This document shows positions 1 to 40,772 of a DNA stretch of 40,772 bases, piece by piece. A program made the translations under genes and the position numbers. Origin of the DNA: a virus; IMG/VR virus record IMGVR_UViG_3300031999_000074, positions 1 through 40,772 of that record, one strand, 5' to 3'. Within the stretch, counting starts at the first letter, position 1, and every line of letters begins with the position of its first letter. The notes below the pieces were generated by a model, which was not told the DNA's origin, did not search any database, and saw nothing but the letters and a program-made list of their open reading frames with translations.

Positions 1-105
1 GATGTTTCTACTGAAGTGGGTGAACATATAGCGAAGTTATTTACCGGGATCATGATTCGGGAGTTTGGAGAAGAGGGCTTCGCAGTGGAGAGGATAACTA
101 AGTGA
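1..105 (+). CDS. C-terminal part of a small protein cut by the window edge
   Basis: Frame 1 is open from base 1 to the TGA at 103-105 and gives the last 34 residues of a protein ending in FAVERITK. No family is recognised. The reading frame of the last gene (40671 to the window end) stops exactly at a codon boundary and would continue into this frame if the ends were joined, giving a 68-residue protein. The two pieces may therefore be one gene split by linearising a circular sequence (inference). Confidence 0.6.
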   Translation, partial: DVSTEVGEHIAKLFTGIMIREFGEEGFAVERITK

Positions 106-227
106 AAGCAAAAACTGTAAGAATTTTGGTTGTTATCAAAAACACGACACCTTTCCTATCCATTTTAAATTTTATAGTTTGGTTAAGTATTATAAGGCAT
201 TTTTTACAATATATGAAACAATAGCTT

Positions 228-252
228 GTGCTTGCTTAAACTGGGCAGGCAC
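228..252 (+). promoter_or_regulatory. Hairpin ahead of the first complete gene
   Basis: Positions 228-235 (GTGCTTGC) can pair with 245-252 (GCAGGCAC) through eight pairs, one of them G-U, closing a 9-nt loop. The stem sits just 5' of the Shine-Dalgarno AAGGAGG used by the gene at 270. The rest of 106-227 is AT-rich and I see no convincing promoter or gene in it. A role in translation or RNA stability is inference. Confidence 0.35.
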
Positions 253-269
253 CCGTAAGGAGGCGAAAG

Positions 270-488
270 ATGCCGAAGAAAACTAATTCGAATATTGTCG
301 AGATAGATAAGGATTTGTTTCAGGCGTATATCAAAAAACATACGATTATTTACGGATATGTAGAACCAGTAATATTCACAAAATTGGTTTTCTATGGTTT
401 TGGGAAAGCCCAGCGTCGTGTTACACTTGCCCATAAAGGGCTGGCGAAAAAGCCCTGCAAAAAAACGGGGCAAGGAGGGAAAAGATGA
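270..488 (+). CDS. Small basic protein, unknown function
   Basis: A 72-residue product preceded by AAGGAGG at good spacing. It is rich in Lys and Arg and has no recognised domain. Its last 13 residues (KKPCKKTGQGGKR) are identical to the end of the otherwise unrelated protein at 728-1021, because both genes end in the same 46-bp DNA repeat. Its stop overlaps the start of the next gene (ATGA), so the two are probably translationally coupled. The C-terminal tail may come from the junction cassette and not from selection on this protein. Confidence 0.65.
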   Translation: MPKKTNSNIVEIDKDLFQAYIKKHTIIYGYVEPVIFTKLVFYGFGKAQRRVTLAHKGLAKKPCKKTGQGGKR

Positions 489-490
489 AA
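445..490 (+). repeat. Gene-junction repeat, copy 1 (identical to 978-1023)
   Basis: 46 bp identical to 978-1023. It carries the last codons of one gene, a strong Shine-Dalgarno (CAAGGAGGG), the overlapping stop/start ATGA and the first two codons of the next gene. A shorter related stretch (GCAAAAAAACGG followed by GGAGG and ATGAAA) lies at 1470-1497 at a third junction. Confidence 0.9.
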
Positions 491-673
491 ATGGAAATAG
501 ATGAAAATCGGCGGTGTATTGTTTGTTTATCGAGACCATCATGTAGATTATATAAAGAACTCGCCGGTTGGGGTGGTTTAAATAGAGATCAAGCACAAAA
601 AGAGGTGCAAAGTTTAATCGCCACGTGGTGCAAGTATTATCGACATAGTGATAAAGGAAGCGAGGTTAAATGA
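485..673 (+). CDS. Small cysteine-containing protein
   Basis: A 62-residue product starting inside the junction repeat, with AAGGAGGG upstream and an ATGA overlap with the preceding gene. An N-terminal C-I-V-C pair plus a third Cys in the first third could bind a metal, but there is no complete four-ligand set nearby. No family is recognised. Its stop overlaps the start at 670. Confidence 0.6.
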   Translation: MKMEIDENRRCIVCLSRPSCRLYKELAGWGGLNRDQAQKEVQSLIATWCKYYRHSDKGSEVK

Positions 674-747
674 AGTTCAACAAAAAGACCAACCGGATGG
701 AGCTTGAGGAAAAAAGCGAGGTGGAAAATGAGGATTTATATAGTTGA
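670..747 (+). CDS. 25-codon ORF, probable 5' remnant of a nuclease-type gene
   Basis: ATG at 670 overlaps the previous stop and is followed by 25 codons (MKFNKKTNRMELEEK...). The 20 bp at 658-677 (aagcgaggttaaatgaagtt) are identical to 39981-40000, which is the ribosome-binding site and start of the VRR-NUC gene; that product also begins MKFNK. Similarity stops after a few codons. It looks like a leftover translation start from a duplication or deletion, and may not make a functional peptide. Confidence 0.4.
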   Translation: MKFNKKTNRMELEEKSEVENEDLYS

Positions 748-1021
748 TAAAAAAGGTGTGATGAAATTATGTAATGTATCACGTGACAAGGTTATTGTTG
801 CTGCCCTGGAAGAGGTTTTGAGAGCACACGATTATTTATATCGGATGAATTGGAAAGGCACGACAGCTAAACCGTCCTGGGACATTGCCGCAAAAAATGC
901 CAGACGAGTGTGCATGGCATTACGTCGAGGGGAATCGTTGCCGAATATAACCATCGAATCTGAATATTTGGTGAAAACGAAAAAGCCCTGCAAAAAAACG
1001 GGGCAAGGAGGGAAAAGATGA
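728..1021 (+). CDS. Small phage protein, unknown function
   Basis: A 97-residue product from ATG 728 (MRIYIVDKKG...), preceded by AGCGAGGTGG. An upstream TTG at 704 is also open, but the ATG has the better site. It ends in KKPCKKTGQGGKR, the tail shared with 270-488 through the junction repeat at 978-1023. The body contains a helix-rich, Arg/Ala-rich stretch and no recognised motif. Confidence 0.6.
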   Translation: MRIYIVDKKGVMKLCNVSRDKVIVAALEEVLRAHDYLYRMNWKGTTAKPSWDIAAKNARRVCMALRRGESLPNITIESEYLVKTKKPCKKTGQGGKR

Positions 1022-1023
1022 AA
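978..1023 (+). repeat. Gene-junction repeat, copy 2
   Basis: 46 bp identical to 445-490. It supplies the 3' end of the gene at 728 and the Shine-Dalgarno and start of the zinc-type protein at 1018. The flanking coding sequences differ completely on both sides. Confidence 0.9.
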
Positions 1024-1206
1024 TGTTTCCTCTGTAAATTTAAACACCGTTGGATTTATTGGTCGGTGTATGAGTGTCCTTATAGATTTTGTAGTCGTTG
1101 TGGAAAATGGCAAATTCTAATAGGTGATAGTTGGAGTAATTGCTATCAACCAAAAGGAAAATGGAAATTAGAAAGCGAGGTTCGAGATGGAACTGGAAAG
1201 GTATGA
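1018..1206 (+). CDS. Small Cys-rich (zinc-ribbon-like) phage protein
   Basis: A 62-residue product with an N-terminal MKCFLC pair and a second pair in RFCSRCGKWQ, separated by an aromatic stretch with His. The spacing suggests a single zinc-ribbon fold of the kind seen in small phage DUF1660-type proteins (inferred by motif, not by search). A paralogue lies at 35244-35411, sharing YRFC.RCG.WQ and a later N-C motif. The start overlaps the preceding gene within the junction repeat. Confidence 0.65.
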   Translation: MKCFLCKFKHRWIYWSVYECPYRFCSRCGKWQILIGDSWSNCYQPKGKWKLESEVRDGTGKV

Positions 1207-1495
1207 ACCCGCAATTCGCTACGTAGAAAAACGAGGGGGAGTAAAATCAATCATACCCGATATGGATGAAAGAACGGATGGTCACTATTATCTCGTCTCT
1301 AAAGTCGACCCCTACATCGAGGCGCTTCAAGGTTCAGTGCAAGCGGAGCGGGATGCGGCGAAACGGGAAGTGATAGAGGTATTGTGGGGTTTGCGATACG
1401 CCCCAGCCAATTTAAATTTTCAATTAAAACAAATTTATATAGACGCCGATGGCGATCCCAAAAACTTGGGCAAAAAAACGGAGGAGGCGAAATGA
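1187..1495 (+). CDS. Hypothetical phage protein
   Basis: A 102-residue product whose ATG at 1187 follows AAGCGAGGTT, a Shine-Dalgarno variant reused at several starts in this phage. The centre (about residues 45-65) is charged and likely helical. Similar small proteins with an AERDAA-type helix are common in phage early regions, with no assigned function. Its last codons overlap the next start inside a GGAGGCGAAATGA junction. Confidence 0.6.
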   Translation: MELERYEPAIRYVEKRGGVKSIIPDMDERTDGHYYLVSKVDPYIEALQGSVQAERDAAKREVIEVLWGLRYAPANLNFQLKQIYIDADGDPKNLGKKTEEAK

Positions 1496-1827
1496 AACCA
1501 GACTTAAAGAAAGTGAAGAATCACTTACAAGAGATAGAGGATTTATTGATACTCGGAGATAGACATTCATGTCCTATATATACAGCAGTAAATCATATTC
1601 GCAACGCTCTTGCCGAGATTGAGAAGGTAGAGCCGGAAGAGGTCGATTACAAAAAGCCGGAGAACTGGATACCGAGATTTTCTATTATTAATATCGGGGA
1701 TAGTTATTCCTTATATCTTGGAGATAATAAGAGATTTTCTTATTTACGTGGACAAATTGTTCAAATCAGCGATCCAGACGAATTTGAGTTTGTTCGCAAC
1801 CTTCCCGATCCGGCGGAGCTAAAGTAA
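1492..1827 (+). CDS. Hypothetical acidic protein
   Basis: A 111-residue product from ATG 1492, chosen over an upstream in-frame start at 1384 because GGAGGCGAA lies directly before it and it overlaps the previous stop. The N-terminal third is helix-forming, the middle contains VEPEEVDYKKPENW and the C-terminal third is strand-rich. No family is recognised. Confidence 0.6.
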   Translation: MKPDLKKVKNHLQEIEDLLILGDRHSCPIYTAVNHIRNALAEIEKVEPEEVDYKKPENWIPRFSIINIGDSYSLYLGDNKRFSYLRGQIVQISDPDEFEFVRNLPDPAELK

Positions 1828-2073
1828 ATGGGTGAGATGCACCGCACCAATTTAGATCATTCTCCTCGTCTCCGGCGGGTGTTGGATTGTTTGAGGCGGG
1901 GACCGCATACGACTTGGGAAATTATTCAAGAGGCGAGGGTCGGGGATGTGAGCTCCGTCATCTCCGAATTGAGATTCCCGCCAAACAATATCCCGATAGA
2001 TGGCAAGTATATCAGGAAAGGTGTATATCTTTATTCTTTAGCTAAGGGGCAACTGGAGATGAAACTTGGGTAA
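1828..2073 (+). CDS. Winged-helix DNA-binding protein (probable)
   Basis: An 81-residue product. The pattern LRRVLDCLRRGPHTTWEIIQ, then a serine-containing recognition helix (VSSVISELRF) and a short beta hairpin ending KGVYLYSL, fits the small helix-turn-helix/winged-helix proteins that phages use to regulate early genes. The start abuts the previous TAA with GGAG upstream. The last six residues (LEMKLG) recur at the end of the next protein through a DNA repeat. Confidence 0.6.
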   Translation: MGEMHRTNLDHSPRLRRVLDCLRRGPHTTWEIIQEARVGDVSSVISELRFPPNNIPIDGKYIRKGVYLYSLAKGQLEMKLG

Positions 2074-2091
2074 GTGGGAGGAATAAATAAA

Positions 2092-2346
2092 ATGATCGGG
2101 AAAGAAGGGCAGTATAAGAAAGCTCTCAAAAGATTGACTACTTCCATAACTAAATTTGAGAACGCTATGGATATTGAAATGAGAAAACCTTCAGACGTTC
2201 AAAGGGGGCGTAATATAGCTAAGCTGGTGAATTTTTTGGCTATCGAAAAACAATCAGCTCAACATTTTGCACTTGGTTATTCATTTAAAAAAATCAAAAA
2301 GCTTTATGGAAAAGAAAATTCTTTATTGGAGATGAAACTTGGGTAA
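2092..2346 (+). CDS. Small helical protein
   Basis: An 84-residue product from ATG 2092, with GGAGG ten bases upstream; an in-frame GTG at 2074 is the alternative. It is basic and mostly helical with no recognised motif. It ends LEMKLG like the preceding protein: the DNA tggagatgaaacttgggtaa occurs at both 3' ends (2054-2073 and 2327-2346). This is a second family of shared gene tails in the region. Confidence 0.55.
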   Translation: MIGKEGQYKKALKRLTTSITKFENAMDIEMRKPSDVQRGRNIAKLVNFLAIEKQSAQHFALGYSFKKIKKLYGKENSLLEMKLG

Positions 2347-2433
2347 ACCTTACCATTCTGACAACAGCGTTACTCTTTACCTCGGCGATGTGATAGAAAA
2401 CCTGAAGCTGATTGAGGCGGAATCCGTGCATTG
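2339..2433 (+). pseudogene. N-terminal fragment of a DNA methyltransferase
   Basis: A TTG at 2339 opens about 31 codons (GKPYHSDNSVTLYLGD, then NLKLIEAESVHC) that match the start of beta-type N6-adenine/N4-cytosine methyltransferases, where VTLY.GD is followed by L...SVHC just before the catalytic (D/S)PPY motif. The match ends at 2433, the base before the antisense HNH stop codon, so the catalytic motif and body are missing. The gene appears interrupted or replaced by the endonuclease insertion. Confidence 0.6.
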
Positions 2434-3156
2434 TTATTTCATGTGGTGTAAATGTCTTATGGTGTGGCATTTTCTACATAACAAAATTAGATTTTCAAAA
2501 CCGTGGTTGTGCTTTTCAAAATCAATATGATGGACACAAAGGAATTTATTGGAATGACAATCTTGACAAACCAGATCACGCTTAAAAATAATTTCCCTAA
2601 TTTTCCGAGAAAATCCATTTTTGTAAATAAGACCGGAACGACCATTTTCCCAACGAGGATTTTTATCGAGAGGCAATCCACAGCGTTTTCTCCATTGTTT
2701 ATTTTCAGCATTTTGAAGTCCACGTTTACGGGCAAGTTCTTTCATTTCTGGAGTCCACGCTTTCTTGATTTTTTCCGCAATCTCTGGTCGAGTGCTTGCC
2801 GAAGGATAATTTTTCTTTCGACCCGTCATAATTTTGCTCATATGGTCTCTGTGCTTTTGGGTGCGTTTATAGACCGGTCTTATGCCAGAGTTAAGAAATG
2901 TTTTATGACACGCAGGACACCTTTTTACTTTTGGGGGAACTTCCTGTCCACAATCAATGCATTTTCTTTCTTTGGTTCTTCGTGCCAGGGCAGAACAATT
3001 TTGACATCTAACAGCCAATCTATTACGAGACAATTTTTTACCACAATTAATACAATAATGTGGTGGTTGAGATATTTTTTTAAGATGGCAATCCCAACAT
3101 TTCTTAGACCGTGGTCTAACAGGTTTTTCACAATCAACGCAATATGCTTTTTTCAT
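2434..3156 (-). CDS. HNH homing endonuclease with three zinc-ribbon units
   Basis: A 240-residue product from ATG at 3156; a GTG six bases upstream is also open. The N-terminal half has three CxxC-type ribbons, then a basic helical NUMOD-like stretch (HRDHMSKIMTGRKK...). The C-terminal HNH domain has CQDC, HHIDFEKHNHG..N and CRKCH motifs. Such proteins cut DNA and promote their own spread. The gene lies antisense inside a truncated methyltransferase and has its own promoter. No ribosome-binding site is visible and the predicted transcript start is at or next to the ATG, so translation is probably leaderless. Confidence 0.85.
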   Translation of the reverse strand: MKKAYCVDCEKPVRPRSKKCWDCHLKKISQPPHYCINCGKKLSRNRLAVRCQNCSALARRTKERKCIDCGQEVPPKVKRCPACHKTFLNSGIRPVYKRTQKHRDHMSKIMTGRKKNYPSASTRPEIAEKIKKAWTPEMKELARKRGLQNAENKQWRKRCGLPLDKNPRWENGRSGLIYKNGFSRKIREIIFKRDLVCQDCHSNKFLCVHHIDFEKHNHGFENLILLCRKCHTIRHLHHMK

Positions 3157-3162
3157 AAGCAC

Positions 3163-3191
3163 AAGATACCATATTGGTGTAGGTTTGTCAA
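3163..3191 (-). promoter_or_regulatory. Promoter of the HNH gene
   Basis: On the minus strand a perfect -35 TTGACA (3186-3191) and a -10 TATCTT (3163-3168) are separated by 17 bp. The transcript would begin at or next to the ATG at 3156, which fits leaderless expression of the endonuclease. Confidence 0.75.
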
Positions 3192-3229
3192 GGGAAAAAT
3201 AAAAATAGATTTAAGCGAACAGTACCTAA

Positions 3230-3328
3230 AGTTCAGCTTACAGGAATTGGCGCAAGGGGCATTATGGTGATGTCAACACGGATGGGACGGATGGGGATTT
3301 GGGTAAACCGATAGCATGGAGCAAATAA
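3230..3328 (+). pseudogene. Orphan 3' end of an interrupted gene
   Basis: After a stop at 3227 an open frame without its own start runs to TAA 3326-3328 and reads RKGHYGDVNTDGTDG, then LGKPIAWSK. Its stop overlaps the ATG at 3328, the arrangement used throughout this phage. The 11 bp TTGGGTAAACC encoding LGKP occurs here (3299-3309) and at the start of the methyltransferase fragment (2339-2349), which could mark short-homology recombination. Whether it is the tail of the same methyltransferase cannot be decided by eye. Confidence 0.35.
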
Positions 3329-3651
3329 TGCAACAGGGAAAATGGGAATTCTATTCGGGAGATGAACTTCTGCGGGGTGAGGGGGATCTGTATCGGTTGA
3401 CTATGGGGGAGGATGAAAATCCCGCACTACTGGAGAATATTATGAAACAGGTTCAAAAGTATGGGGAGCCATGCTGTATTCGATTCCGTCCGGGTTTATA
3501 TTGGAATGGGGGACAGAGACGAGCTGGAAATTGTTACGCGGTGTTCCGGCGAAATAACTGGAATCGAGAACGATGCGAGAGGGAGAGGTGGAGAAAAGTC
3601 CCTAGATCAAAATTACGTAGTTCTACTAATACGATTTTACTTGACAAATAA
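3328..3651 (+). CDS. Hypothetical protein
   Basis: A 107-residue product. ATG 3328 is preferred to ATG 3316 because GGAG lies eight bases before it and it overlaps the upstream stop (TAATG). The N-terminal half (KWEFYSGDELLRGEG, then CCIRFRPGLYW) is well structured. The last 30 residues are extremely Arg-rich (NRERCERERWRK), and the +1 frame is also open there, so a frameshift near 3540 cannot be excluded. Function unknown. Confidence 0.5.
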   Translation: MQQGKWEFYSGDELLRGEGDLYRLTMGEDENPALLENIMKQVQKYGEPCCIRFRPGLYWNGGQRRAGNCYAVFRRNNWNRERCERERWRKVPRSKLRSSTNTILLDK

Positions 3652-3670
3652 TTTTTATTGTCGATATTAT
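3641..3670 (+). promoter_or_regulatory. Strong sigma70-type promoter
   Basis: TTGACA at 3641-3646 and TATTAT at 3665-3670 with an 18-bp spacer; an overlapping TATAAT lies at 3668-3673. It overlaps the end of the upstream gene and would transcribe the structured leader at 3724-3787 and the gene at 3802. Confidence 0.7.
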
Positions 3671-3723
3671 AATTGAAACTGAATGAGGTGCAAATTGGCG
3701 AATTCCCTAAATAAAAAAATTTT

Positions 3724-3787
3724 GATGAGTTGCGCAGGTGTAGTTTCAGGCTACGCCAAGCCTCACCTCCACCTGCGTTAGCTCATC
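3724..3787 (+). promoter_or_regulatory. Structured 5' leader
   Basis: Nested inverted repeats: GATGAG (3724-3729) with CTCATC (3782-3787), CGCAGGTG (3733-3740) with CACCTGCG (3770-3777), and AGGCT (3748-3752) with AGCCT (3759-3763). A second CACCT at 3764-3768 could compete for AGGTG, so two folds are possible. The leader ends just before the Shine-Dalgarno AGGAGAG of the gene at 3802. Regulatory function is inferred; no known riboswitch class is recognised. Confidence 0.5.
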
Positions 3788-3801
3788 GTTAGGAGAGAGA
3801 A

Positions 3802-4014
3802 ATGAAAAAATATTACGTGGTGGGAAATGGTTGCGGACATAAACACCGCACTCGTACCGGCGCGGAGCGCTGTGCACGGAGCTGGTTGAGAGAAAACCAG
3901 GCGGATATAAAACAGGAGGCAGAGGAACACGGGAAAACCCTGCGTGACTATATTGATTCAATAGTCAATGAGAGCACCGGGGATTGTATGATAGTTCAAA
4001 TAACGGAAAGATAA
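3802..4014 (+). CDS. Small hypothetical protein under its own promoter
   Basis: A 70-residue product with AGGAGAG upstream. The N-terminus KYYVVGNGCGHKHRTRTGAERCARSW has two Cys and two His that could bind metal, followed by an acidic helix. It forms a single-gene unit between the promoter at 3641 and the RNA locus at 4042, behind a structured leader. Function unknown; the isolated setting suggests a separately controlled role. Confidence 0.6.
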   Translation: MKKYYVVGNGCGHKHRTRTGAERCARSWLRENQADIKQEAEEHGKTLRDYIDSIVNESTGDCMIVQITER

Positions 4015-4041
4015 CCCTAACGAAAAAATGTGTAAAATGTG

Positions 4042-4070
4042 TTGACATAGAAATTTAGAAAGCGTATTTA
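4042..4070 (+). promoter_or_regulatory. Promoter of the small RNA locus
   Basis: TTGACA (4042-4047), a 17-bp spacer and TATTTA (4065-4070). The expected start site, about seven bases downstream, falls on the first base of the perfect stem at 4077. Confidence 0.75.
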
Positions 4071-4076
4071 AAAGCG

Positions 4077-4180
4077 AAGGGTCAGTTAAAACTCGTGAAT
4101 AGGATTTTACGAGAGGACTGACCCTTCTCTCATTTTAAGCCCCAGGTGACTCCGAGGGAGGGATTGCCTGGGGTTTTTTT
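4077..4180 (+). ncRNA. Stand-alone structured small RNA, about 104 nt
   Basis: The transcript predicted from the promoter at 4042 starts with AAGGGTCAGT (4077-4086), which pairs perfectly with ACTGACCCTT (4117-4126). Inside this, CTCGT (4092-4096) pairs with ACGAG (4109-4113). A linker leads to an intrinsic terminator at 4140-4180. There is no start codon with a ribosome-binding site in it. It may be a trans-acting phage sRNA, or the short attenuated leader of the packaging operon, which begins 30 bases beyond the T-tract. Confidence 0.65.
4140..4180 (+). terminator. Intrinsic terminator before the terminase genes
   Basis: CCCCAGG (4140-4146) pairs with CCTGGGG (4167-4173), with an inner CTCC/GGAG, followed by seven T (4174-4180). 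It ends the small RNA. Late transcription from upstream would need readthrough or antitermination here. Confidence 0.85.
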
Positions 4181-4209
4181 GATTAACATGTTTACGGGGA
4201 ATTGCTAAA

Positions 4210-4761
4210 ATGCCGGATGAATTAAGAAAACCTACACTCAATCAGATACATAGAGATTTTATTTTAGAGGGGCTTGCACGTAATCATAGACCCCAGCGAA
4301 TAGTCAATGATTTGCAATCGGAGTTTGGAGTTCTTACTACACGCCAAAATGTTCAGGGATACGTCAAGAGAAATCCCGAAATCATTCAGACATTACGGGC
4401 TATATTCATAGAATCATTGGGAGGTTGTGCCCTTATTGATAAGGCAGAAAGAATTGCAGAACTCGAAAAGATGTATGAGAAGTTCCTGGAGAATTGTGCG
4501 GGAAATTATTGTCAAGAAAACATCAAAGTTTTGAGCGATTTAATAGCACAGATCCAAAAAGAGGTTGAACCCATAAAGTTGAAGGGTGAAGGATTTGGCG
4601 GAGACACAAATATCTTCAATCTTAGAGCCGGGCTTAGTCCAGAGCTTAGAGAGACTGAATCCCGAAAGCTCCGATCTGTTATTGAAGTCTTGCGAAATGG
4701 AAATAGAACGTCGGGAACACCCCCGGTGGTTTCTCGGTTCGAGGATTCATCGGACAACTAA
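4210..4761 (+). CDS. Terminase small subunit (probable)
   Basis: A 183-residue product directly before the large subunit. The N-terminal 60 residues have a helix-turn-helix pattern (RPQRIVNDLQSEFGVLTTRQNVQGYV), as expected for the DNA-recognition domain of a small subunit, followed by a helical oligomerisation region. The last 35 residues look low in structure and lie in the overlap with the large subunit. The call rests on position and the helix-turn-helix pattern; the resemblance is to DUF2280-type phage proteins. Confidence 0.7.
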   Translation: MPDELRKPTLNQIHRDFILEGLARNHRPQRIVNDLQSEFGVLTTRQNVQGYVKRNPEIIQTLRAIFIESLGGCALIDKAERIAELEKMYEKFLENCAGNYCQENIKVLSDLIAQIQKEVEPIKLKGEGFGGDTNIFNLRAGLSPELRETESRKLRSVIEVLRNGNRTSGTPPVVSRFEDSSDN

Positions 4762-6373
4762 GAACGAGCCATTGGATTTTGAGTCCAGTCCGTTTCTAAA
4801 GGGCATCTATCTGGATCAGTCCCCGGAGATGGTGATTAAAAAGGCGGTCCAGGTGGGGATCTCCGAGATGATGATTTGTGATGCTTTCAGTCTGGCCGAT
4901 GAAGGACTCCGGGTTTTTTATGTTTTGCCGACTATTGATCTCCGCAATAATTTCGTAACCGACAGAATCGACCGCCCTCTACTCACAATTCCCTATTATC
5001 GACAACGAGTTAAACCTACCAAGAAAGCCGGTTTTGAAGTGGTGGAAGCCGATAACAAGGGATTAAAAAGCTTTGGTGATCAAGGGGTGCTCTTCTTTGT
5101 CGGTTCAAATTCTCCGGTAAGTTTCATATCCTTCCCGGCAGATGTGGCGATCATCGACGAGCTGGACAAATGTCTGGAGGTTCAAAGAAAACAGACCAAG
5201 AATAACTTAGAGCTGATTCCTGGGCGTATGACTGCCTCACCGTATAAGTATATCCGCAAAATTTCAACCCCGACGATTGAAGGTTTTGGGATTGACGAAG
5301 CCTATACTCAATCGGATAAAAAACATTGGATGATCAAATGCGAACACTGCGGAACATGGCAGGAACCGGAATTTTTTGTGAATGTAGTCCGGGAAACCGA
5401 GGATAATGTATTTGAACTGGTTGACAGTGAATGGCAGAAAGGTTCCAAAACCGATATTAAGATATTTTGCAAAAAGTGTATGGGGGAGATAGACCGGCTG
5501 GTTAAGGGTGAATGGGTGGCTGAATATCCGGACAGGTCTGTTTCAGGGTATTCCATATCGCAGCTTTTTTCCGCTCACCTGACTATCGCGCAGATTTACG
5601 ATAAATTTATCAAAAGTAAAACCAATGAATCCAGAAGGCAGGTATTTTATAACGATATTCTGGGGTTAGCCTACACCGCTAAGGGAACCAAGCTAACCAA
5701 AGCGATTCTGGATGAATGTGTAAAGTCCGGGTTGAACTATAACATGCCTTCCCGGTCAGATGCCACGACTATGGGGGTGGATGTTGGCGGTCCACTTCAT
5801 GTGGTTATCCACGATCACCCCTCCGGCAATAGCCGGAGATTGATATTTGCCGGAACGGTCCAGGAGTTTGAGGAATTGCATACTTTTATCAGTAGGTATG
5901 GGGTTCAAGTATGTGTAATGGACATCGACCCAGAAACCCATAAAGCGAGGGAATTTCAAAAAGAGGCTAATTGTGAAGTATGGTTGTGTGATTATCTATC
6001 TTCTCCTCAACAGGTAGATGTGATTCTCGACTTAGACAAAAGGATAATTAAGGCGGATCGAACTCAGGTGATGGATGCCCTCGTTTCTGATTATGTCGAA
6101 CAAACAGTATTGTTACCCGCCAACGCTTCCACTTTAAACGATGGTGAGTTTTATTCCCAGTTATGCGCACCCACTCGGCTTTTGGATGAAGATACAGGGC
6201 ATTATTTCTACACGGAAGGAAGCAAGGCCGATCACTTTTTCCATGCCGAGGTATACGAAAAGTTGGCAAATGAATTCTTTTCCCCCTCAGTTGAGGTCAG
6301 GGATGCTCAAAATCTTCCCCCACGCCAATGGTTTAAACATCTCCGCAAGCCTAAAAGGAACGGTTATGTATGA
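4586..6373 (+). CDS. Terminase large subunit, GpA type
   Basis: ATPase/nuclease that packages DNA into proheads. In the 595-residue form from GTG 4586, a deviant Walker A (KKAVQVGIS, about 84-93) and a Walker B (VAIIDELD, about 187-194) match the lambda GpA family, followed by STP and a zinc ribbon (CEHC near 252, CKKC near 295). The C-terminal nuclease domain has TMGVDVGG and VMDID acidic motifs. The start is uncertain: ATG 4697 gives 558 residues and a smaller overlap with the small subunit, but the segment before it (LLLKSCEMEIERREHPRWF) resembles family N-termini. Confidence 0.88.
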   Translation: MKDLAETQISSILEPGLVQSLERLNPESSDLLLKSCEMEIERREHPRWFLGSRIHRTTKNEPLDFESSPFLKGIYLDQSPEMVIKKAVQVGISEMMICDAFSLADEGLRVFYVLPTIDLRNNFVTDRIDRPLLTIPYYRQRVKPTKKAGFEVVEADNKGLKSFGDQGVLFFVGSNSPVSFISFPADVAIIDELDKCLEVQRKQTKNNLELIPGRMTASPYKYIRKISTPTIEGFGIDEAYTQSDKKHWMIKCEHCGTWQEPEFFVNVVRETEDNVFELVDSEWQKGSKTDIKIFCKKCMGEIDRLVKGEWVAEYPDRSVSGYSISQLFSAHLTIAQIYDKFIKSKTNESRRQVFYNDILGLAYTAKGTKLTKAILDECVKSGLNYNMPSRSDATTMGVDVGGPLHVVIHDHPSGNSRRLIFAGTVQEFEELHTFISRYGVQVCVMDIDPETHKAREFQKEANCEVWLCDYLSSPQQVDVILDLDKRIIKADRTQVMDALVSDYVEQTVLLPANASTLNDGEFYSQLCAPTRLLDEDTGHYFYTEGSKADHFFHAEVYEKLANEFFSPSVEVRDAQNLPPRQWFKHLRKPKRNGYV

Positions 6374-8322
6374 TAGAACTTAACGAGACTCAACAAAAAG
6401 AGATAGTGAATCTTATCGTTGACTGCTATCGCTATTCAAAAGACCGGTTCGGCGAACTATATACCCTCTTTGGTTATCTCGAATCACTCTATAATCTCAA
6501 TATACCGGATGAGATGGAACAGGACCTGGAGGAAGAGAACCCCGGCTTGGTTCCCGCGGATATGCACGTAGGAGCCGATGAACTCCTGGCTGAATTCGAC
6601 AATATTCTCTTTGCTAATGATCCGTTTTTTAGCTGTAAGGGTGGGGAGAATACCAGCGAAAGAAAGCTGCGAAACATTACATCCTACCTTAAAACCACAA
6701 CCTATAAATCAAAATTAAAAAAGGCTTTTCGTCCCACCCTGAAAAGTGCAATCCATTTTGGCGCGGGGATCGGGTATGTAGATACGATTGATATACCCCT
6801 GAATGTTCTCCGGAAGGATTTGAGACTCAACGAGACTTCTCAACTTCGATATCGGGATATTGTTTCCGAGAAAAGTTTTACATGTCCCATCTATATCGGG
6901 TGTGATATCCGTCGGTTCTTTCCCGATCCAGATAATATTCAGCGGAAATGGGGGATAATACAAAGCAAATCCTCGCTCCTGGATGTCCTGGAAGATGCTG
7001 AGGAAGAAAAAGACCGCAGGCAATATGAAATCGATATAGATGCGCTTCGTAAGTCCACCTTTCCTCAGGCTGATTTTGAGGAATTCAATAATACCACCGA
7101 CTTTCGGTCTAATTTGATGAAAGGTTATAACCTTCCCGTTGAACTCCTGCACTTCCGGGGATGGATTCCAATACCGAATGAAGATCCCAACGAGACGCCT
7201 AAATTCATGGATGTTATCGCCACCGTAGCCAACCGGGAGTTGTTGATTCAATTTGATGAGAACGAATGGCATTATCCGGCCGCGGAGGGATTCATTCAGA
7301 CTACCATATTCCCCGACGACTACGAGATTGCCTACCCGGTCAGCAAGATGAATGTATCGAAAAATGCCTTACTGCAGAAATTCTATATTCGGAACCGGCT
7401 CCTGATGGCATTGGCGCGAAACCTTAATCCTCCTATGGTGACGGATGATCCAAGCAAGGATTTCCCGGATTACATCCAGGCTCAATCCGGGGAAGTGATT
7501 AAACTCACCCGGGGAGCGAAACTTGAGCCTTTAAAGACCGGGGAGGTACCAAACGAAGCATACCTGGAGTCCAATAACCTCACCAATGAGATGCAGTATA
7601 TCTTTGGGTCCAATCAATTTTCTGCCGGAGCTACAACTCCCCAAAATAAACTTGCTACAGGGATAATGGTACTGAAGGGGGTTACGGACAGCTTGAAGAA
7701 GTTCGAGAGCAATGTTATCGTCGATACCGGGTTAATCGAAATTCTTACGAGATATTACGACATTGGCAGATTGACCATAGAAAAAATACCTATCCAGATG
7801 TACGATTCAAACGAAGTTGTGGAGTTGGGGATGGATGACATAGACGGGGGGGATATAGACATTCAGATTGAACTGAACGATGTGTGGAATCACCCCATCC
7901 AAAGACAGGAGATGTTGAAGTTCGCGGAGATTTACAAAGACGACCCCTACGTTGATCCGGTTAAACTCCGGAGGCAGCATTTTAGATTAATTCAATTGCC
8001 CAATGTGGAAGAGTTAGTTCCCGATCCGGCGGAGAAGATGCTACCGGTGGATAAAGAGAATATGATGATGGTTAAAATGGGTATCCCCGTTCCTGTTTTA
8101 CCACAAGAACCACACGAATTGCACCTTAAAGGGCATTTACAATTCAAGGATATTCCTAATGTGGCACAGCATATACAGCAGCATATCGCCATGTTACAGG
8201 CAAAGGAACAATCCCCGAATGCTCCGGGTACGGCGAAACCCAGAATACCGATGGCACAAGACGAGATTGGATTAGCTGAAACCTTGGCGCAGAAACTAAA
8301 CTATGCAAACTTTCAGAGGTAA
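6370..8322 (+). CDS. Portal protein
   Basis: A 650-residue product overlapping the terminase stop by ATGA. Size, position between terminase and scaffold/capsid, an acidic N-terminus and a long mixed body fit portals of short-tailed phages. The segment GATTPQNKLATGIMVLKG, followed by a long helix, fits the tunnel-loop/stem region where such portals carry Thr-Ala-rich stretches. Near the C-terminus a His/Gln-rich stretch precedes a proline-containing tail. The portal forms the dodecameric DNA gate at the capsid vertex. Confidence 0.75.
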   Translation: MIELNETQQKEIVNLIVDCYRYSKDRFGELYTLFGYLESLYNLNIPDEMEQDLEEENPGLVPADMHVGADELLAEFDNILFANDPFFSCKGGENTSERKLRNITSYLKTTTYKSKLKKAFRPTLKSAIHFGAGIGYVDTIDIPLNVLRKDLRLNETSQLRYRDIVSEKSFTCPIYIGCDIRRFFPDPDNIQRKWGIIQSKSSLLDVLEDAEEEKDRRQYEIDIDALRKSTFPQADFEEFNNTTDFRSNLMKGYNLPVELLHFRGWIPIPNEDPNETPKFMDVIATVANRELLIQFDENEWHYPAAEGFIQTTIFPDDYEIAYPVSKMNVSKNALLQKFYIRNRLLMALARNLNPPMVTDDPSKDFPDYIQAQSGEVIKLTRGAKLEPLKTGEVPNEAYLESNNLTNEMQYIFGSNQFSAGATTPQNKLATGIMVLKGVTDSLKKFESNVIVDTGLIEILTRYYDIGRLTIEKIPIQMYDSNEVVELGMDDIDGGDIDIQIELNDVWNHPIQRQEMLKFAEIYKDDPYVDPVKLRRQHFRLIQLPNVEELVPDPAEKMLPVDKENMMMVKMGIPVPVLPQEPHELHLKGHLQFKDIPNVAQHIQQHIAMLQAKEQSPNAPGTAKPRIPMAQDEIGLAETLAQKLNYANFQR

Positions 8323-8324
8323 AC

Positions 8325-8582
8325 ATGAAGAAAAATAGAATGTCCTTACCGACCGTTGTGAATAAAATTCCCAAATCCACCTTCAGGATTGACGCAAGCA
8401 AACTGAAGGGAAATTCATTCCGGGTGGGAAAGAAGGTTAAGGTTTTGGTTCACGGCAAAATCACCGAGGAATCCCTGGATGACTACGAAGTTCCGGGGAA
8501 GAAGTCTTTCCGGTTGGAGGTTCACAAAGTGACTTCGGCTGGTGGACAGAGAGTAAGAAATCCGTTTAGGGGGAAGAGATAA
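8325..8582 (+). CDS. Small basic protein after the portal
   Basis: An 85-residue product, two bases after the portal stop. Beta-rich, with a central VGKKVKVLVHGKI strand pattern and a basic C-terminus (GGQRVRNPFRGKR). The next gene product has a similar PGQKVMVHGEI element, so the two may share a small beta-barrel fold. It is placed among virion genes but no family is recognised. Confidence 0.6.
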   Translation: MKKNRMSLPTVVNKIPKSTFRIDASKLKGNSFRVGKKVKVLVHGKITEESLDDYEVPGKKSFRLEVHKVTSAGGQRVRNPFRGKR

Positions 8583-8664
8583 TAGTTCGGGGTGGACATA
8601 CCATATCGGGACCGGAGCATACGGTCAAGTCGAATTCGTTTAAGTTGAGGGATAGAAGGAAAAG

Positions 8665-9000
8665 ATGATGGAAAAAAACGATGGTGGAATCATAGGGGCA
8701 ATTAGAAATCGAAGCGATAAATTTTATACCGCCAACAGTAAGTTAACCTTAGATAGATTTAATGAATTTATGAAAGTGGTTTTTGACAAATACCCCCTCT
8801 TTTACCCTGGACAAAAAGTGATGGTTCATGGTGAAATTAAAAAGATTATAAGGGGAGTGGGTTCAACTTTAACCGTTAGGAATTTGTATTTCTACGAAAG
8901 ATTCTATTCTTGGCTTTTCAAGGTATGCCATTTTAAGAAGATAAGATGTTGGTATCTGACTTTGATAGCCAAATTCGGGATGGGAGATTTTGCTAAATGA
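8665..9000 (+). CDS. Small hypothetical protein
   Basis: A 111-residue product with GAAGGAAAAG before ATG 8665. It has a helical N-terminus, a PGQKVMVHGEIKKI strand pair like that in the 8325 product, and an aromatic, basic C-terminus. Its stop overlaps the start at 8997. Function unknown. Confidence 0.55.
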   Translation: MMEKNDGGIIGAIRNRSDKFYTANSKLTLDRFNEFMKVVFDKYPLFYPGQKVMVHGEIKKIIRGVGSTLTVRNLYFYERFYSWLFKVCHFKKIRCWYLTLIAKFGMGDFAK

Positions 9001-9140
9001 CTCTTTCGCAGATCATAGCTAAAGATTCGTATTACGACCAGGATATTCCGGTCAAGGGGCATTTTAGAATTGAGATCGAAATTCATGATGGAACGATTAC
9101 ATTGGTAAGGAAAGAGGAGAAGATAAAAAAGGAACCGTGA
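8997..9140 (+). CDS. 47-residue protein
   Basis: ATG 8997 overlaps the previous stop (ATGA) and the frame runs 47 codons to TGA 9138-9140, overlapping the next start. The product has a strand-rich centre (KGHFRIEIEIHDGTITLV) and a charged tail (RKEEKIKKEP). The tight overlap on both sides supports translation. Confidence 0.5.
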   Translation: MTLSQIIAKDSYYDQDIPVKGHFRIEIEIHDGTITLVRKEEKIKKEP

Positions 9141-9367
9141 TGGAACGATGTAAGAATTGTAAATTTTGGGATGGGGAACCGGGAGATCACTTGGGAAGTT
9201 GTTTCTCTGATAAATTCGTACAAAATTATCCAGATGAGGTAGAAGTAAATAGAAACGATCTTTTTGATCGACTTTTCCATGATAACGATGAAAATATAAG
9301 TTGTGATTTATATACCGAGGAAAATTTTGGTTGTGTGCATTTTGAACTAAGGGAGGAGAAAATCTAA
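9140..9367 (+). CDS. Small zinc-binding-type protein
   Basis: A 75-residue product from ATG 9140 (TGATG overlap). The N-terminus ERCKNCKFWDG, a middle Cys (LGSCF), an ISC and a late FGCVHFE form the Cys pattern of small phage proteins with a C-x2-C-x-F-W start and a terminal GC..FE. It probably binds zinc; function unknown. It is the last gene before a strong terminator. Confidence 0.65.
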   Translation: MERCKNCKFWDGEPGDHLGSCFSDKFVQNYPDEVEVNRNDLFDRLFHDNDENISCDLYTEENFGCVHFELREEKI

Positions 9368-9442
9368 AATAGTGTAGTTTTTCGACATAGCTTTTTGTAA
9401 GGGTGAATGGAACAACCATAGCCCCGTTTGTCCCCACGGTAG

Positions 9443-9469
9443 CCCCGTTCGGGATGGACGGGGTTTTTT
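9443..9469 (+). terminator. Intrinsic terminator after the packaging genes
   Basis: CCCCGT (9443-9448) pairs with ACGGGG (9458-9463), followed by six T (9464-9469). It separates the terminase/portal block from the secreted-protein and capsid block. Confidence 0.85.
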
Positions 9470-9494
9470 ATTAACCTGAAACCAAGGAGTGAAT

Positions 9495-9524
9495 ATGAGA
9501 CAGAAAATCAGAAATCCCCTGTAG
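9495..9524 (+). CDS. Nine-codon leader ORF
   Basis: ATG 9495 follows AAGGAG at good spacing and encodes MRQKIRNPL before TAG. It lies between the terminator and the signal-peptide gene at 9560. It may be a leader peptide or a remnant; the evidence is only the ribosome-binding site. Confidence 0.3.
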   Translation: MRQKIRNPL

Positions 9525-9559
9525 AGAGAGTAGAAAACAATTTAACCGAGGAGAAGTAG

Positions 9560-10219
9560 ATGAAAAGAATTGTTGTATTAGCGGGACTGGTTTTGGTGAT
9601 GTTTCTGGCTGCCATTCCTGCATTCGCTGCCCACAACTATGGACAGTATCCGACCTACTGGCCATTAGTGACGTGTGATAGTGTCTATCACCGGCAGATA
9701 GTGAGCAGAACCTCCGCCAGCGGGTGGTTGATCCAAGAGACAAACTGGACGGTTAAGAGGGGATGGGGGGATTCAACCTTGTATAAAGACACCCTCCATG
9801 CTACGCTTTATACCCCCTGGTATAATATGGGAGAACCGAGCGGTTCGCCTACTCTATCGGCGTTTACCGCTTGTTTTGATATTGCCCAGGTAGACACATT
9901 CGGTGGGTATGATGCAGGCGATACTTATGGTGTATATATGCAAACCGCCATTGATTCGGCCACCTATCCCGCCTTATTTAACACGATAACCTTGAGATCG
10001 GCGCTCACTGATACCACTCAGGGTTTGATCAAAACTCAATGGCTGGGGGTATATGCCCAGGATTCGGTGTATACGAAATATGTTCGCCTGAAGGTTGTGG
10101 TTACAATCGTTGCCGACAGCGCCACAGCCGGACTTGAACATCCGGTATACAACGATGCGGCCGCAAAGCATATCCCGTTAAAAATCACGGAGTATTACAG
10201 ACCCTTCTGGACAAAGTGA
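9560..10219 (+). CDS. Exported protein within the head-gene block
   Basis: A 219-residue product with a textbook Sec signal peptide: MKR, a 16-residue hydrophobic core and PAFA before AHNYG (cleavage near residue 23). The mature part is rich in Tyr, Thr, Ser and Asp and predicted to be mostly beta. GAGGAG lies just upstream. It sits between portal/packaging genes and scaffold/capsid genes, where a decoration or head protein would be expected, so export is odd. It could act as an envelope protein during infection or as an externally assembled decoration; no family recognised. Confidence 0.75.
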   Translation: MKRIVVLAGLVLVMFLAAIPAFAAHNYGQYPTYWPLVTCDSVYHRQIVSRTSASGWLIQETNWTVKRGWGDSTLYKDTLHATLYTPWYNMGEPSGSPTLSAFTACFDIAQVDTFGGYDAGDTYGVYMQTAIDSATYPALFNTITLRSALTDTTQGLIKTQWLGVYAQDSVYTKYVRLKVVVTIVADSATAGLEHPVYNDAAAKHIPLKITEYYRPFWTK

Positions 10220-10227
10220 GGTAAGTT

Positions 10228-10398
10228 ATGCCGGAAGAATTGATCAAAAAACGTGGCGGTGCCATCAGGTATCGAACCAAGAAATTACCTGGTGGGAGGT
10301 ATGTTCACATCGCCATAACCAGGAATCCCGGACCAAGAGGCGGAAAGACCGTAGCTGGTCCGGTTCACCGTCTGAAATCGAGAATGGGTAGGAGTTAA
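10228..10398 (+). CDS. 56-residue basic protein
   Basis: ATG 10228 opens 56 codons ending TAA 10396-10398, whose last A is the first base of the next ATG. The product is highly basic and Gly-rich (KKRGGAIRYRTKKLPGGRYVHI, then NPGPRGGKT). Its place just before scaffold and capsid genes suggests a small head or DNA-associated protein; no family recognised. Confidence 0.6.
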   Translation: MPEELIKKRGGAIRYRTKKLPGGRYVHIAITRNPGPRGGKTVAGPVHRLKSRMGRS

Positions 10399-10775
10399 TG
10401 CTATCATCCTTCGCTCAAATCAACAAAGTCTTAAAAGGCCTTCTTTCCAGAAAAGAAAAAATGCAAATCTACGTGGCTTCGCTTACGGAGCAAGTGGAGG
10501 GTGGGGATATGGTGGAGCAACTCTTTAAATCCCCAGTATGGGAGAAGATAATATCTCCCTGGTTGGGGGATGAGGAGAAGAGAGCAGACAGACGGTTGAG
10601 AGACTTTAATCACGAAATTCCACAAGACATAGTGGGGTTTGGTGAATTGGGTAAAATCAAAGAGATTGAGAAATTTAGAATGATGCTCGAAAAGCACCTT
10701 AAACAAAGGGATGCGGCTAAGGAGAAACTCCGAAAGTTGCAACCCGACGGAGATAAAAATGACTGGAGAAAATAA
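10398..10775 (+). CDS. Helical protein before the scaffold
   Basis: A 125-residue product with ATG overlapping the previous stop and GGAG upstream. Almost entirely helical and charged, with a C-terminal coiled-coil-like stretch (FRMMLEKHLKQRDAAKEKLRKL). The next gene starts within its last codons. Position suggests a capsid-assembly helper, but this is not shown by a motif. Confidence 0.6.
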   Translation: MLSSFAQINKVLKGLLSRKEKMQIYVASLTEQVEGGDMVEQLFKSPVWEKIISPWLGDEEKRADRRLRDFNHEIPQDIVGFGELGKIKEIEKFRMMLEKHLKQRDAAKEKLRKLQPDGDKNDWRK

Positions 10776-11568
10776 AGACCCTCTCGAAAACGAGGATCTG
10801 AATAAAACAGAAGAGGAACTGGAACCGGAACGTCAACAGGAGCTGACAAAACTAAGGGTTGACAACCCGGATCTGACTGACGAAGAACTTGATGCTCTTC
10901 TGGCTGAAGATGAGGCGAACAGACTGGAAGAGTTGGGTTTCCCTCAATTCAAAACATTCAAGGAAATGGCGGAGAACTTTAAGAAGTTCCTCGATGAAGA
11001 TAAGATGACATTTCCGATTGTCAAAGAGTTAGCCGCGGAACTTAACTACAAGACACCACATGACTTCATTCAGGCGGTAAAGGCACAGATCAAAAAATCC
11101 TCTCCTCCCAAGGCGGACGGCCTTCCTAAAGGGAAAGATCCCTACGATGACAGGTTTAGGCAGTTGGAGGCAGACCGAGGGGATATTCACTGGGATTTGG
11201 CTTTTGATAAGTTTCAACGCAAAATGGAGAAGGGGGAGGATGGAGTGGAGATTCCCAATAAGCTGAAGGGGACCCTCAAAAAGCTAATTCCTGCCGTGTT
11301 GGCGGATAAGACCAGGCAGGAATTAGAGGATATGGATCCCGAGGAAGTTTTTGAGGATGCCTACGACCTCTATCTCTGGAAACTCTCCAAAGAGAAAAGT
11401 CCGGAAAAACTCAAGAGCGATCTGAGTGAGTTGGAACTCAAGCGGCTGAAAAAACTTAGACAATTGAAGATGCCATCAGGAAAAACCACAACCAAGGGTG
11501 GGAATGCTCAAGATATTAAGGATTTTGGGGCGGGCATTACCTCCCTGCCACCTGTAAAAGGAAAATAA
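10759..11568 (+). CDS. Capsid scaffolding protein (probable)
   Basis: A 269-residue product from ATG 10759, preferred over ATG 10711 because GGAG precedes it and the overlap is smaller. Very acidic and helical at the N-terminus (LEPERQQELTKLRVDNP...LTDEELDALL), with a Lys-rich C-terminal helical region. Lying directly before the major capsid gene, this composition is typical of scaffolding proteins, which guide prohead assembly and then leave the shell. Confidence 0.75.
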   Translation: MTGENKDPLENEDLNKTEEELEPERQQELTKLRVDNPDLTDEELDALLAEDEANRLEELGFPQFKTFKEMAENFKKFLDEDKMTFPIVKELAAELNYKTPHDFIQAVKAQIKKSSPPKADGLPKGKDPYDDRFRQLEADRGDIHWDLAFDKFQRKMEKGEDGVEIPNKLKGTLKKLIPAVLADKTRQELEDMDPEEVFEDAYDLYLWKLSKEKSPEKLKSDLSELELKRLKKLRQLKMPSGKTTTKGGNAQDIKDFGAGITSLPPVKGK

Positions 11569-11571
11569 ACT

Positions 11572-12804
11572 ATGCCACCTACTTACGCTGAAGGATTGCT
11601 TTCGGGAATAATCACAGGTAGTATGCTCCCGGACGGCTTGATAATGAAGGAAATACATCCCAAAATCAAATATTTTGCAGATGCCGTGGATGTCGGCAAG
11701 AGTTTCTTTGCTCTCCAGGGCAAAGACATAACCAAGAAACCGACCATCTCCCCCAAGGTTTTCTGTTACGAGAAAGAGACCAAAGGTGAGTGGATGCAGT
11801 TGAACATGGCCGGAGGAGCAGTTCTGGGAGACACAACCATAACGGTGGATGCGGTTGGACCGTTACGGCCCAACGACATCATCCAGATATGGGAATCGGA
11901 TTTGAGTGCTTTCGAGCAAATCCGGGTTTTGACCGTTCCATCTTCGACCACATTCACCTGTACCAGAAATTACGGGACTTCCCATAGCGGAACCTGGGCG
12001 GATGATACCAAGATCAAAATCCTGTTCAATGCTGGAGCGGAAACCGGCTCCCTCCCCACCATCTCGAACCGGATTCCGAGTGACGAGTGGAACTGTGTCA
12101 CCCTGATCCGGACCGCAATAGGCGGTGGATTGTTCTTCACGAACCAGAAGACCTACACCGGAGATCCCTGGACAGACCAGTTGATCGAAAAGTGGATTGA
12201 TCACCTGAACGAGAAGATCAATAAGGCCCTCTTTGGAGCCAGGAAATGGGATTCCACGAACGGTATCCCGATTGGTGAGGGTATCATCCCGGCCGTCATC
12301 CGGAGAGGCGGGGTATTGAAGCCCGATCTCGGGGTTGTGACCTGGGATAGCTTCATGGGGGTTGTGAGACAGGCTTTCAAGGTGGGATCGTCCACTAAGA
12401 TCATGCTTGCCTGCCCCATGATGACCTATGCTCTGGCGAGTTGGAAAAAGAACAACCCTATGGTGATTATGCAAGAGGATACCTATCTGGACATACAGGT
12501 TGACAGCCTCAAACTGCCCGGTGGGAAGACCTTGAAGATCATAGAAGAAAACAAACTGTCCGGCGATCCGGATGACAGTCCGGATAACCTTTTCGGCGGA
12601 AGTTTCGTTATCGTTGATCCAAGGAACATCACCTATATGCCCTACTTGACCACCAAGGGCGTGTTGGATGATAAGCTTCTGAAAGACCGGCAGGCAAACG
12701 ATTCACTCTCCAGGGAAGAGGAATACATCTCTTGCGCTGCGTGGCGATGGGATGTGATCACTTCCCACTGTTTTGCCTCCGGGATCACCGGATTTAACAA
12801 CTAA
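11572..12804 (+). CDS. Major capsid protein
   Basis: A 410-residue product three bases after the scaffold gene. Length, position and composition fit the HK97-fold shell protein. It resembles the SU10-like (DUF5309) group, with an N-terminal arm, a central beta insertion (VDAVGPLRPNDIIQIWES) and C-terminal VIVDPRNITYMPYL then ISCAAWRWDV. The GC-richer, regular codon choice around the gene suits high expression. Confidence 0.8.
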   Translation: MPPTYAEGLLSGIITGSMLPDGLIMKEIHPKIKYFADAVDVGKSFFALQGKDITKKPTISPKVFCYEKETKGEWMQLNMAGGAVLGDTTITVDAVGPLRPNDIIQIWESDLSAFEQIRVLTVPSSTTFTCTRNYGTSHSGTWADDTKIKILFNAGAETGSLPTISNRIPSDEWNCVTLIRTAIGGGLFFTNQKTYTGDPWTDQLIEKWIDHLNEKINKALFGARKWDSTNGIPIGEGIIPAVIRRGGVLKPDLGVVTWDSFMGVVRQAFKVGSSTKIMLACPMMTYALASWKKNNPMVIMQEDTYLDIQVDSLKLPGGKTLKIIEENKLSGDPDDSPDNLFGGSFVIVDPRNITYMPYLTTKGVLDDKLLKDRQANDSLSREEEYISCAAWRWDVITSHCFASGITGFNN

Positions 12805-12872
12805 AAGGAGAAGGATAAGGGAAGATTGACAAATCGAAACCTTAACCGGCAAATATGAGGAAAAAGAAAAAG

Positions 12873-13307
12873 ATGAGTAAAAACAATCAGGACGATTCCT
12901 CTGAAAAAGAGAAATCAAAAGTTCCGGATAGTCCGGACATCACTACGAGTGTGACCGATAAGCCCACTGGACCGGATACACCACAGCCCGATACTCCGTT
13001 GGCAAATGCTTCTGCGGTCGATACACCACCGCCTAAGGAGAACCCCGACACCAAGTATTACAAGCACAGTTTTATGAATTGTCACCTATCCCCGATTCAG
13101 GGAGCGGTTGTCATCCTGCGCAAGGGGATGGAAGACAAATGGGGGTTCTACTTTACCGACAACAAACAGGTTCAGAAGTACATCGAAGGGCTCTCTTTCT
13201 TTGGGAAGAATATATTACCCTCCTCGCAGAAAGAGTTTGAGGCGGCCACGATGAAGGGCAAACCGGCAAAGAAGTATACCACTGGTCCCCTTACCGGAAT
13301 AAAGTAA
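12873..13307 (+). CDS. Probable head-associated protein
   Basis: A 144-residue product from ATG 12873; ATG 12855 adds six residues (MRKKKK) and is an equal alternative. The first 60 residues are disordered and rich in Pro, Asp, Ser and Thr; the C-terminal half is folded (NCHLSPIQGAVVILRKG, KWGFYF). A flexible arm plus a small domain right after the capsid gene fits a minor head or decoration protein. No family recognised. Confidence 0.55.
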   Translation: MSKNNQDDSSEKEKSKVPDSPDITTSVTDKPTGPDTPQPDTPLANASAVDTPPPKENPDTKYYKHSFMNCHLSPIQGAVVILRKGMEDKWGFYFTDNKQVQKYIEGLSFFGKNILPSSQKEFEAATMKGKPAKKYTTGPLTGIK

Positions 13308-13322
13308 GACTCAAACCGGGGT

Positions 13323-13341
13323 GGGTGGATAACATCCACCC
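13323..13341 (+). promoter_or_regulatory. Perfect intercistronic hairpin
   Basis: GGGTGGAT (13323-13330) and ATCCACCC (13334-13341) form an eight-pair stem with a three-base loop (AAC) and no T-tract. It lies between the head genes and the adaptor block. It may protect the abundant capsid mRNA or mark an RNA-processing site. Confidence 0.55.
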
Positions 13342-13358
13342 CGATAGGATAATCGACT

Positions 13359-14066
13359 ATGAATATAACTAAGTACATCCAAGAAAATATCCTGGGTGAT
13401 TCTTCTGCAGTCGTTACCCGGAAATTGGATGAACATCTTGAAGTCGTTTCAAGGGATGTTTACGATTACCACAACTGGAGATGGCTTAAGAGATCGGAAG
13501 AACTAACCCTTACAACCAATATTATTGAGTATGAATTATCAGGGAATGGCAATGATCTATCCAAAATGATTTCAATGTTCTACGGTGATGATATGCGCCG
13601 GTTGAATGACGACTGCCAAGATGAGGAAGCTTTCTATAAACTCAAATATGGTCAGATGGAGGGCGAAACCCCGAATCTTTGGGTAGCCAAAGAGAAAATT
13701 AACGAATACACCTGGAAGTTCATTATCTATCCCTGTTCGGCCATAACTCTTGAAACCGTCACTTACTATTATAAAAAGACATTTAACATTGCCGACATTC
13801 CTCTTTATCCTAATCCTATGGTTTTTATCGACGGGATTATGGAGAAATTCTTAACAGGGGTGGCGGTCAATACAAAAGATCCCGTTCAGGCGAGTAAAAT
13901 GATACAGTTGGCCCGGGACTACAAGGCAAGTTACCTGGCGGGTAGGGAACTGATGAAACAAAACGATTCGGCGGTGACTAAGCCTAAAACTAAGATTGAC
14001 GTTTCGGACGAACAAAAGGCTTTTCAGTATAGAGTAAAAAGATTGCAGAGGATGGGGAGAATATGA
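13359..14066 (+). CDS. Head-tail adaptor protein (gp4/tail-tube-A like)
   Basis: A 235-residue product without a signal peptide. The start (a VVTRKLDEHLEVVSRDVYDYHNWRW-type helix pair, followed by strands LTTNIIEYEL) and the later YYYKKTF with a helical C-terminus fit adaptor proteins that bind the portal ring in short-tailed phages. It is the first of four consecutive genes coding for similar-length proteins; the next three have signal peptides, this one does not. The stop overlaps the next start. Confidence 0.6.
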   Translation: MNITKYIQENILGDSSAVVTRKLDEHLEVVSRDVYDYHNWRWLKRSEELTLTTNIIEYELSGNGNDLSKMISMFYGDDMRRLNDDCQDEEAFYKLKYGQMEGETPNLWVAKEKINEYTWKFIIYPCSAITLETVTYYYKKTFNIADIPLYPNPMVFIDGIMEKFLTGVAVNTKDPVQASKMIQLARDYKASYLAGRELMKQNDSAVTKPKTKIDVSDEQKAFQYRVKRLQRMGRI

Positions 14067-14764
14067 AAAAGACACTTACACTATCCTTTTTGATCCCCCT
14101 GCTGATCTTTTGGTTCTTTCTGGAAAAATCCTTAGCCGGGGAGTTTTACACTCTGGCAGACCTGAAGGTGGGAGCCAAAGATAATACCTACATGACCACC
14201 GAGCCGACCTATGCCGACTCGGTCTGGAATCGGTGGGTGAATGAGGGATCCCTGATCATCTCCCGTTGGGAAGTGATTGAGAAACTCGACACGATTATCT
14301 GGACGGCAAATAACCAACTCTATACCCCTAACAACGATTTCCTTAACTTGAAAGCGGTGGGATTTTTAAGACCATCCGGGAAAACTCCCCCAACGGTGGT
14401 AGTAAACGATCAAGTTTACCTTCAGAAGTACTCCGATGAGTTGACTCCCCGCTACGCCTATTCGGTGGGATCGGATGGAAGCGCCCGGGTGGGGTTCTAT
14501 CCCCCGCCTTACCGTGCAGACACCACCATTATTATCTACTGGGCATCCGCCAAGTTGTTAAGTACGGACGCGGACACAAGCAATATTCCACTAACTTTAA
14601 GACCGGCAATTGTGAGCTATGTTAGTTACAAAGCTCTTTTACGATATGCTAAGAATTTAGCTTTTCCCTATAGAAACGAATTTGACGATTACCACAGCCA
14701 AGTTCTTAGAGAAAAGGGCTTGGATCAGATAAAGAAACAAGAAAAAACGGAGAGTGAGAAATGA
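14063..14764 (+). CDS. Adaptor-like protein with Sec signal peptide
   Basis: A 233-residue product. N-terminus MKK, hydrophobic core LSFLIPLLIFWFFL and a KSLA cleavage site before GEFYTL. The mature part has the adaptor layout: helix (YADSVWNRWVNEG), beta segment ending YPPPYRADTTIIIYW and a C-terminal helical region with SYKALLRYAKN. It overlaps its neighbours by ATGA. A cleavable signal on a head-tail adaptor is very unusual; it may instead be a membrane anchor used in assembly. Confidence 0.65.
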   Translation: MKKTLTLSFLIPLLIFWFFLEKSLAGEFYTLADLKVGAKDNTYMTTEPTYADSVWNRWVNEGSLIISRWEVIEKLDTIIWTANNQLYTPNNDFLNLKAVGFLRPSGKTPPTVVVNDQVYLQKYSDELTPRYAYSVGSDGSARVGFYPPPYRADTTIIIYWASAKLLSTDADTSNIPLTLRPAIVSYVSYKALLRYAKNLAFPYRNEFDDYHSQVLREKGLDQIKKQEKTESEK

Positions 14765-15459
14765 AAAAGATTCTATTGTTTGCCTTAATTTCGCTGTTTC
14801 TGATACAGGGGATATGTTGGGGGGTCGGCTTTGACACTCAACTTTACAATGAAATATATACCATTAAACCTGAATTAAAGGATTTAATTACAACGGACAA
14901 TCTTGACCAGTTAATAGCAATGGCAAAAAGGGCGGTTTGTACTCATGGACTATTATATTCCGGTGAAGCAGCAACGGCAACGGTTTCGGCAGACAGTAAC
15001 TATGCTTATGTTCGGATTGGATGGTTTCCCATTAAGGATGTCGTTTTTATTACCTCCGTATCAAGATTAAGATCGAGTGCTTTAGATTATGCTACTGAAT
15101 TGGGTTTAATAGAAATAGATATAAGCGAAATCGGACATCGTTCACTTACCGCCTATCCCACTTCGGGATATTGGGCACAATTCAAGAGCGGGGAGACCAC
15201 TTTTATATATCTCTATCCCGCACCTGATACTACTACCCAACTTTATATTGAGTACATCTATGGATATGGGAGTACGCCCCCTTACAGTACCGTGCAATTA
15301 ATCGCCCGGTATGCCACTTTTTTGGCTTGTTTATCTATCGACGATTACGATTGCGCCACCCTAAATTACAATGAATATAGACAGACAATTTCATATATAA
15401 GAGATCAGAAGTTGAACCGTCAACCGGATATATCCTCCGAAAGAAAAATCTTAAAATAG
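14761..15459 (+). CDS. Adaptor-like paralogue with Sec signal peptide
   Basis: A 232-residue product with GGAGAG before ATG 14761. Signal peptide MKKILLFALISLFLIQGICWG before VGFDTQ. The mature part repeats the neighbouring layout: helix, strands, a YLYPAPDTTTQLYIEYIYG segment and a C-terminal helix pair (LIARYATFLACLSIDDYD). It is similar in length to 14063 and 15468 but divergent in sequence. Possible roles: successive rings of the neck, or exported subunits. Confidence 0.6.
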   Translation: MKKILLFALISLFLIQGICWGVGFDTQLYNEIYTIKPELKDLITTDNLDQLIAMAKRAVCTHGLLYSGEAATATVSADSNYAYVRIGWFPIKDVVFITSVSRLRSSALDYATELGLIEIDISEIGHRSLTAYPTSGYWAQFKSGETTFIYLYPAPDTTTQLYIEYIYGYGSTPPYSTVQLIARYATFLACLSIDDYDCATLNYNEYRQTISYIRDQKLNRQPDISSERKILK

Positions 15460-15467
15460 GAGTGAAA

Positions 15468-16181
15468 ATGAAAAGATTCATACTCTGTTTACTTGCCTTG
15501 TTGTTACTCTGTCCAATCGCAAAGGCAGTCAGTTTCGGGGAGATGCAGACCTATTTGGATGCGATGTTGCAATCGGCGAACGAGGTTTATCTACCCGATT
15601 CTGTAAAGAATCAAATGCTGGGGATGGGGATGAGATATATAGCGGGGTTGTCTCCCTATGCAGCTGAGGTAAAATTTGCGGCTTATGTTACACCAACCGG
15701 GAATTACACCTCCATAGCCTTGCCATCAACTAAATGGTGGGAGGGATGGAATAGGGTAAATGCCATTAAACTTAGAAACGAGGATTTCTCCTTGTATGAG
15801 ATTCAACACCGGGATATTGGACAGAGGGGAATAGTTGCTACCGGGGTTGGAAAACCCCGCTATTGGTATCATGGAACAGACGCAGCCCGGAATGAAAATC
15901 TTGGTGTTTATCCTCCCTATACATCCGATACTACTCATCTAACGATGTTTGTTTCCGTTATTCCCGCCATGCAAACCTACGGTGATACCCTTCTTTTCAA
16001 CAATATCTATGAGATTGAGGTTGTTCTTTATGCCTTTGCGCTTTCCCGATTACGAGAGGGTGATCTGACAGTGGGGAATTTCATAATGTCCATCGTGAAT
16101 CAGGAGATTATGGATTTGACCACGATGTTAGAAAACCGTCCGAAGGATATAATGATTCAACCGAAGGTTTTGAGCAGATGA
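15468..16181 (+). CDS. Third adaptor-like protein with Sec signal peptide
   Basis: A 237-residue product from ATG 15468, with TAGGAG eight bases before it; the GTG two codons earlier is less likely. Signal MKRFILCLLALLLLCPIAKA before VSFGEM. The mature protein contains YPPYTSDTTHLTMFV and a C-terminal helical part, matching the pattern of the two preceding genes. Its last bases overlap the start of 16178. Confidence 0.6.
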   Translation: MKRFILCLLALLLLCPIAKAVSFGEMQTYLDAMLQSANEVYLPDSVKNQMLGMGMRYIAGLSPYAAEVKFAAYVTPTGNYTSIALPSTKWWEGWNRVNAIKLRNEDFSLYEIQHRDIGQRGIVATGVGKPRYWYHGTDAARNENLGVYPPYTSDTTHLTMFVSVIPAMQTYGDTLLFNNIYEIEVVLYAFALSRLREGDLTVGNFIMSIVNQEIMDLTTMLENRPKDIMIQPKVLSR

Positions 16182-16453
16182 AGAAAATTTTGATCTGGTT
16201 TCATATTTGCAAAGAAAAGAAATCGGAACCACTTCCGAAAGATAAGTGGATCGGTGCTTCTATTTATGAATATCCCCAGGGAGAATATGATGAATATGGT
16301 CGAGAAAGAGTTCTCCTGAGGATAGGTAGCGATACTATGTATACTGGATGGAAAGAGAAGATTGAAGAGGAAGAGATTTACATACCTAAAGATAATGTAT
16401 CGCTTTTGATGAATAAAAAAAATGGGTTTTTTGTACTTGGAGATTATAAATAA
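16178..16453 (+). CDS. Small hypothetical protein in the neck block
   Basis: A 91-residue product, overlapping the previous stop by ATGA. It has a basic N-terminus and a strand-rich body (GASIYEYPQGEYDEYG, RVLLRIGSDTMYTGW). No signal peptide and no recognised domain. Tight linkage to the adaptor and nozzle genes suggests a minor tail or chaperone role. Confidence 0.5.
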   Translation: MKKILIWFHICKEKKSEPLPKDKWIGASIYEYPQGEYDEYGRERVLLRIGSDTMYTGWKEKIEEEEIYIPKDNVSLLMNKKNGFFVLGDYK

Positions 16454-16455
16454 AC

Positions 16456-18909
16456 ATGAAGAAGATAAAGTCTTTCATTTTATTCATTCTATTAGTATTT
16501 CTTTTCCTCTTTCGTTTTTATCAATACAATTTGATTCCGCTTAATGCCCAGGAGAAGACCACTAATCCCGACATCGAGGAATACCCACCTTTCGTTAAGC
16601 CTCTAACCGTTCCTAATCCCCAACCGGTGACTCCGCCCGTGACTACCCCAGCGCAGTGGTGGGAAATGAAAATGATGAAGCCGACTCCGGTAACGCCACC
16701 AAAAACGACACAGCCGATCTACATCCCACAGACCTTTAATAAGCCGACTCCGGTAACGCCACCGAATGTAACACCGCCAAGTGGGAATCAGGGATACATC
16801 AATTTCAGCAAGCCAAGTCCAGTCTCTCCGCCACAGACTACGGAGCCACAGTATTTTCCTTATAAGTTTCAGACACCGCAACCAGTTACTGCACCCCAGG
16901 GTAAGTATCAGATCGAGGAGTGGAACGACTTCACGGGTGGATTGATTGTTACTCCTTATCCTACTAAACTTAAAAACAACGAAGCATTAGTTCTTGAAAA
17001 CGCTCTTTGGAATCGAAGGGGTGAAATATATAAGCGCCCCGGTTATTCCCGGCACAGTGCTACGCCTACGAGTTTCAATTTCTTGCAAAGCTATGAGAAG
17101 GCGAACGGGACATCATATACGATGGGGGGTAGTGACACCGCACTCTATTATTACACCTCGGCGGATTCTACGTGGAATAAGATTGCGAGTTCTTACGGAG
17201 TGCCAGGAGCGTGGGATGGCGTAACTTTTAATGATAAATTCGTGGCAACACACAAGGGAATTCTTCCGGTGGTTTGGGATGGATCGTCGATAATTGAATT
17301 CCCTGTTTCTTATAAAGGGTTTTGCTTGTCAAGAAAAGATGAGTGCCCCTCTGTACCGAATAGGTTGACTATGTGGCTTACAATTCCATCAGGATACCTG
17401 ACAGAACCCGGTGAATGGATTGGATATACACTTAGAATAAAGATTTCGACTCAATACTTTTGGTACTATATTTTTAATTCCGAATTAGGAACATCAGAAG
17501 ATACTATTTATTTTCCAAGTTATCTGACTTCGTCTTATATTCCCGATCCTTTTGTCGATTCTATTGCAATTTTCCCCTGGTTAGCTTTGAGTGAAGCTAT
17601 TGATTCTGGAGTTATTGATACAAGCGCACTTCTTGTTCCTGGGCCAGATGATTGTAGTGGAGTATTGAGAATTAAAGCGAGAGATGGAGTATTTGATGGA
17701 ACATGGGATGGATGTCTCATAGAGTCGGACTTATACAAGTCTATTATAGGTGGTAGTAGGTATATTGAATATTGTTATCCTGCGTCATTTTATTATTACT
17801 GTTCTGTGTATCCGGGTGACAATGTTAATTATCCCTTCGTAGCCGGAAGTAAATACCGAATTAAGCGGACGGGTTTTTGGAAGCCGGAATTTGTTGAGGT
17901 TTTTGGGGGGAGACTTTGGTTTGGGGCTGCTTCTTATGGTGATAATCCAATAGATAATTTGAGTGTAATTTGGAGCAGTCTTCACAACCTGAATTCCTTT
18001 CCGGTAGAGAACAATTTTTACTTTGAAGGTGGGGGGGGTGGAATTACCGGCATGATCTCCATGGCGGGTAAATATGTGGACATACCCAGGCATGAATTGT
18101 TGATTTCGAAACTTTCAAGCCTCTATAAAGTTTTTCCAAGTGCCGGAGGTTATGATTTTACCACAATAGCGAATGACATCGGTTGCTATTCAAATCATGG
18201 GATGTCTGTTAGTGAGGGGAGGATAGTTATTCTCCCCGATCAGAACGGAATATGGGGTTATGACGGTGTGGATAAACCAAAGAATATCTCGGCAGGAAAG
18301 ATCCAAAGAGAGATCGATTCACTGATAGATAATTCTTCAAGATGGAGAACCAATGGATTCTATAATTCCAAAGACAGGCATTATTATTTTTCTTATTATA
18401 GTAATTCGGCATTTAGAACCCTGGCTTGGAATATAGACTATGGAGGATGGTCCCGGGAGACGGTGATAAATCCTTCTGCTATGTGTTTTCGTCGGTCTTT
18501 ATCTACTACGGGCGATATTCTATTTGCCAATTATAGATCAGGGTGGAATTACGGGGTTTATTACTATGGAGTACAGGCGAGAGACGGAGGGACAACCTCG
18601 GCAAGCGATGTTATTTTTAAGTATCAGAGCGGATATAGGCTCCTCTCCGATGATCCCTTCGGTTATAGCCGGATAAAAAGAAGCGGATTAGAAGTTAAAT
18701 CCGATTCAGCTTATGCAGTATGGGTATACGATCAGAACGGAACAAAGTTATTTTCCGATACCTTAGCCAGCACGGGATGGGATATACAACAAATTGGTGT
18801 TTCATCGTCAAGTTATGCGAAATCCTATAGTATCTACGTGAGTAGTTTAACATCAACTTATTTTTTACTTTCCCGCCTCTGGTGGGAATACTTACCCTTT
18901 GGAAAATAA
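16456..18909 (+). CDS. Tail nozzle/stopper protein with signal peptide and proline-rich linker
   Basis: An 817-residue product. N-terminal hydrophobic segment (about residues 6-22) and a possible cleavage at LNA before QEK. Residues about 35-150 are a proline-rich linker with several KPTPVTPP-like units; 23 bp of DNA repeat exactly at 16678-16700 and 16741-16763. From about residue 155, DFTGGLIVTPYPTKLKNNEA, then LENALWN..GEIYKRPGY, is the classic start of beta-propeller nozzle proteins of short-tailed phages (T7 gp12/P22 gp10-like). The nozzle closes the tail channel. The signal plus linker are not typical of the family. Confidence 0.7.
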   Translation: MKKIKSFILFILLVFLFLFRFYQYNLIPLNAQEKTTNPDIEEYPPFVKPLTVPNPQPVTPPVTTPAQWWEMKMMKPTPVTPPKTTQPIYIPQTFNKPTPVTPPNVTPPSGNQGYINFSKPSPVSPPQTTEPQYFPYKFQTPQPVTAPQGKYQIEEWNDFTGGLIVTPYPTKLKNNEALVLENALWNRRGEIYKRPGYSRHSATPTSFNFLQSYEKANGTSYTMGGSDTALYYYTSADSTWNKIASSYGVPGAWDGVTFNDKFVATHKGILPVVWDGSSIIEFPVSYKGFCLSRKDECPSVPNRLTMWLTIPSGYLTEPGEWIGYTLRIKISTQYFWYYIFNSELGTSEDTIYFPSYLTSSYIPDPFVDSIAIFPWLALSEAIDSGVIDTSALLVPGPDDCSGVLRIKARDGVFDGTWDGCLIESDLYKSIIGGSRYIEYCYPASFYYYCSVYPGDNVNYPFVAGSKYRIKRTGFWKPEFVEVFGGRLWFGAASYGDNPIDNLSVIWSSLHNLNSFPVENNFYFEGGGGGITGMISMAGKYVDIPRHELLISKLSSLYKVFPSAGGYDFTTIANDIGCYSNHGMSVSEGRIVILPDQNGIWGYDGVDKPKNISAGKIQREIDSLIDNSSRWRTNGFYNSKDRHYYFSYYSNSAFRTLAWNIDYGGWSRETVINPSAMCFRRSLSTTGDILFANYRSGWNYGVYYYGVQARDGGTTSASDVIFKYQSGYRLLSDDPFGYSRIKRSGLEVKSDSAYAVWVYDQNGTKLFSDTLASTGWDIQQIGVSSSSYAKSYSIYVSSLTSTYFLLSRLWWEYLPFGK

Positions 18910-18918
18910 GGAGGAGTC

Positions 18919-19449
18919 ATGCCTATTGGACCTTGGATTGTACCTGCAATAAGCGCGGGGGCGTCACTTTTAGAAAATCTCTTCGGTGGTGGGAAACAGA
19001 AATCGGGATACCAGATGTCCCCCTATGAGAAGATGATGCTTCAAGAAATGATGAATGAATATCAAAATACGAATGTTCCGGGGTCTGTGACGGCGCCTTA
19101 TTATCAATTAGCTGGGGATATTAAACAGAAATATGCCGAACAACCGGGATCTTCCGGACTTGAGATTGCCAACTTACAGAAATTCGCCTATGCGCCTATG
19201 TCGGAAGTCTCGACAAACTACTTGGAGAATAAAAAGCAGAGGTTGGCCGCTTTGATAGCCAGCATAACCAGGGGAACTGGGACATCTTGGGCACAGGGAG
19301 CACCGGACTTTTCGGGTGTGGGAGAGGATATCGGGTCGATAATTTGGGAGATTTTGAACCGGCAAAAAGCGGGTGGTGGTGGTGGTGGAGCTCAATACAG
19401 TCCAGAACTAAAATTTGGTTATACTCCACCAAATCCATATCATTTTTAG
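18919..19449 (+). CDS. Small internal (ejection) virion protein
   Basis: A 176-residue product with AAGGAGG upstream. The N-terminus PIGPWIVPAISAGASLLENLFGGG is the small-residue hydrophobic segment seen in phage ejection proteins that insert into the envelope. The middle is helical (MSPYEKMMLQEMMNEYQ), and the C-terminus has a six-glycine run. It is the first of three genes (18919, 19459, 20319) likely injected with the DNA. Confidence 0.6.
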   Translation: MPIGPWIVPAISAGASLLENLFGGGKQKSGYQMSPYEKMMLQEMMNEYQNTNVPGSVTAPYYQLAGDIKQKYAEQPGSSGLEIANLQKFAYAPMSEVSTNYLENKKQRLAALIASITRGTGTSWAQGAPDFSGVGEDIGSIIWEILNRQKAGGGGGGAQYSPELKFGYTPPNPYHF

Positions 19450-19458
19450 GAGGGCAAT

Positions 19459-20319
19459 ATGCCCGGATCAATTTATAGAGGTTATTTGCAGAGACAGGCA
19501 TTATACGATCAGGAACAGGAACAGATTGCGGAGAGGAAGCGGAAGAAGTTAGAGGAGTCCCTGGCCAATCTGAACATGGAAGCCTTAACCAGGAAGATAA
19601 AGAAGGACGCCCAAGATTGGGAACAGGAACAAAAAGATAGACAGAGACTTGAGGGTGCGTTGTCCAATTTAAAATTGATGGAATCGGAAGGAAAAATTCC
19701 GGTTGGCACTTTGGATGCAGCGATAGCGGAATTAACACTGCCAACAACCAAAAAAGAGGCAACACCCTGGTGGATGGGAACACCAATGGAAAAAAGCTAT
19801 ATAAACAAAGAGACCTACATTGCCCCAACTGGAGGGGAAGGTGGATTGAAGTTTGCCCCGATTCCGGCTGGTGTTAGTTATAGTATTGATCCGACTACCG
19901 GAAAACCTATTTTTACACCAAAGACGGAGAAATTGGGAGTTGGTGATATAACCAAAGCTATGAGTGGACTTTTAAAGCCATCACTGAGATTTGAAATGAG
20001 GGGAACACCAGAAAGTCGAATAGATAGTTTGATGGCAGGATTTCCCATTGCTCCACAGACAGCCACTGAAAGAGCATATCAGGTGGGACAAAACAGATTG
20101 ATTGAAGCGTTAGGTGAATTTACTCCAGGTGGTAGAATAAGTGAAGGGTTGTCTAAAGAAACGGGGGAAGTCCCCGAAGAATACGAGTCTGTTTTATCTG
20201 CTTATGGAGATTACGATGAATTTGTCTCCGATGCTACTCGACAACTAAATGAAGGGTCGATTAGCCAAGAAGCTTTTGATAATGCAGTCGCCAACGCAAA
20301 AATCTATTGGAAAAAGTAA
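19459..20319 (+). CDS. Coiled-coil internal virion protein
   Basis: A 286-residue product with AGGAGGGC before the start. Residues 1-80 form a long charged coiled coil (EQEQIAERKRKKLEESL...); the remainder is Gly/Pro/Thr-rich with a helical C-terminus. Position between a small and a very large ejection-type protein suggests a second ejection protein. Its stop TAA overlaps the next ATG. Confidence 0.6.
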   Translation: MPGSIYRGYLQRQALYDQEQEQIAERKRKKLEESLANLNMEALTRKIKKDAQDWEQEQKDRQRLEGALSNLKLMESEGKIPVGTLDAAIAELTLPTTKKEATPWWMGTPMEKSYINKETYIAPTGGEGGLKFAPIPAGVSYSIDPTTGKPIFTPKTEKLGVGDITKAMSGLLKPSLRFEMRGTPESRIDSLMAGFPIAPQTATERAYQVGQNRLIEALGEFTPGGRISEGLSKETGEVPEEYESVLSAYGDYDEFVSDATRQLNEGSISQEAFDNAVANAKIYWKK

Positions 20320-23300
20320 TGCCGAATTTGGGTGTGTTTGAGCCAAAGAAGAAAAGTAATCTCAGCGTTTTTGAACCTACTAAGCCCGCCAGTATGGGCG
20401 ATGGTTTACTTAATAAGGGTCTTGGTTTCGCCAAAGAGATGGGAGCTTCTGCCCTTGAAGAAGTTAGCAAAGGAACACCCCTTCCAGCCCTTCTACCGAT
20501 GTTATTCGCTAAAGCAGGGGAGAAGATTGCCCCTCCCGCTATTGGCAGGGAATTAGCCTCTGCACGTGGTTTTATGACCTTTCCGAGGGATATAGTTGAA
20601 TCAGTAGCTGAACCTTTGATAGCGGGGAAACCTAAAGAGGCGGGACAAGCAGTTTTGGGCATGGGTAAGGATATTGGAACGGGTGTATTAGACTGGATTA
20701 TGCTCGGTGCTGGATCTCCGGTTGAGAAACAGATGGCAATGGAGCATATCGGCGGAAGAGTGAAGGAAAGAGGTTTTGTCGCTGAATCAGTCTATCCCAT
20801 GACTCTTTTAGCTCCGGTACTTAAAGGTATAGGTATGGGGAAAAAGGCGGGGGTAAAAACAGAGATGATCGCGGAGAGACTTGAAGATATAAGGAATTTA
20901 CCAACAGAGCAGAGATTAGAGACTATTCGGCGAACAGAACTCCCCTCCGTTAGACCTACCGGGTTTGAGGCAGACTTAAACCGAATCAGGGAAAAGATCA
21001 AAGCCGAGATCGCCACCGAACCCTTGACTTCTGAAAAAGTGGGTGAGACTTTTGTTCTTGAACCGACTGCTGAAGAATTAAAAGCCATGTCTCCTATAAG
21101 AAAAAAGATTATGCTTGAAGCTTCTACAATGCGAAGAAAGGCTAAGGCAATAGAGAAACAACGAGCATTAGCAGAAAAGCAGAGAATGGCTACTCAGGGT
21201 GAAGGCTTTACGATGTTGCCGGAGAGGAAGTTGCTTGAAGCCCCCAAGCCCCTTGAGGAAACTTTGGGGTTGAAAGCACCCCCTGAACCGCCCGCAGTTG
21301 GTGAAACTGTGAAAGCAAATGTCCCCGGAGAAAAAACTGTAATCAAATATAGCAAAGATTTAGTAAAAACAGGTGAACGTAAATTAAAAGACTTTCACCA
21401 AGTTGATTTGCTTGTTTATGCAGATAGAGCAAAGAGAGCGGGTGATCTTGAAACAGCACAGATATTTAAACAATATGATACCTTCCTCAGAGAAAAGCAT
21501 AAACCTGTTCAGGTTGATATAAGTGAAAGAATATCTGCCGCAAAGGAAATGGCAACAGAGATAAGACAAAACGGAGGCTCTCTAAAGGTAAACCCCGATG
21601 GTTCTGTAACTATTTATCATGGAACTTCAAAAGTCAACGCAGAGGCAATTCGACAAAGTGGTAAATTAGACGAGATGACATTTTTCTCACACAGTAAATC
21701 TCGTTCCATGTTCGGTAGTGAAGGGGCAAAAGATTATGCAAAAATGGCTGGGCGTGGTAAGGGCGAGATTATGGAATTTAAAGTTGATCCAAGAGATATT
21801 GATTTTAATTCTGGGAGTGGAGAAATTGAAGCACCAAAGCCCCTCGTTAGAGGTGATGATGGTATTTGGAGGGCAAAAAATAGAAAGATAAAACCTATTC
21901 CCCCCAAGTCCCCCGTCCTCGGCGAAGGCATGAATAAGATGGTGCAAGAGTTGAAGGATAAGGATGTGACCGAAACCCCCCCGACGGGCGCGGACTATCC
22001 CGATCTGGCGAAGGCACAAGAGACGGGGGGGATAAAGAAAGAAGTTATTACACCTACAGAGGAACTTAGCGGGGGTTTTGGTGTTGTTTCTCCTTTCAAA
22101 TCCAAGAATGTGCAATTAGGAAATGCGCTCAGGGAAGCGATGTTGAGAAAGAAGATAAAACAGGAAGCCGATATGCCCGCTCCCCGGATAACGATGGACA
22201 TAAAGCCAGAGGATGCCCGAACATTCCTGCATCGTCCCTCTTACAAATATGACGTGGTACCGGATGAATACGGAGAAGTCAAAATCCGGTATGGAGAAAC
22301 AGCAGGGCAAGCACAAAGATTACTCATGCTCACCGAACGGAATATCAGGGTAGATCAGGGAAGGGGTGCGGCGGAAATCGGGGGGATATTAAAGCAATCC
22401 TCGAAATCTCTACGGACAAAATATAACAATGAGATTGTGGATGGACTTGAAAATCCGATTGAGGTAACGGAAGCCAAGAATATACCGGAACCCGTTAAGC
22501 AAGTTGTCAGAGGATTGAAAGCCGTATCGGACAGACAGAGACAGGAGATTATCACTACTAAGCGTGAAGACATTCGACCGTATTTCACCCGTCTTTCCGA
22601 ACAACTATATCGGCAGGAAAACGGCTTAAAAGGGAAGCGTTTGACTCCCGATCAACGGGTAGAAATTGCAAATAGAACCGAGACGATGATTAAAGGGGAG
22701 ATTCCCGACTCCTGGGGGATTAAGGATTATTTTAGACATCTTCATCTGGGGGACTATGCTCTATTGAAGGATGGGGAATATATCGGATCGGCACAGAATT
22801 GGAGTGAGGCATTACAGAAGATAGTAGACAATTATGTAGAAAATCCTACCACGAAAAACTACGACATCAAATTGCGGGAATTTATCAATCCCGATGTGGT
22901 GAGGGTATCGAGAAAACGGCAGTATAAAATCTTGAATGATCTGCGGAAAGAATTAAATGAGGAATCACCGGATAGGATCAGGGAGGTTCTTAGCGGAAAG
23001 ATCGGGGCAAGGGAAGCACAGCGGAAATGGGCGGGATTTTTACAGGAGAGAAAAGGCGCACCAGGTTATTCCAAGGATTTGGAATTTGTTTTGAATTACC
23101 ACAACAATCAATATCACCGTTGGAAGAATCTATATAGACTTCAGAGTCAAATTCAGCCACTGATTACAAAATTAACACGGGAAGGGCGTCCGCTTATAGC
23201 CGAGGAGATAAAAACCAATCTGAAAGCTATCTGGGGACAGAAAACTCCCACATCGGCAGGTCTGGATTCTTATTTAAATAAAATCTTTAGGGGAAAGATC

Positions 23301-24692
23301 AGACCTTTTGCCCTTGAAAGATGGGCGGGAAGAATAAGAAATGTATTGTCTACAGGGATGCTCAAGACCAGTTTGAGATATAATCTTCTCAATAGTCTAC
23401 AAACCTTGCAAACCGGAATGGTGGTGCCTTACCGGGAATTGGCATGGGCACAGAAAGCGGTTAGAACGGTGGAAGGAAAGGCATTGTTAGATCGGCATGG
23501 AGTTTATTATCTGACTGGAAGAACTGCGGGAGAATTAACCAGACAGTATACCTCTCCACAATTCAGGTCTGGCAAACTGATGCGGATTTTGAGACTTTCC
23601 CCGGAGACTTCAAACCAGGTGGAAATGTGGTTAGCGGTTTACAAACATGGAATTGATAATCTCGGCATGACTGATGCGCAGGCGGGTGATTATGCTTTCT
23701 TGAGAGGAATGGTTTATTCTCAATTCTATCCCCTAAAGACCAATATTCCACGAGCATTGAGACCGGAACTGGTGAGAATAGGCCCGGGTATGTTTAGGCA
23801 ATTCACCATCGGCTCCGTTGAACTGGGAGCGGATTTAGCCAAGCAGGCATTTGGAGGAAAGGGGCAATATACTTTCCGTCAACGTCTCGGCAGTGGGGGA
23901 AGGTTAGCACATTTCGTCGCGGCACAATTAGCTCTTGGTGGTGCAAGGATTCTAACCGGACCAGCCGGGAAGATAGGAACAGGTTACTTGACTTTTAATC
24001 TCTATAACAAAATCAAGGATAAATACGGAGAGACTATAGCCAAGGTAATCAACTATGGTTTACCTGCTTTGATTAACAGTGACTGGTCATCTTCTATTCA
24101 GATGTTCGACTTGCCTTATTCTGACAATGTTCCCGAAGCGATTGGACAGGTAGTATTGGGACCCGTAGGAAGCATTGGAACCAGGATAGTAACCGAAGCC
24201 AAAAGAGAATATCCCACCCGATTAAAGAGAATCTTGGGAGTTACAAAAGCTTTAGGGGAGAGTTTTGGGGGAACACGTCAACTTATCGGACTGGAGAAGG
24301 TTTTGACCGGGGATTATGATTTCCGTAGTCCAAGTGGTAAACTCAAATTTCAGGGAGAGTTGAAAGATGCATTGGTACAATTATACGGTTCTCGTCCTGT
24401 AACCGCATCAATCGAGCAGATGAAGATGGATGCTTTGACCGAAGTATTTTCCCAAAGGAATGAAACGATTAACAGAGCTAAAGAAATTATTCTCCAACCA
24501 AACGGAGATTATGATGCTCTTACCCAAATTATAGAAAAGTATAATTCCGAATGGCCGGAGTTGGCTATCGGATTTGATGAAGTCAAGAAAAGAACCATTA
24601 GTTCTATGAGGCAAGAAGACTTGAGTGCTTTTGAAAGAATGCTAAAACAAAAAGGAAAGCGATTTCAAAATATGTTTCAGGCGGGCAAATAA
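20319..24692 (+). CDS. Giant ejection protein with ADP-ribosyltransferase-like segment
   Basis: A 1457-residue product; ATG 20319 overlaps the previous stop. The N-terminus is low complexity, then helical. Around residues 430-500 GSVTIYHGTSKVNAEAIRQSG, then FFSHSKSRSMFGSEGAKDYA and GEIMEFKVDPRDID, resemble the H-x-T...S/Y...E layout of ADP-ribosyltransferase folds. The C-terminal half is helical and basic with Gly/Ala-rich membrane-active-looking stretches (FVAAQLALGGARILTGPAG), as in large phage ejection or polyvalent proteins. Likely injected with the genome; enzyme activity is inferred from the motif only. Confidence 0.65.
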   Translation: MPNLGVFEPKKKSNLSVFEPTKPASMGDGLLNKGLGFAKEMGASALEEVSKGTPLPALLPMLFAKAGEKIAPPAIGRELASARGFMTFPRDIVESVAEPLIAGKPKEAGQAVLGMGKDIGTGVLDWIMLGAGSPVEKQMAMEHIGGRVKERGFVAESVYPMTLLAPVLKGIGMGKKAGVKTEMIAERLEDIRNLPTEQRLETIRRTELPSVRPTGFEADLNRIREKIKAEIATEPLTSEKVGETFVLEPTAEELKAMSPIRKKIMLEASTMRRKAKAIEKQRALAEKQRMATQGEGFTMLPERKLLEAPKPLEETLGLKAPPEPPAVGETVKANVPGEKTVIKYSKDLVKTGERKLKDFHQVDLLVYADRAKRAGDLETAQIFKQYDTFLREKHKPVQVDISERISAAKEMATEIRQNGGSLKVNPDGSVTIYHGTSKVNAEAIRQSGKLDEMTFFSHSKSRSMFGSEGAKDYAKMAGRGKGEIMEFKVDPRDIDFNSGSGEIEAPKPLVRGDDGIWRAKNRKIKPIPPKSPVLGEGMNKMVQELKDKDVTETPPTGADYPDLAKAQETGGIKKEVITPTEELSGGFGVVSPFKSKNVQLGNALREAMLRKKIKQEADMPAPRITMDIKPEDARTFLHRPSYKYDVVPDEYGEVKIRYGETAGQAQRLLMLTERNIRVDQGRGAAEIGGILKQSSKSLRTKYNNEIVDGLENPIEVTEAKNIPEPVKQVVRGLKAVSDRQRQEIITTKREDIRPYFTRLSEQLYRQENGLKGKRLTPDQRVEIANRTETMIKGEIPDSWGIKDYFRHLHLGDYALLKDGEYIGSAQNWSEALQKIVDNYVENPTTKNYDIKLREFINPDVVRVSRKRQYKILNDLRKELNEESPDRIREVLSGKIGAREAQRKWAGFLQERKGAPGYSKDLEFVLNYHNNQYHRWKNLYRLQSQIQPLITKLTREGRPLIAEEIKTNLKAIWGQKTPTSAGLDSYLNKIFRGKIRPFALERWAGRIRNVLSTGMLKTSLRYNLLNSLQTLQTGMVVPYRELAWAQKAVRTVEGKALLDRHGVYYLTGRTAGELTRQYTSPQFRSGKLMRILRLSPETSNQVEMWLAVYKHGIDNLGMTDAQAGDYAFLRGMVYSQFYPLKTNIPRALRPELVRIGPGMFRQFTIGSVELGADLAKQAFGGKGQYTFRQRLGSGGRLAHFVAAQLALGGARILTGPAGKIGTGYLTFNLYNKIKDKYGETIAKVINYGLPALINSDWSSSIQMFDLPYSDNVPEAIGQVVLGPVGSIGTRIVTEAKREYPTRLKRILGVTKALGESFGGTRQLIGLEKVLTGDYDFRSPSGKLKFQGELKDALVQLYGSRPVTASIEQMKMDALTEVFSQRNETINRAKEIILQPNGDYDALTQIIEKYNSEWPELAIGFDEVKKRTISSMRQEDLSAFERMLKQKGKRFQNMFQAGK

Positions 24693-24724
24693 CCCAGTCG
24701 GACAATCGAAAGGAGAACCCTTAA

Positions 24725-25006
24725 ATGTTAGAGTCAATTTTATCCGGGTCGATCATTTCCATCGTTGTTAGTTTGATTACGGTTATAATCGGTCTGGTGG
24801 GAATAATAAAGATTCTTCTGCCTAAAATGGTGGAGAAACGGGTCAATGGATTTAAAACTAACGATCTGTCTCATCTGGAAAAGCGGATAGACGAGATTAT
24901 TGGTAACTGTTCCAGTTGTGGCGAAAAGATAGGTCGTATGGATGAACGGTTAAAAGCTACGGAGAGAAGTATCGAAACTATCTTTAAAAGATTGAATAAG
25001 GAATAA
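24725..25006 (+). CDS. Membrane-anchored coiled-coil protein
   Basis: A 93-residue product with AAGGAG upstream. Residues 5-33 are a strong transmembrane segment (IISIVVSLITVIIGLVGIIKIL); the remainder is a charged coiled coil with a CSSC pair near the centre. A transmembrane helix followed by a coiled coil is the layout of inner spanins and some holin-like proteins. Placed at the start of the lysis region; function inferred. Confidence 0.55.
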   Translation: MLESILSGSIISIVVSLITVIIGLVGIIKILLPKMVEKRVNGFKTNDLSHLEKRIDEIIGNCSSCGEKIGRMDERLKATERSIETIFKRLNKE

Positions 25007-25171
25007 ATGAAAATTAGCAAAGACCGGATTTTCAATATCGTAATTTCGCTTCTGATAGCATTGGCAGTTTATATCCTAAACGATATTAAATCCGACATCA
25101 GGGAATTGAGAAATGAATTGAGAGATAGTATACAGGAGACATGGGAAACTTTTAGCGATATGAAACCTTAA
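25007..25171 (+). CDS. 54-residue membrane protein
   Basis: ATG 25007 directly follows the previous TAA. The product has a basic start (MKISKDR), one transmembrane segment (IFNIVISLLIALAVYIL) and a charged helix (DIKSDIRELRNELRDSI). It is like a shortened version of the preceding gene product. The pair may act together in lysis, as holin/antiholin or spanin. Confidence 0.55.
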   Translation: MKISKDRIFNIVISLLIALAVYILNDIKSDIRELRNELRDSIQETWETFSDMKP

Positions 25172-25190
25172 ACTAAAGGAGGTTGCAATG
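25171..25190 (+). repeat. Duplicated translation-start cassette (also 25359-25378)
   Basis: The 20 bp aactaaaggaggttgcaatg occur identically at 25171-25190 and 25359-25378. Each carries stop-proximal bases, AAGGAGG and the ATG, of the genes at 25188 and 25376. It is a third family of reused start cassettes in this genome. Confidence 0.9.
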
Positions 25191-25364
25191 TCACCTTATA
25201 CCATTATAATTAATTGGGATAATAATCAAATCTCAGTTGATAAGATTTTGCATATTCAAGAGAATACATTCTCTTATGAAATCAATGGAAGTGGTCAATC
25301 TGAAACTGTTAAGAATTGGATTACTTTTTCAGTTCACGTCATAGATTTAAACACAATTAACTAA
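25188..25364 (+). CDS. 58-residue protein
   Basis: ATG 25188 in the duplicated cassette with a consensus AAGGAGG. The product is strand-rich (YTIIINWDNNQISVDKILHI, WITFSVHVIDLNTIN), ends just before the next cassette copy and is AT-richer than its neighbours. No family recognised. Confidence 0.55.
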   Translation: MSPYTIIINWDNNQISVDKILHIQENTFSYEINGSGQSETVKNWITFSVHVIDLNTIN

Positions 25365-25375
25365 AGGAGGTTGCA

Positions 25376-25855
25376 ATGGTTAAGAAACTATTGATCGGTG
25401 CGGTGTTGGTGGTGTTCATGGCAAGCATGGCGTTTGCTGACAACTGGGCGAATGGTGGAGGTCAACTACTGATTAAGGCGGGAACGAATCATTCTATCAG
25501 TGGGGGGTCATATCTAAGTTTCGGTGCAGAACTGGGTGACAGAATGATCCTGTTGGGAACTCTTGAGCAATGGAAAACCGGCTCGATCAATGTCGATAAC
25601 GGGCTTATTGGTTTGACGGTATTATCAGATGAGCTGATAAAGAAGATCCATAGTGGCGTTTATTTGACGGTTGGCGGTGGAATTGGCAAGACCGATACGA
25701 GTAAAATAGATTTTGGGACATTAACGGATGCCGGACTATTTTTTAACGCTTCATCCAAGTGCCGACTCTATCTTGGTGGAATTTGCTCGAATGTGTCCGA
25801 TGTAACGGTCTACGCAGTCAAATTTACCGTCAGTATTAACGCCAGCTTCAAATAG
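25376..25855 (+). CDS. Exported small outer-membrane-barrel-like protein
   Basis: A 159-residue product with AAGGAGG upstream. Signal peptide MVKKLLIGAVLVVFMASMAFA before DNWANG. The mature part alternates hydrophobic and polar residues with many Gly turns (GGGQLLIKAG, GVYLTVGGGIGK, KFTVSINASF), as in small beta barrels. It might change the envelope (superinfection exclusion) or aid exit; the lysis-region position leaves both open. A second barrel-like protein lies in the lysogeny operon at 32045. Confidence 0.65.
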   Translation: MVKKLLIGAVLVVFMASMAFADNWANGGGQLLIKAGTNHSISGGSYLSFGAELGDRMILLGTLEQWKTGSINVDNGLIGLTVLSDELIKKIHSGVYLTVGGGIGKTDTSKIDFGTLTDAGLFFNASSKCRLYLGGICSNVSDVTVYAVKFTVSINASFK

Positions 25856-25943
25856 AGGGGGGCAGACGTGGTTTGATATGGCTTAAGTGGAGAAAGTCGC
25901 CCATAAACGACCTGGTGCGTTTTTGTAGAGAAATTCAACAATT

Positions 25944-26099
25944 ATGGAAGAAAGAGAAATAAAGATCAAAGTTTGTGGCAAAAGAATATCCTTTGAGACA
26001 TTTGGTAGTGTATGGACTATTCAAGAGGTCGTTCAAGTTATCTTTGAACTTCTAAATGGGATAATCCAATCAAGTGAAATGAGGATAGAGAAAAAATAA
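25944..26099 (+). CDS. 51-residue hypothetical protein
   Basis: An open frame of 51 codons (MEEREIKIKVCGKR...WTIQEVVQVIFELL) ending TAA 26097-26099. No clear Shine-Dalgarno precedes it, so support is weak. The 88 bases before it (25856-25943) hold no recognisable gene. Confidence 0.35.
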   Translation: MEEREIKIKVCGKRISFETFGSVWTIQEVVQVIFELLNGIIQSSEMRIEKK

Positions 26100-26142
26100 G
26101 AAGGTTCACCACTTATGGTAAAATTCAACAGTGGAGGTCTAA

Positions 26143-26466
26143 ATGGGAAAAATCCTGAAGTATCTGAAGTTATTCGGATTATTCAAGAATGTTCAGGGGG
26201 CATACAAAGAAGAGAAGGGGAAGGATCGACCGTCTTTCCTGAGCAGACGCTTTATTGGAGCGGTGGTTGTACTTATCGGCGCGCTTTTATCTTTGCATTT
26301 TGGCGTGAAGATTGACGAGAACGTTCTTAATAATATCACCGACAACACAGAAAAAGTGGTCTCTGCTGGAATCCTTCTCTATGGTTTGATTATGGAGATT
26401 GTCGGAATAGTGAAAAGACAGAAACCTGCCACAGAGAAAAAAGTAGAACCTTTAAATCCATCTTAG
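26143..26466 (+). CDS. Holin (probable)
   Basis: A 107-residue product with GGAGG upstream. Two transmembrane helices (FIGAVVVLIGALLSLHFGV and VVSAGILLYGLIMEIVGIV) separated by a short polar loop, an amphipathic basic N-terminus and a charged C-terminus. This is a standard holin layout, and the gene stands directly before the endolysin. Holins form the membrane lesion that times lysis. Confidence 0.7.
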   Translation: MGKILKYLKLFGLFKNVQGAYKEEKGKDRPSFLSRRFIGAVVVLIGALLSLHFGVKIDENVLNNITDNTEKVVSAGILLYGLIMEIVGIVKRQKPATEKKVEPLNPS

Positions 26467-26467
26467 C

Positions 26468-26890
26468 ATGAACTTTAAAGACGACAATGGCAGATTGAAA
26501 GCTGAGTTTACCTCTTTCGCCGTATCGCCTCTCCTGCGTGCGTGTGTGTTGGATTTGGCGTGGGTAGCTTTGAATACTTTAAATCACGACCTGACTATTA
26601 CTGCGGTTCTTAGGACTGCACAAGAACAGGTCGACCAGAAAGTGAAATCGGACTTTCAGCACTGCGTGGGGGAGGCGATAGATATTCGGTCGAGAGATTT
26701 GCAGTTGGATGTTTTGAACAGACTTATAAGTTATGCTCAGTTGAATTGGAAGGATTTTTGCACTTTAAAACTGCATACCAAAGGGACGGCCCCGCACTTT
26801 CATCTGAACGTAAACGCCAAATATTCTGATCGGGAAAAGATATTTGAAGCGGTGCATAGTGTAGGCGGTGAAAAATACTGGACAGGATAA
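26468..26890 (+). CDS. Endolysin, M15-type D,D-/L,D-peptidase
   Basis: A 140-residue product. The zinc-site signature appears as HCVGEAIDIR (H..G.A.D) and PHFHLNV (the H-x-H end of the family); LDLAWVAL and an ITAVLRTAQEQ core strand fit the fold. It should cut peptidoglycan peptide cross-links. It has no signal peptide, so release by the adjacent holin is expected. Length is typical of a single-domain endolysin. Confidence 0.8.
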   Translation: MNFKDDNGRLKAEFTSFAVSPLLRACVLDLAWVALNTLNHDLTITAVLRTAQEQVDQKVKSDFQHCVGEAIDIRSRDLQLDVLNRLISYAQLNWKDFCTLKLHTKGTAPHFHLNVNAKYSDREKIFEAVHSVGGEKYWTG

Positions 26891-26903
26891 CGGGGGAATC
26901 ACA

Positions 26904-27050
26904 ATGCTAAACAGCCCCTTCAAGCAGACGCTTGCTCGTCCCGGACGGGGCATCTGCCTGAGCAAAATAATCCACGCTTTTAATCCTCACTTAAAAACCA
27001 AGCTCTTATGGCTCTTGGTGATTCCCCTGTTTTTGGAGAGGATCGGATGA
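26904..27050 (+). CDS. 48-residue protein with C-terminal hydrophobic segment
   Basis: ATG 26904 after GGGGGAATC. A basic N-terminal half is followed by a short hydrophobic stretch (LLWLLVIPLFL). The stop overlaps the ATG of the next gene. The DNA at 26940-26985 also contains inverted repeats (TTGCTC/GAGCAA and CGTCC/GGACG), so part of its sequence may be constrained as RNA. A spanin-like or toxin-like role is possible but not shown. Confidence 0.4.
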   Translation: MLNSPFKQTLARPGRGICLSKIIHAFNPHLKTKLLWLLVIPLFLERIG

Positions 27051-27481
27051 ATAGGCGAAACTTTCTCTCCTCAATCTGCCTGTCTTGTTTGGCTCTGGTC
27101 ATGCCTAAGCTTAATCTGCCGGTGATAGGTAAAGTGCGAAACTGCCTGGATTGCCGGAAGTCTACGATGTGTTGCGAGGTTTTGCAGGGGGAATTTGCCA
27201 TATCCATCTCTGTCTGGGAAAAAGATATTTTGATTAAGCAGGGAGAACTGAAAGGGGTTAAAGTTGGACGGTTTGAGGATTTTGCCCCGGGGGTTCTGGC
27301 ATGGCGAACCGGAACGAAACAGTGCCCGTTTCTTAAAAATAAAAGATGTTTGATATACGATAAACGCCCGGGTGTTTGTCGGAAATACTATTGCGATGAC
27401 TGGGGTTGGACGAAAGCGGAGCAGGACTCAATCAATCGAGCCGTAGACGGGGAATGGAATGAGAAAACTTGTAATAAGTAG
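27047..27481 (+). CDS. Tat-signal CxxCxxxxCC-cluster (YkgJ/UPF0153-type) protein
   Basis: A 144-residue product from ATG 27047, preceded by GGAGAGG. It begins MNRRNFLSS, a twin-arginine motif, then a hydrophobic stretch (ICLSCLALVMP). The mature part has NCLDCRKSTMCCEV, CPFLKNKRCLIYDKRPGVCRKYYC, matching the metal/iron-sulfur-binding YkgJ-like family. A Tat signal fits export of a folded cofactor protein. Such a protein in a phage between endolysin and fibre genes is unexpected; its role is unknown. Confidence 0.65.
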   Translation: MNRRNFLSSICLSCLALVMPKLNLPVIGKVRNCLDCRKSTMCCEVLQGEFAISISVWEKDILIKQGELKGVKVGRFEDFAPGVLAWRTGTKQCPFLKNKRCLIYDKRPGVCRKYYCDDWGWTKAEQDSINRAVDGEWNEKTCNK

Positions 27482-28130
27482 TATTCTTTTGCTCTTGATG
27501 TTTAGCGTGGGATGGAGTAATAGTGTAACCGTCCGTCCGACAAAATCAAGAGGAGAGGCGGGATGGCTTTGCACGATTGGGACACCTTGTTCGACCTGTG
27601 TGAACGATCAGAATAATGCGACAAGTGTGTATGCCGCTGCGGGAAGTAAAAGCGGTTTTGCCTTTCCCGACTTTACTACTCAACAATATTTTGACAGCTT
27701 ACAATTATTCGTGCGAGCCAATACGCTGGCAACGGGTTCGTTAGCTTTTGGCTGGGGATGTTTTGATAGCGAATTCAGTAAAAACCATTGGGCTGTCTGT
27801 AACTGGACTGATTCGACGTATGGAAGTTGCAATTACGATACTGGCAGGTGCAGTGGTGCGGATACGATAACCTTAACTACGACAATTACGGATTACTACG
27901 TTATTACCCTATTATATGATCCCCATACTATTGATGGGTGGGATACGACCTATTATAATAATTCGACTTACGGGAGTTGGCATCAGAGTATTTTAAATCT
28001 GTTCAGCGTATCGGTTTCGACAAAAGGGACAAATTATGTTTATGAGATTTGGGGAAATCTATACTGGACGCCAGGGGCGGTCTTGCCCCGTATGCGACAG
28101 AATATAATTGACGGAGGGATAATTCGATAA
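27459..28130 (+). CDS. Exported fibre-region protein
   Basis: A 223-residue product overlapping the previous gene by 23 bases, with GGGGAATGG before the ATG. Signal peptide MRKLVISSILLLLMFSVGWS before NSVTV. The mature part is rich in Cys early on (LCTIGTPCSTC), then Tyr, Thr, Asn and Trp, and predicted beta. Its stop overlaps the start of the large fibre-like gene. Possibly a fibre partner or exported adhesin; no family recognised. Confidence 0.6.
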   Translation: MRKLVISSILLLLMFSVGWSNSVTVRPTKSRGEAGWLCTIGTPCSTCVNDQNNATSVYAAAGSKSGFAFPDFTTQQYFDSLQLFVRANTLATGSLAFGWGCFDSEFSKNHWAVCNWTDSTYGSCNYDTGRCSGADTITLTTTITDYYVITLLYDPHTIDGWDTTYYNNSTYGSWHQSILNLFSVSVSTKGTNYVYEIWGNLYWTPGAVLPRMRQNIIDGGIIR

Positions 28131-30598
28131 TGAGAAAATTCGTATTGCTAATAATGTTTTTGCTTTTCACTTCTCCGGCGTGTGGAGGAATTGATTGCTT
28201 CCCTACCGTTGTAGGTAACGGTGCAACGGACACTAATTTTGCCACAATAACAACAACTGATACGACCTATTATCCTACCGTAGCCAATGCCGATTCTCTG
28301 ATAATTCTTTATCGTAACCCCAACAATTCTACAGTAGATAGTTTGGGAGAAAACGGAACGGGGGTATTTAATACTACACTTGGAATGTATGAAGTTCATT
28401 ATTCCACAAACGGCAAAGCGGTTGGAGTGTATCGAATAACGGTCAAGGCATGGAGGGGGGGAGCTTTAAGGGGCATTGGCACGACTTCGTTCATGGTTAC
28501 GGGAGCGGGGACGTTCTATTATACCGTGGTGGATTCGGCAAGGGATCAGGTTATCGCCAATGCGGATAGTGCCAGCAAGATCAAGTGGGCTACGACAACG
28601 GCTTTGGATGACAGTCTGGGAAATGTTAAACATATCGCCAGCCAAATTACTTTCACGGAAGGTTATATGAACGCCTATATGAATGGAATTACCGATGGTC
28701 TTATTACGGCGGGATCTATTTGTAATAGTGCTTTCATCGCCAATAAATTTTCTGCAAGTTTTTATGATGCTCTGGCGGATACCATCAGGGGAAGGATGTA
28801 TACCGACAGTGTGATTATTGCTTCCTTAGTTGCTTTCAAGGATTCGGTTTTGAACGCTATTACCGCTACGAATAAAGCCAACTTCATGCGTTGGACGGTG
28901 GCTCAAAGAGACTCCGTGCTTAATGCGATATTGGATGCCAATAAGGTGAACTTTATGAGATGGACAACCGCTCAAAGAGATTCGGTTTTAAATGCCATCC
29001 TCGATGCTAACAAGGTTAATTTCATGCGGTGGACTTCTGCCCAGAGGGATTCAGTTCTCAACGCAATTCTTGATGCTAACAAGGGAAACTTTGGACGCTG
29101 GACTATTGCCCAAAGAGATTCCCTTTTGAATACCATACTTGACGCTAACAAAGTTAATTTCGGCAGGTGGACGTTGGCACAACGAGATTCGGCATTGACT
29201 GCCATATTGGACGTGAATAAAGTAAACTTCGGAAGGTGGACAATAGCACAAAGAGATTCGATACTTAATGCTATTGCAGATGCCAACAAAACAAATTTCA
29301 AGGCGGATGTATCGGGACTGTCTACTTTTGACCCCGCCACCGACAGCGTTCTCATTATGCGTTCATTGGGGGTCTATGCACTTAATCTTCCCGATTCTTT
29401 TACCATAGACATCAGCAATGCCTGGCTATTAAGGGTTGGATTGTCAACTTTTGACCCTTCATTAGATTCTGTCTTAGCCAAAAAATCAATCGGGGTTTAC
29501 GCTCTGAATTTACCCGATTCCACCATTATAGATTTGTCTCATGCTTGGATTTTAAGAAATGGACTATCAACTTTCAATGCTTCGAGTGATTCCGTTCTTG
29601 CCAAGAAATCCATAGGGGTATATACTTTGAATCTTCCCGATTCTACGATTATAGATTTAAGCCATGCCTGGGCTTTGAGAAATGGTTTGTCAATATTCAA
29701 TCCGGTAACTGATTCGGTTTTGGTTTATCGGAGTGTTATCTGGGGGATTGGAGTAACGGCAGAAATGGACACTGTGCCGATTTTGATTATGCTGAATAAT
29801 AATAATTTTGCTCAAACCGGCGATGCGATGACTCTGACACCCGCGGAACGTGGACATATAGAGGATTCAATTTATGCTAATCGGGCGGATTATGGTTCTG
29901 GTGGAGGAGCCGACACTTCTTCAAATAAGAAAATGATTCAAAATAACTGGGATTCGGATGCCGATGGTAAACTGACCACCGAGGATATTACCTGTACCGG
30001 TTCCGGCTCAAATACCGTTCTTCTCTGGGTAAAGGATTATTCGGATTCTACCGGAATAGCCGGGTTCAGGGTGGAAATAGTGGATTCAATTACCGGAGCC
30101 AAGACTCCCTATGGGGCACATACTAACTCTGCCGGGCTCTGTACTCTGGCTTTGGACAATGGGCACTACACTTTCTATCTCTCCGCACCACGATATTTGA
30201 GAACTTCTCCGATCTACCGGACTATCTCTGCCAATACCACCTTAACTTATTATGCAACGGCAATGACTGTCTCTCCGCCCCCGGCAGATTCCGTTTGTAT
30301 AGTTTATGGATATGTCTACAACAAAGACGCAACACCGCATCCGAACGCCAAAGTTGAAATTGGGATGAACCGGAGTAGTGTATCGTTTCATGGAGTTTTG
30401 GTTGATGTAAGTCCAACTATTGTATATACAGATAGTGCAGGTTGTTTTGAATTTTCCGGTGGTGTCTACCCGAACGATGTTCTCCTGCCGGCGGGTACCC
30501 TCTGGTATATTAAAGTGACAACATCCAATCTTATTCTTTACCATCTCTACGAAGTGCCGATTACTCCTTCCTGGGAGGTGGACTTTACGTTACCATAG
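28130..30598 (+). CDS. Exported repeat-rich fibre-like protein
   Basis: An 822-residue product. Signal peptide MRKFVLLIMFLLFTSPACG. Then a beta domain (about 20-130), a helical part, seven 23-residue repeats (about 238-398), about three 41-residue repeats (about 398-520), an EF-hand-like calcium loop DSDADGKLTTED (about 608-619) and two carboxypeptidase-regulatory-like beta sandwiches at the end. Repeats plus sandwiches suit a trimeric fibre or surface adhesin. The signal peptide argues for export before use, unusual for a tail fibre. Confidence 0.65.
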   Translation: MRKFVLLIMFLLFTSPACGGIDCFPTVVGNGATDTNFATITTTDTTYYPTVANADSLIILYRNPNNSTVDSLGENGTGVFNTTLGMYEVHYSTNGKAVGVYRITVKAWRGGALRGIGTTSFMVTGAGTFYYTVVDSARDQVIANADSASKIKWATTTALDDSLGNVKHIASQITFTEGYMNAYMNGITDGLITAGSICNSAFIANKFSASFYDALADTIRGRMYTDSVIIASLVAFKDSVLNAITATNKANFMRWTVAQRDSVLNAILDANKVNFMRWTTAQRDSVLNAILDANKVNFMRWTSAQRDSVLNAILDANKGNFGRWTIAQRDSLLNTILDANKVNFGRWTLAQRDSALTAILDVNKVNFGRWTIAQRDSILNAIADANKTNFKADVSGLSTFDPATDSVLIMRSLGVYALNLPDSFTIDISNAWLLRVGLSTFDPSLDSVLAKKSIGVYALNLPDSTIIDLSHAWILRNGLSTFNASSDSVLAKKSIGVYTLNLPDSTIIDLSHAWALRNGLSIFNPVTDSVLVYRSVIWGIGVTAEMDTVPILIMLNNNNFAQTGDAMTLTPAERGHIEDSIYANRADYGSGGGADTSSNKKMIQNNWDSDADGKLTTEDITCTGSGSNTVLLWVKDYSDSTGIAGFRVEIVDSITGAKTPYGAHTNSAGLCTLALDNGHYTFYLSAPRYLRTSPIYRTISANTTLTYYATAMTVSPPPADSVCIVYGYVYNKDATPHPNAKVEIGMNRSSVSFHGVLVDVSPTIVYTDSAGCFEFSGGVYPNDVLLPAGTLWYIKVTTSNLILYHLYEVPITPSWEVDFTLP
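28841..29323 (+). repeat. Seven tandem 69-bp units in the fibre-like gene
   Basis: Each unit encodes 23 residues of the form DSVLNAI, then DANK.NF, then RW..AQR; the last copy is degenerate. The DNA has drifted at third positions while the protein pattern is kept, showing selection on the repeat protein. Confidence 0.9.
29321..29689 (+). repeat. Three tandem 123-bp units in the fibre-like gene
   Basis: Each unit encodes about 41 residues starting STF(D/N), then DSVL and GVY.LNLPDS..ID.S.AW.LR.GL. A fourth partial unit follows. They begin directly where the 23-residue repeats end. Confidence 0.85.
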
Positions 30599-31030
30599 AG
30601 GAGATAATCTGTCTTAAAGAGAAGATTACCAATCCTGCCCCGGATTGCGGCGGGGGATTGATTTTGGTGGGTATGCAGAATACTTATTTTTTATATTGTC
30701 GCAAGAATTGTGGATTTAGTATGGAACAGTAAATAGGGGAAAGTGACTCCTCGTTTTAATTCTTCGCATAGCATTTAACCAAACCCCGAAGGTAAACAAC
30801 CCCCTTTTAAATCAAATAAAGTTGCCTTCCCCTTACAAATTCTGGCTAAGTCTTTATAAATCAAAGTCATTTACGGGTAGGGGGAGACTATTATAATTCA
30901 CCGGAAGCGGTCATTGAAAGACAAGCAATTAACTAATAGGATAAGAGGTTACGGTGAAAAATGAAAAGGGGTTAATCTGGTCAAACATAGCCAAAAGTAG
31001 CCAAGTTTTCCAAAAGAACTTACAAAATCC
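30599..31030. other. Non-coding region between late genes and integrase
   Basis: No supported gene. An open frame ends at TAA 30730-30732 with four Cys (GLILVGMQNTYFLYCRKNCG), but lacks a convincing start. An inverted repeat TAATCT/AGATTA lies at 30606-30629. TAGCCAA occurs twice in the stretch ATAGCCAAAAGTAGCCAAG around 30989-31007, possible integrase arm-type sites. By analogy with other temperate phages this is the first place to look for attP, but no core is evident. Confidence 0.35.
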
Positions 31031-32029
31031 TTACAATTTCTCCACCGCTTTTCGCAGTCCATCAAGGTTGATCCGGGCATATCTTTCCATTGTCATGGCG
31101 ATCTTTTTATGACCGAGCAATTCCTGAATTGCTTTCGGGTTTACTCCTGCCTCTAATAACTCGGAAGTCCTCGCATTTCTAAACTCATGGATTCCCCGGA
31201 TGGAGAGTTTTTCTTTGTCCCGGAAATAACTGAATCTGAAAGAAACGGTGGTGGGTTTCCATGGGAATATCTTTTTATCAGGATCACCGTATTGATCCTT
31301 GAGGAGAAAATAGAGCTGGTCACAAATCGGGATCACCCGAACTGTTTTTGTCTTGGTTACTATGAAGGTAATGGTTCGTTTCTTCAAATTTATATCAGAC
31401 CAAAGAAGGTTTAAGACTTCCGATCTCCGGGCAAGGGTATAGTAGACGACTTGAAGGAAGAGGCGAAACTGTTTATCCTTTATTGCCCAAATCTTTTCTT
31501 TGTCTACTGGAGTGATCTCGGACGGCTTGAATGGTTTGGTTTCAGTGAATTGCCTATAACCGATCAGGGGATTTTCTTTTAGGGAGCCATTGTCCACCCC
31601 CCATTTAAGCCCCGCTTTAATCAAGCTCATGTATCGGTTCTTGGTGGAGTTGGCGCATTGGAGGGTATTGATAAACGAGGTCAATTCCGGCTTTCCGATC
31701 TTGGTCACGTCCTCGATCCTATTTTCCCCTAAGAACCATAGCCAGCGTTTTAACCGGGGTATATCACTCTCAACGGTAAACTTGGTTTTGTTCTGATCAC
31801 AGTACCGGGAATAGTCAAGATAAAAAGCTTTGACGTTTACTGAATCGGGAGTCTGGATCCCTAATTGCTGGTGAATCTCTTTTATCCTATAGTTAGCAAG
31901 AAGCAGTTCAGCCGTATTCTTGTCCGTTACCGGGAAAGATAGTTTGAGGAATTTATGCAGGGGCATGGCTTTTTTATCACCGGAGATACCGCCGAGCCAA
32001 TACCTACGGTTGCGAAGGTAGAGGAACAC
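31031..32029 (-). CDS. int: Tyrosine-family integrase
   Basis: A 332-residue product read from GTG 32029, with GAGGA six bases upstream. The catalytic set is visible: Arg in LARRSEVLNLLW, His and Arg in IHEFRNART, the GH of LLGHKKIAMTM and the tyrosine in MERYA. The N-terminal SAM-like core-binding region spans roughly 75-165. It should integrate and excise the phage. It is the last gene of the minus-strand lysogeny operon, so it would be made together with the repressor. Confidence 0.9.
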   Translation of the reverse strand: MFLYLRNRRYWLGGISGDKKAMPLHKFLKLSFPVTDKNTAELLLANYRIKEIHQQLGIQTPDSVNVKAFYLDYSRYCDQNKTKFTVESDIPRLKRWLWFLGENRIEDVTKIGKPELTSFINTLQCANSTKNRYMSLIKAGLKWGVDNGSLKENPLIGYRQFTETKPFKPSEITPVDKEKIWAIKDKQFRLFLQVVYYTLARRSEVLNLLWSDINLKKRTITFIVTKTKTVRVIPICDQLYFLLKDQYGDPDKKIFPWKPTTVSFRFSYFRDKEKLSIRGIHEFRNARTSELLEAGVNPKAIQELLGHKKIAMTMERYARINLDGLRKAVEKL

Positions 32030-32044
32030 AATTATTCCTCATGA

Positions 32045-32392
32045 TTAAAATAATCTTATCCCAACAACAATCCCATAGCTAGTTAAATTTGATTCCATTT
32101 TGTAAAAATCGAAAGTCTCTGGAGAATTTAGATTTTGTTTGTCTAGGTTGAACTGAAGAATAAAAGAAGATGATTTTGACATAGGATAAAGTATCTCCAA
32201 TCTAACCCCATAGGTTTTTAAATCAAAATCTCCCGCATCTAAATCACTTACTTTTTGTTTCATATTCCCCATTCCAAGACCACCAAGTAAAGTAAAAGAC
32301 GGATTCCCGATTACCCCATCTGGATTTGATTCTTCCCCAAAAAGAATAACGGGGATCAGAACCAATACCAAAACCATCAATAACTTTTTCAT
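32045..32392 (-). CDS. Short outer-membrane-like protein in the lysogeny operon
   Basis: A 115-residue product with TAGGAGG upstream. Signal peptide MKKLLMVLVLVLIPVILFG before EESN. The mature part has alternating strands and turns and ends in an aromatic-terminated strand (YGIVVGIRLF), the usual end of an outer-membrane barrel. Co-transcription with the repressor means it would be made in the prophage state, so lysogenic conversion or superinfection exclusion is a reasonable inference. Confidence 0.65.
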   Translation of the reverse strand: MKKLLMVLVLVLIPVILFGEESNPDGVIGNPSFTLLGGLGMGNMKQKVSDLDAGDFDLKTYGVRLEILYPMSKSSSFILQFNLDKQNLNSPETFDFYKMESNLTSYGIVVGIRLF

Positions 32393-32401
32393 ACCATCCT
32401 C

Positions 32402-32497
32402 CTATTTTAAGAGTTCAATAAGAAAATATATCACTCCCCCGACCAATAAGATCACCAGACCGAAACCGAGTTGGTTTTGAAGGTAGCGGGGGAGCAT
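32402..32497 (-). CDS. 31-residue single-pass membrane peptide
   Basis: ATG 32497 overlaps the repressor stop (TAATG) and has GGAG eight bases upstream. The product is MLPRYLQNQLG, then a transmembrane stretch (FGLVILLVGGVIYFLIELL). It ends within the Shine-Dalgarno of the next gene. The tight coupling on both sides supports translation. Between repressor and outer-membrane protein, it may be part of a prophage-expressed envelope function. Confidence 0.6.
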   Translation of the reverse strand: MLPRYLQNQLGFGLVILLVGGVIYFLIELLK

Positions 32498-32850
32498 TAT
32501 GTATCTCCATCATAAAGTTCTAAAAGTGTATCGATCTGTTTTATAACAAGCCTTTTCAATTTGGGCGGAATTTTCTTTGATTTAATCAAGAGTACATATC
32601 TGTCCGGTGGTTTCACTTCCACTTTTTTTACTTCTCCTCTCTCGATATTTTGCGGATAAAGAAAAAAATCCGCAGGTTCCATATCTAAACCAGAGATAAT
32701 TGCAAAAAAGGTATCGGTGGTCGGTTTTTGTTTTCCACTCAATATTCTCGATAAATGTGATTCGGCTATACCACTCTTTCGAGAAAGCCGATAAGCCGTA
32801 ATCTCTTTATCTGCGAGAATCCTTTTTATCTGTTCCGCTAAATTAAACAT
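32497..32850 (-). CDS. Phage repressor, Cro/CI-type HTH
   Basis: A 117-residue product. Residues about 7-60 form an HTH_3 domain (ITAYRLSRKSGIAESHLSRILSGKQKPTTDTF..I). The C-terminal half is short and basic with no peptidase motif, so cleavage-type induction is not obvious. No ribosome-binding site precedes the ATG and the promoter places the start of the transcript at the start codon, so translation is probably leaderless, as for lambda cI from PRM. It is divergent from the Cro-like gene at 33009. Confidence 0.75.
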   Translation of the reverse strand: MFNLAEQIKRILADKEITAYRLSRKSGIAESHLSRILSGKQKPTTDTFFAIISGLDMEPADFFLYPQNIERGEVKKVEVKPPDRYVLLIKSKKIPPKLKRLVIKQIDTLLELYDGDT

Positions 32851-32854
32851 TATA

Positions 32855-32884
32855 ATAATATAATTGTCAAGGTTATTTTGTCAA
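32855..32884 (-). promoter_or_regulatory. Repressor promoter (leaderless)
   Basis: On the minus strand TTGACA (32879-32884), an 18-bp spacer and TATTAT (32855-32860). Transcription would start close to the ATG at 32850. The octamer CTTGACAA occurs twice here on this strand, 14 bp apart, and CTTGACAT occurs near the divergent promoter; the repeats may be operator half-sites as well as -35 boxes. Confidence 0.65.
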
Positions 32885-32935
32885 GTGGCAATTCCCTTAT
32901 GCCCAAAATACATTAAACACCCTATACGATTTATC

Positions 32936-32963
32936 TTGACATATAATAAAGTATTGTTATCTT
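32936..32963 (+). promoter_or_regulatory. Rightward early promoter
   Basis: TTGACA (32936-32941), a 16-bp spacer and TATCTT (32958-32963), divergent from the repressor promoter. It would transcribe the Cro-like gene at 33009 and the early genes beyond. Confidence 0.6.
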
Positions 32964-33008
32964 ACAGCCGACAAAGGAAGCATAACAAGTCAAGGAGGTG
33001 TTTTTAGA

Positions 33009-33224
33009 ATGAAAAACAATCTGAAGAAAATCTTAGAAGAACGAGATATGTCATACACGGATCTAACCATGAAAACGGGTCTGGATTCAACACACATCTC
33101 TAAGATCGCAAACGAAAATGGTGGAGTAAATCTTGAAACCGCCATGAAGATTGCCCGTGCATTAGACTTGTCGATAGAGGAAATTTTCGTTCCGGAAAAA
33201 CCCGGTGAAGCGATCGAGAAGTAA
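33009..33224 (+). CDS. Cro-like HTH regulator
   Basis: A 71-residue product with AGGAGGTG upstream. It consists almost only of an HTH_3 domain (MSYTDLTMKTGLDSTHISKIANENGGVNLETAMKIARALD). As the first gene rightward and divergent from the repressor, it fits a Cro role: repressing the lysogeny promoter and favouring lytic growth. Confidence 0.75.
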   Translation: MKNNLKKILEERDMSYTDLTMKTGLDSTHISKIANENGGVNLETAMKIARALDLSIEEIFVPEKPGEAIEK

Positions 33225-33247
33225 TCCTTAAATGATAGCGGAGTGAC

Positions 33248-33493
33248 ATGTCTTACCATAGAATTTACAATGCGAATGGCGTTCAATCTTGCCTTCGGTA
33301 CGAGCCAACCGGAGAGGTAATCGGGAAGTCCTGTCTCAACTGCTTGGTCCGGGAAGGGGAAATTCAGACCATAGATGGGTTGGTTGTCATGGTCTGTTGC
33401 TCTAACAGAAAGATGCACGAGGCGCCTACGGTTAAACCAAACGGAAGGAAAGCAAATTCCGTGGAGACTTCTCCGGTGGGTCTGAGTGGTTAG
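33248..33493 (+). CDS. Small Cys-containing protein
   Basis: An 81-residue product with GGAG before ATG 33248. Cysteines at SCL, SCLNCL and VCC could form a metal site (C-x2-C plus CC). The tail is Pro/Ser/Asn-rich and probably disordered. No family recognised. Confidence 0.55.
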   Translation: MSYHRIYNANGVQSCLRYEPTGEVIGKSCLNCLVREGEIQTIDGLVVMVCCSNRKMHEAPTVKPNGRKANSVETSPVGLSG

Positions 33494-33529
33494 ATGGGTT
33501 AAGGAGATCATCGCTTAAAAGGGCTTAAA

Positions 33530-33805
33530 ATGAATCAAGTAGAATTCCTCAAGTTATATAAGCAAGGTTTAGTTCAGTACCTCTCACCTGGCCAGTTCGC
33601 CTGGGTGACCGGGATCTCTACCAAGGAAGTTTATCGAAACATCAAGTCCGGTATCTGGCCGTTCCGGAAACCTGTCGGGTCCGGACGGTTCAAGATTCAT
33701 ATTTCTCATGTTTCAGCAATTATGGCGGGTAGTCCGTCCCAGACGGGTAGTCCGCCGGGGGATGCCCAAAATAGAAAGAGGTCTTCGGTGGAGTCTATCC
33801 GATGA
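33530..33805 (+). CDS. Excisionase-like HTH protein
   Basis: A 91-residue product. Residues about 17-58 (YLSPGQFAWVTGISTKEVYRNIKSGIWPFRKPVGSGRFKIHIS) follow the MerR-like HTH/excisionase pattern, where a wing reads the operator after the second helix. The C-terminal 30 residues are low complexity. As one of the first rightward genes near the integrase, it may direct excision or act as an early regulator. Confidence 0.6.
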   Translation: MNQVEFLKLYKQGLVQYLSPGQFAWVTGISTKEVYRNIKSGIWPFRKPVGSGRFKIHISHVSAIMAGSPSQTGSPPGDAQNRKRSSVESIR

Positions 33806-33870
33806 CCTTTTTTTAAATATAACTGGAATTTGGATTTTGTCAAGAGAAAACTTATGAACGAACCTAAATC

Positions 33871-33980
33871 TTTTGCGTCTCGCCTCCTTGCTGTCGGTGC
33901 GAACGCAAAACCAGCGGAGCGGGTGAAACTAACAGGACTACATTCGAGACAACCTTTAGAACAGTAACCCGCTCGGCTGG
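33871..33980 (+). ncRNA. Structured RNA element, copy 1
   Basis: Stem 1: TTTTGCGT (33871-33878) with ACGCAAAA (33903-33910), extended by TCGC/GCGA. Stem 2: CCAGC (33911-33915), a G-G mismatch, and GAGCGGGT (33917-33924), pairing with ACCCGCTC (33967-33974) and GCTGG (33976-33980). A second copy at 34193-34313 keeps both stems, including a C-to-T change that leaves a G-U pair. It sits just 5' of the ribosome-binding site of the gene at 34002. A 37-codon ORF (33854-33967) overlaps it but lacks a clear start site. No known RNA class recognised. Confidence 0.7.
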
Positions 33981-34001
33981 AGAAAAGAGAGGAGATAAAC
34001 C

Positions 34002-34187
34002 ATGAAATTTGAATTAATCGGATATTTGCGTGAGGTAAATTTCAGAAAAGACAAAATGAAAGCAACTCCATATTACGACTCGATTAAACTCAAAATAGGG
34101 GAAGTTAAATTTGAAACGGCGAGCGAGATTCCAGAAATAATGTCTCGTATTCACAGAGTCAAAATAACTATCGAAGAAGAAGTTTAA
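34002..34187 (+). CDS. Small hypothetical protein downstream of RNA copy 1
   Basis: A 61-residue product with GAGAGGAG upstream. It has beta strands at the N-terminus (KFELIGYLREVNF) and end (HRVKITIEEEV). No family recognised. It lies between the two copies of the structured RNA element and could be the gene each copy originally controlled. Confidence 0.55.
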   Translation: MKFELIGYLREVNFRKDKMKATPYYDSIKLKIGEVKFETASEIPEIMSRIHRVKITIEEEV

Positions 34188-34192
34188 CCCCC

Positions 34193-34313
34193 TTGCGTTT
34201 CGCCTCCTTGCTATCGGTGCGTAACGCAAAACCAGTGGAGCGGGTGAAATCGAATGGACGGAACGGAGCTCCACACTAATACCGTAATGATTAGAAAGTA
34301 ACCCGCTCGGCTG
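34193..34313 (+). ncRNA. Structured RNA element, copy 2
   Basis: Stem 1: TTGCGTT (34193-34199) with AACGCAA (34223-34229). Stem 2: CAGT (34233-34236), the same G-G mismatch and GAGCGGGT (34238-34245) with ACCCGCTC (34301-34308) and GCTG (34310-34313). The segments CGCCTCCTTGCT, TCGGTGCG and GGAGCGGGTGAAA are conserved with copy 1, while the loop between the halves of stem 2 differs. It precedes the HNH gene at 34335. Confidence 0.7.
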
Positions 34314-34334
34314 AGGGAACAAAGGAGGATTAAA

Positions 34335-34730
34335 ATGCCCAAGGGAGTATATATAAGAACAGAAGAAACAAGAAAGATAATTAGTAAAGCTCTTAAAGGA
34401 CATGGAGTTTCAGAAGAAACTAAAAGAAAATTATCTCAAGCCAGTAAGAGGGGTGGTATAAAAATAGATGTAGATGGTTATAGATATATTTATATGCCAA
34501 GTCATCCATGTGCCACCCAAAAACATTATGTTTTTGAACATCATTTAGTCATGGAAAAGCATATAGGTAGAACACTTTCCCCAAAAGAAATTGTTCATCA
34601 TATAAACGGTGATGTCAAAGATAATCGGATCGAAAATTTAATGTTGTTTAGTAATGCTGGTGACCATACTGGCTATCACCACACCAAGCGTGGTTATAAG
34701 GTTTCGAGAATCTATAAGAATATTATATAA
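34335..34730 (+). CDS. HNH homing-type endonuclease (NUMOD3 + HNH_3)
   Basis: A 131-residue product with AAAGGAGGA upstream. The N-terminal 40 residues carry two NUMOD3-like DNA-binding repeats (EETRKIISKALKGHG, EETKRKLSQASKRGG); the C-terminal part has the HNH_3 motif HHLVMEKHIGRTL, then EIVHHINGDVKDNRIENLML. A mobile endonuclease. Its 3' flank (34741-34762) resembles the last part of the structured RNA element, suggesting insertion into a third copy. Confidence 0.85.
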   Translation: MPKGVYIRTEETRKIISKALKGHGVSEETKRKLSQASKRGGIKIDVDGYRYIYMPSHPCATQKHYVFEHHLVMEKHIGRTLSPKEIVHHINGDVKDNRIENLMLFSNAGDHTGYHHTKRGYKVSRIYKNII

Positions 34731-34740
34731 TTCCAATAAT

Positions 34741-34762
34741 CGCCCTCCGGCTGGGGAAAAGG
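34741..34762 (+). repeat. Fragment of a third structured RNA copy
   Basis: The stretch CGCCCTCCGGCTGGGGAAAA resembles the 3' end of copies 1 and 2 (ACCCGCTCGGCTGGAGAAAA in copy 1). The 5' half is absent, replaced by the HNH gene. It lies directly before the Shine-Dalgarno of the gene at 34771. Confidence 0.45.
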
Positions 34763-34770
34763 AGAAGAAA

Positions 34771-34968
34771 ATGAAGGATAAAATCAGACTCATAATAGGT
34801 GAATGGGAAAGTCAAAATATATATTTTGATGGTAATTTAGATCATCGGGGAATCAAGGATTTTGTCTTTCCTGTACCCGTTAGGTTTGTAAGACTAAGTA
34901 AACCATTGACAAATAAAAACTGTATTTGTCTTTTATTTAGTGCAAACGACAACCCCAAAAAGGACTAA
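34771..34968 (+). CDS. Small hypothetical protein
   Basis: A 65-residue product from ATG 34771, with AAGGAGAAG upstream. Mostly beta (KIRLIIGEW, VPVRFVRLSKPL) with two Cys near CICLLF. No family recognised. Confidence 0.55.
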   Translation: MKDKIRLIIGEWESQNIYFDGNLDHRGIKDFVFPVPVRFVRLSKPLTNKNCICLLFSANDNPKKD

Positions 34969-34971
34969 CCC

Positions 34972-35244
34972 ATGAGATTCATCCTTAAAAACCTTTACTG
35001 GTGCATTCTATTCGTATTCGCTTTTGGCGCAACTCCGCTTTGGGTATTGGCTTTTCTTTGGACGGTTGCCAACGAGCCGACACCGATAGCTCCATACAAA
35101 CCGATTCATCCGGTCTCAAATTATCGAGGGTTGGAAGTGGTGAACAAACCCCGCATACCCTCGGTTTCGGAGATAGATTCAGTCAAAGCTCATGCCCTGG
35201 CGATTCTGGGGATGGATGGGTCATATATAAGAAAGGGGGAATAA
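34972..35244 (+). CDS. Small membrane protein
   Basis: A 90-residue product starting four bases after the previous stop. One transmembrane segment (ILFVFAFGATPLWVLAFLWTV), then a polar Pro-rich part and a helix ending GSYIRKGE. The stop overlaps the next start (TAATG). Function unknown. Confidence 0.55.
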   Translation: MRFILKNLYWCILFVFAFGATPLWVLAFLWTVANEPTPIAPYKPIHPVSNYRGLEVVNKPRIPSVSEIDSVKAHALAILGMDGSYIRKGE

Positions 35245-35411
35245 TGAAAAGTTTAATTTGTTTTCTCGTAAGGCATGATTGGTTGTATTGGAGGTATGAT
35301 TCCAATTATAGATTTTGTAAACGGTGCGGTCAATGGCAAAGGCTGGAAATAGAAAAACCAATAGGATTAGCAACCTTTTCTAATTGTGAAAAACCAAGGA
35401 AGTGGGAATAA
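35244..35411 (+). CDS. Small zinc-ribbon-like protein, paralogue of 1018-1206
   Basis: A 55-residue product from ATG 35244, with GGGGGA upstream. It shares the layout and motif YRFCKRCGQWQ with the protein at 1018-1206, plus the aromatic stretch before it and a late FSNC. The N-terminal pair is reduced to one Cys (SLICFL), so metal binding may differ. Confidence 0.65.
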   Translation: MKSLICFLVRHDWLYWRYDSNYRFCKRCGQWQRLEIEKPIGLATFSNCEKPRKWE

Positions 35412-35581
35412 TGAGATTAGGAATATTTTTATGGTTTATTGGATGGTTGGCTTTTGGGTTTTTTTACCTAATTTTAAAATCTATGATTCATTATTGTAGT
35501 TATGAATTATGTGGAATTTATGCTCTTGCAATTATGATTTGCATAGGTTTTGGTGCAATACGAGAAAGGGGGAATAAATGA
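35411..35581 (+). CDS. 56-residue two-helix membrane protein
   Basis: ATG 35411 overlaps the previous stop, with GGGAATA upstream. Two hydrophobic segments (IFLWFIGWLAFGFFYLIL and YALAIMICIGFGAI) around a short polar loop with two Cys. The stop overlaps the next ATG. Holin-like in layout but far from the lysis genes, so an early membrane function is more likely. Confidence 0.6.
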   Translation: MRLGIFLWFIGWLAFGFFYLILKSMIHYCSYELCGIYALAIMICIGFGAIRERGNK

Positions 35582-35796
35582 TAAACGTCAAAGATCGGGA
35601 GAAAAAGAGAATCCAAAAACGGATTAAACTAATCGATCCAATGGCACGGACTATTATCACCTGCAGTTTAGCTAAAGAACTTTGGATGGAAAGTAACGAA
35701 TCTCTCACTTTTATCGAAAGGAAAGGAGGTGAAAAAGAAAATGGCAGAGACAAAGACGATAACCAAGAGAGTGATTCTCGTTTTACAAAAAGGTGA
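35578..35796 (+). CDS. Small basic early protein
   Basis: A 72-residue product with GGGGGA and an ATGA overlap. The N-terminal two thirds are helical and basic; the last 25 residues are low complexity and overlap the next gene by 56 bases. No family recognised. The overlap makes the C-terminus doubtful. Confidence 0.5.
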   Translation: MINVKDREKKRIQKRIKLIDPMARTIITCSLAKELWMESNESLTFIERKGGEKENGRDKDDNQESDSRFTKR

Positions 35797-35950
35797 AATA
35801 ATAACGAGAACTGACACTCCCTCTAATGGAATTGATTTTATCAATATAAGAATAAAAAATAGTGGAGCCCAGTTAGAGGACTTTACGATGTATACCGCAC
35901 GGGAATTACCTCTGGAGGTTGAGACCAAGATCAGGGCAAGGTTCAAGTAA
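35741..35950 (+). CDS. Small beta-rich early protein
   Basis: A 69-residue product from ATG 35741, with AGGAGGTG upstream; an in-frame GTG at 35729 is the alternative. Strand-rich (ITKRVILVLQKGEIITR, GIDFINIRIK) with a helical end (LPLEVETKIRARFK). It immediately precedes a large hairpin. Function unknown. Confidence 0.55.
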   Translation: MAETKTITKRVILVLQKGEIITRTDTPSNGIDFINIRIKNSGAQLEDFTMYTARELPLEVETKIRARFK

Positions 35951-35955
35951 ACCCA

Positions 35956-35993
35956 AACTCCCCCTCTCTCCGGTGAGGAAGCGAGGGGGAGTT
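35956..35993 (+). promoter_or_regulatory. 11-bp perfect hairpin between early operon segments
   Basis: AACTCCCCCTC (35956-35966) pairs perfectly with GAGGGGGAGTT (35983-35993) around a 16-base loop, with no T-tract. It separates the small early genes from the recombination genes at 36043. It may be an RNA-processing or protein-binding site, or a weak attenuator. Confidence 0.55.
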
Positions 35994-36042
35994 GGTAAAA
36001 GAAATCTTAATATCAGTCTTATATACGGAGGTTTGAAAGAAA

Positions 36043-36573
36043 ATGGATATAGAAAATTTGAAGGTGCTAATAAAAAAGGTGGCGGAGTTACGGGAAGTCC
36101 AACAATCATGTATCAGGATGAAGAATAGTGCACAAATTGATTTAGACCAAAGCCTTGAAGGTAAAAGGTTTGCTATGGCTATTGAACGGGTGAAGGAATA
36201 TTCAATCCAGTTAGAGACTGCCGAAGCCGAACTCAAAGCCGCCGCCGTTGCACTTTACCAGGAGACCAAAGAGAAAAAACCGATAGACAAGGTGGAAGTC
36301 AAGATCACCACAGAGTTGGAATATGAGGATGACAAAATCTTGGCATGGTGCAAGGATAATGCCCCTACTCTCCTGATAGTAAACAAGAAGCCGTTTGAAA
36401 AGACGGCGGTGAATATTGGTGCTCCGGTAAAGGTAAATGAAATCCCGAAGTGCTACATTGGATCGGATTTGAGCCAATACTTAGAAGATAAGAAAGAAGA
36501 TTTTGAAGTATTTCTACCAGAAGAAGTGCAGGGAACAGAAATACTTAGAAAAGAAAGGAGGGGAATAAAATGA
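36043..36573 (+). CDS. Recombination-associated phage protein
   Basis: A 176-residue product with GGAGG upstream. The N-terminal 90 residues form a coiled coil (LKVLIKKVAELREVQ..., IQLETAEAELKAAAVALYQ). The C-terminal part has EDDKILAWCKDNAPTLLIVNKKPFEK, a pattern I associate with phage proteins encoded next to annealing proteins. Its stop overlaps the next start. Probably works with the 36570 product on DNA ends; not proven. Confidence 0.55.
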   Translation: MDIENLKVLIKKVAELREVQQSCIRMKNSAQIDLDQSLEGKRFAMAIERVKEYSIQLETAEAELKAAAVALYQETKEKKPIDKVEVKITTELEYEDDKILAWCKDNAPTLLIVNKKPFEKTAVNIGAPVKVNEIPKCYIGSDLSQYLEDKKEDFEVFLPEEVQGTEILRKERRGIK

Positions 36574-37367
36574 CGGAAATCAAAACCACAAAAGCAGATA
36601 CCTCAGATGGTCAACTGATTGCGGATAAAATTTCATCCGCCGTTGATATTTTCGACCAGATTGATACGGGTGAATTGGCGAAATATCTCGACAAAGAAGT
36701 AACCGGAGCTTGGGCTTATATTTTTCTGGATGAAAATGGTAAGCCTGTTCTAATGAACGGCAAGGAAGTGCATGGACTCTCTGCTGTCGGTGCGAATGAA
36801 ACTTGCCGATTTTTGGCTCACAAAACTAAAGGTCAAATGGTTATCAGGGCAATCAAACTTGAATCGGTAATAGAAGAACCGGATTGTTTCAAGGCATCTG
36901 TTCTCGCCGGTTCTTATATCGTAGGATTTTCCTCTGGTCAACCAATAGAACTTTTACTTAATACGAGCATAGGTTTTGCCAGACAATCCAAAACATCACA
37001 GGCAGGTAAAAAGATCATCCATGCAGAAGTGAACGCGGTGACAAAAGCTGAAAGAAACGCAAAATCCCATCTTCTACCAGATAAAATCACGAACGAAGTA
37101 ATTCGAATAGCTCTATTGAAGAAAAAGGTTGTCAAGGGCGATCCTGATTCTGGAGAAGAAAAACAAACTAACGGAGAAGGCAATGGTTTCATTACCGACA
37201 GTGAATATGCTGATATGTTTACCTTGATGAAGGACAATAAGATTGACGCCAATTATCTGTTGAATCACTGCAAAAAACATTATCAGTATAAATCCTTGAA
37301 AAACATCAAAAAGGACAAACTATCCGAAATCCTTGAATGGATTAAGGCGGGGGGAAAATCGGAATGA
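36570..37367 (+). CDS. Single-strand annealing-type recombination protein (probable)
   Basis: A 265-residue product with AAAGGAGG upstream. The centre (GLSAVGANETCRFLAHKTKG...) and the AVTKAERNAKSHLLPDKITNEVIRIALL helix resemble phage annealing/Rad52-like proteins, where an RNA..LP..-type helix closes the core. The C-terminal 60 residues (DANYLLNHCKKHYQYKSLKNIKKDKLSEIL) look like the small domain following such cores. The family call is by pattern and context only. Confidence 0.5.
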   Translation: MTEIKTTKADTSDGQLIADKISSAVDIFDQIDTGELAKYLDKEVTGAWAYIFLDENGKPVLMNGKEVHGLSAVGANETCRFLAHKTKGQMVIRAIKLESVIEEPDCFKASVLAGSYIVGFSSGQPIELLLNTSIGFARQSKTSQAGKKIIHAEVNAVTKAERNAKSHLLPDKITNEVIRIALLKKKVVKGDPDSGEEKQTNGEGNGFITDSEYADMFTLMKDNKIDANYLLNHCKKHYQYKSLKNIKKDKLSEILEWIKAGGKSE

Positions 37368-37639
37368 AGCATGAGAGGGTTTTGCCTGATGATCTTTACG
37401 GTTTCACCTTTGAAGAATTTAGAAAGATTCTTCTAAGAGTGAAGCGAATATCGGGAGTGATCTTAACCAACAAGGACATGGAGTTTGATCTGATTAAGGG
37501 TTATCGGGTAACGGGTATCGGACAGTGGAAGATCAAGGCTTCATCTAAGAAAAAACTCAACCTTGTCATGGATGAGATTTATCGGGAAATGAGAAATAGG
37601 GATAATCCCGAAATGAATTGTAGGAGCGTTTTTGGATGA
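37364..37639 (+). CDS. Hypothetical early protein
   Basis: A 91-residue product overlapping the previous stop (ATGA). It is basic and mixed alpha/beta (GFTFEEFRKILLRVKRISGV, YRVTGIGQWKIKA), with no family recognised. It is directly followed by the structured element at 37649. Confidence 0.55.
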   Translation: MKHERVLPDDLYGFTFEEFRKILLRVKRISGVILTNKDMEFDLIKGYRVTGIGQWKIKASSKKKLNLVMDEIYREMRNRDNPEMNCRSVFG

Positions 37640-37648
37640 ACAATCTAT

Positions 37649-37753
37649 CCCCTGAGCCAGCTTCCCTGCCTTTGCCTTGCTTTCCTCAAACAGCCCCCTT
37701 TCGGCAAGGCGAGCAGACGCTCCTGTCTGGGAAACTAATGCTGGCTCAAGGGG
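37649..37753 (+). ncRNA. GC-rich multi-helix RNA element
   Basis: A closing stem of 13 pairs: CCCCT (37649-37653) and GAGCCAGC (37654-37661) with GCTGGCTC (37740-37747), one bulged A, then A and GGGG (to 37753). Inside: TTCCC/GGGAA (37662-37666/37729-37733), GCCTTGC/GCAAGGC (37674-37680/37704-37710) and GAGC/GCTC (37711-37714/37719-37722). Just after it ACCGGC/GCCGGT forms another hairpin (37762-37775). The stretch is clearly GC-richer than its neighbours. Two overlapping frames (37636-37788 and 37677-37868) are open but lack ribosome-binding sites. Confidence 0.6.
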
Positions 37754-37864
37754 GAAAAGAAACCGGCTTGCCGGTGGCGTTCGGGTAATTGGCGAGGTTA
37801 TAGCCCGATATAGAGCGCAAAGAAATCCCGCACGGCGAGCCACGATAAAAAAAGAGAGTGAAAG

Positions 37865-38062
37865 ATGAAAGTGAGAATTATAAAAAATAAACTTGGTGAA
37901 AAAGACCCTGCTAACTATAAGCAATATGACTGCTTTATTGGACAGGAATTTGAAGTGATAAGTAATAATATTCTTCGTGGAGAGATTGAAGTAAATAGTG
38001 AACCATCTACCTATTGGGATAATGATGAAGTCGAAGTCCTGCCCGAAGAAGAGAAAGGTTAG
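37865..38062 (+). CDS. Small beta-barrel-like protein
   Basis: A 65-residue product with AGAGAGTGAAAG before ATG 37865. Strand pattern KVRIIKNKL, DCFIGQEFEVIS, RGEIEVNS, DEVEVLPEEE suggests a small SH3-like barrel. No family recognised. It precedes the tRNA-like element. Confidence 0.6.
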   Translation: MKVRIIKNKLGEKDPANYKQYDCFIGQEFEVISNNILRGEIEVNSEPSTYWDNDEVEVLPEEEKG

Positions 38063-38078
38063 GGGAAAGGAGAGTGAT

Positions 38079-38170
38079 ATGCCGACCGTGCGTTTTACTT
38101 TACAGCGAAGTAAAATGTTGAAAAATAGTTGACTGATTAACAAGCAGGTTCAAATCCTGTCGGTCGGCAT
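38079..38170 (+). other. tRNA-like fold enclosing a 17-codon ORF
   Basis: ATGCCGACCG (38079-38088) pairs perfectly with CGGTCGGCAT (38161-38170). Just inside the 3' strand is a canonical T-arm: GCAGG, loop TTCAAAT, CCTGT (38144-38160), stacked directly on the outer stem. A ten-pair hairpin (38091-38100/38108-38117, 7-nt loop) replaces the D arm, and no proper anticodon arm is evident. The 5' strand is also the start of an ORF with AAAGGAGAG upstream (38079-38132, MPTVRFTLQRSKMLKNS). Possible tRNA remnant, att-type sequence or regulatory leader of the methyltransferase. Confidence 0.5.
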
Positions 38171-38218
38171 ACTTGAAAAGGTTGCTAAAATAAAACCGCC
38201 GTCAAATCGGACGGAGAC

Positions 38219-38911
38219 ATGGACTGGAAAGAGAAATATATAAATAAAATCGTCTGCGGTGACTGCCTTTCGCTTATGCGTGAGCTTCCCGACGGGTGTA
38301 TCGACTTGGTATTTGCTGATCCGTGGTATTATCCCGAAAATCAAAAAACGAGAAACGCTTTTGAGGATGATATTTTTTGGATGATTACGGAAAAATGGTT
38401 AATTGAAATTTTAAGAATTATTAAAAAAAGTGGGCATATCTTTATAGCTTTTTCACCGCAAAAAATGGCGAAATTTGAATTTGTGTTAGCAAAATTAGTC
38501 GTTCCATTAAAAAGTAGAATTATATGGCATTATAGAAATGCTGGGGGAAGATGTGCGGATAAAGGTCAATTTGGGAAAACTTATGAAATGATATATCATT
38601 TCGGTTTTGCAGATACTTTAAATTTTCCCAAAGAATGGACAGATGAAAGATTCGACGTTTGGATTATAGCGACTCCTCAATCAAATTATTCTGATAAAAA
38701 AATTCATCCCTTTCAAAAACCAATAAAATTAGCAGAAAGGATTATTCGATTGGGGAGCCAAGAAACCGACCTCATCCTTGATCCTTTCGCTGGCTCTGGC
38801 ACTACGCTGGTAGCAGCTAAGAATCTTGGACGGCGATTTATCGGGATGGAAATCAACCCGGATTACGTCAAAATATGCGAAGATAGATTGAGACAAGAAA
38901 TTCTTTTATAA
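38219..38911 (+). CDS. DNA methyltransferase, beta type (N6-A or N4-C)
   Basis: A 230-residue product with GGAG upstream, partly in a CCGTC/GACGG hairpin (38199-38214). Order IV-TRD-X-I: GDCLSLMRELPDGCIDLVFADPWYY at the start (catalytic DPWY, a variant of DPPY), then HPFQKPIKLAERII, then the SAM-binding DPFAGSGTTLVAAKNLGRRFIGMEINPDYV. Complete in length for a small solitary phage enzyme. No restriction partner is next to it, so self-protection or regulation is likely. It is unrelated in detail to the fragment at 2339. Confidence 0.88.
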   Translation: MDWKEKYINKIVCGDCLSLMRELPDGCIDLVFADPWYYPENQKTRNAFEDDIFWMITEKWLIEILRIIKKSGHIFIAFSPQKMAKFEFVLAKLVVPLKSRIIWHYRNAGGRCADKGQFGKTYEMIYHFGFADTLNFPKEWTDERFDVWIIATPQSNYSDKKIHPFQKPIKLAERIIRLGSQETDLILDPFAGSGTTLVAAKNLGRRFIGMEINPDYVKICEDRLRQEILL

Positions 38912-38933
38912 CCATTGGATGGCAGGAGGTGGG

Positions 38934-39794
38934 ATGCCCCGTAAACCAACACCCTGGTTTCCACTTTACGCTTCAGAATTACTGACTGATGAAAAAACTG
39001 AAATGCTCGAAGATGCCGAGTTGGGTATCGTGATCCGGCTTTGGTCTAAAATGTGGATCAATGGGGTTGAGAGAGGGACCCTTCTTTTAGATGAAAAAAC
39101 TCCGATTCCGGATGAGAAAATTGCAAAATTCTTACACCGGTCTCTTGAAGAGTGGTTACAAATCAAAGAGAAATTAGTCAACCAAATTATGATCATAAAA
39201 GTGGGGGAGAATGGGGAGTTATATTCTAAGCGATTGCGTAACTTTAAGACTAAATGGGAGTTATATGGTGACTCAAAAAGAAAAATACCGGAATCCAAAA
39301 AGACACCAAAAAGAAAAATACCAGAAAGAAACCGGACGACAGAATTAGAAGTAGAATTAGAAGTAGAATCAGAAGTAGAATTAGAAAAGAATAAAAGATA
39401 CCTTCCCCTTTCTGAAAATCTTAAACAACTTATCCACAAAAACAATCCAAGGGCAAAAATTACGGAGGGACAAATCAAGGATTGGGCAAACGATGTCCGG
39501 TTGATGGTGGAGAGGGATGGACGGACAGTAGATGAGATAATCGAACTTATTGAGTTTTCCCAGGGGCATCGGTTTTGGAAAATAAATATTTTAAGTATGG
39601 GATCATTGCGCGAGAAATTTGATCGACTAACTTTAGAGATGAACGAAAAAAAGAATCCTCGTAGAAATGAATCGGGAATATGTGGGGCTTGCAAAAAACA
39701 GATGGCGAATATGGGGGATGAATGGTTTTGCTCTGATTGTGGGCATAGAACCTCTAAAACTAAAAATGTGGAGGCTAAAGAACGGGCACCATAA
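38934..39794 (+). CDS. Replisome organizer/DnaD-like replication protein
   Basis: A 286-residue product from ATG 38934, with AGGAGG four bases upstream; ATG 38919 would bury that site in the coding region. N-terminus TPWFPLYASELLTDEKTEMLEDAELGIVIRLWSKMWI matches replisome-organizer N-domains. A charged linker with repeats follows (about 120-160). The C-terminal FWKINILSMGSLREKFDRL is the DnaD-like end motif, then a zinc ribbon (CGACKKQ, CSDCGH). It probably loads the host helicase at the phage origin. Confidence 0.75.
   Translation: MPRKPTPWFPLYASELLTDEKTEMLEDAELGIVIRLWSKMWINGVERGTLLLDEKTPIPDEKIAKFLHRSLEEWLQIKEKLVNQIMIIKVGENGELYSKRLRNFKTKWELYGDSKRKIPESKKTPKRKIPERNRTTELEVELEVESEVELEKNKRYLPLSENLKQLIHKNNPRAKITEGQIKDWANDVRLMVERDGRTVDEIIELIEFSQGHRFWKINILSMGSLREKFDRLTLEMNEKKNPRRNESGICGACKKQMANMGDEWFCSDCGHRTSKTKNVEAKERAP
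39342..39386 (+). repeat. Tandem 12-bp repeat in the replication gene
   Basis: About 3.75 copies of gaattagaagta, encoding alternating Glu with Leu or Val (ELEVELEVESEVELE). It lies in the linker. Intragenic AT-rich repeats in replication-initiator genes can serve as origins (as in lambda O), so this is a candidate origin region. Confidence 0.7.
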
Positions 39795-39820
39795 GAAACC
39801 CTAAGTAAGGAGGTTCCTAT

Positions 39821-39976
39821 GTGGATTTAAGCCGGCTTTCCCCGATCAACGGTTAAAGTTTTCGCGGTAAAAAACCCAAACTAACCGATTGTCTCCGTGA
39901 CATCGCCGACTTTCTGGATCAGTTACAGAAAGAAAAAAGGGTTGATAAAGTTATTGAAATGGTCAGGAATGGATAA
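39821..39976 (+). pseudogene. Small gene with an in-frame stop
   Basis: After AAGGAGG (39807-39813), GTG 39821 opens a frame reading VDLSRLSPING, then TAA (39854-39856), then SFRGKKPKLTDCLRDIADF and a helical end before TAA 39974-39976. The frame is continuous across the first stop, so one substitution (or readthrough) would give a 51-residue protein. An overlapping ATG at 39819 gives only MWI. Probably a decayed gene. Confidence 0.45.
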
Positions 39977-39992
39977 AAGAAAGCGAGGTTAA

Positions 39993-40325
39993 ATGAAGTT
40001 TAACAAGAGGGGTCAATTAGTTTTAACCGAGAAAGACACCCGTAAACAGTGTTGTTCTTACCTGAAAGCTCTTGGCGTTTACTGGTGGTGGAATTTACAG
40101 GGGCTTGGGGCTTACAAGGGCATACCAGACATCGAAGGCAGATACAAAGGTTATTCGTTCTGGGTGGAGTTTAAAGCTCCAAAGGGTAGGGTATCGGAAC
40201 ATCAAGAGAAGTTTATCCAGCGAGTCAAGGAACACGGGGATCAGGTATTTGTGGCGTTTAGTTTTGAAGTATTTAGGATGGAGTGGGAAAGTTGGGTTAA
40301 GCAGATTAAGGCGGGTAGACTATGA
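39993..40325 (+). CDS. VRR-NUC domain nuclease
   Basis: A 110-residue product. KGIPDIEGRYKGYSFWVEFKAPKGRVSEHQEKF carries the PD...(E)xK catalytic pattern of VRR-NUC enzymes (Asp of PD, then EFK). Such phage proteins cut branched DNA or act as Holliday-junction resolvase-like enzymes late in replication. Its start cassette (39981-40000) is duplicated exactly at 658-677. It overlaps the next gene by ATGA. Confidence 0.85.
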   Translation: MKFNKRGQLVLTEKDTRKQCCSYLKALGVYWWWNLQGLGAYKGIPDIEGRYKGYSFWVEFKAPKGRVSEHQEKFIQRVKEHGDQVFVAFSFEVFRMEWESWVKQIKAGRL

Positions 40326-40540
40326 AAAATTGGATTCTGTTTTTGTTTATCTGCATAGTGATAGGTATATGGGTGATGAATGGTTACTTTTTTGGTCGAG
40401 ATAAAGGATATGTAAAAGGATTTGAGGATGGTGCTAAATATATTCTTTGTCTGCGTGTAATGAAATTAGGAGATATTGATTCCACCAGGGCTATGCAAAT
40501 AGTGGATTCACTTTTAACTCAAATCAAAGCAGGCAGATGA
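40322..40540 (+). CDS. Small membrane protein
   Basis: A 72-residue product overlapping the nuclease stop. One transmembrane segment at the start (WILFLFICIVIGIWVM), then GYFFGRDKGYVKGFEDGAKY and a helical end. It ends QIKAGR, like the preceding nuclease (QIKAGRL), with similar DNA at the two 3' ends, another case of shared gene tails. Function unknown. Confidence 0.6.
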   Translation: MKNWILFLFICIVIGIWVMNGYFFGRDKGYVKGFEDGAKYILCLRVMKLGDIDSTRAMQIVDSLLTQIKAGR

Positions 40541-40581
40541 GGCAGCCTTTTGCCGGAATTGATTGAAAACCTGAAACAGTA

Positions 40582-40668
40582 ATGGATAACAAAGACAAAA
40601 TCATTCTGGATTTATGCGGTGGCACGGGTGCTTGGAGCAGACCCTCATATGCTTCGGGAGGTAGATAA
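40582..40668 (+). pseudogene. Truncated N-terminus of a methylase-like gene
   Basis: 28 codons: MDNKDKIILDLCGGTGAWSR, then PSYASGGR and TAA. The ILDLCGGTGAWS(R/K)PY start is that of phage C5-type DNA methyltransferase-like proteins, where it forms the SAM-binding motif I. Everything after it is missing, and the tail leads straight into a GGGAGG Shine-Dalgarno for the next gene. This is a second gene reduced to a start segment in the region. Confidence 0.6.
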
Positions 40669-40670
40669 AA

Positions 40671-40772
40671 ATGAGGAAAACTTGTGCGTTAAATAAGCTG
40701 GTATGCAAATTTACTTTTATGGATGGAACAAAACGAGAGTGGATCGAAAGCCATCTTTCGTGGGTTATTTTT
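40671..40772 (+). CDS. N-terminal part of a small protein cut by the window end
   Basis: ATG 40671 with GGGAGG upstream; 34 codons are open to the last base (MRKTCALNKLVCKF, FMDGTKREWIESHLSWVIF). The codon frame ends exactly at 40772 and fits frame 1 of the window start. Together they would give a 68-residue protein. No family recognised. Confidence 0.6.
   Translation, partial: MRKTCALNKLVCKFTFMDGTKREWIESHLSWVIF

Follow-up and report, generated by a model that had tools for sequence, protein, structure and literature searches.

To our knowledge, the virions of tailed phages are held to assemble wholly in the cytoplasm. The filamentous phages (Ff) make their coat proteins with signal peptides, and these are assembled and extruded at the membrane; they share signal-bearing virion proteins with the locus described here but have neither an HK97 head nor a tail. 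Among described tails, the nearest counterpart belongs to Escherichia phage SU10 (Kuravirus), with adaptor gp11 and nozzle gp17 (PMC9509320). The window, i.e., the whole 40,772-base stretch of DNA that was analyzed, resembles SU10 in its adaptor family (PF24175), in a putatively SU10-like capsid, and in a gene set comprising terminase, portal, scaffold, capsid, adaptor, nozzle, and ejection proteins. In contrast to the window, SU10 gp11 and gp17 begin directly with the folded domain and have no signal peptide, and SU10 has one adaptor gene and no proline-rich arm, as compared to up to four adaptors and such an arm in the window. The tail module of the window thus departs from the SU10 type in that its tail proteins bear predicted signals, while the adaptors and nozzles of the control phages do not. 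Two Manatee Spring podoviruses (MW202637 and MW202477; L040 and L041) have the same order of capsid, adaptor, nozzle, and large ejection protein, and carry signals on neighboring tail fiber-like proteins (L040:25580 and L041:36156, the latter matching the tail fiber family phrog_3484 at 6.6e-6), but their adaptor and nozzle are unsignaled, unlike those of the window. L040 also encodes, at 33494, a tail protein (phrog_5939, 1e-22) with a lipobox. An earlier, sequence-only reading of the window was made without knowledge of signal-bearing fiber-like proteins in other phages. In phage T4, Spackle (gp61.3) is secreted with cleavage of its signal and inhibits the tail lysozyme; it is an exported protein acting on a tail protein, but a periplasmic inhibitor and not a structural part of the tail (PMC7650644).

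The window is an IMG/VR virus contig (IMGVR_UViG_3300031999_000074) with no terminal repeats, from a phage encountered in metagenomes only. A tyrosine integrase at ~31.1 kb, a GpA-type terminase at 4586, and a head side (6370..12804, +) with portal (6370), scaffold (10711), and putatively SU10_MCP-like major capsid (11572) genes indicate that it probably derives from a temperate tailed phage. The capsid matched PF17236 (SU10-like major capsid) at 0.0013, under the cut-off, and the capsid of the relative described below did so at 0.035. Ejection-type proteins, a putative function assigned from position, are encoded at 18919, 19459, and 20307 (18919..24692, +). A small two-helix membrane protein (26143) and an unsignaled peptidase-M15-like ORF (26468; recognized by eye from its motif, with nothing matching it in Pfam) are compatible with holin-endolysin lysis. 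Two scans covering ~85,000 prokaryotic genomes returned no related prophages. Direct protein searches against annotated phages gave no match for the portal and adaptors and two weak matches for the capsid (E 0.08 and 0.4), and that with the nozzle body gave spurious matches only. The portal was not found in plasmids, and profile searches against solved structures returned no match.

N-terminal signals were scored by a fixed heuristic rule, i.e., a net positive n-region, an uncharged hydrophobic stretch of 8–20 residues, and a small-residue cleavage site. Four products pass it (14063, 14761, 15462/15468, and 16456), each with n-, h-, and c-regions and small residues at −3/−1, and these are the same four genes, at the same coordinates, to which the sequence-only reading had assigned signal-type N termini. 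The 14063 product begins MKKTLTLSFLIPLLIFWFFLEKSLA followed by GEF, giving a predicted signal peptide of 25 aa (14063..14137, +) cleaved between SLA and GEF. The 14761 product begins MKKILLFALISLFLIQGICWG (VG) followed by F, with predicted cleavage before F and a signal peptide of about 21–23 aa (14761..14829, +). The 15468 product begins MKRFILCLLALLLLCPIAKA followed by VSF, with a 20-aa signal peptide counted from ATG 15468 (15468..15527, +) and predicted cleavage between AKA and VSF. The 16456 product begins MKKIKSFILFILLVFLFLFRFYQYNLIPLNA followed by QEK, with a signal peptide of about 31 aa (16456..16548, +), predicted cleavage between NA and QEK, and a ~120-aa proline-rich linker thereafter. 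A small ORF (16178..16453, +) between the third and fourth of them aside, these are consecutive tail genes. No second membrane-grade segment was found in the mature adaptors. The heuristic found no signal on the first putative adaptor of the module, encoded at 13359, as had been claimed, and flagged none of the terminase, portal, scaffold, capsid, or ejection-type genes. The presence of Sec-type signals on the tail-module proteins, as judged from their sequences, was confirmed.

The mature parts had been described as adaptor- or nozzle-like, and the analysis supported this. Adaptor 1 (13359..14066, +), portal-proximal by gene order, is an adaptor putatively, from position and size only, and gave no Pfam match and no profile match to the other adaptors. 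Adaptor 2 (14063..14764, +) matches SU10_adaptor (PF24175) in Pfam at 9.5e-11, and its ortholog in the relative at 5.3e-14. Adaptor 3 (14761..15459, +) is SU10_adaptor-like, at 1.7e-5 and 25.8 bits against a curated cut-off of 27. Adaptor 4 (15468..16181, +), a paralog of adaptor 3, has no Pfam match of its own but aligned with adaptor 3 over its full length in hhalign (E 1.2e-11, a score to which the shared leader may contribute), and aligned partially with adaptor 2 in profile comparison. The 817-aa product of 16456..18909 (+) is most likely the nozzle. The profile of this protein and its ortholog ranked SU10 gp17 first among control nozzles, phrog_511 is common to the ortholog and the L040 and L041 nozzles (1e-3 to 1e-4), and short, weak local alignments place residues 6–46 of the L040 and L041 nozzles at its residue 159. 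Since the canonical podovirus nozzle N terminus falls near that residue, some 150 residues of leader and proline repeats would precede an otherwise ordinary nozzle, the body of which spans 16906..18909 (+). The proline-rich linker that had been noted behind the leader is present (16549..16905, +; units like PTPVTPPxTTxP), and is present and longer in the relative. AlphaFold models of the adaptor and nozzle proteins from two-sequence alignments were unusable (pLDDT 31–35).

One true relative was recovered from IMG/VR by single-protein and motif scans (L009/L011, contig IMGVR_UViG_3300024433_000074). It shares with the window the portal (66 % identity), the capsid (72 %), and the whole block from adaptor 1 through adaptor 4 to the nozzle, and its terminase is of another type. 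Seven other candidates (L002–L008) were rejected as relatives, having the terminase alone in common with the window. The small ORF that precedes the nozzle gene in the window is absent from the relative, in which the adaptor 4 and nozzle genes abut. The adaptor 1 ortholog (L009:12431-13135) is 56 % identical and likewise has no signal. Adaptors 2, 3, and 4 and the nozzle are 38, 31, 33, and 27 % identical to their orthologs, and signals of the same kind, which it had been suggested should be sought in related genomes, are kept in 4/4 of these (adaptors 2–4 at L009:13139, L009:13849, and L009:14566), each obeying the −3/−1 rule with the cleavage motifs SVA, SQA, AIA, and VWA. The nozzle ortholog begins MKCIKVFLMGLIFFVLGFGVWA followed by QDI, with a clean predicted cleavage site before QDI. 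Leaders that have diverged in sequence with their design kept are expected under selection for export.

The heuristic flagged four more genes of the window (9560, 25376, 27459, and 28130), so that the four signals listed in the sequence-only reading stood but their extent had been understated. The gene at 27459..28130 (+) encodes a Cys-rich protein that is possibly a tail or fiber part, and that at 28130..30598 (+) a fiber-like protein of 822 aa with repeats of ~26 aa and a CarboxypepD_reg-like domain. The genes at 9560 and 25376 bear signals and are not obviously tail genes; the former (9560..10219, +) lies between the portal and scaffold genes and weakly matches a signal-bearing gene at the same position in the relative (L009:8394; 26 %, E 0.003), and the latter resembles an accessory gene of the superinfection-block or envelope-remodeling kind, with a possible role in superinfection exclusion. 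By predicted signals, the partition of the particle is between tail-side proteins, which are signaled, and head, portal-proximal, and ejection-type proteins, which are not.

These patterns strongly suggest Sec export of the distal tail proteins, which by homology and synteny would be members of the virion. On the simplest account, adaptors 2–4 and the nozzle, and probably the fiber-like products of 27459 and 28130, would be made as preproteins, cross the inner membrane via the host Sec machinery, and have their signals removed by signal peptidase I. The cytoplasm would retain the portal, adaptor 1, the scaffold, the capsid, and the ejection proteins. The exported parts would fold and assemble in what is assumed to be a periplasm, and upon opening of the inner membrane by the holin at lysis, DNA-filled heads with portal and adaptor 1 would meet them. 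That the module is that of a temperate, podovirus-like phage of the SU10 type, with tail-side proteins exported, trimmed, assembled in the periplasm, and joined to cytoplasmic heads at lysis, is given about an even chance. A particle truly built in two compartments, with head, portal, and adaptor 1 in the cytoplasm and the remaining tail tube, nozzle, and fibers in the periplasm until lysis joins them, is put at somewhat less than even.

Chance hydrophobic N termini or wrong start codons, the latter having been called mechanically, are a very remote explanation and largely refuted. Three of 161 late or structural-module genes of eight control phages were flagged, and none of ~16 control adaptors and nozzles (Fisher p ~1e-6). 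Of the three, two are N4 genes, for the spanin and the SAR endolysin, and one is an SU10 gene; all are situated in lysis cassettes, and no structural gene is among them. The flags do not reflect a loose rule, because several textbook E. coli signals used as positive controls score at or below the cut-off and are missed. Ribosome-binding-like context is found at most of the starts. For adaptor 4, the mechanical ORF start is GTG 15462, and ATG 15468 is preferred because AGGAG lies a few nucleotides upstream. In adaptor 2, the first in-frame start past the leader is codon 36, and in adaptor 3 it is codon 54, both within the domain; neither of these two proteins can therefore be made whole without its leader, and a leaderless product would be truncated. 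The SU10_adaptor domain begins directly after the leader, at residue 30 in adaptor 2 and residue 28 in its ortholog, as compared to residues 1–24 in the signal-free adaptors of SU10, VA-RY-3, Ss1, Rollin, and Mel-JY34. The low background rate and the retention of all four signals in a diverged relative likewise argue against an artifact. Composition of the mature parts was rejected as evidence for export, as nozzles and adaptors of SU10 and other phages look alike.

The main rival is that the N termini are uncleaved signal anchors tethering tail parts to the inner membrane for assembly or DNA entry, the nozzle through a TonB-like proline-rich arm. In envelope-spanning proteins such as TonB, a proline-rich arm typically follows the membrane anchor, and anchoring is most attractive for the window nozzle, the leader of which combines a strongly hydrophobic core with a cleavage site that is weak and lies far from it, ahead of the long arm. 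However, the four orthologs and adaptor 4 of the window have short h-regions and good −3/−1 motifs, and positive-inside topology would still place the domains across the membrane from the heads. Anchoring is accordingly rated unlikely. The sequence-only reading had left export and anchoring as an either/or, of which export fits better because all four orthologs have cleavable-looking motifs, the mature adaptors contain no second membrane segment, and the partition extends to the fiber-like genes. Tail-associated proteins of podoviruses cross the envelope during infection, and the leaders could instead be propeptides within the particle, removed by another protease at maturation or inserted into the target membrane during ejection, with no involvement of Sec. 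This is improbable, as n-region charge, h-region length, and a small-residue c-region follow the Sec pattern in all orthologs and nothing alike is present in control podovirus adaptors. Exported phage proteins commonly block superinfection or remodel the envelope, as exemplified by T4 Spackle gp61.3 (PMC7650644), and the tail homologs might do so without being mainly virion parts, in company with the accessory-like 25376. But the genome offers no adaptor or nozzle candidates other than these four, which stand in standard gene order and are kept as a block in the relative; a non-virion role is thus rather unlikely, as is superinfection exclusion for the sole adaptor and nozzle candidates of a genome. 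Against the preferred reading, a Sec-exported tail, stand the short window at lysis within which heads and tails must meet, the occurrence of the complete feature in two genomes only (the window and its relative), the signals on 9560 and 25376, and a composition that is that of ordinary adaptors and nozzles.

A search confined to the open-access literature turned up no description of tail-tube or nozzle proteins with signal peptides, in agreement with the earlier statement that no phage tail of this build was known to have been described. Papers in which signal peptides do come up, that on phiCbK among them, were rejected as precedent, as they concern lysis, superinfection, or other proteins and not tail structure. 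As far as found, neither this feature nor an assembly route of this kind has been described for tailed phages. If export is borne out, these phages would follow a different assembly pathway for tailed phages, in which tails could fold and form disulfide bonds in the periplasm, and in which particles would be complete only at lysis. The signal-bearing fiber proteins of other podoviruses hint that partial versions of this arrangement may be more widespread, and a simple screen for signal peptides on structural genes would indicate how common it is.

In the nozzle-like protein of the window (16456-18909), the predicted signal peptide and the body are separated by proline-rich repeats in units of ~20-28 aa (16549-16905), which could form an arm binding the adaptor stack. 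This repeat stretch is longer in the orthologue from the diverged relative (L009/L011). Portal, capsid, and tail are common to the window and this relative, whereas their large terminases are of unrelated types, GpA (4586-6373) and Terminase_3 (L009:3894-5477), respectively, a difference that is clearly a module swap.

Directly after the portal gene, a signal-bearing protein is encoded in the window (9560-10219), in the relative (L009:8394-9026), and in L004 (11394-11981), a siphovirus-like contig sharing only the terminase with the window; the three proteins are poorly conserved. The CxxCxxCC (PF03692) protein of the window (27008-27481) begins with a twin-arginine-like sequence, MNRRNFLSSICLSCLALVMP, possibly a Tat-type signal. 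A small signal-bearing protein (25376-25855), apparently strand-rich as judged by eye, is possibly an outer-membrane or superinfection-exclusion protein. The 1461-aa ejection-type protein (20307-24692) contains no cysteine and had no match in Pfam; one stretch resembles, by eye, an ADP-ribosyltransferase-like fold.

Four tail-fibre-like proteins of the Manatee Spring podoviruses MW202637 (L040:25580-26113 and 33494-34963) and MW202477 (L041:36156-36752 and 27467-28684) have a signal peptide, a lipobox, or a hydrophobic stretch at the N-terminus, and the homologous tail domains of RcapMu and S-WAM2 lack such N-termini. These fibre-like proteins are a partial, independent instance of the signal-on-tail-protein phenomenon of the window.
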